A stretch of 64,000 nucleotides of DNA from Microbacterium keratanolyticum (GTDB lineage Bacteria > Actinomycetota > Actinomycetes > Actinomycetales > Microbacteriaceae), in NCBI RefSeq assembly GCF_016907255.1, contig NZ_JAFBBQ010000001.1:3002862-3066861 (forward strand), in the 5' to 3' direction. Every line of letters begins with the position of its first letter. Position 1 is the stretch's first letter. A program made the translations under genes and the position numbers. Below, piece by piece: positions 1 through 64,000 of the stretch. The notes beneath the pieces are model-generated. The model was not told where the DNA came from. It searched no databases and worked only from the letters and a program-made list of their open reading frames with translations.

Positions 1-1599
1 CATCGAGAAGTTCGCCCCCTGTGCCGCCTGGTAGTCATCGCGGACTTGCTCCCAGATGCGCTGGCCGACCTTGTACGACGGTGCCTGGCCCGGCCAGCCG
101 AGGTAGCGGTTGACCTCGAACTGGACGAACTCGTCGGGCATGTTGACGTTGGCGCGCAGGAAGTCCAGGGCGTAGGCGGCATCCCAGGTGCCCTGGCCGT
201 CCAAGCGGGACTTGCCGAGGTGCACACCGATGTCGAGCACCACGCGCGCGGCACGCAGACGCTGGCCGTCGAGCATGCCAAGGCGGTCGGCCGGGTCATC
301 CAGGTAGCCGAGCTGCTCCATGAGCCGCTCCGCGTACAGTGCCCAACCCTCCGCGTGTCCCGAGGTGCCCGCGAGCACACGCCGCCAGGTGTTGAGCTCG
401 GCCCTGTTGTACGTCGCCTGTGCGATCTGCAGGTGGTGTCCGGGCACACCCTCGTGATAGACAGTCGTCAGTTCGCGCCAGGTGTCGAACTCGGTCACGC
501 CCTCCGGAACCGACCACCACATGCGCCCCGGACGCGAGAAGTCGTCCGTCGGCCCGGTGTAATAGATACCGCCCTCCTGCGTGGGCGCGATCATGCACTC
601 CAGGGTGCGGATCTTCTCCGGGATGTCGAAGTGGGAGGCGGCGAGCTCGGCGACAGCGCGGTCGCTCGTCTCCTGCATCCAGCGCTGCAGTGCGTCGGTG
701 CCCACGAGCTTGCGGGAGCGGTCGGCCTCCAAGTGCGCGACCGCCTCGGCCACCGATGCTCCGGGGAGAATCTCGTTCGCGATGGAGGTCTGCTCCGCGA
801 CCATGCGCGCAAGCTCTTCCTTGCCCCACTCGTACGTCTCGTCGAGGTCGATTGTCGCGCCGAGGAATCGGCGCGAATTGAGAGCGTAGAGCTCGCGTCC
901 GACCGCGTCCGTCTCGGATGCCGCGGGGGCGAGCTCACGCGTCAGAAAGTCGCGCAGCTCGTCATAGGCGACGCGCGCAGCCGACGAGGCGTTGACCAGA
1001 TCGGTCGCCAGCGATGCCGGAAGCTGTCCGTCCTCCGGCGCCGCCTCGGCGACGAAAGTCGCGAAGAACCCGTTGTCGTCGGTGTAGCGCGCGATCTGGG
1101 TCGCGACCTCCGTCACCTGGCGACGGGCGGGAACCACACCGCGAGCGATGCCTTCACGAAGCGTCGCCACGTACCCCTGCAAAGCAGCGGGCACAGCGCC
1201 CAGACGCTTCGCGACGACGGACCAGTCGTCCACGCTCGCCGTCGGCATGAGGTCGAACGCCTGGCGGAAGTCCTGGGCTGCGGAGGCGATCACGTTGAGA
1301 TCGCGCAGATGCCACTGTGCGTCGTTCAGCTCGAGCGACAGACGCAGCTCGCTGCTCAGATCGGTCTTCGTCACCACGTCGATCGCGTCGACGGGCTCCA
1401 GGGCGTCCAGTGCCGCGAAGGCACGTCGCGTCTCTGCGACGGAACGCTCATGGCCTTCTGGGCTGAGATCGTCCAGGCGGTCATTGGCCTCATCGCGGCC
1501 GATGTACGTGGCCAGCAGCGGAGACAGTTCTACGAGGGTGTCGACCCATTCCTCGGCGACCTGGTCGATCGCCGTCGGGGTGCGCGGTGCAACAGTCAT
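1..1599 (-). CDS. DUF885-family metallopeptidase-like protein, partial (C-terminus beyond window)
   Basis: The minus strand is open from an ATG at 1599 to the window edge with no stop (533 codons), so the C-terminus is missing. About two thirds in there is a zinc-metallopeptidase motif of the HExxxxHH type (VYHEGVPGHHLQIAQ, around 470-520), typical of DUF885 proteins. Members are mostly uncharacterised and are annotated as putative peptidases. No signal peptide is visible, so a cytoplasmic enzyme is likely. The gene runs parallel to polA and starts 59 bp beyond the polA stop. The family call is firm; substrate and role are unknown. Confidence 0.88.
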   Translation of the reverse strand, partial: MTVAPRTPTAIDQVAEEWVDTLVELSPLLATYIGRDEANDRLDDLSPEGHERSVAETRRAFAALDALEPVDAIDVVTKTDLSSELRLSLELNDAQWHLRDLNVIASAAQDFRQAFDLMPTASVDDWSVVAKRLGAVPAALQGYVATLREGIARGVVPARRQVTEVATQIARYTDDNGFFATFVAEAAPEDGQLPASLATDLVNASSAARVAYDELRDFLTRELAPAASETDAVGRELYALNSRRFLGATIDLDETYEWGKEELARMVAEQTSIANEILPGASVAEAVAHLEADRSRKLVGTDALQRWMQETSDRAVAELAASHFDIPEKIRTLECMIAPTQEGGIYYTGPTDDFSRPGRMWWSVPEGVTEFDTWRELTTVYHEGVPGHHLQIAQATYNRAELNTWRRVLAGTSGHAEGWALYAERLMEQLGYLDDPADRLGMLDGQRLRAARVVLDIGVHLGKSRLDGQGTWDAAYALDFLRANVNMPDEFVQFEVNRYLGWPGQAPSYKVGQRIWEQVRDDYQAAQGANFSM

Positions 1600-1658
1600 C
1601 CATCGAGCCTACGCCGAGGGCGCCGCCCAATCACGGACGACGCCCTCAGACGCGCGGA

Positions 1659-4292
1659 TCAGTGCCCCGCGTCGTTCCAGTTCGCGCCGCGGCCGACCTG
1701 CACGTCGAGCGGCACGCGCAGCTCCGCAGCATCCGCCATCCGCGAGCGAACCGTCTGCTCGACCGCGTCCCACTCCCCCGGGGCGACTTCGACGACGAGT
1801 TCGTCGTGGATCTGCAGCAGAACGCGCGAGCGCAATTCTTGCGCGCGCAGCTCTTCGTGGATGTGGAACAGCGCGATCTTCATGATGTCGGCGGCACTGC
1901 CCTGAATCGGTGCGTTGAGCGCTGCGCGCTCGGCGTTCTCGCGAAGCACGCGGTTGGGGCTGGCGAGATCCGGGAACGGGCGACGCCGGCCGAAGATCGT
2001 CTCGGTGTAGCCGACCTCCTTCGCCGCCATCACAGAGGCGCGCAGATAGTCGCGCACGGCACCGAAGCGGGCGAAGTACTCGACCATCAGCTGCTTCGCC
2101 TCCGACTGCTCGATACGCAGCTGCTTGGAGAGGCCGAACGCCGAGAGGCCGTAGACCAGACCGTAGGACATCGCCTTCACCTTCGTGCGCATCGCCGGCG
2201 TGACCTCTGAGGGGTCGACTCCGAACACGCGGGCGCCCACGAAGCGGTGCAGGTCTTCGCCGGAGTTGAAGGCCTCGATGAGCCCTTCGTCTCCAGAAAG
2301 GTGGGCCATGATGCGCATCTCGATCTGCGAGTAGTCCGCCGTCAGAAGCGTCTCGTACCCCTCGCCGACCTGGAAGGCGCTGCGAATGCGACGCGATTCC
2401 TCCGTGCGCACCGGAATGTTCTGCAGGTTCGGATCGGTGCTCGACAGACGACCGGTCTGGCTGCCCGTCTGCACGTAGGTCGTGTGAATGCGGTGATCCG
2501 TGCCGATCGCCGAGTCGAGGGTCTCGATGATCTGGCGCAGCTTCGTTGCTTCGCGGTGCTGCAGGAGCATGGCGAGGAACGGGTGCGGATGGCTGTCTTG
2601 CAGATCGGCCAAAACGGCGGCATCCGTCGAGTATCCCGTCTTCGTCTTGCGTGTCTTCGGAAGCTCGAGATCTTCGAAAAGCACCTCCTGGAGCTGCTTC
2701 GGGGACCCCAGGTTGAACTCACGCCCGACGAGGGCGAAAGCCTCCTGCGCGATGCCGTCCGTGCGGGTCGCGAGCTCTGCGGAGAACGTCGAGAGGATGT
2801 CGTGTGAGACGGCGACTCCTGCCAGCTCCATGTCAGCGAGCGTCACCAGCGTGGGCAGCTCGATCTCGGTGAGCACACGCGCCACAGGCTCGGGTAGGTC
2901 ACCGCGCAGTGCCTCAGCCACGCGGCGGATGAACCATGCCTCCTGCGCCGGAGTCGCTCCCTCGGTCTCGGGGACGAGCTGCGTCGGGTCGGCCTCAGGA
3001 AGCTTCTCACCGAGGTAGCGTTCCACGAGGTCACCGAGGGTCTTATCTGGGAAGCTCGGACGCAGCAGCCATCCCGCGAGGCTCGTGTCATATGCAAGCC
3101 CGCCGAGACGAACTCCCGCGCGCTGCAGTGCCTTGATCTGCGGCTTCGCGTCATGCAGCACCTTCGGCGCTTCCGAGGTGAGCCACTCGCCGACCTCGGC
3201 TGCTGTGGCATCGATCCACTCTGCCTCACGCAGCTCGGAGTCCGTCGCCGCACCGATGCGCACGGGCATCCCGCCCTGCGTGATGATCCGGAGCGCCACC
3301 TCGGTCTTCTGCGCATCGAGCCAGGTGCGGAACGCCGGTCCATCGACTTCCTGCGGCGCAGGAAGGACGACGACCGCGGCCGGATCCTCTGCAACCTCGC
3401 CGGCGCCGACGGCCTCGAACACTCGCGGCAGCAGGGTGCGGAACTCCAGGCGGGCGAAGATGTCTCGTACCGCCTGTGCGTCGATCGGACGGGATTCCAG
3501 ATCGGCGGGCGCGACGGGAAGGTCGACATCGGTCAGCAGCCGGTTCAGCTTGCGGTTACGGCGTACCGCATCCATGTGCTCACGGAGATTACCCCCCACA
3601 ACGCCCTTGATCTCCTCCGCCCGCTCAAGAAGCTCGTCGAGGCTGCCGAACTGCGTCAGCCACTTGACCGCGGTCTTCTCACCGACCTTGGGCACGCCGG
3701 GAAGGTTGTCGCTGGTCTCGCCGACGAGCGCCGCGATGTCGGGGTACTGCTCGGGGCGCACCCCGTAGCGCTCCTGCACGGCCACCGGGTCGTAGCGCTT
3801 GAGCTGCGAGACGCCCTGCACCGAGGGGTAAAGCAAGGTCACATCGTCATTGACGAGCTGGATTGTGTCGCGGTCGCCCGAGACGATCAGCACCTCGTAG
3901 CCCTGCTCGGCGCCCTGCACCGACAGCGTCGCGAGGATGTCGTCGGCCTCGATGCCCTCCTTCGTCAGGACGGGAATCGACATCGCAGCGAGGCAGTCCT
4001 GCAGAAGCGGGATCTGGCCCTTGAACTCTGACGGCGTCTCTGATCGGGTCGCCTTGTACTCGGGGTACTCGTCGGTGCGGAACGAGTGCCGCGACGTGTC
4101 GAAGGCGATCGCGAGATGCGTGGGCTGCTCGGCCTTGATGAGGTTCACCAGCATCGACAGGAAACCATAGATGGCGTTCGTGTGCTGGTTGTCTTTCGTA
4201 GTGAAGTTCTCGACCGGGAGCGCGAAGAAGGCGCGGTAGGCGAGCGAGTGGCCGTCGACGACCATGAGGGTAGGCTTTGCGGAGTCCGTCAC
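1659..4292 (-). CDS. polA: DNA polymerase I
   Basis: This 877-aa protein fills gaps in excision repair and Okazaki-fragment maturation. The N-terminal 290 or so residues are the 5'-3' exonuclease (VVDGHSLAYRAFF at the start). The middle third corresponds to the 3'-5' exonuclease fold but lacks the acidic Exo I DxE motif, so proofreading is probably absent, as in other actinobacterial Pol I proteins. The C-terminal polymerase domain has motif A (DYSQIEMRI, D653), motif B (KAMSYGLVYGLSAFG) and motif C (H829-D830-E831). The start is GTG at 4292. It faces the thioesterase gene divergently, 45 bp away. Confidence 0.97.
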   Translation of the reverse strand: MTDSAKPTLMVVDGHSLAYRAFFALPVENFTTKDNQHTNAIYGFLSMLVNLIKAEQPTHLAIAFDTSRHSFRTDEYPEYKATRSETPSEFKGQIPLLQDCLAAMSIPVLTKEGIEADDILATLSVQGAEQGYEVLIVSGDRDTIQLVNDDVTLLYPSVQGVSQLKRYDPVAVQERYGVRPEQYPDIAALVGETSDNLPGVPKVGEKTAVKWLTQFGSLDELLERAEEIKGVVGGNLREHMDAVRRNRKLNRLLTDVDLPVAPADLESRPIDAQAVRDIFARLEFRTLLPRVFEAVGAGEVAEDPAAVVVLPAPQEVDGPAFRTWLDAQKTEVALRIITQGGMPVRIGAATDSELREAEWIDATAAEVGEWLTSEAPKVLHDAKPQIKALQRAGVRLGGLAYDTSLAGWLLRPSFPDKTLGDLVERYLGEKLPEADPTQLVPETEGATPAQEAWFIRRVAEALRGDLPEPVARVLTEIELPTLVTLADMELAGVAVSHDILSTFSAELATRTDGIAQEAFALVGREFNLGSPKQLQEVLFEDLELPKTRKTKTGYSTDAAVLADLQDSHPHPFLAMLLQHREATKLRQIIETLDSAIGTDHRIHTTYVQTGSQTGRLSSTDPNLQNIPVRTEESRRIRSAFQVGEGYETLLTADYSQIEMRIMAHLSGDEGLIEAFNSGEDLHRFVGARVFGVDPSEVTPAMRTKVKAMSYGLVYGLSAFGLSKQLRIEQSEAKQLMVEYFARFGAVRDYLRASVMAAKEVGYTETIFGRRRPFPDLASPNRVLRENAERAALNAPIQGSAADIMKIALFHIHEELRAQELRSRVLLQIHDELVVEVAPGEWDAVEQTVRSRMADAAELRVPLDVQVGRGANWNDAGH

Positions 4293-4337
4293 CCTGTCAG
4301 CCTAACGAGGACGACAGACATGCGCTGAGGAGGAACC

Positions 4338-4769
4338 GTGACCGAGAGCACCCAGATGACCGGAATCGAGTGGGCGACCGCCCGTGGGATGGGCGCCCTG
4401 GCCGAGAAGATGGGCATTGAATTCACCGAGTTCACCCTCGAGCGCAGCGTCGCGACGATGCCCGTCGAAGGCAACACCCAGCCCGTCGGTCTGCTGCACG
4501 GCGGCGCCTATGTCGTGCTCGGCGAATCGCTCGGGTCCATGGCCGCCAACCTGCACGCCGGCCCCGGCCGTCTGGCCGTCGGCGTTGACATCAACGCCAC
4601 CCACACGCGATCGGCGACATCGGGGATCGTCACGGGCGTCTGCACTCCCCTGCACCTCGGCCGCAGCGTGACCGTCCACGAGATCGTCGTCAGCGACGAT
4701 CAAGGCCGCCGATGCTCGACGATCCGCATCACCAACATGATCAAGGATCTTCCCGGCGGAGCATCCTGA
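4338..4769 (+). CDS. PaaI/YdiI-type hotdog-fold acyl-CoA thioesterase
   Basis: This 143-aa single-domain hotdog protein starts at a GTG 3 bp after a strong GAGGAGGA ribosome-binding site. It carries the classic acyl-CoA thioesterase pattern N46-x-Q48, GLLHGG (H54, G55) and E63, the positions used by E. coli YdiI and related DHNA-CoA or phenylacetyl-CoA thioesterases. It should hydrolyse a CoA thioester in the cytoplasm. The substrate (DHNA-CoA for menaquinone synthesis, or an aromatic acyl-CoA) cannot be read from sequence. It is transcribed divergently from polA and converges on pdtaR across a long hairpin. Confidence 0.88.
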   Translation: MTESTQMTGIEWATARGMGALAEKMGIEFTEFTLERSVATMPVEGNTQPVGLLHGGAYVVLGESLGSMAANLHAGPGRLAVGVDINATHTRSATSGIVTGVCTPLHLGRSVTVHEIVVSDDQGRRCSTIRITNMIKDLPGGAS

Positions 4770-4772
4770 CCT

Positions 4773-4828
4773 CGCCGAACGAAGAACGGGCCCCGACCAA
4801 TCGGTCGGGGCCCGTTCTTCGTTCGGCG
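4773..4828. terminator. Bidirectional terminator hairpin between convergent genes
   Basis: A perfect 26-bp inverted repeat (4773-4798 with 4803-4828) has a 4-base AATC loop and lies between the convergent stops of the thioesterase gene (4769) and the response-regulator gene (4834). There is no long T-run on either side, but the position and perfect symmetry fit a two-way terminator. Confidence 0.85.
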
Positions 4829-4833
4829 GAAGA

Positions 4834-5454
4834 CTACTTCTTCGGGGCGAGCTGCTCGATGATCGCCTTCGCGACGTCCTGCATCGTGAGGCGACGGTCC
4901 ATCGACGCCTTCTGGATCCAACGGAACGCCTCGGGCTCGCTCAGGCCCATCTTCTCGTTGAGAAGTCCCTTGGCGCGGTCGACGAGCTTGCGGGTCTCGA
5001 AACGCTCGACCATGTCGGCGACCTCGGCCTCGAGCGTGATGATCTGCTCGTGACGTGCCAGGGCGATCTCGATCGCCGGCAGGAGGTCGTTGGGGGTGAA
5101 CGGCTTGACGACGTACGCCAGCGCACCGGCCTCGCTCGCGCGCTCGACGAGCTCTTTCTGACTGAACGCGGTGAGGAGCACGACGGGCGCGATGTTGCCC
5201 TTGTGCAGCTTCTCAGCGGCGCTGATGCCGTCGAGCTGCGGCATCTTCACATCCATGATGACGAGATCAGGGCGAAGTTCGGTCGCAAGCTGCACGGCGG
5301 TCTCGCCATCACCCGCCTCACCGACGACGTCGAATCCGTTGTCGCGGAGGATCTCGACGATGTCGAGTCGAATGAGCGACTCGTCTTCGGCGACGACAAC
5401 TCGGCGCGGTGCTGCTGCTACGGGGGCCTGTTCAGCCGTTTCTTCCTCGGTCAC
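4834..5454 (-). CDS. pdtaR: ANTAR-domain response regulator (PdtaR/Rv1626-like antiterminator)
   Basis: This 206-aa protein has an N-terminal receiver domain: acidic pocket D24/E25, phospho-acceptor D68 in VIMDVKMP, T95 and K117 in YVVKPF. A short coiled-coil linker leads to a C-terminal ANTAR domain (about 145-200; VDRAKGLLNEKMGLSEPEAF). ANTAR regulators bind paired RNA hairpins and block intrinsic termination. The PdtaR branch is phosphorylated by the PdtaS histidine kinase, which is not in this window. The start is a GTG at 5454. The gene sits just left of the tRNA that hosts the genomic island and is part of the stable chromosome. Confidence 0.93.
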   Translation of the reverse strand: MTEEETAEQAPVAAAPRRVVVAEDESLIRLDIVEILRDNGFDVVGEAGDGETAVQLATELRPDLVIMDVKMPQLDGISAAEKLHKGNIAPVVLLTAFSQKELVERASEAGALAYVVKPFTPNDLLPAIEIALARHEQIITLEAEVADMVERFETRKLVDRAKGLLNEKMGLSEPEAFRWIQKASMDRRLTMQDVAKAIIEQLAPKK

Positions 5455-5535
5455 CTGTCCATTCTAGTCAGCACACGCGTTCCGGGAGGGAATGCGACAC
5501 CGCAGACTGCGATAGTCTCGATGACGCACACTTTC

Positions 5536-5618
5536 GCCGGTGTGGCGGAATGGCAGACGCGGAGCACTCAAAATGCTTTGTCCGAAAGGGCGTGTGGGTT
5601 CGAGTCCCACCACCGGCA
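5536..5618 (+). tRNA. tRNA-Leu (CAA anticodon)
   Basis: The 83-nt cloverleaf has acceptor stem GCCGGTG/CACCGGC (5536-5542 with 5611-5617), a T-arm GTGGG-TTCGAGT-CCCAC (5594-5610), an anticodon loop CTCAAAA giving CAA, and the long variable arm expected of a class II leucine tRNA. CCA is not encoded. The 3' end from 5595 is duplicated at 19833-19857 and is the integration target of the island. The tRNA itself is intact, because the element restores the 3' part. Confidence 0.96.
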
Positions 5619-5619
5619 C
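5595..5619 (+). repeat. attL: 25-bp direct repeat in the tRNA-Leu 3' end
   Basis: It covers part of the T-stem, the T-loop, the 3' acceptor strand and one base past the discriminator. The same 25 bases recur at 19833-19857. Identity stops on both sides (A/C before at 5594/19832 differs, T/C after at 5620/19858 differs). Confidence 0.93.
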
Positions 5620-5630
5620 TCTGCCTTAGG

Positions 5631-5677
5631 CCCCGACTCCCCTAGAAGACACTGGGAAGTCGGGGTTTTGCTTTTCT
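5631..5677 (+). terminator. Rho-independent terminator downstream of tRNA-Leu
   Basis: The stem CCCCGACT-C-CCC (5631-5642) pairs with GGG-A-AGTCGGGG (5654-5665), followed by TTTTGCTTTT. It lies inside the island, past the att core. The tRNA's present terminator is therefore supplied by the element, while the original downstream sequence now lies right of 19857. Confidence 0.82.
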
Positions 5678-5766
5678 TCGGCATCGCGTCCTTCCCCAGT
5701 TTCTTCCCCATATATCGGTGTTTCCTCCCCCCGACTGCGCATAGTCACCACGAAGGGAAGAGGACC

Positions 5767-7197
5767 ATGACGGCAGCAGTTTCAGACCCCCGCGGAGCAG
5801 GCAAGAATGCCTCCGGTTCACGTGTCAGCGCGAAGGGCGGATCGGGGGCTCAACCGGCCAAATCGCGCGCGCAGGTACGCGTCCGCCAGCTCAAGCACGG
5901 CGAGTCGATTTCGGTGCGCTTCAACATGAACGGAAAGCGCCCGGAGCGCTCGTTCGACACCCGCGAGCACGCGGAGGCATGGAAGCTCCTTGTCGACCAG
6001 GAAGGGCCAGAGAAGGCGCTTCTGATGCTGGACGCTGAGGAGCTGACAGCGGCGATCAGCAGCCACACGGTTGATGAGCTCATGAAGCTCTACAACAAGT
6101 CCCGCACGGGCGCGGAGGACGGCACGCTCGAGCACTACGAGATGTTCGCCCGCACGAGCATCAGCCCGTTCATGAGTGCACTCCCCGCACACATGGTCAC
6201 GCGAGAGAAGATCACGGAGTGGGTCGAGGCCGAGAGCGAGTCCGGTCGCGCATCGAAGACCATCAAGAACCGCCTCGGCTACCTCGCCGGAGTGTTCAAC
6301 TTCGCCGTTGACGAGGAGCTCCTTACGAAGAACCCCTGCCGTGGCGTCCGCATCCAACGCGGCGAACGCCGGCCTGTCGTATTCCTCACGGTCTCGCAGT
6401 TCGACACCATCATCAGCTTCCTGGAACAGAACGAACAGGACGCGGTCATCATGCTCGCCCACACCGGCATCCGCTGGGGCGAGCTCACTGCACTCACCGT
6501 TGACGACATTGACCTGGAGAAGCTCACCGTGAGCATCAACAAGGCATGGAAACGCTCGAAGAAGCGGGGCTGGTACATCGGGCCGCCGAAGACCAAGAAG
6601 GGCGTGCGCGAGATCTCGTTCTCAGAGAACCTCGTGCCGATGCTCCTGCGCCTCATCGCCGTAGCCCAGACCGTCGGCAAGCGTCGTGGCACTAAGCGCT
6701 CGGAGATGTATCTGTTCACGAACCGGCAGAACAACCCCCTGCGCGGACAGCGCTTCCTGGCGGGCTACTGGAATCCGGCGCTCCGCCTCGCCAACGGGCT
6801 CGCGCCGTTCGACACCTCCAACGACGCGGACAACAACCGCTGGCAGCGCGGCATCGGCGCATTCGGAACGCGCACACCGGCAGTCTCCCCCATCGGGAAG
6901 TTCCCCCGCATCCACGACCTGCGCCACACGCACGCATCATGGCTCCTCGAGAAGGGGGCAACGCTGCACGCCATCCAGTACCGCCTCGGCCACGAGTCCA
7001 TCAAAACGACGGTGGACATCTACGGCCACCGCGCCAACGCACTCTCCCGCGCCGAAGCCGACATCATGACGGATCTGTTTCAGGTGGATGAAGCCTCAGC
7101 TCCAAATCCGCAAGAGCGGCTGGCGCAGATCCGTGAGGCTCGTGAAGCGCTTGAGGCGGAAGAGCGACGGATCCTGGTAGGCGATGCGACGCCCTAG
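5767..7197 (+). CDS. int: Tyrosine recombinase / site-specific integrase
   Basis: This 476-aa phage-type integrase probably catalyses insertion and excision at tRNA-Leu. The ATG at 5767 follows a GGAAGAGGA ribosome-binding site; the open frame extends further upstream through the tRNA but has no better start. The N-terminus holds a basic arm-binding region. A SAM-like core-binding domain spans about residues 110-190 (TVDELMKLYNKS..., ENRLGYLAGVFN-type). The catalytic domain shows R236 (HTGIRWGEL), a KTKKG basic segment, H383-x-x-R386 (HDLRHTHASW), H409 (LGHES) and nucleophile Y419 (IYGH). All catalytic positions are present, so it appears intact. Location directly next to attL is typical of tRNA-targeting islands. 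Confidence 0.95.
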   Translation: MTAAVSDPRGAGKNASGSRVSAKGGSGAQPAKSRAQVRVRQLKHGESISVRFNMNGKRPERSFDTREHAEAWKLLVDQEGPEKALLMLDAEELTAAISSHTVDELMKLYNKSRTGAEDGTLEHYEMFARTSISPFMSALPAHMVTREKITEWVEAESESGRASKTIKNRLGYLAGVFNFAVDEELLTKNPCRGVRIQRGERRPVVFLTVSQFDTIISFLEQNEQDAVIMLAHTGIRWGELTALTVDDIDLEKLTVSINKAWKRSKKRGWYIGPPKTKKGVREISFSENLVPMLLRLIAVAQTVGKRRGTKRSEMYLFTNRQNNPLRGQRFLAGYWNPALRLANGLAPFDTSNDADNNRWQRGIGAFGTRTPAVSPIGKFPRIHDLRHTHASWLLEKGATLHAIQYRLGHESIKTTVDIYGHRANALSRAEADIMTDLFQVDEASAPNPQERLAQIREAREALEAEERRILVGDATP

Positions 7198-7247
7198 GTG
7201 GCCCGCTTCCTTGGATGGTGCATCCGCGGCGTACGGGGCTTCTAGTC

Positions 7248-8156
7248 TCACACCCCTGCTGGGTGCCATGACGGCCGGAGGCCGTGCGTGAGCAAGAACG
7301 CGGCCACAGCGTTCACCGCGCGAACGTCACCGGTCTCGACCGTGTAGACGAACAGCGGCATGCCGGCCCGATCCGCGGCTTCCACGCCACCGACCGTGAA
7401 GCCTCCAGAAGTGAAGAAGACCGGACGACGGCCGAGTTCGTCAACCACGCTGACGCCAATGTGCGCGCGAACCTCTTGCACAGCGACGGTGCCCGTGTAG
7501 TGCTTCACCTGCGCGACATAGAGCCCGCTCTCGACATCCACTCCCCCGTCGCCCACATACCGTGTGAGCGTGGCGTCCTCAGCGCCCATGTGAATCATCC
7601 AGTCACGCACCCATGCCTCGGCGCCGGCGGGTGAAACGCCATACGGCTGAGCTGCGGGCGCAGGATGACTCACCTGCCACCGTGTCAAAGACTCGAGCGC
7701 TTCCTCCCGCATTGCGGCGGCAACCGCGTCTGCTTCTCGCCGTTGGGCTCCCTGCTCCCGCTGGTACAGATTGCTGGCGCCAAGAAGGTGGGCGAGGTAC
7801 ATCCTCCGCCCCTCGCGGAGCGCCCTAAATGGGGTTGGGCCAAACGAGGTGAACAAGAAGGCCAAGACCCCACAAACGGGGAACCCAATCAGTATCGGAA
7901 GCTCATCGCGAAGCACGATTGCTAGGACGAAACACAAGAACGCCACTGCCACCCCGATGAATACGGACAGGTAGATCCGTCGTTTGCGAATCGCGCGCAA
8001 CGCCACTTCCAAGCTGGCGCCGACAGACGCCACATCCTCCTCGGCGCGCCGATGGTGGTCGAACGTGTCACCAGCCATCACTGCCGCCGCCGACGACTTC
8101 GCCCGTTCGCGAAGTTCGGCGTAGAACTGCTTCTCGGCTACTGCTACCGCGCCCAC
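7248..8156 (-). CDS. Membrane-anchored Mrr-like restriction endonuclease
   Basis: The 302-aa protein has three parts: a charged N-terminal segment (1-58), two adjacent membrane helices (about 61-82 and 87-105), and a C-terminal Mrr-type PD-(D/E)xK nuclease domain (about 175-300). The active-site pattern is D207 in GDGGVD followed by Q216-V-K218 (AQVKHYTG), the D-QxK variant of Mrr nucleases. Such proteins cut modified or invading DNA, and membrane-linked versions occur in defence loci. The GTG start at 8156 is tentative. It stands alone, converging on the integrase gene. The nuclease-fold call is good; target and role are inference. Confidence 0.82.
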   Translation of the reverse strand: MGAVAVAEKQFYAELRERAKSSAAAVMAGDTFDHHRRAEEDVASVGASLEVALRAIRKRRIYLSVFIGVAVAFLCFVLAIVLRDELPILIGFPVCGVLAFLFTSFGPTPFRALREGRRMYLAHLLGASNLYQREQGAQRREADAVAAAMREEALESLTRWQVSHPAPAAQPYGVSPAGAEAWVRDWMIHMGAEDATLTRYVGDGGVDVESGLYVAQVKHYTGTVAVQEVRAHIGVSVVDELGRRPVFFTSGGFTVGGVEAADRAGMPLFVYTVETGDVRAVNAVAAFLLTHGLRPSWHPAGV

Positions 8157-8483
8157 GTATCAGCGCTCCAATCTGAACCAGTCACTGCGACGCGTTCGAT
8201 GATGACCATAGCCACGCCCCCATACATTCGCAGCGTCTCACTCCTTGGACTCACAGGTGTGGGCCGCGGCCTCGATGGTGAACGCAAGCTCGTCGAAGCC
8301 GACGACTCCGTATGAGCAGGACACTACCGGCACACCTGGCGCCCGAGGCCCCATGCCATGTTCCGGCGTTGGAGGCCTCTACTCTTCAGCGTCAAGATAC
8401 TGTCGGTCGCCCTCCAGCGTGAAGCCCTGCGAATGTTGGCCTTCTTCAAGCTAAGCCCCGTACACTAGTGCCAAGGAGAAACA
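8157..8483. other. Intergenic region with no confident gene
   Basis: The 327 bp lie between two divergent genes (start of the Mrr-like gene and start of the 104-aa gene). A 38-codon minus-strand ORF (8238-8354, ATG to TGA) is present but has no recognisable product and no clear ribosome-binding site. Promoters for both flanking genes should lie here. The AAGGAG site for the plus-strand gene is at about 8473-8478. Confidence 0.5.
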
Positions 8484-8798
8484 ATGACCCGGTCAGACCG
8501 CATTGCGCTCGCGCTTTCGCGCGAAATCGTAGACAGGCTCGAGACAGAGCCTGTGTTCGTGGTGCAACGCGGACTCGCGAACGTTGACAAGGCTCGCTCG
8601 AAGAGCCGTGGCACCGCTCGCATGGCTGTCGACCGCTGGAACGAGATGCTGATGCGCTCTGACATCGCGGCGATTCGCGACACGCTGCTTGGTGACTCCG
8701 ACGACGCCCGCGAGATGCGCAACTCGGCAGTGTTCTCTGGTGTTATCCCGGAGCCTCGCCGCATGCAGATCGTTCGCGGTGTCTTGAATGCGGCGTGA
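8484..8798 (+). CDS. Putative antitoxin/partner of a nucleotidyltransferase module
   Basis: This 104-aa soluble protein starts at ATG 8484 after an AAGGAGAAAC site. The C-terminal half (VDRWNEMLM, then MRNSAVFSGVIP and a final arginine-rich helix) resembles small actinobacterial proteins encoded just ahead of DUF6036-like nucleotidyltransferases; that resemblance is from memory. Its stop overlaps the next gene by 11 bp, so the two are translationally coupled. A DNA-binding or antitoxin role is inferred from the arrangement only. No catalytic motif is visible. Confidence 0.65.
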   Translation: MTRSDRIALALSREIVDRLETEPVFVVQRGLANVDKARSKSRGTARMAVDRWNEMLMRSDIAAIRDTLLGDSDDAREMRNSAVFSGVIPEPRRMQIVRGVLNAA

Positions 8799-9348
8799 CG
8801 AGCTTCGGCTGCTGCTGCTCGAAGCGCGCCGCCTCACCGACGCCGACGAAGTCCTCGTCATTGGTTCCCAGTCTGTTCTTGCAACGTGGGACGATGACGA
8901 GCTTCCTGAGGAAGTGACGCGTTCGCGCGAAGCCGACATGCTCGTGCGTGTTCGGAACGGCATCCGCCTCACGGATTCGGAGGCCGACTACGTCAGCGGA
9001 TTTCTGGAATCCTCAGGCGTGCTCAGCGAGTTCGACCTGGAGCACGGCATCCACATCGACTCGGTGAGTCCAAACACCGCCACGCTCCCAGAGGGGTGGG
9101 AGGGACGGCTCGTCCCGATTTCCGCCATTGGTGAAGACGGCACCGAGGTTATTGGGCTATGCCTCGACCCATACGATGCCTGCGTGTCGAAGCTTGTGGC
9201 CTTCCGAGAGCATGACAGAGAGTTTGTCGGCCACATGATCCGGGCAGCGCTCGTGAAGCCGGCGACAATCCTCGACCGCCTTATGGGACTCGCACCCGGT
9301 GTCGAAGCGAATCATGCCTACGTGTTCGTTCAGGGGTTCATGGATTAG
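8788..9348 (+). CDS. Nucleotidyltransferase-fold protein (DUF6036/AbiEii-like), putative toxin
   Basis: The 186-aa protein has a minimal nucleotidyltransferase signature: G26-S27 in VIGSQSVLAT followed by an acidic pair E48/D50 in READML. It continues with a helical C-terminus (DPYDACVSKLVAFREHD, about 127-145) typical of this fold family. Related proteins act as toxins or in abortive infection by transferring nucleotides to tRNA or protein. The gene overlaps the 104-aa gene upstream by 11 bp and the pair stands alone between non-coding gaps, consistent with a toxin-antitoxin unit. The fold call is moderate; toxin activity is inference. Confidence 0.7.
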   Translation: MRRDELRLLLLEARRLTDADEVLVIGSQSVLATWDDDELPEEVTRSREADMLVRVRNGIRLTDSEADYVSGFLESSGVLSEFDLEHGIHIDSVSPNTATLPEGWEGRLVPISAIGEDGTEVIGLCLDPYDACVSKLVAFREHDREFVGHMIRAALVKPATILDRLMGLAPGVEANHAYVFVQGFMD

Positions 9349-9387
9349 CCCGGGAATCAAGTTCGGCTCGGCGGACGTGTAGCTGAC

Positions 9388-9705
9388 TCAAGCTACGTTG
9401 AGCGCCTCGCGCGCCGCGTCCTCGATGCTCAAGTGGTCTTCGAGGTCACTGGCCGTTCGGAATCCCGTGACGAACATGCCGGCGCCGGTGTAAACCGCGA
9501 AGGAGCGCCCGCCCTCGTGCGTGACCTCGTAGGTTTTGCCGTCGCGCTCGAACTCGAAGAGGGAGAGACCTTCGTCCCCGTCTTCTTCGTCCTCGAACGC
9601 CAGCGTGCTCTCCGGCTCGGTACGGTGATGTTCGCCGAACTCGCCCGAGGGGCGGCGGTGAAGTTCCATCTGTGCTGTGCGCTCGTCGTCAGTCATACCG
9701 ACCAT
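9388..9705 (-). CDS. Hypothetical acidic protein
   Basis: This 105-aa protein is not recognised. It has an acidic central stretch (residues about 43-50, DEEDGDEG) followed by a small beta-rich part (FEFERDGKTYEVTHEGG and GMFVTGFRTASDLEDH). There is no signal peptide, membrane segment or DNA-binding motif. The start at 9705 could also be the internal ATG four codons on. It stands alone inside the island, convergent with the nucleotidyltransferase gene. Codon composition is consistent with coding, but function is unknown. Confidence 0.5.
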   Translation of the reverse strand: MVGMTDDERTAQMELHRRPSGEFGEHHRTEPESTLAFEDEEDGDEGLSLFEFERDGKTYEVTHEGGRSFAVYTGAGMFVTGFRTASDLEDHLSIEDAAREALNVA

Positions 9706-9820
9706 GTACGGGGCTCACTGGGGTGCGCATGAGGAGTACTTGTCTGTCGTCATGACGTCGTTATGGCTCACGCTGCGCATATGAGAGGTGACCACCCCGC
9801 ACCCGCACCGAGGAGCCCTC

Positions 9821-10161
9821 ATGACCATTACCATCATCGACAGCACCGAGCAGGCCATTGCTGCCCGCGCCGAGGCTGAGGCCGCCCAGACTGAGTTCAA
9901 CAAGAGCTTCCCGCGGCCGTCGCAGAGGACGTGCGCAGCATCGTGCCCGACGCCATCGCCATCACCGTTCGGCACCGGGAGTGTGGCAACTCCTGGCACG
10001 TCGGGCTCGTCGCGGCGCCCTACGGCGAGGTGTGCATCAGTGATGAGCAGAGCATGCACATCGAGCGCGCGGTCAAGGCCACCGGTGCCACGCACACCGG
10101 CAACGTGCCCGGGGCGACATACATCTCCTGGACAGAGTGCCGCACCGAGTTCGAGGTCTGA
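9821..10161 (+). pseudogene. Frameshifted small hypothetical gene
   Basis: An ATG at 9821 behind a GAGGAG site opens a frame (MTITIIDSTEQAIAARAEAE...) that stays plausible to about 9915 and then becomes low-quality sequence. The neighbouring frame continues as AAVAEDVRSIVPDAIAITV and runs to a stop at 10161 with good composition (ECGNSWHVGLVAAPYGE, YISWTECRTEFEV). A one-base change near 9912-9920 would join the two into a protein of about 113 aa. It is either a pseudogene or a sequencing error. The product is not recognised. Confidence 0.5.
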
Positions 10162-10168
10162 GCGGATT

Positions 10169-10365
10169 TCAACTGCTGACCTCAGCCTGTGTGGCCGCGC
10201 GCTCGATGGCGCGGTAGACAGTTGAGCGTGCGACGCCAAACATGTCCGCGAGCTCGCGCCGGAGCGCTCGCCGGCGTGGTGCAGCTTCACAAGCACCTCT
10301 TCCTGCGCCGGGGTGAGCGTCGGCTTCTTGCGCTGCAGCCGCCCGCGTGCCTTCGCGACAGCCAT
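10169..10365 (-). pseudogene. Remnant of a serine recombinase/resolvase C-terminus
   Basis: Two minus-strand frames each hold part of the C-terminal DNA-binding region of a resolvase. KARGRLQRKKPTLTPAQEE is in the frame starting at 10365. ELADMFGVARSTVYRAIER, a Hin-like helix-turn-helix, is in the adjacent frame ending at 10169. They join across a frameshift near 10262-10270. The catalytic serine domain is absent. This is a decayed fragment of an earlier mobile element within the island. Confidence 0.65.
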
Positions 10366-10636
10366 GCGCTTCCTGCACGAGCTTCATCGCTCGCTCCCCA
10401 ACTCCTGCGGATACGTCCTCAACGCTGGCATAGGCCTCATCCTCTCGGGATTTCAGACCCTCCACTAAACCTGGGCGATTCACTCAGAACGCTTCAATTG
10501 TCAGTCACGCCCTAGCCCCGGGGTACAGCGCGATGAGCTCGCGTGGTCTGCACTTCTCAAACGGCGAAGCAGTCATGAGCGTTCGGAGCAGGAGAACTTC
10601 CACACTCCGTTCAAGGTCCAGCGAGTCTCTAAGAGC

Positions 10637-11128
10637 TCACTCCGTCGTAACCGCACCACGCATCCCGCAGGGTTCATCTCGAATCACGCCCGATGGATAC
10701 AGCCACCGACCTTCAACCTCTGCAGGATGGGGGGTCCTGAATTGAATGCGGAGTCCATTGAGTTCATTCTCGGACGAACCCGTGCGAAGGAATATCATGA
10801 GCCGGTGGTCGGAGGGAATCAGGTTCTGGACGTCTGGTTGAATCCCTGCGGGCGGCGAGCCAACAGAAAACTCCTCCCCCGGTTCGAGCGAGGCCCGTCC
10901 TGATCCTTGAAATGCGACTCCATCTGTGCGCTCGGGTGAATAGGAGGCGAACTTGATCTGGGCGTATTGAAACGTCTTCGTCTCAGCGCCGCACCAATGA
11001 AAAATGAACTCGCCGTCCCGCATAGTAACCGACATCGGTTGCTCGTTGGGAGAAGACCACAAGCAGCCGCTGAGCGCTATGCAGGAAACCAAGGCAACAA
11101 ACATCGATGCCGCTCGCTTGTATGTCAT
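10637..11128 (-). CDS. Small lipoprotein, candidate immunity protein for the RHS toxin
   Basis: The 163-aa protein has a basic n-region, a hydrophobic stretch and a lipobox L19-S20-G21-C22, so it should be diacylated by Lgt (encoded in this window) and anchored outside the membrane. The mature part is unrecognised and beta-rich, with W/C/P positions such as FHWCGAE and DEPCGMRG. The start has a strong GAGGAGGAT site. It lies 85 bp downstream of the RHS gene on the same strand, the usual place of an immunity gene in polymorphic-toxin loci. Base composition is noticeably less GC-rich than the backbone. The immunity role is inference from position. Confidence 0.72.
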   Translation of the reverse strand: MTYKRAASMFVALVSCIALSGCLWSSPNEQPMSVTMRDGEFIFHWCGAETKTFQYAQIKFASYSPERTDGVAFQGSGRASLEPGEEFSVGSPPAGIQPDVQNLIPSDHRLMIFLRTGSSENELNGLRIQFRTPHPAEVEGRWLYPSGVIRDEPCGMRGAVTTE

Positions 11129-11213
11129 TTCATCCTCCTCAGATTCTCAGAGGTCTCGGAGGAACTCGGACATGCCCAGAGCGGAGAAGCCTCCACACGG
11201 AAACGAAAACGCA

Positions 11214-14200
11214 TTAGCACTCATATCCTCCTAAACCTAAGCCAGCGTCGATCTCGAAGTAGTTCTCGCACGCTCGACCGGAACCTCGCATTGCAGATTT
11301 CAAGCTTTCCCCAAGGTAGGCCAATACGTAGTCAGCGCTCCACCCCGCCCATTGCTGCGAGTGCCGAAGCTCGTGAGCCAACAGATTGTCATCCATAAGC
11401 ACATCGGCGGTGTCCTCCGCCGTAAGGAAGACGTCTCCGAAAGTCGTTCCTCCGCCACCGGGATTCACAAAGCTCCCGCACACGATCACTCCGTTGTGCG
11501 CGGTCTGACAATCAGCTTTCCCCGCAAAGGCTGCGAGTAGGGCCGCCGTCGTGGCCAGCCTGTTTGCCTCCTGGCGTGCCTTCGCTGAGTTGGTCGCACG
11601 TTCAGTTCGTCGGATTGCCTCCGCGACCTTCCCCGGCCCAAAGGCATCGACCAAGGCACCCACGCTTCCTCCGCTCGGAGTTTCCATTTCGAATGCCCAC
11701 TTTTGGCCGCTGAGGTCGTGTCCGTTGATGGGGTCGGTGGGCCAGGCGTAGTCGTTGGCTCCGCCTCCTTCGATGGGGTCGACTTGGAGGAACCGTCCGA
11801 GCGCTGGCACGTAGAGGCGCACTCCCATCTCGACAACAAGAGTGGAGCCTGCGGTTTCTGCGGACTTGAGGGCTCCTTGGTGCCAGAGGGTGTTGCCGGC
11901 GAGTTGACCGGTGTCGTCGGATGTGGCAGTGCCGATCGCGAAGGTTGTCGGGTCCATCGGCTGCCCGAACGGGTCCCACAGCAACAGCGGGCTCGTGGTC
12001 GTGCCGCTGCGGGTGACGAGAGCGTGACCGTTCATGCTCGGGTAGGACCATGTCACCGCGCCCGACTGGTTCGTCCAGGACACTCCTCCCGGCAGTCCCA
12101 GGCTTCGGGTGAGTGCGGTGCCGGTCTTTTGGCCCCAAGGCGAGTCGCCCCCGCCCGCGTGAAGGTAGGAGGTCGTGACGGCGGGGGCTGCACCGGCGGG
12201 GTCTGTGGTGCGTGCGGCAATGCGGCCGGTCGCGTCGCGCACAATGGTCACCTTCGTGCCGTCAGCGTATGTGGTCCCGATGTGACGGTCGGCGGCGTCA
12301 TACGTGAACTGCATGTCCGCAAGCCGCGACACATTGCCGCGTGCGTCATACACGATGTCTGCGGCGGCGAGCCCATCCGTGACGGTGTTCGCCCCGGGAA
12401 TGGCACCCGTGACTTGAGTGGAGAGTAGGCGGTCGGCCCAGTCGTAGCAGTAGGCCGTTTCCGTCGTCACTGGGGACGCACCGGGGGCCGTCCACACGTC
12501 CTGCGTGCTTGTGCGATTGCCGGACGCGCCCGCGGCGGTGTTCGGCCCACATCCTCCCGTCGCGGTGTACTGGTACGTGAGGGTATGGCCCGGGATGACG
12601 GCCTTCACTAACCTGGCCGCGGTGTCGTAAGTGTAGGTGAATGTGCGAAGCGTGCTTCCAGACACCAGGTGCTGCTGGGTGACGCGTCCAGACTGGGAGC
12701 GGATGACATTATCCGAGACGAGCTGACCACCGACGAGCCACTCTTGGAACACGGTACGCTGCGCGGAGTCGCGCCCCACCTGGTTCAGCGCGGACCCGTC
12801 AGGGTAGGCGACCTTTGCAAGACGCTGGAGCGCGTCATAGGTGACGCTTGCGAGCTGCTGCCCGTCCCCCGCGACGGTCTTCACCTTTCCGTCCGCGTCA
12901 TAGGTGTACGCGGTCACCGAGGCGGCGCCTCCCGCGGGAGTCGTGCGGATCTGCGTCACACGACCAGTGAGAGAGTCATACGTCGGCACGGTGACCGTTC
13001 CCCACACATCCGTATAAGAGGTGGTCCGTCCCAGCAGGTCAGCAACCGTGGTGACCGTGGAGCCGTTCGGGGACCCCGCGACGGTGACACCGGCGGTCGT
13101 GACCTGGTATCCACCGCTGACGAGGGGCGTGTAGGTTGCGGTCGTCGTGATCGCGGCAACGCCGGTCGGTCCCGTGATGGTGGTCGCGGTGGCGCGCCCG
13201 CGGGTGTCGAACGTCGTGCACGACCATCCGGTATCTCCGGTGGTTTTGGTGCCTGCGGTGCGTCCCCATGCGTCATACACGTATTCGGTGGTGATCGCCG
13301 TGCCGGTGGCCGGCGCGGGGCCAGTCATGGTCTTCGTGAGCCCGTACTGTCGGGTGCCGGCCGGTACCCCGCAGACCGCGGGCCCGGTCTCGAGATCCCC
13401 GTAGTACGTGCTGGTGGTCTTCGCCGTCGCTGGTGCGCCGGTGGCGGCGCCCGCGGGAAGGGTGCGGGTGAGCCGGCGTAGCCACCCGGTGCTGCCGGGT
13501 TGCTCGAACGACATTCGCGTTGTCAGCGCTTGACCGTCGGGGTCGGCGATGCCCGCAGTTGGCTGCCCCAGCCAGGGGTGCTCGTAGGTCATCCCCGCGG
13601 TCATCGAGGGCGCGGCGGCGCCGGGCGCGGATGTCTGGTCATCCGTGCTCGTGCGTGTGACGAGCCCGTAGTCCGGGCGAAGCGCGGTGCCGGGGGCGAC
13701 GGTTGCTGTCGTTCCGGAGGTGGGGGTGCGCCATTTCAACTGCAGGGTTGCGGTGGCGGTGTCGTCGCGATACTCGACGCGGATGCGGCGGGTTTCCCCT
13801 GCCGCGACGGTGACGGGTACGCCGACGGTTTCGGCAGCTCCGGTTGCCCATTTGTCGACGATGAGGGTGTCGCCGACCCAGACGCGGGCACCATCATCAC
13901 TGTTGGTGACGAACGTGTACTGCCCCGCAGCGGGGAAGGTGACCAGCCCGGTCAATCGCAGCGACCAGGCGTCCGCTCCGATCCCTGCCCCAGGGGCATT
14001 CGTTCCCCAGGAGCGGTCGACGGCTCCGGCGGTTCCGCCGATACCGAACCCGATCAGTGCGGGCTTGCCACTGAGGGTCTTGTTGGCGTAGTAGGTGGCC
14101 TGCAGCCCCTGCAACGCTCCGTCGTAGACCTTAGCGGTGTGGGCGGGCAGGATGCCACATCCGCTCGTGCCGACCGGATTCGGCACGGGGCGCCCCGAAG

Positions 14201-16988
14201 CTTGGAAGCAGGCCACCGGTGCGGGCCCATAGGAGTCGGTGGCACGGTCGGTCGCCGGATCGTATACTGTCGTCGACATCACCCCCACCGAGCTGGTCGA
14301 GGATAAGACCAGGTCCTTCGTCGGATGCCATGCCTGGGTGACGGTGACACCCATAGGGCTGGTCGCGGATGTCTGCCGCAACGAGGTGTCGTAGCTGACG
14401 GTGTTGGTCGAGTTCGATACCCCTTGCACCGACACTGTCGCCGTGCGCGCCCCGACGTTGTAAGCGAAGTTCTTCTTCATCCGGGTCGCCGCCCCACCAT
14501 CGGCAGACGGCAGCGTCACCGACGCCACTCGCCCATTCGCATAGGCGATCGTCGTGGCGGGAGGGTCGTAGGTGCTGGGGACGGGTTGCGCCAGGAGATA
14601 GTCGCTCGCAGCAGAATCCTGAACGGAGACGAGCATATTGTTTGTGTCGTACCCGAACACGGTCCGTTCTGCGCCGGGGTCCTCGATCATCCACAGTTGC
14701 CCGCCGGAGTAGTACAGGTTCGTGACCGGGTTCGGGTCTACTCCCGTGGCGGGGTATTTGATCTGACACAGCGACCCGGCACGTGGCTTGACATGGCTCG
14801 GAGGCAGGGTCGGGCACGCCGTCTGCGCGGCGTTCTGATACACGAACGACACTTTCCGGTGATAGTTCGTGCCGTCTTTCGAGAGCGCATCGACGATCTC
14901 TCTCACCGTGCCGTCAGCGTTCTTAACAGCAATGGGTGCTGCGGGTTTTTGCGCATCGGCCGGGTTGGTAGCAGATTCAACCGTCCCGTCCGCGGCGAAC
15001 TGGTAGACCGTGCCGCCCTCGTCCGTGTAGACTACGCGCCCCAGCGCATCCAACGAGACAGTGCCGTATTCCCCCACAGGGGGCGTGAACCCACCCGCAG
15101 ATGTCTTTGAGTACGTGTGAGCGGCACCGCTGGCATCTGTCAGCACCACCGCCTGCGCCTCGATGGTCGCTTTCGACCACACAGACGCTTCGCCCACGAT
15201 CGGGGTCATGGTCGTCCACCCGTCACGCATTGCGGTCGGTTCGGTGGAGTACCAGGATGCCGGGACAATCACGGGTCCCGCGCTGTCGGCCGCGTCATCG
15301 GCCCAGAGCTCGACGTATGCGCTGCCGGTCGCGTCGAAGTAGTCGAGCTGGATCGGAACCTGCGCGGTAGTCAGACTCTGAACAGCCGACCACTCCACCC
15401 CGGTGCCACCGTTGGCCCACTTGTCGAGCGCGGAGACCCCGTTGACACGCAGTTTGACGCCGTCATCATGACGGACACCGAACTTCCACTGTGAGGAAGC
15501 GTGCGGCATCCGGATGAAACCGTCCCACCGCGCCATGAACGCATCCGACGCCAACGCCGGGCCGGGGCTTCCCGCACCCCAGTCGAAGGAGAGCGCGGAG
15601 TCCGTGCGGACCATCAGCGGAGTCTTCCCCGTGAACGTGTACCCGGCAGGAGCTGCTGGCACGTTCCCCAGGCTGTCCTTACCGTCGTAGTACGAACCCG
15701 TCAATCCACGAAAGGCGCCAGCGCTCTGGGAGTTGTAGGCGAAAGCAACACCCATCGGCCCACCCAGAGTGTTCACCAGAGGCGAAGAGAACGACAGGCT
15801 CGCGTTGCCGGTGGCAAGATTCACACCCACCGGGCCGACGGCATCGAACGGCGACGGACCGGCTGACCCCAGACGCAGGTCGACTTTGATGTGCTTCACC
15901 CATGCCGGGGTCGCATTCTTGCTGTTCCCATCCGTCGGCTGCACCACCCACGAATACACGTTGCCGTCACGGAGAGTGCCCTCCGGGACCGTCCAGCGCA
16001 CCTTCCCATCAGTCCCGGCGGTGACCAGCCCGGACGTGAACACAGCCCCGGACTTGCCGTCCGCGCCAGTCGCGATCTTGAACTCGTACTTCACGGTGCC
16101 ACCGGCGGGGAAGTTGTCTGGATCCGCCACAGCGTCGACAACCAAGGTTGGGGTGAGCGTGACAATGGTCTCCGGCTGACCGCTCGCATTGCCCGGAGTC
16201 GCCGTCCCCACCGGCGGGGTCGGCGGTGCGATCTGCGTCGTCAACGACCGAACTGTGCTGTGCCGCTCCGTCGACTGGCCCAACCAATCACTGTGACCAT
16301 CCATTGTGCGGGCACGCCAGTAGTACGTCGTCCCTGACAGCAGCTTCCCCTCGGGAACTGTCGCCTGCTTCGCTGTGACCCACCCGGATGACCACACCGG
16401 ATTCGACATGTCCGCACTCGCCGACACCTCGAACATCTGATACTGCGCCGGCGCGTATGGAGAAGCCCCGGTCGTCGTCACCGACAACGTCGGCGTCAAC
16501 GACTGCTGCGTGACACCGTTCGCCGGCGACGCCTGCGTCACCGTCGGGAAGTCCCAGTACTCGATATACAGGGCCGTCGCGATCTTCTTATACGTGTAGT
16601 CCGTACTCTCCCATCCCTGGATGTGGACTGGGATCGCAGACATGTTCTGCCCGAAGTAGTTCACAATGAACCGGCCGATGCCTTCGCCGGACGTCCACCC
16701 TCCCCCGTCAGCGAGGGACAGGTTCGACAACCACGCGCCGCGACAGTCATAGCAATCGCCCGTGCCCTTATTGACCGCCGCGTCATACGCCACGGTGGTG
16801 CCCGCCCCCGCGTACACGGCAAGCATCTGCGCGTCGCCGATGAACTTCTTATACGCCGGAGATGCGTCAAACCACGTATACGTCCGCCAAAACCTGTTCG
16901 TGTTGTTCTCACGGGTATTGCCAATATGGACTGATCCATATAGACCGCCCCATCGGACTTGAAAGATCTCTGGTGCGGAGGACCCCAC
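11214..16988 (-). CDS. RHS/YD-repeat polymorphic toxin with PA14 domains and HExxH metallopeptidase-like tip
   Basis: This open frame has 1924 codons. It begins with a TED/fibronectin-like region, followed by a PA14 domain (about 425-565, [11 protein letters not shown] to ELWADD), RHS segments and a second PA14 domain (about 957-1085, [11 protein letters not shown] to LQLKWRTP). A long series of YD repeats follows ([34 protein letters not shown]). The conserved RHS core boundary [19 protein letters not shown]...DLSGQ ends near residue 1762. The 162-residue variable tip contains H1872-E-L-R-H1876, a zinc metallopeptidase motif, and a Cys-bearing end. RHS shells enclose a C-terminal toxin used in contact-dependent competition. 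The true N-terminus is in another frame upstream (see the fragment at 16661-17770), so the start at 16988 is not authentic. Confidence 0.85.
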
Positions 16989-17770
16989 TGGAACGTCGGG
17001 TCAATGAACACCGGATACGCCCGCTCATCCGACGCCAACCATGCAGGATCCACGGCCAGCCCGTACGCCCAAGACCCGTCAGCCTCCTGCGTCAATGTCA
17101 CCGCCGGGTTGATGAGTGCGCTCTCCCGCTCCCCCTTCACGCCGGACGAGTCCCACGCCACCGGGGTCGGCACATGCATCACGACCGCGCCCTCAGCGTC
17201 CTGCAGTTCCAGCACATCGTGCTCGCCCAGCACCGGCGTCAACTCGCCCACATCAAGACGCCACGACCAAGACGCCTCAACCGCTGGCACTTCTCCGAGC
17301 ACGAGGGTTTCCTTCACCGCCCCCGGTTCCACCTCATACTCGAGGTCAACGTCGGCACGCACATCGGAGAACCGCAACGTGTCAGATGCCTTGCCGTCCG
17401 ACGAATCCGGTTCCGCCCGGGCAGCATTGCTGTCCTCCAGCGAGAACGAGACGCTGTGACCGTCCGCCTCGACCAACACCGCACGATCCGCAGTGGCCTC
17501 ATCCGCGAACGATGGAGACAGCGGATGATCCGGAGCCACCCACCGGTCACCGTCTTTCACCACGTCTGTTGAGATTTCCGCCCATGTCCCCGGCGCAGTC
17601 TCAAAGTTCAACAGCTCCGTCGACTCCAGACGAATCGTCGTCCCCGCGTCCGTCGCGTACGTCGTAGAGAACGCGTCCCGGCCAACAACCGTACCCGCCT
17701 CCGCACGCGCCTTCAACCCCGCACCATCGCTCTTCGGCTGCTGTACACGCTGGGAAAGCCGCGAGGACAC
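16661..17770 (-). pseudogene. N-terminal fragment of the RHS protein, separated by a frameshift
   Basis: From a GTG at 17770 this frame encodes about 280 residues of the N-terminal RHS region ([50 protein letters not shown]). Sense is then lost at about 16928-16930. The continuation ([15 protein letters not shown]) lies in the frame of the large ORF, so one missing base separates them; the remaining codons to 16661 are out of frame. No signal peptide is present: the frame is open about 25 codons further upstream with no start codon, then meets a stop. The gene is probably truncated and inactive unless the shift is a sequencing error or is recoded. Confidence 0.75.
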
Positions 17771-17810
17771 GGCCTCCGTCGCGGTCTCGTCAATTCTCGG
17801 CTCAACAAAC

Positions 17811-18410
17811 TCACCCGCTGGCGGCGGTGAAGCCCCACTGCGCGGCAGTCAGTGCCGGGTACAGCTCCTGCGCTTCGTAGAACGCGTCGTTGTCTGTGGA
17901 GAATCGGAACAGCGCGGCGAGGTCGAAAGCGTCGAGGGTCTCGTCCCCCTCCCCTGCCTGCCACGCCTCGACGCGGGCGAGGTCGATGGGGTTGTCCAGG
18001 TCGAGCCCGCACAGGGCCATGACGTCCGCCCAGCCGCCCTCGGGCGAGTAGACGCCGGAGCGGGTGAGTTCGATGGCGATGCGCAGCGCCCACTCGGCGT
18101 CAGTCTCCACGCGCGGCTCGGCGTTCTCGGTCTCACGGATCTGCAGTCGCAGGCCGACGTGCTCGGGCAGCCAGAACAGCGGGTGCCACATGAGCTCGGG
18201 CTTGACCGTGCCGAAACGGGTGTCGCGGTGGTAGACCGGGAGCGGGTGGGTGGTGATGGGGTCGGAGATGACCTCTGACGGCTCAAGGCCGCTGGCGTTG
18301 ACGAACGCGAGCATCCGCTCGGCTGCCTGCATGGCGTCGTAACTGATGAGCAGCTGCTCACCCTCCTCGGTGAGGAAGTGCTGGCGGGCGATGGTTACGG
18401 GTGCGGTCAT
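17811..18410 (-). CDS. Hypothetical protein upstream of the RHS gene
   Basis: The 199-aa soluble protein starts at ATG 18410 and is not recognised. It has no signal peptide or membrane segment. It has an N-terminal helix-rich part (YDAMQAAERMLAFVNASG) and an aromatic-rich middle (ELMWHPLFWLPEHVGL), and it is acidic overall. The stop is 40 bp before the GTG of the RHS fragment on the same strand, so co-transcription is possible. It could be an accessory or adaptor protein of the toxin locus, or unrelated cargo whose insertion removed the RHS signal peptide. Confidence 0.6.
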   Translation of the reverse strand: MTAPVTIARQHFLTEEGEQLLISYDAMQAAERMLAFVNASGLEPSEVISDPITTHPLPVYHRDTRFGTVKPELMWHPLFWLPEHVGLRLQIRETENAEPRVETDAEWALRIAIELTRSGVYSPEGGWADVMALCGLDLDNPIDLARVEAWQAGEGDETLDAFDLAALFRFSTDNDAFYEAQELYPALTAAQWGFTAASG

Positions 18411-19227
18411 GTGGGGGCTCCAAGGTGTGAGTCAGGCGTGCACTCCACACCCTGCGGCGAGGGGCTCGCCCTCGGGTTCGGCGGGTGGCTCACGATGCTC
18501 GACGCGCATCTCGCCTGTGAAGGTTCGGGTCACGCGGTGGGCAGATGCTCCCGGGCTTCAGGCGCTACATAGGCGCTGCGGGTGCCACGTGCGCCCGGGA
18601 TGGTGCCTCTGACACACGCTCAGGATGGCGGATTTGCCGACTCACCTGCTCCCGACTGGGATCGCGGGGGTCTGAGCACCCCTCGAAGCGACGCTCTTGG
18701 CACAGCACCGGGCACCGCGCCCGGTCGGTGTATTCACAATTCCCCAGGTCAGTTCACAAAAAGCAGGGCTGTGCCCGGTGTGACCGGTGCGGGAGGGTAT
18801 GTACATAGAGCGAGAAGTGTTCTAGAGGAGGGGCAGTAGGGGGATTGCCCCTTCTATTTATCTATTTCTTCTCTTACATGAAATACCTACTACCGGGCAA
18901 CCAGTCCAAGGTGCCCTTTCCTCTAGAAAACACTGGGCAAAACCATGCCCGGTGCCTGTTGAGGTGACCGGGCACACCGGCCAATCTCACCCAGAACGGG
19001 CGGGTTCAGGCTCTGAATGAACGGTCTCGACGCAGAATGGCGCTCTCACGCGAGCCATCCTCACCGGCCGAAGCATCGACCCGCGAGCCACAGCTGCCAG
19101 ACAATCAGCCTCTCGTCCGCGCAACCCTCCCTCGTTATGCAGCGTTCGCACTTGCGTGAACGGGCGCCTCGGACACGTCGCGGGATGGCACTGCGCATAT
19201 ACGTGGCGACCGTCAGAAAGGATTCTC
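18411..19227. other. Large non-coding region of the island with repeats
   Basis: These 817 bp lie between divergent genes. Near the left end there is a weak 33-codon minus-strand ORF (18432-18533, GTG start). The centre (about 18700-18980) holds repeated ACCGGGCA words in both orientations and an AT-rich core (about 18850-18890) strongly unlike the surrounding GC-rich DNA. The right end carries the presumed promoter and the AGAAAGGA site (19215-19222) of the HTH gene. No protein of reasonable quality is visible. A replication/transfer origin or a multi-site regulator-binding region are both possible. Confidence 0.6.
18707..18975. repeat. Cluster of ACCGGGCA repeats in both orientations
   Basis: Exact 8-mers occur at 18707-18714 (+), 18772-18779 (-), 18892-18899 (+), 18946-18953 (-) and 18967-18974 (+), with a one-mismatch copy at 18932-18939. 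An imperfect inverted repeat of the type AGTGTT..CTAGAGGA (about 18816-18828 and 18921-18934) flanks the AT-rich core. Such density in 270 bp of non-coding DNA suggests protein-binding iterons or operators. Confidence 0.6.
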
Positions 19228-19590
19228 ATGATTGCTGTCCCCACCATCGAAGACCTCCTCGAGCAGTACCCCGCCGTCTGCAGCGCGGAGCAGGCAGCCG
19301 AGATCCTGAACATGACCCCGCGCGTCCTCGCAGACCTGACGCGAGCTCGCGGCATCGGCGCCGTGAAGACTGGGCGCTCCTGGTCGTACCCGAAGATCTC
19401 CATCATCGAATGGCTGAACGCGAACACGATTGTCGTCGCGACGGCCGAGGAGCCGGCACTCACGCCGCTCGAAGAGCTGGCCGCTGTCGCACGCACTGCA
19501 ACGCCGAAGCCTCCCCTTCAGGACGAGCTGGACAACGCCTGGGGTCGCCGCCGCCGTGGTCAGCGTCGCACCACGGCACTCGCTTCGTAG
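19228..19590 (+). CDS. Excisionase-like helix-turn-helix protein
   Basis: The 120-aa protein starts at ATG 19228 after AGAAAGGA; the longer open frame from 19156 lacks a good ribosome-binding site. Residues about 13-62 form a MerR-type winged helix-turn-helix of the HTH_17/excisionase class (CSAEQAAEILNMTPRVLADL, GRSWSYPKISIIEWLN). The C-terminal part is Pro/Arg-rich and probably disordered. Location near attR with the integrase at the other end fits a recombination directionality factor, or a regulator acting on the repeat cluster immediately upstream. A rho-independent hairpin follows. Confidence 0.8.
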   Translation: MIAVPTIEDLLEQYPAVCSAEQAAEILNMTPRVLADLTRARGIGAVKTGRSWSYPKISIIEWLNANTIVVATAEEPALTPLEELAAVARTATPKPPLQDELDNAWGRRRRGQRRTTALAS

Positions 19591-19609
19591 ACCACATCGC
19601 GCCAGTCAG

Positions 19610-19643
19610 CCCCCGCAGCGCACCTCGTACTGCGGGGGTTTCT
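19610..19643 (+). terminator. Rho-independent terminator after the excisionase-like gene
   Basis: A perfect 9-bp stem CCCCCGCAG (19610-19618) pairs with CTGCGGGGG (19630-19638) and is followed by TTTCT, 19 bp after the stop of the HTH gene. Confidence 0.82.
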
Positions 19644-19832
19644 CGTGCCCAAAAGGTGGGGAAGCCTTCCCCAAAATCGACTATTCTGGGCAAAACGAGC
19701 CAGCGAGACGGGTTCGGAGGTAACACACGATTTGGGGGAACTACCCCTCTGGATCCGCGTATTTCCGCGGAAGTTGCGTCACTCTGGCGGATCTTCCCGA
19801 GATTTCACGGAAGCCCAAAAGGGGTATGTTAC

Positions 19833-19857
19833 TGGGTTCGAGTCCCACCACCGGCAC
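19833..19857 (+). repeat. attR: 25-bp copy of the tRNA-Leu 3' end
   Basis: Perfect match to 5595-5619. The bases before it do not form a tRNA, so this is only the displaced 3' part and marks the right boundary of the island. Confidence 0.93.
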
Positions 19858-19896
19858 CACCACCTCGCGATCCGAGATCGTGCAATCGCACCGCCT

Positions 19897-20676
19897 TCAG
19901 AAGGCGGCCAGCGCATCCGCGAGCATCCGGTGTCCCTGCTCCTCGAAGCCACTCTCCCCCACCTGCACGGCGTAGCACGCGGTGCCGACGGCCTCGCGGA
20001 GCCTTTCCAGCCGCCACTGCTCGGGTTCGCGTGGATCCCCTCCGTAGCCGTCCAGGAACGCCTCCTCCAGTGAAGGATCGTCGCGCCATTGCTGAGCGGC
20101 GAGTCTTGCGAGGTCGCTGGAACGCGTGCGGAAGGCGAAGCGGCCGAAGTCGATCACACGCACGGTGTCGCCGTCGATCAGCCAGTTGCGAGGCTGCCAG
20201 TCGCCGTGCGTCGGCACGGTTCGCACCGTTCGCCTCGGAGCATTCTCGAGAATCTGTCGTACCTGCTGCACGGTCTCGGGTGCGATCCGATGCGGCTGCT
20301 GCAGCCAGTCCAGCGCTCGCAGCAGCACACCCGCACGCTCGTAGATCCGCGGATCGCGCTCGGCAACTGACTTCTCTACCAGCACTCCTGGCAGATACTC
20401 GAGCAGCATCACGCGCAGATCAGGGTCGCCATCGAGCAGACGCGCCGCGTGTCCTGTGTCCGTCAGCGGCGCGGTGTGCCGGGGATGCGCGGAAAGCTCT
20501 CGCAGGATGTGATGGTTGCGCGGGCCACCCGCTTTCACGATCACATCCCCGTTGCATCCACGCACGCGCAGAACGATCGAGTCGACGAGGTCCCAGGACA
20601 GATCCGCAACGATCACAGCATCCGGGAGTCGACCGTCCACCCAGCGTCGCTGAACGTCGGAGAGCCGGGAAGTCAT
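19897..20676 (-). CDS. Aminoglycoside phosphotransferase (APH)-family kinase
   Basis: The 259-aa protein belongs to the protein-kinase-like APH fold. It has a catalytic loop HGDWQPRNWLID (around residue 165) with the Brenner-type HGD..N pattern and a metal-binding VIDFGRF. The chosen ATG at 20676 precedes MTSRLSDVQRR; the open frame extends 28 codons upstream with low-quality sequence. APH-family members phosphorylate small molecules such as antibiotics, choline or sugars, and the substrate here is unknown. It lies between attR and the pyk terminator and was the original right neighbour of tRNA-Leu. Confidence 0.85.
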   Translation of the reverse strand: MTSRLSDVQRRWVDGRLPDAVIVADLSWDLVDSIVLRVRGCNGDVIVKAGGPRNHHILRELSAHPRHTAPLTDTGHAARLLDGDPDLRVMLLEYLPGVLVEKSVAERDPRIYERAGVLLRALDWLQQPHRIAPETVQQVRQILENAPRRTVRTVPTHGDWQPRNWLIDGDTVRVIDFGRFAFRTRSSDLARLAAQQWRDDPSLEEAFLDGYGGDPREPEQWRLERLREAVGTACYAVQVGESGFEEQGHRMLADALAAF

Positions 20677-20729
20677 GTGTTCATCGTAGGAGCGCACGAT
20701 ACGTGGCGCCGCCGCGCACCCCGAAACGC

Positions 20730-20763
20730 CGTGTGGGCCGCCCCCGAAGGAGCGGCCCACACG
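20730..20763 (-). terminator. Terminator hairpin downstream of pyk
   Basis: A perfect 12-bp stem (20730-20741 with 20752-20763) lies 15 bp past the pyk stop. On the minus strand it is followed by a short GCGTTT tail with few Us, so termination efficiency is uncertain. Confidence 0.65.
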
Positions 20764-20778
20764 ATCACAGACGACAGA

Positions 20779-22227
20779 TCAGACGCCGGCCTTGTAGATG
20801 GGTGCTGCGCCGTTGACGGCGTCGCCCACCTTGTGCACACGGATGTCGTTCGTCGAGCCGACGATTCCGGGAGGGGAACCGGAGATCACGACGACCTTGT
20901 CCCCTTCCTTCGCCAGTCCGGACTTCAGGAGGTAGTCGTCCACCTGCAGGAACATGAGGTCGGTGTGCTGCACGGCCTCGACGAGCGTCGAGTTGATGCC
21001 CCAGGTGAGCGCCATGCGACGACGGATGTTCGGCTCCGGCGTGAACGCGAGCATCGGGATGCGCGAGCGCAGACGCGAGAGGCGGCGAGCCGAGTCGCCC
21101 GACTGCGTGAACACGCAGAGGAACTTCGCCTCGACGAACTCCGCGACCTCGAGCGCTGCGAGGGTGATCGCACCGCCCTGCGTGCGGGGCTTGGTCGTCA
21201 GCGGCTGGATGCGCTCCAGGCCGTGCTCTTCGGTCGACTCGATGATGCGTGCCATCGTCTCGACCACGATGATCGGGTAGTCGCCGACGCTGGTCTCGCC
21301 CGAGAGCATGACCGCGTCCGCGCCATCGAGCACTGCGTTCGCGACGTCGGACGTCTCGGCGCGGGTGGGCACCGGGCTGCTGATCATCGACTCGAGCATC
21401 TGCGTCGCCACGATCACGGGCTTCGCGTTGCGGCGAGCGAGCTCGACAGCGCGCTTCTGGACGATCGGCACGGCCTCGAGCGGCAGCTCGACTCCGAGGT
21501 CGCCGCGGGCGACCATGATGCCGTCGAATGCGTCGACGATGCCTTCCAGCGCCTCAACGGCCTGCGGCTTCTCGATCTTGGCGATGACGGGGATGCGCAC
21601 ACCCTCTTCGGCCATGATCTCGTGGACGCGCTTCACGTCTTCCGCGTTGCGCACGAACGAGAGCGCAATCACGTCTGCACCGATACGCAGGCCCCAACGA
21701 AGATCGTCTTCGTCCTTCTCGCTCAGCGCGGGAACGTTGACGGCCACGCCAGGCAGGTTGATGCCCTTGTTGTTCGACACCGCACCTGCGACGACGACAC
21801 GGGTGGTCACGACCGTGCCATCCGTCTCGACGACCTCGACGCGGACCTTGCCGTCGTCGATCAGCAGGAAGTCGCCCGGCTTGACGTCCTGGGGCAGGCC
21901 CTTGAACGTCGTCCCGCAGATCTCGCGGTTGCCGATGATCTCTTCCGTCGTGATCTTGAAGATGTCACCTGCGGCGAGCTCGTAAGGACCGTCCTCGAAC
22001 TTGCCGAGGCGAATCTTCGGGCCTTGCAGGTCGACGAGAATCGCCACTGCCCGACCGGCGTCGTCAGCCGCACGGCGGACGTTCGCGTAGTTGGCCTCGT
22101 GCACGGAGTAGTCCCCGTGGCTGAGGTTCAAGCGGGCGACATCCACCCCGGCGTCGATGATGGCTCGCACCGACTCGTAGGTCGACGTTGCCGGGCCAAG
22201 GGTGGCGACGATTTTCGCGCGTCTCAA
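20779..22227 (-). CDS. pyk: Pyruvate kinase
   Basis: The 482-aa enzyme converts phosphoenolpyruvate and ADP to pyruvate and ATP in glycolysis. It opens with the conserved KIVATLGPATSTYESV and shows RLNLSHG, the catalytic lysine segment VIAKIEKPQA and the metal-binding MVARGDLGVELP. The C-terminal allosteric domain is present and length is normal. The start is a TTG at 22227 with a GGAGA site upstream; no ATG is in frame nearby. It is a single gene with its own terminator hairpin, 60 bp from the gltD stop. Confidence 0.97.
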   Translation of the reverse strand: MRRAKIVATLGPATSTYESVRAIIDAGVDVARLNLSHGDYSVHEANYANVRRAADDAGRAVAILVDLQGPKIRLGKFEDGPYELAAGDIFKITTEEIIGNREICGTTFKGLPQDVKPGDFLLIDDGKVRVEVVETDGTVVTTRVVVAGAVSNNKGINLPGVAVNVPALSEKDEDDLRWGLRIGADVIALSFVRNAEDVKRVHEIMAEEGVRIPVIAKIEKPQAVEALEGIVDAFDGIMVARGDLGVELPLEAVPIVQKRAVELARRNAKPVIVATQMLESMISSPVPTRAETSDVANAVLDGADAVMLSGETSVGDYPIIVVETMARIIESTEEHGLERIQPLTTKPRTQGGAITLAALEVAEFVEAKFLCVFTQSGDSARRLSRLRSRIPMLAFTPEPNIRRRMALTWGINSTLVEAVQHTDLMFLQVDDYLLKSGLAKEGDKVVVISGSPPGIVGSTNDIRVHKVGDAVNGAAPIYKAGV

Positions 22228-22287
22228 ATCACTGTCTCCGAATTTGTAAGGGTAAAGAACGAAATGGGCAACGCTGCCGCCTTCAGC

Positions 22288-23754
22288 CTACGCGGATGGC
22301 AGGCCAATAGCGACTTCGGACGCGCGCACCGGAGCGGCAAGGACCGTTTCTCCCATGAGGAACCGATCCACCTGCGCCGCAGCAGCGCGCCCTTCGGCGA
22401 TCGCCCACACGATGAGCGACTGACCACGCCCCGCATCGCCCGCGACGAACACGCCGGGAAGGCTCGTGGCGTAGTCGTCGTCGCGCTCGATTGCGCCCCG
22501 CGAGGTCATCGCAGGGCGTGAATTCTCGGTGAACGTCTCCTGCTCGGGCCCGGTGAAGCCCATCGCGATGAGGACGAGGTCTGCGGGGATCTCGTGCTCC
22601 GTTCCGCTACGCGGCACACGCTGCCCGTTCACGAACTCGGTCTCGGCGACGCGGACGGCCCGGACTTCGCCCGCGTCGTTCGCGAGGAACTCCACGGTCG
22701 ACGCGAGGTACCGGCGTTCGCCGCCCTCCTCGTGTGCGGACTGGACCTCGAACACCGTCGGCATCATGGGCCACGGCTGGTGATCCGGGCGCGAGTCGCC
22801 GGGCTGGCGTCCGATCGCCAGGTTCGTCACGCTCAATGCGCCCTGGCGATGCGCGGTGCCGATGCAGTCGGCACCGGTGTCGCCGCCGCCGATCACGACG
22901 ACATGCTTGCCCTGAGCGGTGATCTGGTTCGGAACAGCGTCACCGGCGACTGCCCGGTTCGACTCGACCAGGTACTCCATCGCGAAGTGGATGCCCTCAT
23001 GATCACGGCCCGGGATCGCGAGGTCGCGCGGCATCGTGGATCCGGTGGCGAGCACGACGGCGTCGTACCGCGCGCGCAGGTCGTCCCAGCTGATGTCGCG
23101 ACCGATCTCGACGCCGGCCCGGAAGCGCGTCCCCTCCTCCTGCATCTGGCGAAGACGCGCGTCAAGCTGCCCCTTCTCCATCTTGAAGTCGGGGATGCCA
23201 TAGCGCAGCAGACCGCCGATGCGGTCATCCCGCTCGAACACGGCGACGGTGTGCCCGGCGCGGGTCAACTGCTGTGCGGCTGCAAGGCCGGCAGGCCCGG
23301 AGCCGACGACGGCGACGGTCTTGCCGGTCAGGCGCTCCGGCGGCTGCGGCTGCACCCAGCCCTTCGCGAACGCCTCGTCAATGATCGACACCTCGATCTG
23401 CTTGATCGTGACCGCAGGCTGGTTGATGCCCAGCACGCAGGCGCTCTCACAGGGCGCGGGGCACAGACGCCCCGTGAACTCCGGGAAGTTGTTCGTCGCG
23501 TGCAGGCGCTCGATCGCGGCACGGCCTTCGCCGCGCCAGGTGAGATCGTTCCACTCCGGGATCAGGTTGCCCAGCGGGCATCCCTGGTGGCAGAACGGCA
23601 CGCCACAGTCCATGCAGCGGCTCGCCTGGCGCCGAAGCACCGCAGAATCACCCGGCTGGTACACCTCTTTCCAATCGAGGATGCGAACGGGCACGGGGCG
23701 ACGCGCGGGCAGTTCGCGCTCGGTTGTCTTCATGAAGCCTTTGGGATCAGCCAC
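22288..23754 (-). CDS. gltD: Glutamate synthase (NADPH) small subunit
   Basis: The 488-aa flavoprotein passes electrons from NADPH to the GltB subunit for glutamate synthesis. The N-terminal Fe-S region has cysteine clusters [14 protein letters not shown] and CPAPCESAC. An FAD-binding fingerprint [11 protein letters not shown] and an NADPH-binding GGGDTGADC follow. The start overlaps the gltB stop by 8 bp, so the two subunits are translationally coupled. Length is typical. Confidence 0.97.
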
Positions 23755-26700
23755 GGGTCACCTCCAGGATGCGGTTCCAGACGATATCGCCGTCGGGGTC
23801 GAGGCCGTCGGCCTCGGCCTCTGCGCGGGTGCGCAGCACGGCAGCGTAGTCACGCGGCAGAATCCGCGTGAAGTTCGAGACCTCGGTGTCGAAGTCGGCG
23901 AGGATACGACGGGCCAGCTCCGATCCAGTCTCGGAGACGTGCTGTTCCAGCAGGTCACGGAGGATGGCGGCATCGCCGGCGCCCAGCGCGCCGAGCTCGA
24001 GTTCACCGCCCTTCACGGCATCCGGATTCACCCGTCGTGGATCGAGCTCGTAGACGTAGGCCGTCCCACCGCTCATTCCCGCGCCGAGGTTCCTGCCGGT
24101 GCGTCCGAGGATCACCGCGACGCCACCCGTCATGTACTCCAGAGCGTGGTCTCCCACGCCCTCGACGACGGCGGCCGCACCCGAGTTGCGAACGAGGAAA
24201 CGCTCGCCGACAACACCCGAGAGGAACAGGGAGCCGCTTGTCGCGCCATAGCCGATCACGTTGCCGGCGATGACGTTCTGGGCCGCGTCGAACGGTGCCC
24301 CTGCGGGCGGGCGCACCGAGATGCGTCCACCGGACAGGCCCTTGCCGACATAGTCGTTGCTGTCGCCCTCAAGACGCAGTGTGACTCCCGACGGGATGAA
24401 AGCGCCGAACGACTGGCCTGCGGAACCATGCAGCGTGAGCGTGATGGCCCCTTCGGGCATCCCCTCTGCACCGTGCCGACGCGTGATCTCGTGGCCGATC
24501 ATGGTTCCCACCGCGCGCGCGGTGTTCCGAATCGGCAGGTCGAGTGCGATCGTCCCGCCCTCCGCGATGACGTCGGACACGCTCGCCAGCAGTGGCGCGT
24601 CGAAGTGCTCGTCGAGTTCGTGGTCCTGCGGTCGACCGCTGGTCCGCGGCTCATCGGCGGGGAACGCGGGGCCCTGGAGAATCGGGCTGAGATCCAGCCC
24701 GTCGGCCTTCCAGTGCTGGATCGCGCCGTCGACACGCAGAAGGTCGCTGCGCCCCACGATCTCATCGATCGAACGGAAGCCAAGCGCCGAGAGCAGCTCT
24801 CGCACCTCTTCGGCGATGAACTCCATGAAGTTCACGACGAACTCGGGCTTGCCCGTGAAGCGCTCGCGAAGAACCGGGTTCTGCGTCGCCACGCCGACGG
24901 GGCAGGTGTCGAGGTGGCAGACGCGCATCATGATGCAGCCGCTCACGACCAGGGGTGCGGTCGCGAAGCCGAACTCCTCCGCCCCCAGAAGCGCACCGAT
25001 CACGACGTCGCGGCCGGTCTTGAGCTGCCCATCCACCTGCACGACGACACGGTCGCGCATGCCGTTCAGCATGAGCGTCTGCTGCGTCTCAGCAAGGCCG
25101 AGCTCCCAGGGCGTTCCCGCGTGCTTGAGCGAGTTCAGCGGGCTCGCGCCCGTGCCTCCGTCGTGTCCGGACACCAAGACGACATCGCTCAGAGCCTTCG
25201 CCACACCCGCGGCCACCGCGCCGATGCCCGACTGGCTCACGAGCTTCGTGTGGATGCGCGCCGACGGATTGGCCCGCTTCAGGTCGAAGATGAGCTGCTT
25301 GAGGTCTTCGATCGAGTAGATGTCGTGGTGCGGCGGGGGTGAGATGAGACCGACACCCGGCGTCGCATGACGCGTTCGCGCCACCCACGGGTACACCTTG
25401 CCCGGCGGAAGCTGACCGCCCTCCCCCGGCTTGGCGCCCTGCGCCAGCTTGATCTGGATGTCATCGGCCTCGGTCAGGTACTGGCTCGTGACGCCGAAAC
25501 GCCCCGAAGCGACCTGCTTGATCGCACTCCGACGTTCCGGGTCGACCAGTCGCGCGGGGTCTTCGCCGCCCTCACCGGTGTTCGACTTCGCACCGAGACG
25601 GTTCATCGCGATCGCGAGCGTCTCGTGTGCCTCCTGCGAGATCGATCCATAGCTCATGGCACCCGTGGAGAAGCGGCGGACGATGGACGCCACGGACTCC
25701 ACCTCGTCGAGGGGCACGGCCGGCCGCTCACCCGTCCGCAGCTGGAACAGCCCGCGCAGCGTCTTGAGATCGCGCGCCTGGTCGTCGACCATCGACGTGT
25801 ACTCGCGGAAGATGTCGTACCGGCGGGTGCGCGTCGCGTGCTGCAGGCGGAAGACCGTCTGCGGATTGAACAGGTGCGACGGACCCTCTCGGCGCCACTG
25901 GTACTCGCCACCGTTCCACAGCCGCTCATGCGCGCGGGCCGCAGCATCCTCGGGGTAGGCAAAATCATGCCGTGCCTGGTTCTCGGCGAAGACATCCTCG
26001 ATGCCGATGCCACCCAGCTTCGACTCGGTGCCCGTGAAGTACGTGTCGACGAACTCCTGGCTGAGACCGATCGCCTCGAACACCTGTGCGCCCGCGTACG
26101 ACGACACGGTGGAGATGCCCATCTTCGACATGATCTTCAACACGCCCTTGCCGAGCGCGTAGATCAGATTGCTGACGGCCTTCTCTGCGGAGATGTCGGT
26201 GATGTACCCCGTGCGAACGAGGTGCTCGACCGTCTCCATGGCGAGGTAGGGATTGACGGCGGAAGCCCCGTAGCCGATCAGCGTCGCCACATGGTGGACC
26301 TCACGCACATCACCGGCCTCGACGATCAGACCGACCTTCATCCGGTTCTCGCGGCGGATCAGGTGATGATGGATCGCCGACACCATGAGCAGCGACGGGA
26401 TCGGCACGAGGTCCTTGTTGGAGTCACGATCCGAAAGGATGATGAACTCGGCGCCGCGTTCGATCGCAGCGTCGACCTCGGCGCACATCTCAGCGAGACG
26501 CTCCTGCATCGTGTGCGATCCTGCGTCGAAGTGGTACAGTCCGCGGATCGTGGCACTCGAGCGCTGCGGAATCGCCCGCTCGATGTGGCGGATCTTCGCG
26601 AGCTCGTCGTTGTTGATCACCGGGAAGTCGAGCGTCACCGTAGCCGCGTGCTCCGGCCCCCAGGAGAGCAGGTTGCGCTCAGGCCCGAGGCTGGAGCGCA

Positions 26701-28321
26701 GGCTCGTGACGACCTCTTCACGGATCGAGTCCAGCGGCGGGTTCGTGACCTGGGCGAACTGCTGTGTGAAGTAGTCGAACAGCAGACGCGGACGTTCGCT
26801 GAGCACCGCGATAGGAGTATCGCTGCCCATCGCGCCGATCGGCTCCACGCCGGTCTGCCCCATCGGTGTGAGCAGAACACGCACCTCTTCTTCGGTGTAT
26901 CCGAACGTGCGCTGGCGACGAGTGATCGATGCAGGAGGATGCACGATGTGCTCGCGCTCGGGAAGATCCGCGAGACGGACGGTTCCCGCGTCCAGCCATT
27001 CCTGCCACGGGTGCAGCCGTGCGAGTTCGCTCTTGATCTCCTCGTCATCGACGATCCGGCGCTGCGCCGTGTCGACGAGGAACATCTTGCCGGGCTGCAG
27101 GCGCCCCCGTCGCTTGATGCGCTCGGGCGCGAACTCCAGCACACCCGTCTCGCTGCCGATGACGACCAGGCCATCGGTCGTCTCCGTCCAACGCCCCGGA
27201 CGCAGACCGTTCCGATCGAGCGTCGCGCCGACGACCGTGCCATCCGTGAAGATGAGGGCGGCGGGTCCGTCCCAGGGCTCCATCTGATTCGCGTGGTACT
27301 CGTAGAAGGCGCGCAGCTCCGGAGAGATGTCGGACTGCTTCTCGTACGCCTCCGGCACCATCATCATGATGGCGTGCGGCAGGCTGCGACCCGTCAGGGT
27401 GAGTAGCTCCAGCACCTCGTCGAACGAGGCCGAGTCGCTCGCACCGTCCGTGCAGATCGGCAGCAGCGGGGCGATGTCGCCGAGAAGCTCAGACTCCAGC
27501 TGCGACTGGCGGGCGCGCATCCAGTTCCGATTGCCGCCCACCGTGTTGATCTCGCCGTTGTGCGCGAGCATGCGCAGAGGCTGGGCCAGTGGCCACGACG
27601 GGAAGGTGTTGGTGGAGTAGCGCGAATGCACCACGGCGAGCTCCGAGGCGAAGCGCTCATCCTGCAGGTCAGGGTAGAACGGCTCCAGCTGGAGAGTCGT
27701 CACCATGCCCTTGTAGCCGAGGGTACGTGCGGAAAGGGAGACGAAGTAGGCGCCGAGCTCGTGTCCTGCGCGCTTGCGCAGACGGTAGGCGACGCGGTCG
27801 AGGACGATGCTCGACGACGTGGAGCGGTCGGCGTCGCCCAGACGGGAGACGAACAGCTGCTCGAATGCGGGCCGCGCCTCGTCGGCGAGCTTGCCCAGGT
27901 TCTCATTCGCTGTCGGAACGGTGCGCCAGCCGAGGACCGTGAGCCCTTCTTCAGCGGCGATGCGCTCGATTCCGGCCTTCTGCTCGCGGCGGGCACTCGA
28001 CTCACGAGGGAGGAATGCCAGGCCGGCGGCGTACTCGCCCACAGGCGGGAGGGGGAAATCAGTGACGGAGCGGAGGAACGCATCCGGCATCTGCGTCAGG
28101 ATGCCGGCGCCATCGCCGGTGCCGGCGTCAGAACCGATCGCACCGCGGTGTTCCAGGTTGCGCAGCGCTTCGAGCGCCAGCGCGATGATGTCGTGGCCGG
28201 GAGTCCCGCGCAACGTCGCGACCATGGCCAGGCCGCAGGCGTCCTTCTCAAACGCGGGGTTGTACATCCCCTGCTTCGGGGGGTAAGCGCCGGAGGCGCC
28301 ATAAGGGGGCTGGAAATACAC
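23747..28321 (-). CDS. gltB: Glutamate synthase (NADPH) large subunit
   Basis: The 1524-aa subunit transfers the amide of glutamine to 2-oxoglutarate. After a short propeptide, C29 ([12 protein letters not shown]) is the expected N-terminal nucleophile of the class II glutaminase domain. The central and FMN-binding synthase domains follow ([19 protein letters not shown]), with the 3Fe-4S cysteines in [15 protein letters not shown]. The C-terminal beta-helix domain ([24 protein letters not shown]) is complete. GTG 28321 is chosen because the propeptide resembles that of homologues; Met19 is an alternative. It forms an operon with gltD. Confidence 0.97.
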
Positions 28322-28404
28322 CAGTTACCGTCCTCAGATTCGTATGAACCGGGACGACGTTGGCCCGCTTGTTCAGTGCAATAGATGCCGCGCGGCGAGC
28401 TGGC

Positions 28405-29415
28405 TTATCGGGTGCCGCCGTCGCTGACGGGAGCGTCGCTTGTGGCGGGTGCTCCAGCTGTGACTTCGAGCGGAGGCTCGCTCACGTCGACGAAGTCAGA
28501 GGTGCTGTCTTGCGATTGTACATCCGCCTGACCGTCGTGGATGCCACGACCCGGCATGTACGGCGAAGGCTCGCGTCCGGGGTGACGACGGGTCTGCACC
28601 CAGAGGATGATGACACCGAGTGCCACGCTCGCCAGAGCAGCCCAGACGTTCGTGCGCAGCCCGAAGTAGATCTCGCTCGGGTCAATGCGGATGGACTCCC
28701 ACACGACGCGCCCCGCGCTGTACCAGATGAGGTACACCGCGAAGAGCTTGCCCCACTGCAGCTGCAGGCGGCGCCCGATCCAGAGCAGGAACAGCACCCC
28801 CAGGGTGTTCCAGATGACTTCGTACAGGAACGTGGGGTGGAACAGCGTGCCTTCGGCGAGTCCCGGGGGGAACGCCGGGTTGGAGGAGTCGATCTCAAGG
28901 CCCCAAGGAACGTCGGTCGGCAGACCGAACAGCTCGTGGTTGAACCAGTTGCCGAAGCGTCCGGCGGCCTGCGCAAGCAGAAGGCCCGGCGCGAGAGCGT
29001 CGGCGAAGGTCCAGAACCGGATGCCCGTCCACTTGCAGCCGAGCCAGGCGCCGACGGCGCCACCGAGAAGCGCACCGAAGATCGCGATGCCGCCTTCCCA
29101 GATGTAGAAGACCGCCCAGATGTTCTTGCCCTCGCCGAAGTAGAACCCGGGGTGGGTGAGCACATGGAAGATGCGCGCACCGATGATGCCCAGAGGAACC
29201 GCCAGGATCGCGATGTCGATGACGACCCACGGCTCCGCTCCGCGCTTGGTCAGACGGTAGTTCGTCATGAACACTGCGAGGATGATTCCGGTGATGATGC
29301 ACAGCGCGTAGATGTGAATCCGTACCGGGCCGAGGTCGAAGTAGCTGATCGACGGGCTCGGGATGCTGGCGGCGACGCCCGTGAGGACGTTCTGAAGCGC
29401 GAGGGACATGATCAC
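28405..29415 (-). CDS. lgt: Prolipoprotein diacylglyceryl transferase
   Basis: This 336-aa polytopic membrane enzyme attaches diacylglycerol to the lipobox cysteine of preprolipoproteins. It has about seven hydrophobic segments, the Lgt signature GRFGNWFNHELFG and the essential GGIAIFGALLGG region. A hydrophilic cytoplasmic tail of about 65 residues (Pro/Ser/Asp-rich) follows the last helix and is longer than in E. coli. Two adjacent starts exist (GTG 29415, ATG 29409). It lies 12 bp beyond trpA, as usual in actinobacterial trp clusters, and could process the island's lipoprotein. Confidence 0.96.
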   Translation of the reverse strand: MIMSLALQNVLTGVAASIPSPSISYFDLGPVRIHIYALCIITGIILAVFMTNYRLTKRGAEPWVVIDIAILAVPLGIIGARIFHVLTHPGFYFGEGKNIWAVFYIWEGGIAIFGALLGGAVGAWLGCKWTGIRFWTFADALAPGLLLAQAAGRFGNWFNHELFGLPTDVPWGLEIDSSNPAFPPGLAEGTLFHPTFLYEVIWNTLGVLFLLWIGRRLQLQWGKLFAVYLIWYSAGRVVWESIRIDPSEIYFGLRTNVWAALASVALGVIILWVQTRRHPGREPSPYMPGRGIHDGQADVQSQDSTSDFVDVSEPPLEVTAGAPATSDAPVSDGGTR

Positions 29416-29427
29416 GAGTTTACGGGG

Positions 29428-30216
29428 TCAGGCGGCGCGGTGCGTGCCAGCGAACAGCTCGCGGGTCACCTCGGCGAGGCGTTCGACGCCGCCGTCACGC
29501 AGCGCCCGCACGAGGGCGGTGCCCACGATCGCGCCGTCTGCATACTCGAGGACGCGAGCGACCTGCTCTGCGTTCGAGATGCCGATCCCGACGCAGGCGC
29601 GCCCGACACCGTGCGCGCGCAGACGCTCGACGAGCGTACGGGCAGCCTGGTCAAGCGCCGCGCGCTCCCCCGTGATACCCATGGTCGACACGGTGTACAC
29701 AAAGCCCGATGACGCAGAGACGACCAGGTCCAGGCGCTCGTCACTCGAGGTCGGCGCGGCCAGGAAGATCCGGTCAAGGCCTGTGCGGCGACTGGCGGCG
29801 ATCCACTCCTCGGCGGACTCCGGAGTGATGTCGGGCGTGATGATGCCCGCTCCGCCGGCCGCAAAAAGATCATCCGCGTAACGATCGACGCCATACTGCC
29901 AGATGGGGTTCCAGTACGACATCACGACGACCGGGACGTCCACGGCCTCGGTGATCGCGCGGACCGCGGTGAACAGGTCGGCCATCTTGAAGCCCGCCGC
30001 GAGTGCGGTCTGGGTGGCCTCCTGGATGATCGCGCCATCCATGACGGGATCGCTGTACGGCGGCCCCAGCTCGATGATGTCGACGCCGTTGCGCGCGAGC
30101 GTGATCGCTGCCTCAATGCTCGTCGGGAGATCCGGGAAGCCGACCGGCAGGTACCCGATGAACGCACCGCGTCCGGCATCGTGGGCGCGCTGGATCGCGT
30201 CGTCTACGCGGCTCAT
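29428..30216 (-). CDS. trpA: Tryptophan synthase alpha chain
   Basis: The 262-aa TIM-barrel subunit cleaves indole-3-glycerol phosphate to indole. The catalytic pair E49 ([12 protein letters not shown]) and D60 (VMDG) sit at the same positions as in E. coli. The ATG at 30216 overlaps the trpB stop by 4 bp (ATGA), which fixes the start; sequence upstream of it in frame is not TrpA-like. The product works in an alpha2-beta2 complex with TrpB. Confidence 0.96.
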
Positions 30217-31433
30217 GCCGATTCTCCTGCGTTCTCGGGGTCGTCGTACAGCTCGAAATAGCGTGCGGCGGTGTCCATGTCTTTGTCGCCACGACCGGAC
30301 AGACACACGGCCAGCACCGCATCCGGGCCCAGCTCACGACCGAGGCGCAGCGCGCCGGCCAGGGCGTGGGCGGATTCGATCGCCGGAATGATGCCCTCTG
30401 TGCGGCTCAGCAGGCGCAGCGCCTGCATCGCCTCATCATCTGTGGCGGGGATGTACTCGGCGCGACCGATCGACGCGAGCCAGGCGTGCTCAGGACCGAC
30501 ACCCGGGTAGTCGAGGCCGGCTGAGATCGAGTGCGACTCGATGGTCTGCCCGTCGTCGTCCTGCAGGACGAACGTCTTGGCACCGTGCAGAACGCCCGGA
30601 CGTCCTCGTTCGATGGACGCGGCGTGACGATCCGTGTCGACGCCGTCGCCGGCTGCCTCGACACCGAGAAGGCGCACGGACTCATCATCGATGAACGCGT
30701 CGAACATGCCGATGGCGTTCGACCCGCCGCCGACGCACGCGAGGACGGCGTCAGGAAGACGCCCGACCTCATCCAGCAGCTGCTGGCGCGCTTCCTCGCT
30801 GATGATCTTCTGGAAGTCACGCACCATCGCCGGGAACGGGTGGGGCCCGGCCGCGGTGCCGAAGATGTAGTTGGTGGACTCGACGGTTGCCACCCAGTCT
30901 CGGTACGCATCGTTGATCGCGTCTTTGAGAGTGCGGGAGCCGGTTGTGACAGGCACGACCTCGGCGCCGAGCAGGCGCATACGGGCGACGTTGAGCGCCT
31001 GACGCTGTGTGTCGACCTCACCCATGTAGATCGTGCACTCGAGACCGAAAAGCGCGGCCGCCGTCGCGGTGGCGACTCCGTGCTGGCCCGCACCAGTCTC
31101 CGCGATCACCCGCGTCTTGCCGAGACGCTTGGTGAGCAGCGCCTGACCGAGAACGTTGTTGATCTTGTGCGATCCCGTGTGGTTGAGGTCCTCACGCTTG
31201 AGGAAGATGCGTGCGCCGCCCGCGTGCTCCGCGAAGCGCGGCACCTCGGTGATGGGCGACGGGCGCCCCGCGTACGAGTGGAGCAGAGAGGACAGCTCTG
31301 ACTGGAACGCCGGGTCGACGATCGCCTCGGCATAGGCGGCCGTGAGCTCGTCGATCGCCGCGATGAGAGACTCCGGCATGTAACGACCGCCGAACTCGCC
31401 GAAGAAGGGGCCCGGCTGTTCACGTAGGCTCAT
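30213..31433 (-). CDS. trpB: Tryptophan synthase beta chain
   Basis: The 406-aa PLP enzyme joins indole and serine to make tryptophan. The PLP lysine is K90 in [11 protein letters not shown]. The phosphate-binding GGGSNAIG and the GCEGxxP-type C-terminal region ([15 protein letters not shown]) are present. Start and stop overlap trpC and trpA by 4 bp each, giving coupled translation. Length is standard and nothing is missing. Confidence 0.97.
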
Positions 31434-32209
31434 GCGCCTGCCTCCAGGAAGGATGCGAGTGTGGCGACGGGGTCGCCGGTGACAAGTGCTTCGCCAATGA
31501 GCACCACATCCGCACCCGCGGAACGGTAGTGCGTCACATCAGCGGGCGTCAGAACCGCGGATTCCGCGATCTTGATCGCCGTGTCGGGGATGCGGTCGAC
31601 AAGTCGGCCGAAGAGGTCGCGGTCGAGTTCGAGCGTCTGGAGGCTGCGCGCGTTCACGCCGATGAGCGATGCTCCCAGGTCGATCGCCAGGTCGAGCTCT
31701 TCTACGGAATGCGTCTCGACGAGCGGCGTCATTCCCAGCTGCAGGATCAGGGCGTAGAGGTCGCGCAGCACCTGCGGCTCCAAACCGGCCACGATGAGCA
31801 GCACCAGGTCTGCGCCTGCCGCGCGGGCTTCGAACACCTGGTAGGGCGTCGCGATGAAGTCCTTGCGCAGAACCGGGAGGCTCACCGATGCGGTCACGGC
31901 CTCAAGGTCGGCGAGGCTGCCGCCGAATCGACGCTCCTCCGTCAGGACGCTGATCGCAGACGCTCCGCCCTGCTCGTACAGGCGTGCCTGCAGCGCGGGA
32001 TCGGGAATCTCGGCCAGTGCCCCACGAGAAGGGCTTGCGCGCTTGACCTCGGCGATGATCTTGACCCGATCAGCCGGAGCAAGTGCCACGAGCGCGTCCC
32101 GCGCGGGAGGCAGTGCGAGCGCCGCGCGTTCGACCTCTGCAAGCGAGCGCGACTGTTCGCGTCGTGCAGCGTCTGCGACAGCGCCGGCCGTGAGGTCGGC
32201 GAGTACCAC
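31430..32209 (-). CDS. trpC: Indole-3-glycerol phosphate synthase
   Basis: The 259-aa TIM-barrel enzyme converts carboxyphenylaminodeoxyribulose phosphate to indole-3-glycerol phosphate. The conserved [13 protein letters not shown] (E54, K56) and [12 protein letters not shown] are present. The start is GTG 32209, whose G is shared with the TAG stop of the upstream small membrane-protein gene. It is monofunctional, without a fused TrpF. Confidence 0.96.
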
Positions 32210-32439
32210 TAGTGGGCCTTCGGTGCGTACTTCGGGCCCTTGACGCCGTAACCGGCCTTCGCCATGATCCAGCCGACCAGCGCGCCGACCAGGACCAGAG
32301 CCGCGGATGCCCAGACGATCGCGGGCAGGTCGAGGAAGAACGCCACTGTGCCGATGGTGAAGCCCAGGAGCATGATCACCACGGCGGTCCAGGCGGCAGG
32401 CGAGTGTCCGTGGCCGGGGTCGGCGATGGGGTTGGTCAT
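32209..32439 (-). CDS. HGxxPAAW-family small membrane protein
   Basis: The 76-aa protein starts at ATG 32439 after a strong GGAGGAGT site. The N-terminus carries the HGHSPAAWTAV signature that names the family, followed by two membrane helices (about 17-38 and 43-62) and a basic C-terminus. It occurs in actinobacterial trp operons between the Trp-associated membrane protein and trpC. Its function is unknown. It overlaps the trpC start by one base. Confidence 0.88.
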   Translation of the reverse strand: MTNPIADPGHGHSPAAWTAVVIMLLGFTIGTVAFFLDLPAIVWASAALVLVGALVGWIMAKAGYGVKGPKYAPKAH

Positions 32440-32553
32440 GTTACTCCTCCGAGCGTGCTGTGAAATCTCTGCCAGTCTATCGGGAACACGGCCCGGGCCG
32501 CAGACGCCGGCGGGCGTGCTGTGGATGCGGCCGTCCACCCGCATCCGGTGTGG

Positions 32554-33141
32554 TCAGCGCGTCGGATCCGTACCGTGGGAGAGATCGTCCCAGGATTCGA
32601 CGGCGTCGATCGGGCCGTCGTGCGGCGTCGATGAGCTCGTCTGGAAACGTCGACCCCCGACCTTCCAGTGACGGGCGGTCAGCAGGGCGAAGATGCCGCC
32701 GAGGAACAGGACGCCCCATGCCACGAGTGCAATCCACGGCCAGGGCGTCCCCGTGATCGACGCGATCATCGGAGCGAGCGCCTCTTCGCCCATGAGCCCG
32801 ACGAGCTCGCTGAGCGTGGATGCGACCGCCGAGACCGGGTGCTCCAGCGCGATGACGAGCGTCGCCGTCCCGAGGGAGCCTGCGATGAGCATCGCGATGA
32901 TCGCGAAGACGATGCGCATGACCGGTCCGACGATCGCGATGGCGGCACTGAGCGCGAGCACCGCGAGACTCAGCGGAGCGAGCACGGGCATCGCATCCGC
33001 CCCGGCGACGGGCACGTCCGCCGCACCGTCCACGCGGACGACGGTGAACCAGGTCTGCGTCGAGGAGATGATGCCGATGCCGCCCGCGATCACGAACAGC
33101 AGCGCGGTCAGTGCGCGTCCGCGGCGGCCGAGCTCTTTCAT
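32554..33141 (-). CDS. Trp-biosynthesis-associated membrane protein (Trp_oprn_chp family)
   Basis: This 195-aa protein has about four membrane helices (roughly 8-26, 52-72, 77-98, 133-154). It carries the family's SSTQTWF segment in the first extracytoplasmic region and a hydrophilic C-terminal tail. Members are found only in actinobacterial tryptophan operons, usually just after trpE; the function is not established. Here the gene directly follows hisI with 21 bp between, and no trpE lies in the gap. Confidence 0.9.
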   Translation of the reverse strand: MKELGRRGRALTALLFVIAGGIGIISSTQTWFTVVRVDGAADVPVAGADAMPVLAPLSLAVLALSAAIAIVGPVMRIVFAIIAMLIAGSLGTATLVIALEHPVSAVASTLSELVGLMGEEALAPMIASITGTPWPWIALVAWGVLFLGGIFALLTARHWKVGGRRFQTSSSTPHDGPIDAVESWDDLSHGTDPTR

Positions 33142-33162
33142 TTCACTTCTCCTGTACAGGTG

Positions 33163-33519
33163 TCAGTCGACAAGCGCCACGAAGGGTGCCAGGTCATCCG
33201 CGTCGAAGCACGTGCGTGTGCCGGTGTGGCACGCGACACCCACCTGATCGACGCTGAGCAGCACGGTGTCACCGTCGCAGTCGAGACGAGCCCCGCGCAC
33301 GTGCTGCACATGACCCGAGGTGTCGCCCTTGCGCCAGTACTCCTGACGCGATCGCGACCAGTACGTGGCGCGTCCGGAGGTGAGCGTCTCGCGCAGCGCA
33401 TCCGCGTTCGCCCATGCCATCATCAGGACCTCTTTCGTGTCCCACTGCTGGACGACCACGGCGACAAGGCCGTCGTCGTTCCACCGCACGCGGGACAGAG
33501 CAGCATCCACATCGGTCAT
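33163..33519 (-). CDS. hisI: Phosphoribosyl-AMP cyclohydrolase
   Basis: The 118-aa zinc enzyme opens the adenine ring of phosphoribosyl-AMP, the third step of histidine synthesis. The conserved region [17 protein letters not shown] and the zinc-binding cysteines in [10 protein letters not shown] are present. It is monofunctional; HisE is encoded separately upstream. It overlaps hisF by 4 bp and ends 21 bp before the Trp-associated membrane-protein gene, so his and trp genes may share a transcript. Confidence 0.96.
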
Positions 33520-34277
33520 CGGACGATCGCCCCCGCTTCGCGCAGTGCCTGCTTGACATCGCCGACCGTCAGCAGGCCTGAGTGGAAGACGCTGGCGGCG
33601 AGCACAGCATCCGCGCCCGCAGCGATCGCCGGGGGGAAGTCCGCGGCCTTGCCAGCACCGCCGGACGCGATCACCGGAACGCTGGAGATCTCACGCATCA
33701 GCCGGACGAGCTCGAGATCGAAGCCGTCGCGGGTGCCGTCGGCGTCGATCGAGTTGACCAGCAGCTCACCCGCTCCGCGTTCGATCGCCTCACGGGCCCA
33801 CTCCACCGCGTCCAACGTCGTCTCCGTGCGTCCGCCGTGGGTTGTCACGACGAAGCCCGAGTCGGTGTTGCCGCTGCGCTTGATGTCGAGCGACAGCACG
33901 ATCACCTGCGCGCCGAAACGGTCGGCGATCTCGTCGATCAGCGCCGGGCGCGCGATGGCGGCCGAGTTCACCCCGATCTTGTCCGCGCCGACGCCTTGCA
34001 GACGTGCGACGTCTTCGACCGAGCGGATGCCTCCGCCGACGGTCAAGGGCACGAAGACCTGCTCAGCGGTCCGCTGCACGACGTCATAGGTGGTGGCACG
34101 GCCATCGACCGTCGCGGTGACGTCGAGGAAGGTGATCTCGTCTGCGCCCTGCGCCGCGTAGTGCCGCGCAAGCTCGACGGGATCCCCCATGTCACGAAGG
34201 TTCTCGAAGTTGACGCCCTTGACGACACGGCCCGCAGCCACGTCGAGGCAAGGGATGACGCGAGCGGCGAGCGTCAT
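33516..34277 (-). CDS. hisF: Imidazole glycerol phosphate synthase cyclase subunit
   Basis: The 253-aa TIM barrel makes imidazole glycerol phosphate and AICAR with ammonia from HisH (not in this window). Catalytic aspartates are D12 (RVIPCLDV) and the one in VLSLDIKR; the phosphate-binding [11 protein letters not shown] is present. It overlaps hisI by 4 bp, and its start shares one base with the hisG stop. Confidence 0.97.
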
Positions 34278-35116
34278 CAGAGCCTCGCCGCGTCGATCGC
34301 GGTCACCAGGATCGCCCGCGCGCCGAGCGCGTAGAGATCATCCATGACCTGGTTGACACCGCGGCGCGGGATCATGACCCGGACGGCAACCCATTCGGGG
34401 TCACGCAGCGGCGAGATCGTCGGGGACTCACGCCCCGGAGCGATTGTCACAGCCTGATCGACCAGGTGCGCGGGAAGATCGTAGTCGAGCAGCACGAAGC
34501 GACGGGCGACCATGACACCACGCAGGCGACGCAGCAGCGTCTCCGTGCCCGCAGCGCCGTCGGGGCGTTCGATCAGCACGGCCTCGGACTCGAGAATCAC
34601 CGGACCGAAGATCTCCAGACCGGCCTGACGCAGCGTGGTTCCGGTCGATACGACATCGGCGACCGCATCCGCCACGCCCAGGCGCACCGCGGACTCGACC
34701 GCACCATCGAGCTGCACGAGTTCGGCGTCAATCCCGCGGTCTTCCAAGAACGCGCCCACCAGGCCCGGGTACGCACTCGCGACGCGCACACCTCGGAGGT
34801 CGTCGATCGAGGTGAAGCGTCCGGGAGGTCCCGCAAAACGGAACGTGGATCCGCCGAAACCGAGCGGCTCGATCTCGTTCGCGTTCTGGCGAACGTCCAG
34901 CAGGAGATCACGACCGGTGATGCCGACGTCAAGGGCGCCGGATGCGACGTAGGTCGCGATGTCACGGGGTCGGAGGTAGAAGAACTCGACGTCGTTGTCG
35001 GCGTCGATGACGTGAAGCGTCTTGGGGTCGCGGCGACCGGCGTACCCGGCCTCCTGCAGCATCTCGACGGCGGTTTCGGACAGCGAACCCTTGTTGGGAA
35101 CGGCAATGCGGAGCAT
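34277..35116 (-). CDS. hisG: ATP phosphoribosyltransferase, long form
   Basis: The 279-aa first enzyme of histidine synthesis condenses ATP and PRPP. It is the HisG-L form: two catalytic lobes ([14 protein letters not shown] at the start, PRPP-loop region [12 protein letters not shown]) plus a C-terminal ACT-like regulatory domain of about 75 residues ([19 protein letters not shown]). Feedback inhibition by histidine is therefore expected. It lies 40 bp downstream of hisE. Confidence 0.97.
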
Positions 35117-35156
35117 GGGAATCTTTCTGATCGAACGGTCTACACGAGGGACTCGT

Positions 35157-35420
35157 TCACAGATGTCGGTAGACGTTCTCCAGCGTCAGGCCCTTGGCGA
35201 GCATCAGCACCTGCAGGTGGTACAGCAGCTGCGAGATCTCTTCCGCAGCGGCGTCATCGCTCTCGTACTCGGCGGCCATCCAGACTTCGGCGGCCTCCTC
35301 GACGATCTTCTTTCCGATGGTGTGGACGCCCGCGTCGAGCTCTCGAACGGTCCCCGATCCCTCGGGGCGCTCCTGTGCCTTGCGGCTGAGCTCGGCGAAC
35401 AGTTCGTCGAAGGTCTTCAC
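35157..35420 (-). CDS. hisE: Phosphoribosyl-ATP diphosphatase
   Basis: The 87-aa all-alpha MazG-like enzyme hydrolyses phosphoribosyl-ATP to phosphoribosyl-AMP, the second step of histidine synthesis. The metal-binding helices [20 protein letters not shown] and [14 protein letters not shown] are intact. It overlaps the rpe stop by 4 bp and leads the hisE-hisG-hisF-hisI run. Confidence 0.96.
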
Positions 35421-36118
35421 TCTCCCAGGCTAGCGGCTCGCGCGAGCTCTCGGAGCCGTGCGACAGCCGCCGCGACATCCTCGGCTCCATACACGGCCGA
35501 TCCGGCGACGAAAGTGTCAGCGCCTGCCTCGGCGGCCTGGGCGATGGTGCTGTCGGAGATGCCGCCATCCACCTGCAGCCACACGTCCGAGCCGCGGCGA
35601 CGAACCTCGTCGGCGAGTGCACGGAGCTTCGGCATCGTCTCGGGCATGAAGCCCTGCCCGCCGAAGCCCGGTTCGACGGTCATCACAAGGACCTGATCGA
35701 ACTCGTCCAGGATGTCGTAGAGGCTCTCCCCCGCCGTTCCCGGCTTGATCGCGACGCCGGCGCGGGCGCCGATCGCGCGCAGACGCCGCGCCAGCGCAAC
35801 AGGATCGGCGGCGGCCTCGAGATGGAAGGTGACACTGGCAGCGCCCAGTTCCGCGTAGCCCGGTGCCCAGCGATCAGGGTCAGTGATCATGAGATGAACA
35901 TCGAGCGGAATCGGGCTCGTTGCCTGGATCCGCTCGACCATCTGGGGGCCGAAGGTCAGATTCGGCACGAAATGGTTGTCCATGACGTCGACGTGGGCGA
36001 AGTCCGCCGTCGCGATGCGCGCGAGATCAGCCTGCATGTTCACGAAATCCGCGGCGAGGATGCTCGGGTTGATGCGCGGAGCGGACGGCAGGGAGTGAAG
36101 ATGCGACATGTGGCCCAT
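35417..36118 (-). CDS. rpe: Ribulose-phosphate 3-epimerase
   Basis: The 233-aa TIM-barrel enzyme interconverts ribulose-5-P and xylulose-5-P in the pentose phosphate pathway. It shows [10 protein letters not shown], the metal-binding [18 protein letters not shown] and [13 protein letters not shown]. The ATG at 36118 overlaps the rsmB stop by one base (TAATG); Met4 (36109) is an alternative start. Placement before the his genes fits supply of ribose phosphate, but co-regulation is inference. Confidence 0.96.
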
Positions 36119-37623
36119 TATGCGGTCTCCCCCGTCTTGCGCAGGAGCGCGAGGAACATCGCGTCGGTGCCGTGACGGTGCGGCCAGAGCTGCGCGTGTC
36201 CCGATCCGTCGATGGGTGCGGCGAGATCGATCGGTGACTTCGCCACGTCGACGATGGCCGCACGCGCATCGAGCTCTTCGATGTCGGATCGCGAGCGGAG
36301 CACCGTCTCGACCACCCCTGCGGTCTCGGCGAGGTGCGGCGAGCACGTGACGTATGCGGCGATCCCGCCGGGCGCGAGCGCGTCGAGAGCGTTCGCGAGC
36401 AGTTCTTCCTGCAGTCCGACGAGCTCCGCGACGTCTGCCGGGGATTTGCGCCAGCGCGCCTCCGGACGTCGGCGCAGCGCGCCGAGGCCCGTGCAGGGAG
36501 CATCGATGAGAATACGGTCATAGACGCCGGGCCGGGATGCTGCGAGCTCGCGCCCGTCCGCTTCTGTCACAGTGACGTTCAGGGGCACGGGACGCAGAGC
36601 CGATCGCACGAGTCGCGCGCGCGTCGGCACCAGTTCGTTCGCGTCGAGCGAGGCACCGTGTTGCAGCGCCTCCGCAGCGAGGAGTGCGGTCTTGCCGCCG
36701 GGGCCCGCGCAGAGGTCAAGCCAGCGTTCGCCCCTACGCACCGCCGCAGCGCCGACGAGCGCGAGCGCGACGAGCTGCGAGCCCTCATCCTGCACACGGA
36801 CGCGACCACCGTGCTCCTCGACGATGGCGCGAGGATCACCGCCGCGCAGACCGTACGCGGTCGTCGCATAGGGACGCGGTGTCTCAGCGAAAGCATCCCG
36901 CTCGTCGAGCTCTGCCAGACCGGGAAGAGCGACGAGCGTCACCTCCGGAGCAGCATTGTCAGCCTCGAGCAGCGCGTTGAGCTCCTCCTCGCGGCCTTCT
37001 GCGGCCAGCGCCCGGCGCAACGCGCGAATGACCCAGACCGGGTGCGCCGTGCGCAGTCCGAGCCGTTCGTCATCCGAACGGGCCGACGCCTGAATGACGT
37101 CCACCCACTCCGCCTCGTCGCGCTCTGTGACCCGGCGCAGGACGGCATTGGCGAAACCGGATGCTCCTCGCCCCGCAACCTCGGAGACGAGGGACACCGA
37201 TTCGTTGACGGCCGCATGCGCAGCGACGCGTGTGCTCAGCAGCTGGTGCACGCCCAGGCGCAGCGCATCCAGAACCGCAGGATCGATCAGGTCGACGGAG
37301 CGCCCGGCGGCGATCGCGATCACCGCGTCATAGGTTCCCTGCCGACGAAGTGTGCCGTAGGTGAGTTCGGTCGCGAGCGCAGCATCCGCGGGCGAGAGCC
37401 CGGCGTCCCGCAGCAACGCGGGCAGGACGAGGTTCGCGTACGCGTCCTCGGTCGCGACGGCACGCAGCACGTCGAAGGCGATACGTCGTGCGGGCTGGAT
37501 GCGCGACGTCGATGGTCGACTCTGCCCGCTGCGGGATCCGCCGAGGCCTCCGCGCGTTCCTCTTCCCGAGGGACGACGTGAGCGATCCGAGCCACTCCCC
37601 TGTGCCCTGCGCTCCTCGCTCAT
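36118..37623 (-). CDS. rsmB: 16S rRNA (cytosine-967-C5)-methyltransferase
   Basis: The 501-aa protein has an N-terminal NusB-like RNA-binding domain (about 45-185) and a C-terminal SAM-dependent methyltransferase. The methyltransferase has the SAM-binding DLCAGPGGKT, motif IV DAPCTGLGALRRRPEARW and the catalytic cysteine in YVTCSPH. It methylates C967 of 16S rRNA. A basic, Gly/Ser-rich leader of about 35 residues precedes the folded part. It overlaps fmt by 4 bp. Confidence 0.95.
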   Translation of the reverse strand: MSEERRAQGSGSDRSRRPSGRGTRGGLGGSRSGQSRPSTSRIQPARRIAFDVLRAVATEDAYANLVLPALLRDAGLSPADAALATELTYGTLRRQGTYDAVIAIAAGRSVDLIDPAVLDALRLGVHQLLSTRVAAHAAVNESVSLVSEVAGRGASGFANAVLRRVTERDEAEWVDVIQASARSDDERLGLRTAHPVWVIRALRRALAAEGREEELNALLEADNAAPEVTLVALPGLAELDERDAFAETPRPYATTAYGLRGGDPRAIVEEHGGRVRVQDEGSQLVALALVGAAAVRRGERWLDLCAGPGGKTALLAAEALQHGASLDANELVPTRARLVRSALRPVPLNVTVTEADGRELAASRPGVYDRILIDAPCTGLGALRRRPEARWRKSPADVAELVGLQEELLANALDALAPGGIAAYVTCSPHLAETAGVVETVLRSRSDIEELDARAAIVDVAKSPIDLAAPIDGSGHAQLWPHRHGTDAMFLALLRKTGETA

Positions 37624-38537
37624 ACTCCGAACCTCACATCCGCCTTGAGCCCGCGCAGCCAGTCGGCTGCCGCCATCGCTCCCTTGCCCGCAGGCTGCAC
37701 GCGCACGACCAGCAGCGGCGTCGTGGCCGTGCCGACGAGCACACCCTTCTTCGTCCCCTGCAGCTCACCGGGCTCCAACGACACCTCCGCGGCGTCGGGA
37801 CGGGACATCTCCAAGACCTTCACGGCCTGCTCGCCCACGGTCGTATGCGCCCCGGGCTCACTTGTGACTCCCCGGTAGCGAGCGAAGATCTCCTCCGCAG
37901 GAAGCCCCCAGTCCAGGAGCCCATCCGCGTGAGAGAGCTTTGCCGCATACGTCGCTTCACCGACCTGAGGGACCGCCACGGCCGTCCCGGCCGCAATAGC
38001 CGCGACCACTTCGGCCGTCAGACCAGCACCAGACTCAGCAAGGGCGGCGAGCGACGCATCCGCCGTCGCCTCGACGGGAATCTCGAACGTGCGGCGCGCG
38101 AAGACATCACCCGCGTCCAGAGCCGCAACGAGCTGAAAGACGCTCGCTCCGAGTTCGCGGTCGCCCGCCATCAGCGCACGCTGCACCGGCGCGGCACCAC
38201 GCCACTCCGGCAGCAGCGAGAAGTGCAGGTTGATCCATCCGTGCGTCGGCGTCTGCAGCAGAGGTTCGCGGACGAGACCTCCGTACGCGACGATCACACC
38301 GAGCTCCGGCGCGAGAGCCGCGATCTCCTGCGTGACCTCGTCGTCCAGGCGCGCCGCCTTGATGACCGGGAGGCCCAGCTCCTCCGCGACAGCAGCCACG
38401 GGCGAGGGCGTCAGCACGCGCTTGCGCCCCAACGGCGCATCCGGGCGCGTGACCACCGCGACCACCTCATGCTGCGCCGCCAGCAGACGCAGCGTCGGCA
38501 CGGCCACTGCCGGAGTGCCGGCGAAGACGAGACGCAT
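37620..38537 (-). CDS. fmt: Methionyl-tRNA formyltransferase
   Basis: The 305-aa enzyme formylates initiator Met-tRNA. It begins MRLVFAGTPAVAVPTL and has the active-site NLHFSLLPEWRGAAPVQRA (HxSLLPxxxG motif). The C-terminal OB-like tRNA-binding domain includes GKGAMAAADWLRG. The ATG at 38537 with an AAGGAT site is chosen over an upstream in-frame start at 38564. The fmt-rsmB pairing is conserved in many bacteria. Confidence 0.96.
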   Translation of the reverse strand: MRLVFAGTPAVAVPTLRLLAAQHEVVAVVTRPDAPLGRKRVLTPSPVAAVAEELGLPVIKAARLDDEVTQEIAALAPELGVIVAYGGLVREPLLQTPTHGWINLHFSLLPEWRGAAPVQRALMAGDRELGASVFQLVAALDAGDVFARRTFEIPVEATADASLAALAESGAGLTAEVVAAIAAGTAVAVPQVGEATYAAKLSHADGLLDWGLPAEEIFARYRGVTSEPGAHTTVGEQAVKVLEMSRPDAAEVSLEPGELQGTKKGVLVGTATTPLLVVRVQPAGKGAMAAADWLRGLKADVRFGV

Positions 38538-38591
38538 CGAAGATCCTTTGTTCGGTGAGTGCATGAGAGCGAGCGAGAAAACGGCCCGCGC

Positions 38592-40553
38592 TCAGAGATC
38601 GGGTTCGGTGATGTCGAGCCTCACGGAAAGCGTAGTCCGGCTCGTGCGGCCACGACCCCGACGGCGCCCTGTGGCCTCGGCGATCACGGCGGCGCGCAGC
38701 GCGGCGACCACCCTCGTGCCGGCCGCGTAGTCGAAGCGAAGAAGTGCGCGCTGCAGCTCGGGCTCGTCCTCGCGGGGAATCGGCCCCAGCACCGCATCGG
38801 CAGGCAGACCCACCTCAGCGACTGCTTCCAGCGCTCGTTGGACTCCCGCCACTGTCCCGTCGATCTGCGCGACGCGGGCCGTAGGCGGCATGTGCAATGG
38901 CGCGCGGGCTGCCAGCTCAGTGCGCGCGTACGCACCGTGGTTCCAGGTCGCGAGGGCCTTCGCCACCGGCCCGTCCACGCCGACGAGATGGATCGGCGCG
39001 CCCGGTGCGGCCAGAGCCGCGGCGTTGGACCACCAGCGCAGACACGACTCGCCGATGCGCAGCTCAGGCGCCTGCAGCATCCGCGCACCATCCAGCAGCA
39101 CGACGGCGCGATAGCCGCCGACGGCCGGTGGCTCGGCCCCGCGCGTCGCGACAACCAGGGACGGGCGATCAGCGACGCTCTCGACAGGATGGTTGCCGTC
39201 GGCGACGATCACGCGGACGCCGGGGAACGCGCGCCCCAGTTCATCGGCGGTGCGCTCGGTGCCGGATGCGGCCAGACGCACCTTGTCCGAACCACAGGAC
39301 GTGCACGTCCACGCATGCGCCGTGCGAGCGCACCAGCCGCAGACCGGTGCCGCACCCCGATGGCGCGCTCCCAGCGGACCGCCGCACGCGCGACATCGTG
39401 CCGGAACGCGACACTGACCGCACACCAGCGTCGGTGCGAATCCGGGCCGCGCGACCTGCACGAGAACGGGTCCCTCCGCTGTCGCCTCGCGCGCCGCGAG
39501 AAACGCCCGCGAAGGCAGCCGTTGACCGCGTTGATCGATCTCCTGCGGCGGGTCCAGGATCACCCGAGGAAGCACACGCCGCGTTGCGGTGATCGGCTGC
39601 ACCCACCCCGTCGCGATGAGCCGCTCGACATCCGTCGTGCGTGTGTGACCGGCGAACATGAGCGCCGATCCCTCGCGCTCCTGGCGAAGCAGCGCCACGT
39701 CACGCGGATGCACGTAGGGTGCGAGCGGCTCGGCGAGCAGGTTGTCACCGTCGTCCCAGAGCGCGACGAGTCCGGCAGTGACCGGCGCGTAGACGGCCGA
39801 GCGATTGCCGACGACGATGCACGGCGCATCCTCGAGCGTGCGCAGGAAGGCGCGATACCGCAGCGGGCCGGACTGCTTCGCATCCAGTCGCACGATCGTG
39901 TCCTCCGGCACCAGGCCAGAAAGCGCTGCCATGACGCGCTCGATGTCGCGATAGTCCGGAACGACGAGGATCGCGGAGGCGCCATCGCTCAGCGTCGCGC
40001 TCGCCGCGGCCGCCAAGAGCTCCGCCCACTCCGGGTCTCCGGCCTCATTCACGCGTGGGATCGCCTCGACCGCGATGCGGGATCGTGCGCGAAGCGCATC
40101 CGCCAGCCCCTCGTACTCCCCCAGCACCGCGACCGCACGCCCCTGCGCCTGCGGTGCGACGTCGACGGGCGCGCTCGCCTGCAGGGAACCCGCGGCGAGC
40201 CAGGCCTTCTCCACTCGCACCTGACGCTTCGGGATCACAAGCCGCAAGACGTCGGATGCACGGCCGGCGGATCGGTCGGCGACGCGGCGCGCAAGGGACG
40301 CGAGCGACGGCGGAAGGACGGGAGCTGCGGAGACCACCGTGTCGATCTCCGACAGCGCACGGCTGTCGTCCTCCTCGATGTCGACCTCGACGACGTAGGC
40401 GTCGATCATCCTGCCCGCCGAGCGCAACGGCACGCGCACGCGCACACCCGGTTGCGCGTCCTCGACGAACTCCGCCGGAACGGCATAGTCGAAGAGGCGA
40501 TCGAGCTGCGGCAGCGGCGAGTCGAGCAGCACCCGAACGATGGAGCGCGTCAC
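38592..40553 (-). CDS. priA: Primosomal protein PriA, helicase-inactive actinobacterial type
   Basis: The 653-aa replication-restart protein has an N-terminal DNA-binding domain (LLDSPLPQLDRLFDYAVP). A zinc-binding block of paired cysteines lies in the middle (CGQC, CRAC, CGWC, CTSC), with the C-terminal domain at the end. The Walker A GxxGxGKT and the DEEH box of proteobacterial PriA are absent; a non-canonical LWDDGDN occupies the latter region. It probably loads primosome components without unwinding DNA itself, as described for other actinobacterial PriA proteins. It lies between metK and fmt. Confidence 0.92.
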   Translation of the reverse strand: MTRSIVRVLLDSPLPQLDRLFDYAVPAEFVEDAQPGVRVRVPLRSAGRMIDAYVVEVDIEEDDSRALSEIDTVVSAAPVLPPSLASLARRVADRSAGRASDVLRLVIPKRQVRVEKAWLAAGSLQASAPVDVAPQAQGRAVAVLGEYEGLADALRARSRIAVEAIPRVNEAGDPEWAELLAAAASATLSDGASAILVVPDYRDIERVMAALSGLVPEDTIVRLDAKQSGPLRYRAFLRTLEDAPCIVVGNRSAVYAPVTAGLVALWDDGDNLLAEPLAPYVHPRDVALLRQEREGSALMFAGHTRTTDVERLIATGWVQPITATRRVLPRVILDPPQEIDQRGQRLPSRAFLAAREATAEGPVLVQVARPGFAPTLVCGQCRVPARCRACGGPLGARHRGAAPVCGWCARTAHAWTCTSCGSDKVRLAASGTERTADELGRAFPGVRVIVADGNHPVESVADRPSLVVATRGAEPPAVGGYRAVVLLDGARMLQAPELRIGESCLRWWSNAAALAAPGAPIHLVGVDGPVAKALATWNHGAYARTELAARAPLHMPPTARVAQIDGTVAGVQRALEAVAEVGLPADAVLGPIPREDEPELQRALLRFDYAAGTRVVAALRAAVIAEATGRRRGRGRTSRTTLSVRLDITEPDL

Positions 40554-40566
40554 GGGCAGCTCACCG

Positions 40567-41760
40567 TCAGAGCCCTGCGGCGCGGCGAAGCTCCTCCGCC
40601 CGGTCGGTGTTCTCCCATGTGAAGGTGGGGAGCTCCCGACCGAAGTGCCCGTAGGCAGCCGTCTCGGCGTAGATCGGACGCAGCAGGTCGAGCTCTTCGA
40701 TGATCGCCTGCGGACGCAGATCGAACACGCTCTCGATCGCCCGGGTGATCACGTCGTCGGACACCGCACCGGTGCCGAAGCTCTCGACGTAGAGACCCAC
40801 CGGACGCGCCACGCCGATCGCATACGCGACCTGCACCTCAAGGCGCTCGGCGAGCCCCGCCGCGACGGCGTTCTTCGCGACCCAGCGCATGGCGTAGGCA
40901 CCGGAACGGTCGACCTTCGACGGGTCCTTTCCGCTGAACGCTCCGCCACCGTGACGCGAGGCCCCGCCATAGGTGTCGATGATGATCTTGCGGCCCGTAA
41001 GGCCCGCATCGCCCTTCGGGCCGCCCGTCACGAATGGACCCGCCGGGTTGATGTGGAACGTCACATCGTCCAGCGCCAATCCGGTGTCGGCCAGAACCGG
41101 CTCGATGACATGCTGGCGCACGAGCGCGCGCAGCTCGTCCTGCGAGACATCCGGGTGGTGCTGCGTCGAGAGCACGACCGTGTCGACGGTCTTGGGCGTG
41201 AAGCCGTCGTAGCCCAGCGTCACCTGGGTCTTGCCGTCCGGGCGAAGGAACGGCAGGATGCCCTCGCGTCGCACCTCCGTCAGACGCTCGGCGAGCCGAT
41301 GGGCCGTCCACGCGGCCATCGGCATGAGCTGAGGCGTCTCGGTCGTCGCGAAACCGAACATGATGCCCTGGTCACCCGCACCGAGTGCGTCGCGCGGATC
41401 CGCAGAGCCACCTTCGCGGGACTCGTGCGCATTGTCGACGCCATGGGCGATATCACCGGACTGCTCCCCCACCGACACGCTCACGCCGCAGGAGGAGCCA
41501 TCGAAGCCCATCTCGCTGGATGTGTAGCCGATGTCGTTGACGACGCTGCGCACGATCGTCGGGATGTCGACGTACGCCTCCGTGCGGATCTCACCGGCGA
41601 CGTGCACAAGACCCGTCGTCACCAGCGTCTCGACAGCGACACGGGAGCCGATGTCCTGTGCGATCAGCCCGTCGAGGATGCTGTCCGAGATCTGGTCGCA
41701 GATCTTGTCGGGGTGCCCTTCGGTGACGGATTCTGACGTGAAAAGGCGCAGGGCGCTCAT
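40567..41760 (-). CDS. metK: S-adenosylmethionine synthetase
   Basis: The 397-aa enzyme makes S-adenosylmethionine from methionine and ATP. It starts [20 protein letters not shown] and carries the ATP-binding [12 protein letters not shown] and the P-loop-like [19 protein letters not shown]. Length is normal. There is no SAM-riboswitch-like structure in the 93 bp between rpoZ and metK that I can recognise. It ends 13 bp before priA starts. Confidence 0.97.
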
Positions 41761-41853
41761 CGGTGCTCCAACGGTATGCGGTCGGGGGTGTTCCCAGTGT
41801 GCACGGAGCCGCCGACATCCTGGTGGACGGCGACGGCTCCGGAAGTGACGTGC

Positions 41854-42108
41854 TTACTCCGCGTGACGGATGCGGAGCTTGTCCTCGTTGATCTCGTGCA
41901 GAGCGATCGTGAGCGGCTTGTCTTCGACCGAGGAGTCGACCAGCGGGCCCACGTTGTCGAAGAGGTTGCCCTCGTGAAGGTCGGAGTAGTAGTCGTTGAT
42001 CTGACGCGCACGCTTGGACGCGAAGATCACGAGCTCGTACTTCGAGCTGACACGATCGAGCAGGTTGTCGATCGGCGGATCGATGATGCCCTGGTTGCTA
42101 CCGGCCAT
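41854..42108 (-). CDS. rpoZ: DNA-directed RNA polymerase omega subunit
   Basis: The 84-aa subunit helps RNA polymerase assembly by holding the beta' chain. It has the conserved [17 protein letters not shown] and [11 protein letters not shown] motifs. It follows the IHF-gmk gene by 75 bp on the same strand, an arrangement (gmk-rpoZ) conserved across bacteria. Confidence 0.95.
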
Positions 42109-42183
42109 GTGGACCTCCTAATTCGGCGACACGTCGTCGCAAAAGATTCAGGCGAACGGTGTGCGCAGGCACACCGGATGGCG

Positions 42184-43092
42184 CTAACGCGCCGCAGCCT
42201 CAGACAATTCTACGACCTCGCGCGCCGCTGTGGCGACGTCCTGGTTCACAATGCGGTAATCGAACTCGTTCTGCGCCGCCAGTTCGACCTTCGCGGTGCG
42301 CAGGCGACGAGCCCTCTCGGCCTCGTCCTCGGTGCCGCGGCCCACGAGACGCTGCACGAGCTCATCCCATGAGGGCGGCAGCAGGAAGACCAGCGTCGCC
42401 GAGGCATCCGCGGCGCGCACCTGACGTGCGCCCTGCAGATCGATCTCGAGCAGCACCGTCTTGCCCTCCGCCAGCGCCTTCTCGATCGGCGCGCGTGGAG
42501 TGCCGTAGCGGAACCGGTTGTGCACCGTCGCATATTCGAGCAGCTCGTCATCGGCGATCATCTGATCGAACCGAGCCTCGTCGACGAAGTAGTAGTGCAC
42601 ACCGTCGATCTCACCCGGACGCGGAGCACGCGTCGTCGCCGACACCGACAGGTGGATCTCGGGATGCGTCTCTCGGATGTGCGTCGCCACAGTGCCCTTG
42701 CCGACGGCCGTCGGGCCCGCCAGAACGAGGAGGCGGCTGCGTCCGGCACGCGGCTCGGACTGCGGGAAGCGCTCGTCCAGCCATTCGCGGAGCACCGCGC
42801 GCTGGCGGACTCCCAGCCCGCCGAGACGCTTGACCGGCGAGATCTGCAGGGCCTCGAGGATGCGATCACGCTTACCCGCACCGATCGCGGGAAGCGCGGT
42901 CAGGAAGTCAGGTACGCGGAGCGTTCCCGCGGCCGAGGTCGGGTCTTCCGCCGCGCGGCGCAGCACCTCCTGGCCGGACACGACACGCATCGCGAGGTCG
43001 CGCTTGATCGAGGCACGCGCCCGTCGACGCTCGACGGCACGGCGCGCGGCCGCGACCCGGTCGACGTCCTGCGGGGGAACGGACTCAGCCAT
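42184..43092 (-). CDS. gmk: Fusion of actinobacterial integration host factor (mIHF) and guanylate kinase
   Basis: This 302-aa protein has two parts. Residues 1-110 match mIHF: a basic N-terminal helix and an S13-like helix-two-turn-helix (TLRVPDFLTALPAIGAGKRDR, GLGVRQRAVL). Residues from about 117 on are guanylate kinase with P-loop GPTAVGKGT (126-134), GMP-binding SATTRAPRPGE and DGVHYYFV. Guanylate kinase phosphorylates GMP to GDP; mIHF binds and bends DNA. In many actinobacteria these are two adjacent genes; here there is no stop between them. The ATG at 43092 overlaps the pyrF stop by 8 bp. Confidence 0.94.
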   Translation of the reverse strand: MAESVPPQDVDRVAAARRAVERRRARASIKRDLAMRVVSGQEVLRRAAEDPTSAAGTLRVPDFLTALPAIGAGKRDRILEALQISPVKRLGGLGVRQRAVLREWLDERFPQSEPRAGRSRLLVLAGPTAVGKGTVATHIRETHPEIHLSVSATTRAPRPGEIDGVHYYFVDEARFDQMIADDELLEYATVHNRFRYGTPRAPIEKALAEGKTVLLEIDLQGARQVRAADASATLVFLLPPSWDELVQRLVGRGTEDEAERARRLRTAKVELAAQNEFDYRIVNQDVATAAREVVELSEAAAR

Positions 43093-43933
43093 CCTGTGCA
43101 CCTCCGAGGAGAGCTCGACGCTCATCGATCGCTGCGGCGAGTCCCGCAGGACCCGCGGACAGGACACTCCGGCTCTCACTCGCGATGACAGAGGGAGCCA
43201 GCGCGCCGAACAGCACATCACGGTCGGCGATCTGCGCACCCTGGAAGCCGAAGCCCGGCGCCAGGATCGGCGCGACAGGACTCAGCGTCTCGGGTACTCC
43301 GAGCACAGAACGGTCAACCGTCGCACCGATCACGAACCCATGAGACGCCCACTCCCCTGCGGGCGTGACCGCCGCATTGTGAGCGGAAACCGCGGAGATG
43401 ATGGCACCCGCCACTGTCGCGCCCTCGTGCGTCTGCGCCGTCTGCACGGGCAGCGCCTCGGGATTGCTCGTCGCCGCGAGCACGAAGAGCCCCTTGCCGT
43501 GCTTGTCCGCGAGGCGCAGCGCGCCATCCAGCGCTCCGACACCCAGATACGGGTTCACGGTCAGTGCGTCCGCCTCCAGGGGGCTCCCGGGCGTGAGCCA
43601 TGCCTCCGCGTAGGCATCCATGGTCGAACCGATGTCGCCGCGCTTCGCATCCGCGATCACCACGAGACCCGCGGCGCGGGCGGCAGCGAGGACATCCTCC
43701 AGCGCGGCGATGCCCGCCGAACCGAACCTCTCGAAGAACGACACCTGCGGCTTGACGATCCCGGCGCGACTCGCGGCAGCATCCACGACGCGCAAGCCGA
43801 ACTCGCGGACGCCGGAGGCCGAGGCCTCCAGCCCCCACTCGCTCAGCAGGTGCGCATGCGGGTCGATTCCCACGCAGAGCGGGCCGTACGACGAGATCGC
43901 CGCACGCACCCGCTCTCCAAAGCGCTGAGTCAC
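43085..43933 (-). CDS. pyrF: Orotidine 5'-phosphate decarboxylase, type 2
   Basis: The 282-aa enzyme performs the last step of UMP synthesis. It carries the catalytic [14 protein letters not shown] segment. It is the longer type 2 form found with carAB in actinobacteria, with the phosphate-binding region near VRSxx-like VASESRSVL at the end. It overlaps carB by 4 bp and the IHF-gmk gene by 8 bp. Confidence 0.95.
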
Positions 43934-46900
43934 AGACGGGCCAGTCGGTCGGCCGCGTACTCCTGCAGGCTGCGTACGGCGAAGCCCTGATCGGCCGCAT
44001 CCATACCGCTCACCGCGGCTCCCAGAACAGCCATCGTCGTGAAGAGAGCCTTGTCGGCGGCGACCGCCGCGGCGCGAATCTCGTAGCCGTCGGCGCGCGT
44101 CGCGCCACCGCTCGGGGTGTTCACGATGATGTCGATCTGGCCATCGTTGATGAGGTCGACGATGTTCTGCGCACCCGACTCCTGGGTCGCGCTGTACTTC
44201 TCGACGACCGTCACCTCGATGCCGTTACGCGAGAGGATCTCGGCCGTGCCTTCTGTCGCAACGATCGTGAACCCGAGCTGCTGCAGGCGGTGCGCGGGCA
44301 GGATGACCGCGCGCTTGTCCGCATCGGCGACCGAGATGAACACCGTGCCCGACGTCGGCATGCCGCCGTAGGCCGCAGCCTGGCTCTTCGCGAACGCCGT
44401 CGGGAAGTCCTTGTCAATGCCCATGACCTCACCGGTCGAGCGCATCTCCGGGCCGAGCACGGAATCGACGGTCTTGCCGTCTGCGGTGCGGAAGCGCTTG
44501 AAGGGAAGCACAGCCTCCTTCACGGCGACCGGAGATCCCAGCGGGACCCGCGAGCCATCGACCTCGGGAAGCAGTCCCTCTGCGCGCAGCTCGGCGATCG
44601 TCGCACCGACCATGATGCGACTCGCGGCCTTCGCCATCGGGATACCGAGAGCCTTGGACACGAACGGCACCGTGCGACTCGCGCGCGGGTTCGCCTCGAT
44701 CACGTAGAGCACGCCCGCGCTGATCGCGAACTGCACGTTCAGCAGACCGCGGACGCCCACACCCTCAGCGATCGCCAGCGTCGCCGTACGCACCCGATCG
44801 ACGTCCGAACGACCGAGCGAGACAGGCGGCAGCGTGCAGCTCGAGTCGCCGGAGTGGATGCCGGCCTCTTCGAGGTGCTCCATGACGCCGCCGATGTACA
44901 GTTCCTGGCCGTCGTACAGGGCGTCGACATCCAGCTCGATCGCGTCGTCGAGGAAGCGGTCGACCAGAAGGGGCTTGCCCTCTTCGATCACGACCTCACC
45001 CGCCGTGCGCACGAAGTAGTCGCGCAGCGACTCCGTGCTGTAGACGATCTCCATGCCGCGTCCGCCGAGGACGAACGACGGGCGGACGAGCACCGGGTAG
45101 CCGATCTCCTCCGCGATGGCGACGGCGCCTTCGACGTCGATCGCCGTGCCGTTGCGCGGCGCGACGAGGCCGGCGTCGTCGAGCAGACGCGAGAAGAGCT
45201 CGCGCTCCTCGGCGAGATCGATCGCCTCCGGGCTCGTGCCGAGAATCGTGTAGCCGGCAGCCTCGATCCCCTTCGCGAGGCCGAGCGGCGTCTGGCCGCC
45301 GAGCTGGCAGACGACACCGAGGATCTCACCGCTCGCCGCTTCCGCGTCGAGCACCTCCAGCACGTCCTCCAGCGTCAGAGGCTCGAAGTACAGGCGGTCG
45401 GAGGTGTCGTAGTCGGTGGACACCGTCTCCGGGTTGCAGTTGACCATGACGGTCTCGAAGCCGGCATCCGACAGCGCGAACGACGCGTGCACGCAGGAGT
45501 AGTCGAACTCGACACCCTGACCGATGCGGTTCGGGCCCGAGCCGATGATGACGACCTTCTTGCGGTCGGAGGGTTCGACCTCGGTCTCGCTGTCGTAGCT
45601 CGAGTAGTGGTACGGCGTCAGGGCCGGGAACTCACCGGCGCAGGTGTCGACCGTCTTGTAGACGGGGCGCACCGCGAGTGCACGACGCACCTCCCGCACC
45701 TCGGTCTCGTCGAGTCCGCGCAGCTCGGCGATCTGCACGTCCGAGAAGCCGTGCTCCTTCGCGTGGCGCAGCGTCGCGGCATCCAGCTCCTCTGCCGAGG
45801 CAATGATGTCGGCGACCTCGTTGATCAGGATCATCTGGTCGAGGAACCACGGGTCGATCGCGGTCGCCTCGAAGGCCTGCTCGATCGTCGCCCCCTTGCG
45901 CAGCGCCTGCTGCAGCGTCACGATGCGACCGTCGGTCGGCGTCTTCGAGATCTCGAGCAGCTCTTCGACGGAGCGCTCCTCCGGCCCCCAGTGGAAGCTC
46001 GAACCGCGCTTCTCCAGCGAACGGAGCGCCTTCTGCAGTGCGGTCGTGTAGTTGCGGCCGATGGCCATCGCCTCGCCGACCGACTTCATGGTCGTCGTCA
46101 GCGTCGCGTCCGCGGCCGGGAACTTCTCGAAGGCGAAGCGCGGGACCTTGACGACGACGTAGTCGAGCGTCGGCTCGAAGCTCGCCGGCGTCACGCCCGT
46201 GATGTCGTTCGTGACCTCGTCCAGGCGGTAGCCGAGCGCCAGCTTGGCCGCGAGCTTCGCGATCGGGAAGCCCGTCGCCTTCGATGCGAGGGCGCTGGAA
46301 CGCGAGACGCGCGGGTTCATCTCGATGACGATGATGCGGCCGTCGACCGGGTTGATCGCGAACTGGATGTTGCAGCCGCCGGTGTCCACGCCGACGGCGC
46401 GGATGATGTCGATGCCGATGTCACGGAGCTTCTGGAACTCGCGATCCGTCAGCGTCAGCGCGGGTGCGACCGTGATGGAGTCACCCGTGTGCACGCCGAC
46501 CGGGTCGACGTTCTCGATGGAGCAGACGACGACCGTGTTGTCGGCCGTGTCGCGCATGAGCTCGAGCTCGTACTCCTTCCAGCCGAGAATCGACTCCTCC
46601 AGGAGCACCTCGTTCGTCGGAGAGTCGTGCAGGCCCGCACCGCCGATGCGACGCAGGTCCTCTTCGTTGTAGGCGAAGCCGGAGCCCAGGCCGCCCATCG
46701 TGAAGCTGGGGCGGACGACAAGCGGGTAGCCGAGCTTCTCGGCGCCTGCGAGCAGATCGTCCATGGAGTGCGCGATGACCGAGGCCGCCACGTCTGCGCC
46801 GGCCTCGAGGACGAGCTCCTTGAAGATCTGGCGATCTTCACCCTTTTTGATGGCGTCGACGCGCGCGCCGATGAGCTCGACGTCGTACTTGTCGAGGATG

Positions 46901-47217
46901 CCCCGCTCGTGCAGTGCCATCGCGGCGTTGAGCGCCGTCTGGCCACCGAGGGTCGGGAGGATCGCGTCGGGCTTCTCCTTGGCGATGATCGTCTCGATGA
47001 CCTCTGGGGTGATCGGCTCGACGTAGGTCGCGTCGGCGAAGTCCGGGTCGGTCATGATGGTCGCGGGGTTCGAGTTCACCAGGATGACGCGCACGCCCTC
47101 CTCGCGAAGCACGCGACACGCCTGGGTGCCGGAGTAGTCGAACTCGACGGCCTGACCGATGACGATCGGGCCGGAGCCGATGACGAGAACAGACTTGATA
47201 TCGTCGCGCTTGGGCAT
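43930..47217 (-). CDS. carB: Carbamoyl-phosphate synthase large subunit
   Basis: The 1095-aa enzyme makes carbamoyl phosphate for pyrimidine and arginine synthesis. The two homologous ATP-grasp halves are visible: [20 protein letters not shown] near residue 10 and [19 protein letters not shown] near residue 555. Each has a [17 protein letters not shown] or [17 protein letters not shown] metal-binding segment. The C-terminal MGS-like allosteric domain (about 950-1080) is present. Its start shares one base with the carA stop. A 996-codon antisense frame opposite it is a GC artefact. Confidence 0.98.
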
Positions 47218-48389
47218 TACTTCGCGTCCTTCTGGGAGATGTGCGCGACGACGAGATCGCGGAAACGGTCGAAAAGATAGTTGGCGTCGCGGGGACCCGA
47301 GGCAGCCTCCGGGTGGTACTGCACCGAGAACGCGGGGATGTCGAGAGCGCGAAGCCCCTCGACGACGTTGTCGTTCAGGCCGATGTGGCTGACCTCGACC
47401 TTGCCGTAGCCGTTCGGGCTGTCGAAGGTCCCCTCCAGCGGAGCCTCCACGGCGAAGCCGTGGTTGTGGGCCGTGATCTCGACGCGTCCGGTCGCGCGAT
47501 CCAGCACCGGCTGGTTGATGCCGCGGTGTCCGAAGGGCAGCTTGTAGGTGCCGAGCCCGAGTGCGCGACCGAGCAGCTGGTTTCCGAAGCAGATGCCGAA
47601 GAACGGCAGGTTCGCGTCGAGCACTTCACGCAGCAGCGCGACGTGACGCTCGGAGGCGGAGGGGTCACCGGGGCCGTTCGAGTAGAACACCGCGACCGGT
47701 TCGACGGCCTGGATCTCGTCGAACGTCGAGGTCTGCGGCAGAACGTGCACGTCGAAACCGCGCGCCGCGAGGTTGTTCACCGTCGCCTGCTTGACGCCGA
47801 GGTCGATGACAGCGAGGTTGCCGATGCGCTCGCCGACGGCGGGCGTGAGGGTCGGGACCTCCACGGAGACCTGTCCGGACAGGTTCTGACCGGACATGAG
47901 CGGGGCCTCGGTGACGATGCGCAGCTGCTCATCGGCGTCGATGCCTTCGGCATCTCCCGAGAAGATCGCCCCGCGGAGGCTTCCCACCGAACGGAGGCGT
48001 CGGGTGACCGCACGCGTGTCGATGCCGCTGATGCCGACGATGTTGTCGCGCTGCAGCACGTTCTCGAGTGAGTCGGTGGCGCGCCAGTTCGACACGATGC
48101 GCGAGGGGTCGCGCACGATGTAGCCCTCGACCCAGATGCGACGAGACTCGTTGTCTTCCTCGTTGACGCCCGTGTTGCCGATGTGCGGTGCGGTCTGCAG
48201 GACGATCTGCCCGGCGTAGGACGGGTCGGTGATCGTCTCCTGATAGCCGGTCATGCCGGTGGCGAAGACGACCTCTCCGATCGTCGTGCCTCGGGCGCCG
48301 TATGCGTGACCGCGGAAGCGGCTGCCGTCTTCGAGGACCAGGACAGCAGGATCCGGAAGGCTCGAGGCCGTGGTGGTGGTGGCGGTCAT
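47217..48389 (-). CDS. carA: Carbamoyl-phosphate synthase small subunit
   Basis: The 390-aa glutaminase subunit supplies ammonia to CarB. The N-terminal domain ([16 protein letters not shown]) and the class I glutamine amidotransferase domain are intact. The nucleophile cysteine is in [14 protein letters not shown] and the His/Glu pair in [10 protein letters not shown]. The ATG at 48389 overlaps the preceding gene by 4 bp; a longer in-frame start at 48419 is unlikely. Confidence 0.97.
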
Positions 48390-48892
48390 GAGGATGCTCC
48401 CGTCTCGGGTGCAGCGCACAGGCGCTGGAGTTCAGTGATCACGTGGGTCGGGTCGCCGGAGACGACCCGCAAGTAGCTGTCGACGCGAGTGGACTCGTCC
48501 ACCTGCCAGACGACGCGCACCAGTCCGCCGGGCTCGACGACTCGGTCGATCGCGACAGTGGCACGGTCGACCGCGACGAGGCGGTTGGATGCGAGGAACA
48601 CGGTGGGCGAGCCGTCCAGGCTCAGGGCGAGGCCGCGATCGGTGATGACGGCTTCGCCGCGCGCGCGGTACGCCAGGGGCCGGATGGTGAGGCGCTCCAG
48701 CGGCTGGTCATGGCGGGTGGTCGCGACATAGAGAACCTCGTGCCGGCTGAGGACATCCGCATGCTCGGGCACACCGAGCGGCGCGTGCAGCCCGGAATCA
48801 CGGCGGAGGCGTCGACGCCATGCGAAGAGCATCGCACCGAGAACCAACACAGCGGCGCCGATCATGACGGCGACGGCGGCTTCGTAACTCAT
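48386..48892 (-). CDS. Small membrane-anchored protein of the pyr operon
   Basis: The 168-aa protein has an N-terminal membrane helix (about 7-25) followed by basic residues (AWRRRLRRD), placing the remaining 140 residues in the cytoplasm. The soluble part is beta-rich and resembles PH-like domains ([28 protein letters not shown]). It overlaps pyrC and carA by 4 bp each, so it is translated as part of the pyrimidine operon. Similar proteins sit at this place in other actinobacterial pyr operons, from memory. Function is unknown. Confidence 0.8.
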
Positions 48893-50193
48893 CGTGCAAG
48901 CTCCTCGACGACAGCGCCGTTCGCGAGCGTGGCGTACCCGCGGTGCACGGTCCACTCCACCCGACCCGGCAGATCACGACCGAGGTACGGCGAGTTCACG
49001 CTGCGACCTCGGAGGTCGTCCTGCGTGAACGTGCCGCGCACGCTCGCGTCGTAAAGCGTGAACTCTGCGGGCTGACCGACTTCGAGCGGGGTGCCGTGTC
49101 CGGCCAGCGAGCCGATGCGCGCAGGAGCTGCACTCATGACGCGGGCCACATCCGACCAGCCCAGGAGGCCGGTCTCGACCATCGACTGGTGCACGACCCG
49201 CAATGCGCTCTCGAGCCCGACCATGCCGTTCGCTGCAGCCTGCCATTCGCAGGACTTGCTCTCGCTGGGGTGCGGGGCATGATCGGTCGCGACGATGTCG
49301 ATCGTGCCGTCCGCGAGGCCCTCGCGGACGGCGAGCACGTCTTCTTCGCGACGAAGCGGCGGGTTGACCTTGAATCGCGCGTCGTAATCGCGGGCCAGCT
49401 CGTCCGTCAGCAGCAGGTGGTGCGGCGTCACCTCGGCGGTGACCGCGATGCCCCGCTTCTTGGCCCAGCGGATCAGGTCGACGGATCCGGCGGTGGAGAG
49501 GTGGCAGACGTGCAGGCGAGAGCCGACGTGCTCGGCAAGAAGCACGTCGCGGGCGATGATCGACTCCTCGGCCACGGCTGGCCATCCGGCGAGGCCGAGC
49601 TCTGCCGAGACGGCGCCCTCGTTCATCTGCGCGCCCTCAGTCAGGCGCGGATCCTGCGCGTGCTGGGCGATCACTCCCCCGAAGGACTTCACGTACTCAA
49701 GAGCGCGGCGCATGATCAGCGAGTCCCAGACACAGAATCCGTCGTCGCTGAAGACGCGGACGTTCGCGCGTGAGGTCGCCATGGCACCGAGCTCGGCGAG
49801 ACGCTCACCCTTCTGGCCCACCGTGACCGCGCCGATCGGCTGGACGGTGGCGTATCCGGCTGCCTCGCCCAGCGCGAGCTCCTGCTCGACAACGCCGGCC
49901 GAGTCGGCAACCGGTGACGTGTTCGGCATGGCGAACACGGCGGTGAAACCGCCGGCGGCAGCCGCGCGGGTGCCGGAGAGGATCGTCTCGGATGCCTCGT
50001 AGCCGGGCTCGCGCAGGTGCGTGTGCAGGTCGACCAGCCCGGGCAGAGCGACGAGGCCTTCCACATCGAGCACGCGTGCGCCCGCGGCGGAGACTCCCGA
50101 CCCGATCTCGGCGATGACACCGTCGCGCACGAGGATGTCGGCGCTCTGCGTGCCGAGGAGCTGCGCTCCGCGGAAGACGAGTGTCTCAGTCAT
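48889..50193 (-). CDS. pyrC: Dihydroorotase
   Basis: The 434-aa amidohydrolase cyclises carbamoyl aspartate to dihydroorotate. It has the zinc-binding [12 protein letters not shown] near residue 55, conserved histidines in [11 protein letters not shown], and ATDHAPH with the catalytic aspartate. It is the long class I form that associates with PyrB. It overlaps pyrB and the following membrane-protein gene by 4 bp each. Confidence 0.97.
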
Positions 50194-51161
50194 GCGTTCG
50201 GGCTTCCCATCTCGTCTTCGTTTCGTTCTCCTGCCAGCAGCAGGTACAGCACGGCCATGCGCACGGAAACACCGTTCGTGACCTGTTCGAGCACCGTGGA
50301 GCGGGGGGAATCTGCCGCTTCGGCGGAGATCTCCAGACCCCGGTTCATCGGCCCCGGGTGCAACACAATGCTATCGCCCGTGAGCCGTGCAAGTCGTACC
50401 GGGTCGAGGCCCCAACGGCGGGAATACTCCCGCTCACTCGGGAAAAACGCCGCGTGCATGCGCTCCAGCTGGATCCGCAGCATCATGACCGCGTCCGGGT
50501 CCTCCGCCAGCGCCTCGTCGAGGTCGTACAGAACGCGAACGGGCCAGTTCGAGACATCCTGCGGAATGAGGGTCGGAGGCGTCACGAGCGTGACGTGGGC
50601 GCCGAGCGCCGCGAGGAGCCACACGTTGGAGCGCGCCACCCGAGAGTGCAGCACATCACCCACGATCACGATGCGGATGCCCGTGAGGTCACGACCACGA
50701 CTGTCGGCGCCGAAGCGGCGCTTGCGGATCGTGAAGGCGTCGAGAAGAGCCTGCGTCGGATGCTCGTGCGTGCCGTCGCCGGCATTGACGACGCCGGCAC
50801 TGATCCACCCGCTGGTCGCCAGCGTGCGCGGCGCCCCGGACGCGGGGTGCCGGATGACGACAGCATCCGCTCCCATCGCCTCGAGAGTCTGCGCCGTGTC
50901 TTTGAGGCTCTCGCCTTTAGAGACGCTCGATCCCTTCGCGGCGAAGTTGATGACGTCTGCGGACAGTCGCTTCGCGGCGGCTTCGAAGGAGATGCGGGTC
51001 CGTGTCGAGTCCTCGAAGAAGAGGTTGACGACCGTCTTTCCGCGCAGCGTCGGAAGCTTCTTGATCTCGCGCGACTGCGTGTCGGCCATGTCCTCGGCGA
51101 CGTCGAGGATGCGCAGCGCCTCGGCGCGTGCGAGCGTCTGGGTGTCGAGCAGGTGTCTCAT
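50190..51161 (-). CDS. pyrB: Aspartate carbamoyltransferase catalytic subunit
   Basis: The 323-aa enzyme condenses carbamoyl phosphate and aspartate. Carbamoyl-phosphate-binding [20 protein letters not shown] and HPTQALLD are all present, as is the aspartate-domain LHPGPMNRG. No pyrI regulatory subunit is nearby, so control is probably through PyrR. It overlaps pyrR and pyrC by 4 bp each. Confidence 0.97.
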
Positions 51162-51688
51162 CCTTCGATCGCCACCTCGTCTATGCCGTCGTTCTCGGTG
51201 AGGCGCACGTTGACGCGCTCCTGCCGAGAGGACGGGATGTTCTTGCCGATGAAATCGGGCCGGATGGGCAGTTCGCGGTGACCGCGATCGACGAGGATCG
51301 CAAGCCGCACGACGGACGGACGTCCGATCGACTGCAGTGCGTCGAGCGCCGCGCGGATGCTGCGCCCGGAGAAGAGCACGTCGTCGACCAGCACCACGGT
51401 CTTGCCGTCGATGCCTCCCGCCGGGATGTCGGTCGGCTGCGGAGAGCGCGTCGGATGCTTCGCAAGATCGTCACGGAAGAGCGTGACGTCGAGGGCGCCG
51501 ACCGGAACCCCTGTCTGAGCGATGGAGCCGATGAGCCCCGCGAGGCGATTCGCGAGAGCGACGCCGCGGGTCGGAATGCCCAGCAGGATCAAGTCGCTCG
51601 CGCCGCGATTGGATTCGAGGATCTCGTGGGCGATGCGCGTCAGGGCGCGCGCGATATCGGCTTCTTGCAGCACGATGCGTGCAGACAA
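51158..51688 (-). CDS. pyrR: Bifunctional pyr operon regulator / uracil phosphoribosyltransferase
   Basis: The 176-aa protein of the PRTase fold binds UMP and a leader-RNA hairpin to repress pyr genes. The PRPP-binding motif [19 protein letters not shown] (about residue 100) is intact. The start is a TTG at 51688 with a GAAGGGAAG site 6 bp upstream. That site belongs to the PyrR-binding element itself, which suggests translational autoregulation. First gene of pyrR-pyrB-pyrC-orf-carA-carB-pyrF-gmk, all overlapping. Confidence 0.96.
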
Positions 51689-51697
51689 TGGCCACTT

Positions 51698-51729
51698 CCC
51701 TTCTCCGCCTCTCAGGACGGTGTTAAAGG
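51698..51729 (-). promoter_or_regulatory. PyrR-binding RNA element in the pyr leader
   Basis: On the minus strand the 32 nt run from CTTTAAC through GTCCTGAGAGGC to GGAGAAGGG, matching the order of conserved blocks in PyrR-binding loops (UUUAA, GUCCnGaGAGGCu, GAAGG). The flanks can pair. The element ends 10 nt before the TTG of pyrR and includes its ribosome-binding site. Binding of UMP-PyrR would hide the site. Confidence 0.75.
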
Positions 51730-51749
51730 TGGTGATGACCCCATTCTAG

Positions 51750-53327
51750 CTATACGCCGAGACGCATCGCCGCGTCCGTCACCTCGTCGACCTTCGTCGC
51801 TCGGATCGCGTGACCCGTGGTCGAGAGGCACTTGCCCGTCTTCAGGTCCCACTTCCAGTCGTGCATGCTGCACGTGAGAATGCCGTCCTCATCGACCTTG
51901 CCGGTCTTCGTGAGGTCAGCGCGCAGGTGCGGGCACCGACGCTGCACGACCCAGTCGCCGATCTCCGCGTCTTCGGTCTGGTCCGTCTGCTCGGAGTACC
52001 AGTTCTCGACGTACTCTATGCGATCCACCGAGAGGCACTTGAGGAAAGTCGTCAGGAACTCGTTGAACTTGCCGCTGCGACCGACCGAGAACTGCATCGA
52101 GAGGAAGATCGAGTTCGACCAGTCGATCTCGTGGTCGCGGATGTTCGTGGAGACGAGGTCGGCGGGGATCGTGTACCAGTAGATGCACTCTTCACCGTCG
52201 TACTCGCGCACCTTGGCGCGCGGGAAATCCACGACCATGTCGAGGTCGCCGATGCGGAAGCGCACGTTGCCGCCGACACCGAGGCGGATCGTGCGCGACT
52301 TCTTCAGCAGCGGCTCCCACCACGCCTTGATCGCTGCGAGCATCTCTGCCGGCGGGATGACGTCGGCCCGTGTGGCGATCTCGTCCTGGATCTCCTGCTG
52401 ACGCGTGGTGCGCTGCGATTCGAGATAGTCCCACTTGTTGTCGAACATGTGGGCGATCTCGTCGTCGGTGTACAGCGACTGCGAGGTGGTCACCTCACCG
52501 TCGATGATGTCGACGACCGTTCCCGGTACGAACAGGTGTCCCTGGTACTTGCCGGGTGCCTGCTCCTCCATGTGCTCGAGGAACTGCTTCGAATCGGTGA
52601 AGATCGACTCGCCGTTCTTGCCGAAGCCGTTGAAGTCGAACAGGTCGTCGCGCAGGAACATCGGCGGACCGGCCATCGGGAACACGTGCGGAGCGCCGAC
52701 CTTCTCGATGTAGAACATCGCGCGCTTGTTCTGCGCCTCGCGCTTGAGTCGAGCGAAGTTCTGCTTCGCGTCCAGCGGCAGGTCGTAGACCATCGGCCAC
52801 CAGATCGCCCCGGAGGTCTGCGTGAAGTAGGCGTCGGGTGTGCCGAAATCGAGCAGCGCCTCCAGGTCGAGCGGGTGCGAGTCGTTCTGGTTCAGCATCG
52901 ATCCCGTACCGTCGTCGACGCTCAGGGAGGAGTCGCCGATCGGGCCGTCGCTGGGCGCACGCAGGGGCGTCACCATGATCTTCAGCTCGCCGCGCTCGAT
53001 CACCTCGCCCGCGGGCGCGTAGGTGATGTTGTTATAGCCGAGCGCGCGGATGTCCTGCTCGAGGTCGTCGACGGGGTACTCCGGAAGCAGCACCTCGATG
53101 TCCTTCGACACGTAGCGCTCCAGGAGTGCGGGATCGAAGTGGTCACGGTGGCGGTGCGAGATGTAGAGGAAGTCCGCCTTGCCGAAGCGCTCCCAGTCGA
53201 GACCGCGGTTGTCGGGGAAGGGGAACCATGACCCGAAGAAGGAGGGGCCGAGAACGGGGTCGCAGAGAATGGTTCCGCCTCGGGTCTCGATGAACATCCC
53301 CGCGTGGCCGAGCGCCGTGATCCGCAT
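51750..53327 (-). CDS. Metallo-beta-lactamase-fold / Rieske [2Fe-2S] protein
   Basis: This 525-aa protein has an N-terminal UlaG-like metallo-beta-lactamase domain with H58-x-H60-x-D62-H63 (ISHRHRDHFD). A middle region of unknown fold spans about 320-450. The C-terminal Rieske domain has ligands C465/H467 and C486/H489 (RRCPHL, CSMHDW). The MBL-plus-Rieske composition recalls CMP-N-acetylneuraminate hydroxylase, but with the Rieske domain at the opposite end. The ATG at 53327 follows AGGAGGAG. It probably acts as an Fe-S redox enzyme or oxygenase in the cytoplasm; the substrate is unknown. It lies just ahead of the pyr leader on the same strand. Confidence 0.88.
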   Translation of the reverse strand: MRITALGHAGMFIETRGGTILCDPVLGPSFFGSWFPFPDNRGLDWERFGKADFLYISHRHRDHFDPALLERYVSKDIEVLLPEYPVDDLEQDIRALGYNNITYAPAGEVIERGELKIMVTPLRAPSDGPIGDSSLSVDDGTGSMLNQNDSHPLDLEALLDFGTPDAYFTQTSGAIWWPMVYDLPLDAKQNFARLKREAQNKRAMFYIEKVGAPHVFPMAGPPMFLRDDLFDFNGFGKNGESIFTDSKQFLEHMEEQAPGKYQGHLFVPGTVVDIIDGEVTTSQSLYTDDEIAHMFDNKWDYLESQRTTRQQEIQDEIATRADVIPPAEMLAAIKAWWEPLLKKSRTIRLGVGGNVRFRIGDLDMVVDFPRAKVREYDGEECIYWYTIPADLVSTNIRDHEIDWSNSIFLSMQFSVGRSGKFNEFLTTFLKCLSVDRIEYVENWYSEQTDQTEDAEIGDWVVQRRCPHLRADLTKTGKVDEDGILTCSMHDWKWDLKTGKCLSTTGHAIRATKVDEVTDAAMRLGV

Positions 53328-53412
53328 TGCTTCTCCTCCTGATTGAGCGTCCACGAGTCTACCTGCGGCCTGCTGTGGCTCTCCTGCGACGAGCCGTGAG
53401 AATGCGCTCGCC

Positions 53413-56358
53413 CTAGTCCAGCAGCCCGCGGATGTCGTCCGCGGTCAGCGTCTGCGCGAACAGGTTCTCGTCATCCATGACGGCGGTGATCAGGCGCGCC
53501 TTTCGCTGCTGCAGCGCGAGCACCTTCTCTTCGATCGTGTCGGTGGCGATCAAGCGGTACACGAGGACGGTGTTGTCCTGCCCGATGCGGTGCGTGCGGT
53601 CGATGGCCTGCGCCTCGGCCGCGGGGTTCCACCACGGATCGAGCAGGAAGACATAGTCCGCCTCGGTCAGGGTGAGCCCCACCCCACCGGCTTTCAGGCT
53701 GATGAGGAACACCGGCTGCTCCCCCGAGCGGAAACCTTCGATGACCGCAGGTCGCTGCCGTGTCGCGCCGTCGAGATAGGCGTACGGGATTCCCTCTTTC
53801 TCGAGCCGACGTGCGACGAGCGCCAGATACGACGTGAACTGGCTGAACACGAGCGCGCGGTGCCCTTCGGCCTGCATCTCCGTGATGCGCTCCAGGAGGA
53901 CGTCGATCTTGCGGGAGCCGATCCGCGCATCGGTCTCATCGATGAGCCCCGGTGACAGGCTGAGCATGCGCAGGAGCGTGAGAGAGCGGAACACGATGAA
54001 TCGATTGCGATCGAGATCGCGGAGCAACCCCAGGATCTTCTGCCGCTCGCGCTGCAGCACGACGTCGTACAGAGCGCGGTGTGCAGGACTGAGGTCGACC
54101 CGCAGCACCTGTTCCTGCTTGGGAGGAAGGTCGGGAGCGACTTCGTCTTTCGTACGTCGGAGGACCAGGGGTCGGATGCGACGCCGCAATCGCTCCAGCT
54201 GATGCGCGCGATGGGCACCGTTCTCGGCGTTCTCGGCGACCTTGCCGCGTTCGATCGGCTGGACGTAGTCGCGGCGGAAACGCTGGGCGGAGGCGAACAG
54301 CCCGGGTGCCACCAGGGACAGGAGGGCCCAGAGATCTGTGAGGCTGTTCTCCATCGGGGTTCCGGTCACCGCGAACGTCACATCTGCGCGGATGCGCGCT
54401 GCCGCGAGGTGCTGCAGCGTCGCCGCATTCTTGACGGCGTGGGCCTCATCCAGGATCAGGCCCGCCCACTGCGCCTCGGCGAAGGCGTCCTCGCCGAGGC
54501 GCAGCACCGTGTAGGAGGTCACGAGCACGTCGTGCTGCGCGGCCAGCCGGGCGATCGTCGCCGCCGAACGGGGTCGCCGTGCGACGACGCCCAGACGGAG
54601 GTCGGGGACGAAGCGACGCGCTTCGCGCACCCAGGTGTCCGTCACCGACGTCGGAGCGACGATGAGGAACGGACGCCGCTCGCCCGACTCGCGCGCGTGC
54701 TGAAGCAGGGCGAGGATCTGCACGGTCTTGCCGAGGCCCATGTCGTCGGCAAGGATCCCGCCGAGTTTGTGCGCCCAGAGAAAGGCGAGCCAGTCCAGGC
54801 CGTGCTGTTGGTACGGGCGCAGCGTCGCTCGCAATCCCTGCGGAACCGCGACAGCAGGCACCGCGTGCGCGTTGCGAAGACCTTCCGCCGTCGCCCGCCA
54901 AGTGATGGCCGGCTCTGCCTCATCGGCGAGGTCTTCAAAATCGTCCCAGAGCGCGACCTGATACCGGGAGATTCGCGGTCCGGTCTCCCATTCGGCGAGC
55001 TCCGTGCACTCGTCGATGAGATCTTTCAGACGCTGCAATGCGGGGTGGGCCAGCGAGAAGTAGCCTCCGTCCGAGAGCTTCATCTTCTTCTGGCCCTTGC
55101 TCAGAGCCGTGAAGAGAGGGCGGAACGGGATCGTCCGCCCCTCGATCGTCACGATCACCCCCAGATCGAACCAGTCGGGGTCCGTACTCTCCACCGTGGT
55201 GATGCGGATCTCCGGGTCACCGGCCAGCTCGTGATAGTTGCGGCGCTCCCCGTGGTACGACACATCGACACCCCGCTCCTCCAGCGCGGGAGCGATGTGG
55301 GCTACGAACTCCGCGGCATCCACGTCGTGAAGGGAGTCCGTCTCGATGAAGGCGGTGCCTGCCACGTCCGCCCACGCCGCTTCGATCTCCGGCCGCGCGG
55401 CCGTCTCAGCCGCCCCGTCGCGCACAGGATCGTCACCGGCGGCGAAGGGGAATCGCCCGTATCCCTCGTACCGCCACTGCCAGGCATAGGTCACGCGGTC
55501 TCCGGGCAGGAACCGCACGGCCAGAGCGGCCGTGGGCACGGGCAGATCTGGGAACGTCACGCCAAGACCTGCGCGGAGGACTCCGGCGCGTCGGAGACCC
55601 GGCGAGAGCTCGCGCACGAAGTCTGCCTCCTCTGCCTCGGGCACGTGGACGGCCACCGCCCCGATCAGGCGGTGCAGCGCCTCGGGCAGCATGGACTCCC
55701 CCAGATACAACGTCGCCGTCGCACCCTGCACGTCATACGCGTAGACACCCGTGTGGCCGACCGTACGCAGGAAGCGCCCACCCGCTCGTTCCCCATCGAA
55801 CGCGGCTTCGGCGCGCAGGCTCAGCAGGTTTCGGGGGTCCCGATCGGCGACAGCGGTGACCTCGACGTGGCCCGCGAACACCAGCGCGACGTCGCGTTGT
55901 GTGGACACGAAAGGCACTCCGTGCGAGGCGGCATCCCTCAGGTGCGGCCACAGCAGGCGCGACTCGACCGGATCCAGCGCCAGCCAGTCTCCGGAGAGTC
56001 CCGACAGCAGCGAGTCGCGAGCGAGACTCAGCAGATCGCCGAACCAGCGCGACTGGGCCGGGTCGAACTGCGTGTTCGGACGCCGCACAGCATCCCACGA
56101 CGCATCCGCCTGCACCCACGCCCCCGTGGACTGACTCTGGCGCAGCGGACGAACAGCGAGCAGCAGCTCCCCGGGATCTCGCGCAAGGTCACGCACGGTC
56201 GCCGACGTGGCGCGCGGAGCCGACCAGTGATGACGCGAAGCGTCGCGACGGCGCAACTCGATCCCGAGCGCCAACGGCGTGGTCGATGCGCGTGCGGACG
56301 GCGTCAGGGCACGCCAGGAAAGAGGCGCGGATGCTGCGGAGTCAGGAGTCGTCGACAT
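53413..56358 (-). CDS. SNF2-family DEAD/DEAH-box helicase
   Basis: The 981-aa protein has an uncharacterised N-terminal half (1-500) and a C-terminal SNF2 ATPase. Walker A is DDMGLGKTVQ near residue 532, DEAH in LILDEAHAVKN near 635, TGTPMENSLTDLW follows, and the helicase C domain has SLKAGGVGLTLT and DRTHRIGQ. Such bacterial SNF2 proteins act on DNA or protein-nucleic-acid complexes, often with RNA polymerase or repair. A GGAGGAGGA site precedes the ATG. It is separated from nusB by a hairpin and starts its own run with the MBL/Rieske gene. Confidence 0.93.
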   Translation of the reverse strand: MSTTPDSAASAPLSWRALTPSARASTTPLALGIELRRRDASRHHWSAPRATSATVRDLARDPGELLLAVRPLRQSQSTGAWVQADASWDAVRRPNTQFDPAQSRWFGDLLSLARDSLLSGLSGDWLALDPVESRLLWPHLRDAASHGVPFVSTQRDVALVFAGHVEVTAVADRDPRNLLSLRAEAAFDGERAGGRFLRTVGHTGVYAYDVQGATATLYLGESMLPEALHRLIGAVAVHVPEAEEADFVRELSPGLRRAGVLRAGLGVTFPDLPVPTAALAVRFLPGDRVTYAWQWRYEGYGRFPFAAGDDPVRDGAAETAARPEIEAAWADVAGTAFIETDSLHDVDAAEFVAHIAPALEERGVDVSYHGERRNYHELAGDPEIRITTVESTDPDWFDLGVIVTIEGRTIPFRPLFTALSKGQKKMKLSDGGYFSLAHPALQRLKDLIDECTELAEWETGPRISRYQVALWDDFEDLADEAEPAITWRATAEGLRNAHAVPAVAVPQGLRATLRPYQQHGLDWLAFLWAHKLGGILADDMGLGKTVQILALLQHARESGERRPFLIVAPTSVTDTWVREARRFVPDLRLGVVARRPRSAATIARLAAQHDVLVTSYTVLRLGEDAFAEAQWAGLILDEAHAVKNAATLQHLAAARIRADVTFAVTGTPMENSLTDLWALLSLVAPGLFASAQRFRRDYVQPIERGKVAENAENGAHRAHQLERLRRRIRPLVLRRTKDEVAPDLPPKQEQVLRVDLSPAHRALYDVVLQRERQKILGLLRDLDRNRFIVFRSLTLLRMLSLSPGLIDETDARIGSRKIDVLLERITEMQAEGHRALVFSQFTSYLALVARRLEKEGIPYAYLDGATRQRPAVIEGFRSGEQPVFLISLKAGGVGLTLTEADYVFLLDPWWNPAAEAQAIDRTHRIGQDNTVLVYRLIATDTIEEKVLALQQRKARLITAVMDDENLFAQTLTADDIRGLLD

Positions 56359-56383
56359 CGCGGACGATCCTCCTCCACACCAC

Positions 56384-56413
56384 CGACATTCGCGTCAGCC
56401 GACGCGAATGTCG
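56384..56413 (-). terminator. Hairpin immediately after nusB
   Basis: A perfect 13-bp stem (56384-56396 with 56401-56413) has a 4-base loop and begins directly at the nusB stop. There is no U-tract, so it may be a weak terminator or RNA-stabilising hairpin separating the aro-efp-nusB message from the helicase gene. Confidence 0.6.
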
Positions 56414-56824
56414 TCAGTTCGCGCGAGCGACGCGCGCAAGCACGCCGTGCACGAACGCGCCGGAGTCATCCGTCGAGAACTCCTTGGCGAGTTCGACGGC
56501 TTCATCGATCGCAACGGCCGTCGGCACCTCGGGGTTGTGCAGGATCTCCCACACGCCGATGCGCAGCAGAGCACGGTCGACCGCGGGCATCCGCTCGATC
56601 TTCCAGTCGCGACTGTGCGTCGTGATCTGCTCATCGATCTCTTCGCCGTGGTCGACGATGCCGTCGACGATCTCGCGGGCGTAGCCCCAGGAAGCCTCAC
56701 GGGCAGGCTCGCCCGCCGCGCGCTTCGCCTCGGCGGCGAGCGTTGTCGTCAGCGCATCGCCGCGCACATCCGAGGAGAAAAGAATGTCAAGAGCGCGCTT
56801 GCGCGCCTTCGTCCGGGCGCTCAC
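56414..56824 (-). CDS. nusB: Transcription antitermination factor NusB
   Basis: The 136-aa all-helical RNA-binding protein binds boxA with NusE in rRNA antitermination. It has the conserved KARKRALDILF start, the middle AVDRALLRIGVWEIL and the C-terminal IDEAVELAKEFSTDDSGAFVHGVL. It starts 3 bp after the efp stop, so the two are almost certainly cotranscribed. Confidence 0.96.
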   Translation of the reverse strand: MSARTKARKRALDILFSSDVRGDALTTTLAAEAKRAAGEPAREASWGYAREIVDGIVDHGEEIDEQITTHSRDWKIERMPAVDRALLRIGVWEILHNPEVPTAVAIDEAVELAKEFSTDDSGAFVHGVLARVARAN

Positions 56825-56827
56825 GCC

Positions 56828-57388
56828 TTACTTCTCGCGACCAAGGTAGTCGCCCGTGCGAGTGTCGACCTTGACCTTGGTACCCGCTTCGATGAAGAGC
56901 GGAACCTGGATCTCGTAGCCGGTCTCGACCGTCGCGGGCTTGGTGCCTGCAGACGAGCGGTCGCCCTGAAGGCCCGGCTCGGTGTAGGTGACCTCGAGGA
57001 TCACGGACGCCGGAAGATCGATGTAGAGCGGGTTGCCCTTGTTGAGCGCGATGGTGACCTGCTGGTTCTCGAGCAGGAAGTTCTTCGCGTCGCCCACGGT
57101 CGCGGCGCCCACGGTCAGCTGGTCGTAGTCATCCATGTCCATGAACACGAAGCTGTCGCCGTCGGTGTACAGGTAGGTGAAGTCACGACGGTCGACGTTC
57201 TCGATCTCGATCTTCGTGCCCGCGTTGTAGGTCCGGTCGACGGTCTTGCCCGACACGACGTTCTTGAGCTTGGTGCGCACGAACGCGCCACCCTTGCCCG
57301 GCTTGACGTGCTGGAACTCGATGACGCTCCAGAGCTGTCCGTCGATGCTGAGGACGACGCCGTTCTTGATGTCTGCGGTCGATGCCAT
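56828..57388 (-). CDS. efp: Translation elongation factor P
   Basis: The 186-aa three-domain OB-fold protein relieves ribosome stalling at polyproline. The domain I loop is [10 protein letters not shown] with K32 at the tip, the position modified in some bacteria. The C-terminal signature ([18 protein letters not shown]) is complete. The ATG at 57388 is chosen; the upstream in-frame extension is not EF-P-like. It lies between aroQ and nusB. Confidence 0.97.
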
Positions 57389-57493
57389 GCGCGTGAATCC
57401 GTTTCGTGTCGAAGTATGAGTGGGCCGATCCGCGGATGTCACCGCGCAAGGCGGTCGCACCGAAGCGTCAGGATCGGAGCCCGACGGTCAATT

Positions 57494-58465
57494 CTACGGG
57501 ATGAGTGCTGCCAGCTGCCGCACGGCCTGCGCGTAGCCGTCGATCCCCTGTCCGACGACGTGCACGGCAGCGACATCGGTCAGGTACGAATGATGCCGGA
57601 ACTCCTCCCGCGCGTAGACGTCGGAGATGTGCACCTCGGCGAACGGCAGGGCGATCCCGGTCAGCGCATCGCGCAGCGCCACCGACGTGTGCGTGAGGCC
57701 ACCGGGATTGATGACGACGGCCGCGCAGTCCTGGCGCGCCGCGTGAATCGCGTCGATCAGCGCGCCCTCGTGATTGCTCTGCATGGCACGCACCGCGTAG
57801 CCGAGAGCTGCGGCTTGCTCGGCGACCAGACGCTCGACATCCGCGAGCGTCGCAGTGCCGTAGACCTCTGGCTCTCGCGTGCCGAGCAGATTCAGGTTCG
57901 GACCGTTGACCAGCAGGATCCGGCGCCCCGGGCGATCCGTCAGCTCCCGTGCCATCTCGATCTCGTCGCCGATGGATGTCGTCATCGTGACGCCCGTCGG
58001 CAGGAATCCGGATCGCTGATAGGCGCGCTGAGCGCGCGCGTTGTCGACGTGGACGCCCAGGTGCAGGCGGGTGTCTCCGTGGCTCGCCGACCAGGAGGCG
58101 GCGGCATCCAGCAGCTGATCGATGAGCCCGTCACCACGGTGAGAGGGCCGGACGTACACACCCACGACGTTGCTGCGTGATTCCGCGAGCACATCGCCGT
58201 GGTAATCAATGCTTCCGGCAGCGGCACGCAGGACCGTCACCGAGCCGACCCAGCCTTCTCCATCCTCCGCGATGAACTGCGCGGCGGCATCTCCCGACGC
58301 CGAGTTGCTGGCGCGCTCCTGCCAGAACTCGTCGGGCTGGAGCGAGGCGTTCTCCCACGTCTCGAGAAAGGCCACATCTGCTGCAGGATCGCGCAGGGCC
58401 TCCAGGCGCAGGGCGCGCACGGCGGACCATTCGTCAGCCCGAATCCGGCGCACCACGGTGCTCAT
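57494..58465 (-). CDS. aroQ: GNAT acetyltransferase fused to type II 3-dehydroquinate dehydratase
   Basis: This 323-aa protein combines two enzymes. Residues about 1-165 form a GNAT N-acetyltransferase with acetyl-CoA-binding [18 protein letters not shown] and [13 protein letters not shown]. From about residue 180 the type II dehydroquinase is complete: [21 protein letters not shown] (catalytic Arg and Tyr), [25 protein letters not shown]. It dehydrates 3-dehydroquinate in the shikimate pathway; the acetyltransferase substrate is unknown. It overlaps aroB by 4 bp. No stop or frameshift separates the halves. Confidence 0.9.
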
Positions 58466-59562
58466 GCACCGACCTCCTGATAGGCCGCGAACAGCAGCGA
58501 CTCATCCGGAGCCTGCAGAACGGTCGGCTTCGCGATGTCATCGAGGACGATGAAACGCAGCATGCCGCCGCGGCTCTTCTTGTCACGCTGCATCGTCGAC
58601 AGGAGCGTCGCCCACGCGCCGCTGCGATAGCTCGTCGGCAGCCCCAGCGACTCGAGTACGTCGCGGTGACGCTGCACGGCCGCATCCGGAAGCCGGCCCG
58701 CGAGACGCGAGAGCTCTGCCGCGAACATCATGCCGATCGAGATCGCTGCGCCGTGACGCCAGCGGTAGCGCTCCGCGTGCTCGATCGCATGCCCCAGCGT
58801 GTGACCGTAGTTGAGGATCTCGCGCTGACCCGCCTCACGGAAGTCATTCGAGACGACCTGCGCCTTCATGTCGATCGCGAGTTCGATCGTGCGACGGAAC
58901 TCCTGCGTGGTCGTGTCCACGGCGCGTGCGGGGTCTGCTTCGATGATGTCCAGAATCTCCGGCGCCCAGATGAAGCCCGCCTTCACGACTTCGGCATAGC
59001 CCGCCGTCGCCTCGTTCGCGCTGAGGCTCCCGAACTCGTCGAGATCGCCGATGACGGCACGCGGGGCCCAGAAGGCACCGACGAGATTCTTGCCCTCGTT
59101 CGTGTTGATGCCGGTTTTGCCGCCGATCGCGGCATCGACGAGACCGAGCACCGTGGTCGGCACCTGCACGACCTGGATGCCCCGCAGCCATGTGGCCGCG
59201 ACGAAGCCGGCGACATCGGTCACCGCACCGCCGCCGTAACCGATCACCGCGTCGGTACGGGTGAAGTCGGACTGCCCCATGATCTGCCAGCAGAACGCCG
59301 CGACCTCGATGCGTTTTCCGGACTCCGCGTCCGGGATCTCCGCGAGCAGGACCTCGCGAGGACCGTTGCTCGTATCCGAGACGAGTCGATCACGCAGTTC
59401 AGCCGCACGGTCGGCGAGCGTCGGCGGGTGCACGACGAGGACTTTGCGCACGGCGGGGTCGAGTGCCCCGGAGACGCGGTCCAGGATGCTGCGTCCCACG
59501 ACGATCTCATAGGGGGCAGCGCCTGCCGTCTTCACGGTGAAGGTCGAAGTCTGCGCGCTCAT
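58462..59562 (-). CDS. aroB: 3-dehydroquinate synthase
   Basis: The 366-aa NAD- and zinc-dependent enzyme cyclises DAHP to 3-dehydroquinate. It has the NAD-binding [18 protein letters not shown], the [16 protein letters not shown] segment and the zinc histidines in [11 protein letters not shown]. It overlaps aroK and the GNAT-aroQ fusion by 4 bp each. Confidence 0.97.
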
Positions 59563-60101
59563 TCGCGTCCTCTCATCCAGTTCACGACCTGCTCCGCAAC
59601 GCGCTGCATCGGCGTGCGGGATGTGTCGAAAGTCTCATCGGCGACCTCGTCGTACCAGCCGCGTCGGGCATCGGCGATGCGCGACCACTCGGCGACAGGG
59701 TCGTCTCCGGCCAGGAGTGGCCGTGTGGTGTCCGCGATGCGGGCGGCGACCGCTTCGGTGCTGACGGTCAAGTGCGCGACGGGCACCGTGCGCAGCAGGT
59801 CCCGCGTCGCAGGGGTCACGACCGCGCCACCGCCGAGCGACACGACGCCGCCCCGCGTGACCGCCTCCGCGACAGCCTCCGCCTCCCACGCCCGGAACTG
59901 CGCCTCACCGTGCGTCGCGAAGATCTCCGGGATCGCACCGTGCGCAGCCGCGATCACCTTGTCCGTGTCGACGAAACGCAGACCCAGCGCCTTCGCGACA
60001 CGACGACCGACGCTCGTCTTCCCGGCGCCCATCGGGCCCACGAGAACAAGCACGTCACCCGTGGTGGATGGCGTCGACTCGGCAGGATCAGGCGAGCTCA
60101 T
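59559..60101 (-). CDS. aroK: Shikimate kinase
   Basis: The 180-aa P-loop kinase phosphorylates shikimate. It has the Walker [13 protein letters not shown] (about 22-33), shikimate-binding [14 protein letters not shown] and the GGGAVV loop. The start lies inside the aroC coding end (14-bp overlap) and the stop overlaps aroB by 4 bp. Confidence 0.96.
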
Positions 60102-61317
60102 CGTGCAGGATCAGCGCCTCGTCCGACGCGGATGCCGTGCGCAGCTCGGCCGGGATCGCCGCGAGGTAGGCGTCGAAGTTGCGACGAGTCTCTGCGACGC
60201 TGTCTCCCCCGAACTTCTCCAGCACCGAGTTGGCCAGCTCAATCGCCACCATCGCCTCGGCCACGACACCGGCAGCCGGAACCGCGCAGACATCGGAGCG
60301 CTGGTGGTGCGCGGATGCCGCCTCGCCGGAGGTGACATCGATCGTGCGCAGAGCGTGGGGAACGGTCGCGATGGGCTTCATGCCGGCACGGACCCGCAGC
60401 ACGGTGCCCGTGGACATGCCGCCCTCGGTTCCGCCGGCGCGGTCGGACCCGCGAGTGATGCCGTTCTCGGCGACGAAGAGCTCATCGTGCGCAGCCGATC
60501 CACGGCGGCGCGTGGTCTCGAAGCCGTCGCCGACCTCGACGCCCTTGATCGCCTGGATGCTCATGAGCGCGTAGGCAAGACGTGCGTCGAGTCGACGGTC
60601 CCAGTGCACATGCGATCCGAGTCCGGGCGGGAGGCCGTAGGCGAGAACCTCGACGATGCCGCCGAGTGTGTCGCCGTCCTTGCGGGCCGAGGCCACCTCT
60701 TCGACCATCAGCGCCGAGGTCGCGGGGTCGAAGCAGCGCAGCGGATCGGCGTCGAGAGTTGCGACGTCGTCGGGACCCGGAAGCGGGGAACCGTCCGGAA
60801 CGCGCACCGGCCCGATCGAGAGCGTGTGGCTGACCAGCCGAATGCCGAGCTCGCCGAGGAACGCGCGAGCCAGTGCGCCGAGTGCGACGCGGGCCGCGGT
60901 CTCGCGGGCGCTCGCACGCTCGAGAATGGGTCGGGCCTCGTCGAAGCCGTACTTCTGCATGCCCACGAGGTCAGCGTGACCAGGACGCGGGCGCGTCAGG
61001 GGCGCGCTGCGACCGCGCGAGCGATCGGTCAACTCGACCGGCTCGGGGTTCATGACCTCGATCCACTTAGGCCATTCGGTGTTGCCGATGCGCAGCGCGA
61101 TCGGGCTGCCCAGGCTGCGACCATGGCGGACGCCGCCGGAGATCGTGAGGGCATCAGCCTCGAACTTCATCCGCGATCCGCGGCCATCGCCGAGCTTGCG
61201 CCGAGCCAGGTCGGCCTGAATCGCCTCCGAGGACAGCGGGACTCCCGCCGGGAGTCCTTCCATGACGGCAATGAGTTCGGGACCGTGCGATTCGCCGGCC
61301 GTGAGCACGCGGAGCAT
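60088..61317 (-). CDS. aroC: Chorismate synthase
   Basis: The 409-aa FMN-dependent enzyme makes chorismate from EPSP. It begins [15 protein letters not shown]. It also has the FMN-binding [36 protein letters not shown] and the C-terminal RRNFDAYLA. The ATG at 61317 is set by this conserved start; the longer upstream frame overlaps aroE and is not AroC-like. No aroA (EPSP synthase) is in the window. Confidence 0.97.
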
Positions 61318-61321
61318 TCCT

Positions 61322-62167
61322 CTAGTCTCCCATGACGGCCGCGCGCATTTCGGCCACGACCGTTTCTTCGTCATCCAGGATAGCGAGGGGGTCTCCGTGC
61401 AGGAAGATGCGCACCTGCACGACCGCCTGATGCAGCAGCATCCCGATGCCGGAGAGTCGCGGCGCGTCTGTCCACTGCTCCGCAAGTGCCGAGGGCCAGG
61501 GCGCGTACGCCGCATCGAACAGTGCACCGCCCGCGTCGCCGAGCGCACGCGAGATCGCAGGCTCCAGACGGATGCCACTGGGCAGTGTCGCGATCGTCAC
61601 ATCGACCGTCGAATGTGACGCGTCGAATGCGGATCCGTCGACCGCGACCCCGATCTCCTCGCCGAGTGCGCGCAGCGACGTCACTGCCTCGGGGCGTCGC
61701 GCGACGACATCGATCCGCGTCGCACCGAGTTCGGCGAGGGCGAGGATGGCGGATGCTGCGGTGGCCCCCGCGCCGAGGATGCGCGCGCGCGGACTCTCCT
61801 GCAGACCGCCTTCACGCAGCGCCGCAACGAGTCCGGCGATGTCCGTGTTGAAGCCGTGTCCGCGCAGCGGGCCGTTCACCAGCAGGGTGTTGACAGCACC
61901 CGTGAGCGTTGCCGCGCGGTCACGCGTGTGGGCCCAGCGGAACGCTTCCTCCTTCAGCGGCATCGTCAGCGAGAGCCCTCGCCAGGAGCCGTCCAGTCCG
62001 GTGATCGCCGCAGAGAACGCCTCCGCCGCCACCTGACGACGCGTGTACGACCAGTCCAGACCGAGCGCGCGATACGCGGCGCTGTGCAGCTGAGGGGAAC
62101 GGCTGTGCGAAACGGGGTCGCCCCAGACTGCCAGGCGCGTCGCTGTCTCGATGGCCACCTCGGTCAC
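61322..62167 (-). CDS. aroE: Shikimate dehydrogenase
   Basis: The 281-aa NADP-dependent enzyme reduces 3-dehydroshikimate. From a GTG at 62167 it has the shikimate-binding [14 protein letters not shown], catalytic K72 ([10 protein letters not shown]) and D109 (GFNTDIAGL), and a Rossmann glycine motif [10 protein letters not shown]. The start lies 4 bp after the mltG stop; the ORF could be read from further upstream inside mltG, but that is less likely. It ends 4 bp before aroC starts. Confidence 0.95.
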
Positions 62168-62171
62168 GGCG

Positions 62172-63689
62172 TCAGCACCCGGAATCGGGGTTCTCAGAAC
62201 ACCACTGCTGCATCTGCTCGACATACACGAGGTGCTCGTCGTAGGTGTTCGTGAAGATCGTCTCGCCCGTGTCCATGTTGACGGTCACGAAGTAGAACCA
62301 TGGCCCGTCGACCGGGTGCATCGCCGCGTCGATGGCGAGGTCGCCGGCGCTCGCGATCGGCCCCACAGGGAGTCCGGGATACATGTACGTGTTCCAGCCG
62401 TTGTCGTCGTTGCGAGCCTCCTCCGACGTGCTCGCTTCCCCCTGGTGCAGCTGGCCGTAGCCGTACTGCACGGTCGAGTCCATCTCGAGGCGGCCGCCAG
62501 TCTCGGCGTTGTCGGGGCCGAGCCGGTTCTGGATCACTCGGGAGACCTTGTAGAAGTCCTCTTCGTACCGGGCTTCGCGCTGGATGATCGAGGCGATTGT
62601 GAGGATGCGCTGCTCGTCACCGGCGGGGACACCGGCTGCTGCCAGCGATTCGCGCGTGCGCTCGACCATCGCGGCGATGACCTCCGTCGCCGGCGTGCCA
62701 GCTTCGAAGGTGTCGTACAGTGCCGGGAACAGCCAGCCTTCGAGCGTCGGCGCGGTCACGCCGTAGACGCTCGGGTCTGCGACAGCTGCTTCGAGATCCG
62801 CCATCGGGATGTCCAGGCTCTCGGAGAGGATCGGGAGGATGGCCGCGATCGAGAGCCCCTCCCGGATGAGCGCGGAGTTCTCCAGCTTGTTCGCGGGATC
62901 GTCAAGCGCAGCCAGGGCCGCGGCAGCCGTCATCTTCGTCTGCAGTCGGTACACCCCCGGGTAGAACGTCTTCGCGATGTTCTCCTTCACGAGCATGTCG
63001 TAGAAGACGTCTGAAGTCTTCGTCACGCCTGCGCGGTACAGGGCCGCGGACACCTCGCTCCCTGTGTCACCGCTGGAGATCGTCACGAGGGTCTCCCCCG
63101 TCGCGATGCCCTCCTCGTAGTCTTTGGGCTCACCCCAGCCCATGACCTCGCTGATGCGATCGCCGTAGACGTTCCACACCGCGACGCCACCTGCGACGGC
63201 GCCGCCGAGCAGCACGAGCAGGATGATCAGCGCGATCAGACAGCCCTTCTTGCGCGAGCGACGACGCGGCTCCGTGCTCGTCGGCGTGGTGCCTTCGCGG
63301 TGGAAGAGGTCGTCGAGCGTCGCGCCGGATGGCGCCGCATCACTCGAAGCCGAAGGACCCGGTTCCGAGGCCAGAGGCCACGCGACCGCCTCGGGAGTGC
63401 TCGTCGGCGAGGCCTCGACACGATCCGTGTGCGCGCTGGAGGGAGCCGGAGCCACGATCTCCTGTGCGCCGGTGTCACGCGCCGCCGCCTCTCGCGCTGC
63501 CCGACGGGATCCGGGGACGGGTGCGTCCTCGCTGTCGCGCCCTTCCGAAGCAGCCCGCGCAGCCGCTGCCGTTGGGGCATCGGGAAGTGCACTCTTCGCC
63601 TGCTGCGTGACCGGATCTGGCAGGTTCTCAAAAAGATCAGCGATCGGGTCTTTGCTGTCGTCAGACGGCGCGGCAGAACGGTCGGGCAT
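62172..63689 (-). CDS. mltG: Endolytic murein transglycosylase
   Basis: The 505-aa inner-membrane enzyme cuts nascent peptidoglycan strands. A disordered cytoplasmic N-terminus of about 148 residues (Ala/Ser/Pro-rich) precedes one membrane helix (150-173). A LysM-like subdomain (about 195-260) and the YceG catalytic domain follow, with the active-site glutamate in SIIQREARYEEDFYKVSRV. The mltG-aroE neighbourhood downstream of ruvX is typical of actinobacteria. Confidence 0.94.
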   Translation of the reverse strand: MPDRSAAPSDDSKDPIADLFENLPDPVTQQAKSALPDAPTAAAARAASEGRDSEDAPVPGSRRAAREAAARDTGAQEIVAPAPSSAHTDRVEASPTSTPEAVAWPLASEPGPSASSDAAPSGATLDDLFHREGTTPTSTEPRRRSRKKGCLIALIILLVLLGGAVAGGVAVWNVYGDRISEVMGWGEPKDYEEGIATGETLVTISSGDTGSEVSAALYRAGVTKTSDVFYDMLVKENIAKTFYPGVYRLQTKMTAAAALAALDDPANKLENSALIREGLSIAAILPILSESLDIPMADLEAAVADPSVYGVTAPTLEGWLFPALYDTFEAGTPATEVIAAMVERTRESLAAAGVPAGDEQRILTIASIIQREARYEEDFYKVSRVIQNRLGPDNAETGGRLEMDSTVQYGYGQLHQGEASTSEEARNDDNGWNTYMYPGLPVGPIASAGDLAIDAAMHPVDGPWFYFVTVNMDTGETIFTNTYDEHLVYVEQMQQWCSENPDSGC

Positions 63690-63691
63690 GT

Positions 63692-64000
63692 TCAGGCGGA
63701 CTCCTCGTCGAGCGAAACCTCCGGACCGGCCGGGTTGCCGGTGCGTTTCTCGGTGTCGATCGCGTGCTGCAGCAGCACCACCGCGGCGACCTGATCCACA
63801 ATGCCACGGGAGCCCCGCTGAGTGCGACCCGACGAACGTAATGCAGCGTGCGCCGTCACCGTACTCAATCGCTCGTCCACCAGAATGGCCGGTCGACCTG
63901 AAGCTCGGCTGAGTTCCCGTGCGAAACGTCGCGCATCAGCGGTCGATTCGGTGTCTTCTCCCCGCATGTTGATCGGCAATCCGACCACAAACTCCATCGG
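63692..64000 (-). CDS. ruvX: Putative pre-16S rRNA nuclease / Holliday junction resolvase-like YqgF, partial
   Basis: The C-terminal 102 or so residues of a YqgF/RuvX RNase H-fold protein are present; the N-terminus lies beyond the right edge. VVGLPINMRGEDTESTADARRF and VDERLSTVTAHAAL, with the acidic residue in GIVDQVAAVVLLQ, are family-specific. The stop is 2 bp before the mltG start. The protein is probably complete in the genome. Confidence 0.93.
   Translation of the reverse strand, partial: PMEFVVGLPINMRGEDTESTADARRFARELSRASGRPAILVDERLSTVTAHAALRSSGRTQRGSRGIVDQVAAVVLLQHAIDTEKRTGNPAGPEVSLDEESA

Follow-up and report, generated by a model that had tools for sequence, protein, structure and literature searches.

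Boundaries and recombination genes at tRNA-Leu(CAA)

The window (the whole 64-kb stretch of Microbacterium keratanolyticum DNA that we analyzed) carries a tRNA-Leu(CAA) gene at 5536..5619 on the plus strand, detected by ARAGORN and by Rfam RF00005 (5536-5618). The 3' end of this gene, from the T-stem to the terminus (5595..5619, +), recurs as an exact 25-bp repeat at 19833..19857 (+). The two copies are identical, with 0 further matching bases on either flank, and they bound a unit of 14,238 bp. A preliminary description of this DNA had proposed an island inserted into tRNA-Leu(CAA) with exact att repeats. The repeats confirm this, and the target tRNA is still intact. The right copy lies in no tRNA, so the repeats are not part of a second tRNA gene, a case that the description itself had raised. 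A third copy with up to three mismatches was absent from the window (0 of 100 shuffles matched). The 3.07-Mb genome contains just these two exact copies of the 25-mer, and a base-composition model predicts about 3 × 10−8 further ones. Among the 294 other genomes of the genus that were searched, 16 contain the 25-mer, once each and within tRNA-Leu(CAA) in 16 of 16. GC content is modestly shifted (63.7% in the island versus 67.2% in the remaining window). Site-specific integration of a 14.2-kb unit at the tRNA-Leu(CAA) 3' end is supported.

Other readings of the ends were set aside. An older, degenerate att copy within the island was rejected, as the best partial matches reach 17 and 18 of 25 positions. 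The right copy reads on into CACCACC, as if the island had replaced a genome-encoded CCA tail; the sequence after ...GGCAC varies among congeners, and the feature is not conserved. Note that CTTCCCCA is present twice at each end, yet 19 of 300 shuffles had equal 8-mer sharing, and we do not claim arm-type integrase sites.

The tRNA 3' end is the exact edge of the duplicated block, and 147 bp inside it begins an apparently intact gene for a 476-aa tyrosine integrase (5767..7197, +). The product, complete in its domains, matches PF00589 (75 bits) and phrog_1, and alignments to solved Int proteins, including 6EMY, cover two stretches that hold the R, K, HxxR, H, and Y positions, which we take to be the catalytic residues. 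Its nearest database relative among the matches listed is 46% identical. Named relatives are mostly phage enzymes, the best listed phage matches being mycobacteriophage integrases at 34-35% identity. Two further PF00589 proteins are encoded elsewhere in the genome and were taken to be XerC and XerD. At the other end, 242 bp from the right island end, lies a gene for an HTH_17 protein (19228..19590, +), a probable excisionase (recombination directionality factor) by its HTH_17, NCBIfam, and PHROGs matches. Scanned from a longer start at 19156, it scores 35.5 bits for HTH_17 (cut-off 27) and 20.3 bits for TIGR01764 'excise', under the cut-off of 28.8. Judging by sequence, it is likely the excision factor of the island. 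The integrase by the left repeat, apparently intact, and the excisionase-like gene near the right one, both named in the preliminary description, are thus borne out.

Cargo genes, truncations, and remnants

Inward of the integrase gene lies a 302-aa nuclease-like protein with an Mrr_cat domain (7248..8156, −; PF04471, 36 bits, cut-off 21). A hydrophobic stretch is visible by eye in its N-terminal half. Its PADLOC matches are weak (best E 0.0011 at 16 bits), leaving the defense label earlier attached to it unsupported.

The next two genes had been called a nucleotidyltransferase pair. One of them (8788..9348, +) is a DUF6036 nucleotidyltransferase (PF19502, 44.3 bits, cut-off 23.6) with relatives in 52 plasmid records and 0 phage records. 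The label did not hold for the other (8484..8798, +), a 104-aa partner with no Pfam family at E ≤ 1. In five of the five actinobacterial plasmid loci that we opened, a gene of 171-201 aa lies directly before the DUF6036 gene, overlapping it by 14, 4, 4, or 4 bp or separated from it by a 6-bp gap. A sixth locus, from Acidiphilium, has an annotated gene of 51 codons in this position. The DUF6036 gene and its upstream partner thus appear to form a conserved two-gene unit. In AbiE-like nucleotidyltransferase toxin-antitoxin pairs, a small gene lies upstream and the nucleotidyltransferase follows immediately. The island pair shares this gene order. Unlike AbiE, its nucleotidyltransferase matches DUF6036, with no AbiEii family at E ≤ 0.1, and its partner gene corresponds to the C-terminal half of the plasmid partners, the HTH half being absent. 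A literature search for DUF6036 found no paper in the collection searched. The 105-aa hypothetical ORF that comes next (9388..9705, −) has no family above cut-off in Pfam, NCBIfam, PHROGs, or PADLOC.

Remnants of other mobile DNA lie beyond this ORF. A resolvase/transposase-like HTH remnant (10169..10365, −) has weak HTH_23/HTH_7 matches below the Pfam cut-offs and a weak match to phrog_125 (DNA invertase). It abuts a 118-bp IS end fragment (10366..10483, −) that is 75-91% identical to places in congeners. We inspected the ORFs of seven such places, and several showed by eye an OrfA-like transposase start, which presumably denotes an IS3-type element.

An RHS/PA14 gene occupies much of the remaining island. 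Its main part (11214..16928, −, frame −3; PF07691, PF05593, TIGR03696) ends in a variable C-terminal tip, and a start-proximal piece (16928..17845, −) continues in frame −1. Relatives of 2258-2268 aa align by tblastn in these two frames, with the change at ~16928; a sequencing error is possible at this break. Compared with its closest relatives, the gene also lacks the opening ~45-67 codons, and a stop stands at 17851. The first 70 residues of four relatives (44-78% mutual identity over matched parts) had no match anywhere in the window, the best having E 0.054 and lying away from the junction. With its start missing and its frame broken, the gene does not support the 'RHS toxin' cargo as stated earlier. 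A literature search combining RHS, PA14, and Microbacterium gave nothing specific among the matches listed. Downstream lies a gene for a putative 163-aa lipoprotein (10637..11128, −) with a lipobox-like start by eye and a 55% identical relative in one congener (G249). We rejected it as an immunity partner of the RHS tip, because a 9-kb stretch around that relative (~4 kb per side) has no such tip.

Upstream of the RHS gene is a 199-aa, C-terminally truncated gene (17811..18410, −) lacking its last ~75 codons; 25 of 26 relatives are 269-306 aa long. This family is found on Micrococcales megaplasmids (9 plasmid records and 0 phage records with query P0126), and no relative was found in IMG/VR. 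Its structural model has a pLDDT of 90.9, and no PDB fold matched better than E 0.4. Homology to this gene stops, and RHS homology starts, within 17817..17851, although two relatives (P0122 and P0131) align slightly beyond the stop of the 199-aa gene. A simple premature stop is less favored: when the C-terminal parts of 25 relatives were searched by themselves, none matched the window at E ≤ 0.01. Within the 1.55-kb junction stretch, their strongest hit has E 0.017 and lies on the opposite strand. A deletion is favored because both the C-termini of the upstream gene and the N-termini of the RHS gene are without a match in the window, and the junction is probably a deletion scar. The preliminary description was silent on this internal scar, on the IS/recombinase remnants, and on the plasmid links of two of the cargo genes.

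Between the truncated gene and the HTH_17 gene lies a non-coding region (18411..19227) with five copies of ACCGGGCA on both strands. They fall within 268 bp (18707-18974), around an AT-rich patch (18851-18900). None of 1000 shuffles of the region had any 8-mer five times, and one other place in the window likewise has an 8-mer five times. No similar DNA was found in plasmid or phage collections.

Occupancy of the site in congeners

We compared the interval between the tRNA and the pyruvate kinase gene (pyk) across the genus, with gaps taken from match end to match end. The count was entered by 75 of 76 other genomes (G023 was omitted for weak matches, best E 1e-4), and exclusion of G011, split over two contigs, left 74. 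Forty of these have the same arrangement, meaning that the match includes the tRNA in the orientation seen here; the 34 others, with gaps of 177-4,888 bp, were not counted. The interval spans 15.2 kb here versus 64-4,664 bp in 39 of the 40, and is at most 225 bp in 11. The comparison is at genus level, and flanking genes in the closest compared genomes are only ~85-91% identical. An empty site had been proposed in which the tRNA is followed directly by the sequence at 19858. Short-gap sites do exist, but none of the congeners examined has an exactly matching right flank, and none of 14 loci tested holds a homologue of the phosphotransferase gene adjoining the right end (19897-20760).

The remaining congener, G002, has an interval of 17.3 kb. 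It was rejected as a second such island because its ORFs, by eye, include no integrase; two scanned ORFs encode a phosphoketolase and a beta-CASP hydrolase, and others resemble universal-stress and sensor genes. Searches for a sibling island found none. Across 295 genus genomes, none was found by integrase protein: matches at E ≤ 1e-20 occur in 11 of the 294 other genomes and reach at most 36% identity. The DNA of 5620-11200 matches 18 of 294 other genomes, through the IS fragment, the lipoprotein gene, and short stretches only. Scans reaching close relatives only found one 25% match in a wider genome-contig collection and no sibling in IMG/VR, and all matches among phage and plasmid records were below 60%. 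Literature on Microbacterium islands with tRNA-Leu yielded loose matches only.

Nature and mobility of the island

Genomic islands (GEIs), as described in PMC2704930, are elements of 10-200 kb inserted at tRNA 3' ends between perfect direct repeats (often 16-20 bp), with their own integrase adjoining the tRNA, IS remnants, and a patchy distribution. Our unit has the size, 3' tRNA insertion, repeats, tRNA-adjacent integrase, IS remnants, and patchy distribution with absence from relatives of this portrayal, and nothing about it falls outside; its combination of cargo is its own. A deviating base composition is a further mark of GEIs, and the GC difference here is modest. We put a probability of roughly 0.8 on an Int/Xis-type island with plasmid-type cargo, a partly decayed mosaic whose transfer module is absent or lost. 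What stands of the earlier reading is the integrated island with its att repeats, integrase, and Xis-like gene; the RHS toxin and Mrr defense labels do not.

The ORFs scanned also bear out the earlier statement that no transfer or replication gene is recognizable. None of the 10 main island ORFs matched a relaxase family in Pfam or NCBIfam. No TraB/FtsK or Rep family appeared in the ORFs scanned, and the six genome matches to FtsK/SpoIIIE-type Tra (PF01580) all lie far outside the island. Rep/Prim-Pol families were likewise absent from the main ORFs in Pfam and NCBIfam, in a scan of the larger ORFs and with no Pfam model existing for RepSA. Typical AICE traits are an FtsK/SpoIIIE-type Tra protein, a replication initiator (RepSA, RepAM, or Prim-Pol), and a tyrosine or serine integrase, commonly with an att site in a tRNA. 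According to PMC3218068, AICEs share with the island a tyrosine integrase, a 3' tRNA site, and a Xis-like gene; the scanned island ORFs differ in lacking FtsK/SpoIIIE Tra and a recognized Rep. IMEs and CIMEs, as outlined in PMC5704250, are non-autonomous, att-bounded units like the island. However, a canonical IME has an oriT and its own relaxase, whereas no relaxase was found here, and a CIME has lost its integration genes, whereas the island keeps an apparently intact integrase.

It is unlikely that the island is still a mobile integrative mobilizable element, in which a helper plasmid or ICE would act on an oriT/oriV at 18.4-19.2 kb and mob genes would be absent by design. The apparently intact Int and Xis-like genes would suit such an element, as would the ACCGGGCA cluster beside its AT-rich patch, and IMEs by definition use a helper's conjugation apparatus (PMC5704250). 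However, the main ORFs scanned show no relaxase family and the whole genome lacks PF03432, the repeat region is without relatives in the collections and its 8-mer count is equaled elsewhere in the window, and the truncated genes point to decay. A bolder version, which we consider a long shot, makes the cluster and patch a plasmid-type origin (oriV/oriT) fired by the proteins of a visiting megaplasmid. The element would then spread on Int, Xis, and a cis-acting region alone, without a replication or transfer protein of its own.

Even less probable is a prophage or phage-satellite remnant that kept a phage-type integrase and Xis and lost its virion and replication genes. The integrase does group with phage integrases, and of 27 IMG/VR contigs carrying the att block, with either A or G allowed at one of its positions, 22 have it without a detected tRNA, from which it follows that viruses use similar sites. 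But packaging, capsid, and phage replication families were absent from the 10 ORFs scanned with PHROGs (a set without the RHS gene), which matched only families of integrase, excisionase, DNA-binding/HTH, DNA invertase, repressor, and unknown function. An IMG/VR search limited to close relatives gave no related integrase, and neither the truncated gene's family nor the nucleotidyltransferase matched the phage collection. Ordinary gene turnover at a variable spot, with a second tRNA end from segmental duplication and a bystander integrase, fits congener intervals of 64 bp to 17.3 kb, the longest without an integrase by eye, but has almost no chance given a block whose edge coincides with the tRNA 3' terminus and the Int and HTH_17 distances from the ends, the standard Int/Xis layout (PMC2704930).

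For the partly decayed island that we favor, the island's own tyrosine integrase would have recombined attP with the same 25 bp in the chromosome. The arriving copy would have restored the tRNA, and the displaced one would now mark the right end. From the far end of the island, the HTH_17 protein probably steers the integrase to excision. The interior would be a mosaic of plasmid-like and chromosomal cargo that later eroded: a deletion probably fused what is left of a megaplasmid-type gene with the start-less, frame-broken RHS gene, with IS/recombinase fragments left behind. Because the relatives of the integrase are largely phage enzymes, the suggested plasmid affinity holds for the cargo but does not extend to the recombination module. 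The plasmid collection may be biased to large replicons, and the plasmid-linked genes may be late cargo. Because no replication or conjugation module is recognizable, the island could at best excise and re-insert, and to pass from cell to cell it would depend on an incoming helper or on generalized transfer.

This is a fairly ordinary, partly decayed tRNA-Leu genomic island. Cargo labels such as 'RHS toxin' need a check for intactness ahead of any competition role. The integrase, with its defined 25-bp repeat, is a candidate integration tool. Our findings document tRNA-Leu(CAA) integration in the genus Microbacterium, and give a snapshot of an actinobacterial island at one point of its history, with the recombination module apparently intact and the cargo already partly broken.

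Structure of the island

The 14.2-kb unit is a site-specifically integrated genomic island of a known kind that has partly decayed. The single tRNA in the window is tRNA-Leu(CAA) (5536–5619; ARAGORN, Rfam concordant), and its 25 3'-terminal bases (5595–5619) are duplicated exactly at 19833–19857, the match being not one base longer on either side. Measured between equivalent repeat points, the island is 14,238 bp. The window itself spans 3002862–3066861 of one contig that is 3,066,861 bp long. No further copy was found in the window with up to three mismatches allowed (none of 100 shuffles matched), and the exact 25-mer has two copies in the whole genome. The right copy lies in no tRNA, which disposes of the idea that the repeat belongs to a second tRNA gene. 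Across the genus, 17 of 295 genomes (this one included) hold the exact 25-mer; in the other 16 it is present once, every time within an ARAGORN tRNA-Leu(CAA).

Beside the left copy lies a gene for a 476-aa tyrosine integrase (5767–7197; PF00589, 75 bits; phrog_1). It aligns with solved Int proteins (best 6EMY) over two stretches covering arginine, lysine, HxxR, histidine and tyrosine positions, which we take to be catalytic. Its closest listed relative is 46% identical (7,995 candidates scored, from about 5.8 billion proteins), and the best phage relatives among the matches listed are mycobacteriophage integrases (34–35%). The genome encodes only two other PF00589 proteins, in 325- and 307-codon frames, which we infer to be XerC and XerD. 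Near the right copy, an HTH_17 protein (19228–19590) scores above the Pfam cut-off when the longer start is used and below the excisionase-model cut-off; tblastn of this protein against the phage and plasmid collections found nothing. Its position and domain indicate that it is probably the excision factor.

The occupied site, and short sites in congeners

For 75 congener genomes we examined the interval from tRNA-Leu(CAA) to the pyruvate kinase gene (pyk); 74 had both on one contig and 40 had the same tRNA arrangement. The interval is 15.2 kb in the island genome and 64 to 4,664 bp in 39 of these 40 congeners (≤225 bp in 11); short-gap sites were inspected directly at three loci (L049, L058 and L059). 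The exception is congener G002 (locus L046, about 900–18200), where 17.3 kb hold genes for a phosphoketolase (XFP) and a beta-CASP hydrolase, with universal-stress-type and sensor-type genes recognized by eye and no integrase visible. In some congeners (L057 in G071, L042 in G064, L054 and L055), tRNA-Leu(CAA) lies in reverse orientation, with the response regulator gene on one side and pyk on the other; rearrangement of the interval has therefore also happened without an island.

The gene following the right repeat, a phosphotransferase (19897–20760), has no homologue in 14 congener loci tested, and flanking genes are only about 85–91% identical to those of the closest genomes compared. The strict comparison proposed in the preliminary description, for an allele with the tRNA followed by the sequence from 19858, thus found no exact match among these congeners. 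The exact 25-bp repeats, the adjacent integrase and the short congener sites nonetheless bear out the structural call of the preliminary description, a tRNA-Leu(CAA) island.

Decay and character of the cargo

RHS homology is split at 16928: the piece in frame −1 starts at 17845/17821 and ends there, and the remainder, in frame −3, continues to about 11.7 kb. The closest relatives are 77–80% identical (480 residues scored), the best named ones labelled Microbacterium. The three closest full-length relatives have starts similar to one another, yet their first ~45–67 residues find no match at this locus or elsewhere in the window; a stop lies at 17851 in the frame of the start-proximal piece. The gene upstream (17811–18410, minus strand) has 199 codons; 25 of 26 relatives have 269–306, and one has 167. 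For most relatives homology ends at ~17817. The C-terminal part lost here is absent from the whole window: of 25 relatives searched with, none gave a match at E ≤ 0.01. The loss of the RHS start and that of the upstream gene's end meet at 17817–17851, which, read from the sequence, is probably a deletion scar. Near 10.2–10.5 kb lie a 118-bp IS end fragment (75–91% identical to congener copies) and a resolvase-like HTH remnant. Four RHS proteins among the matches listed carry 32–40% relatives of the RHS C-terminal tip (11214–11663), which has only sub-cut-off Pfam matches, the best to eCIS_core. By eye the tip contains an HELRH stretch, which suggests a zinc-peptidase-like domain.

An Mrr_cat-domain protein (Pfam; 7248–8156, minus strand) has only weak defence-library matches. 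With the RHS gene broken, the preliminary view of an island loaded with competition and defence genes is too strong. What it describes as a nucleotidyltransferase pair is one DUF6036 nucleotidyltransferase (Pfam; 8788–9348) with a 104-codon partner, which matches the C-terminal half of two of six plasmid-borne partners (tblastn; best 32%, E 7e-8). DUF6036 relatives occur in 52 plasmid records, in no phage records and in none of 197 other genus genomes (E ≤ 1e-8). A gene of 171–201 codons lies immediately upstream of the DUF6036 gene in all five actinobacterial plasmid loci opened, three with an HTH annotation; on the single Acidiphilium plasmid examined, the gene annotated before it is 51 codons long. 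The HTH half is absent from the island partner, and no trace was seen by eye in three forward frames just upstream. Truncation may explain this, or the partner may be a short form.

With relative P0126 as query, relatives of the truncated gene at 17811–18410 are found in nine records of Micrococcales megaplasmids (149–608 kb) and in no phage records. Within the genus, 3 of 148 other genomes carry this family. In two of these three it neighbours helicase genes, with DnaE-like (both) and SSB-like (one) ORFs recognized by eye. The family (the gene and relatives P0122–P0147) has no Pfam match. An AlphaFold model of P0126 from a 23-row alignment is confident (pLDDT 90.9, pTM 0.84); in the PDB no structure matched it with an E-value below 0.4, and the predicted structure is possibly an undescribed fold.

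Mobility and use of the tRNA site

The lack of a transfer or replication gene, already suggested, holds for the main island ORFs: Pfam and NCBIfam scans of these recognized no replication initiator, no relaxase and no transfer protein of the FtsK type. All PF01580 matches in the genome lie outside the island, and PF03432 has none. RepSA has no Pfam model; the authors of an AICE survey (PMC3218068) made a dedicated profile for it.

The 0.8-kb non-coding stretch preceding the HTH_17 gene carries ACCGGGCA five times within 268 bp, the copies lying around an AT-rich patch. None of 1000 shuffles of the stretch contained an 8-mer seen five times; a different 8-mer reaches five at one other place (309 overlapping 820-bp windows, 64 kb). 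On either side of the patch stand the arms of an inverted repeat, GTGTTCTAGAGGA / TCCTCTAGAAAAC (13 bp, 92% complementary; 18817–18829 and 18919–18931). Neither the plasmid nor the phage collection contains a relative of the non-coding stretch, which could serve in regulation or as an origin, or have no function.

One att position is G in 25 of 30 congener tRNA ends read and A in both copies here. After integration, one copy has an element-derived 3' part and the other a chromosome-derived one, and the minority A was therefore probably present already in the incoming element. This sequence pattern points to a donor lineage whose tRNA-Leu variant is that of the present host; outside the genus A is common, with 25 of 27 IMG/VR matches carrying it. 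These 27 viral contigs (L093–L119) carry the tRNA-Leu 3' block in its A or G form, and 22 have no tRNA in the stretch tested, for some perhaps only because the contig ends there. Other elements thus seem to use the tRNA-Leu(CAA) 3' site as well.
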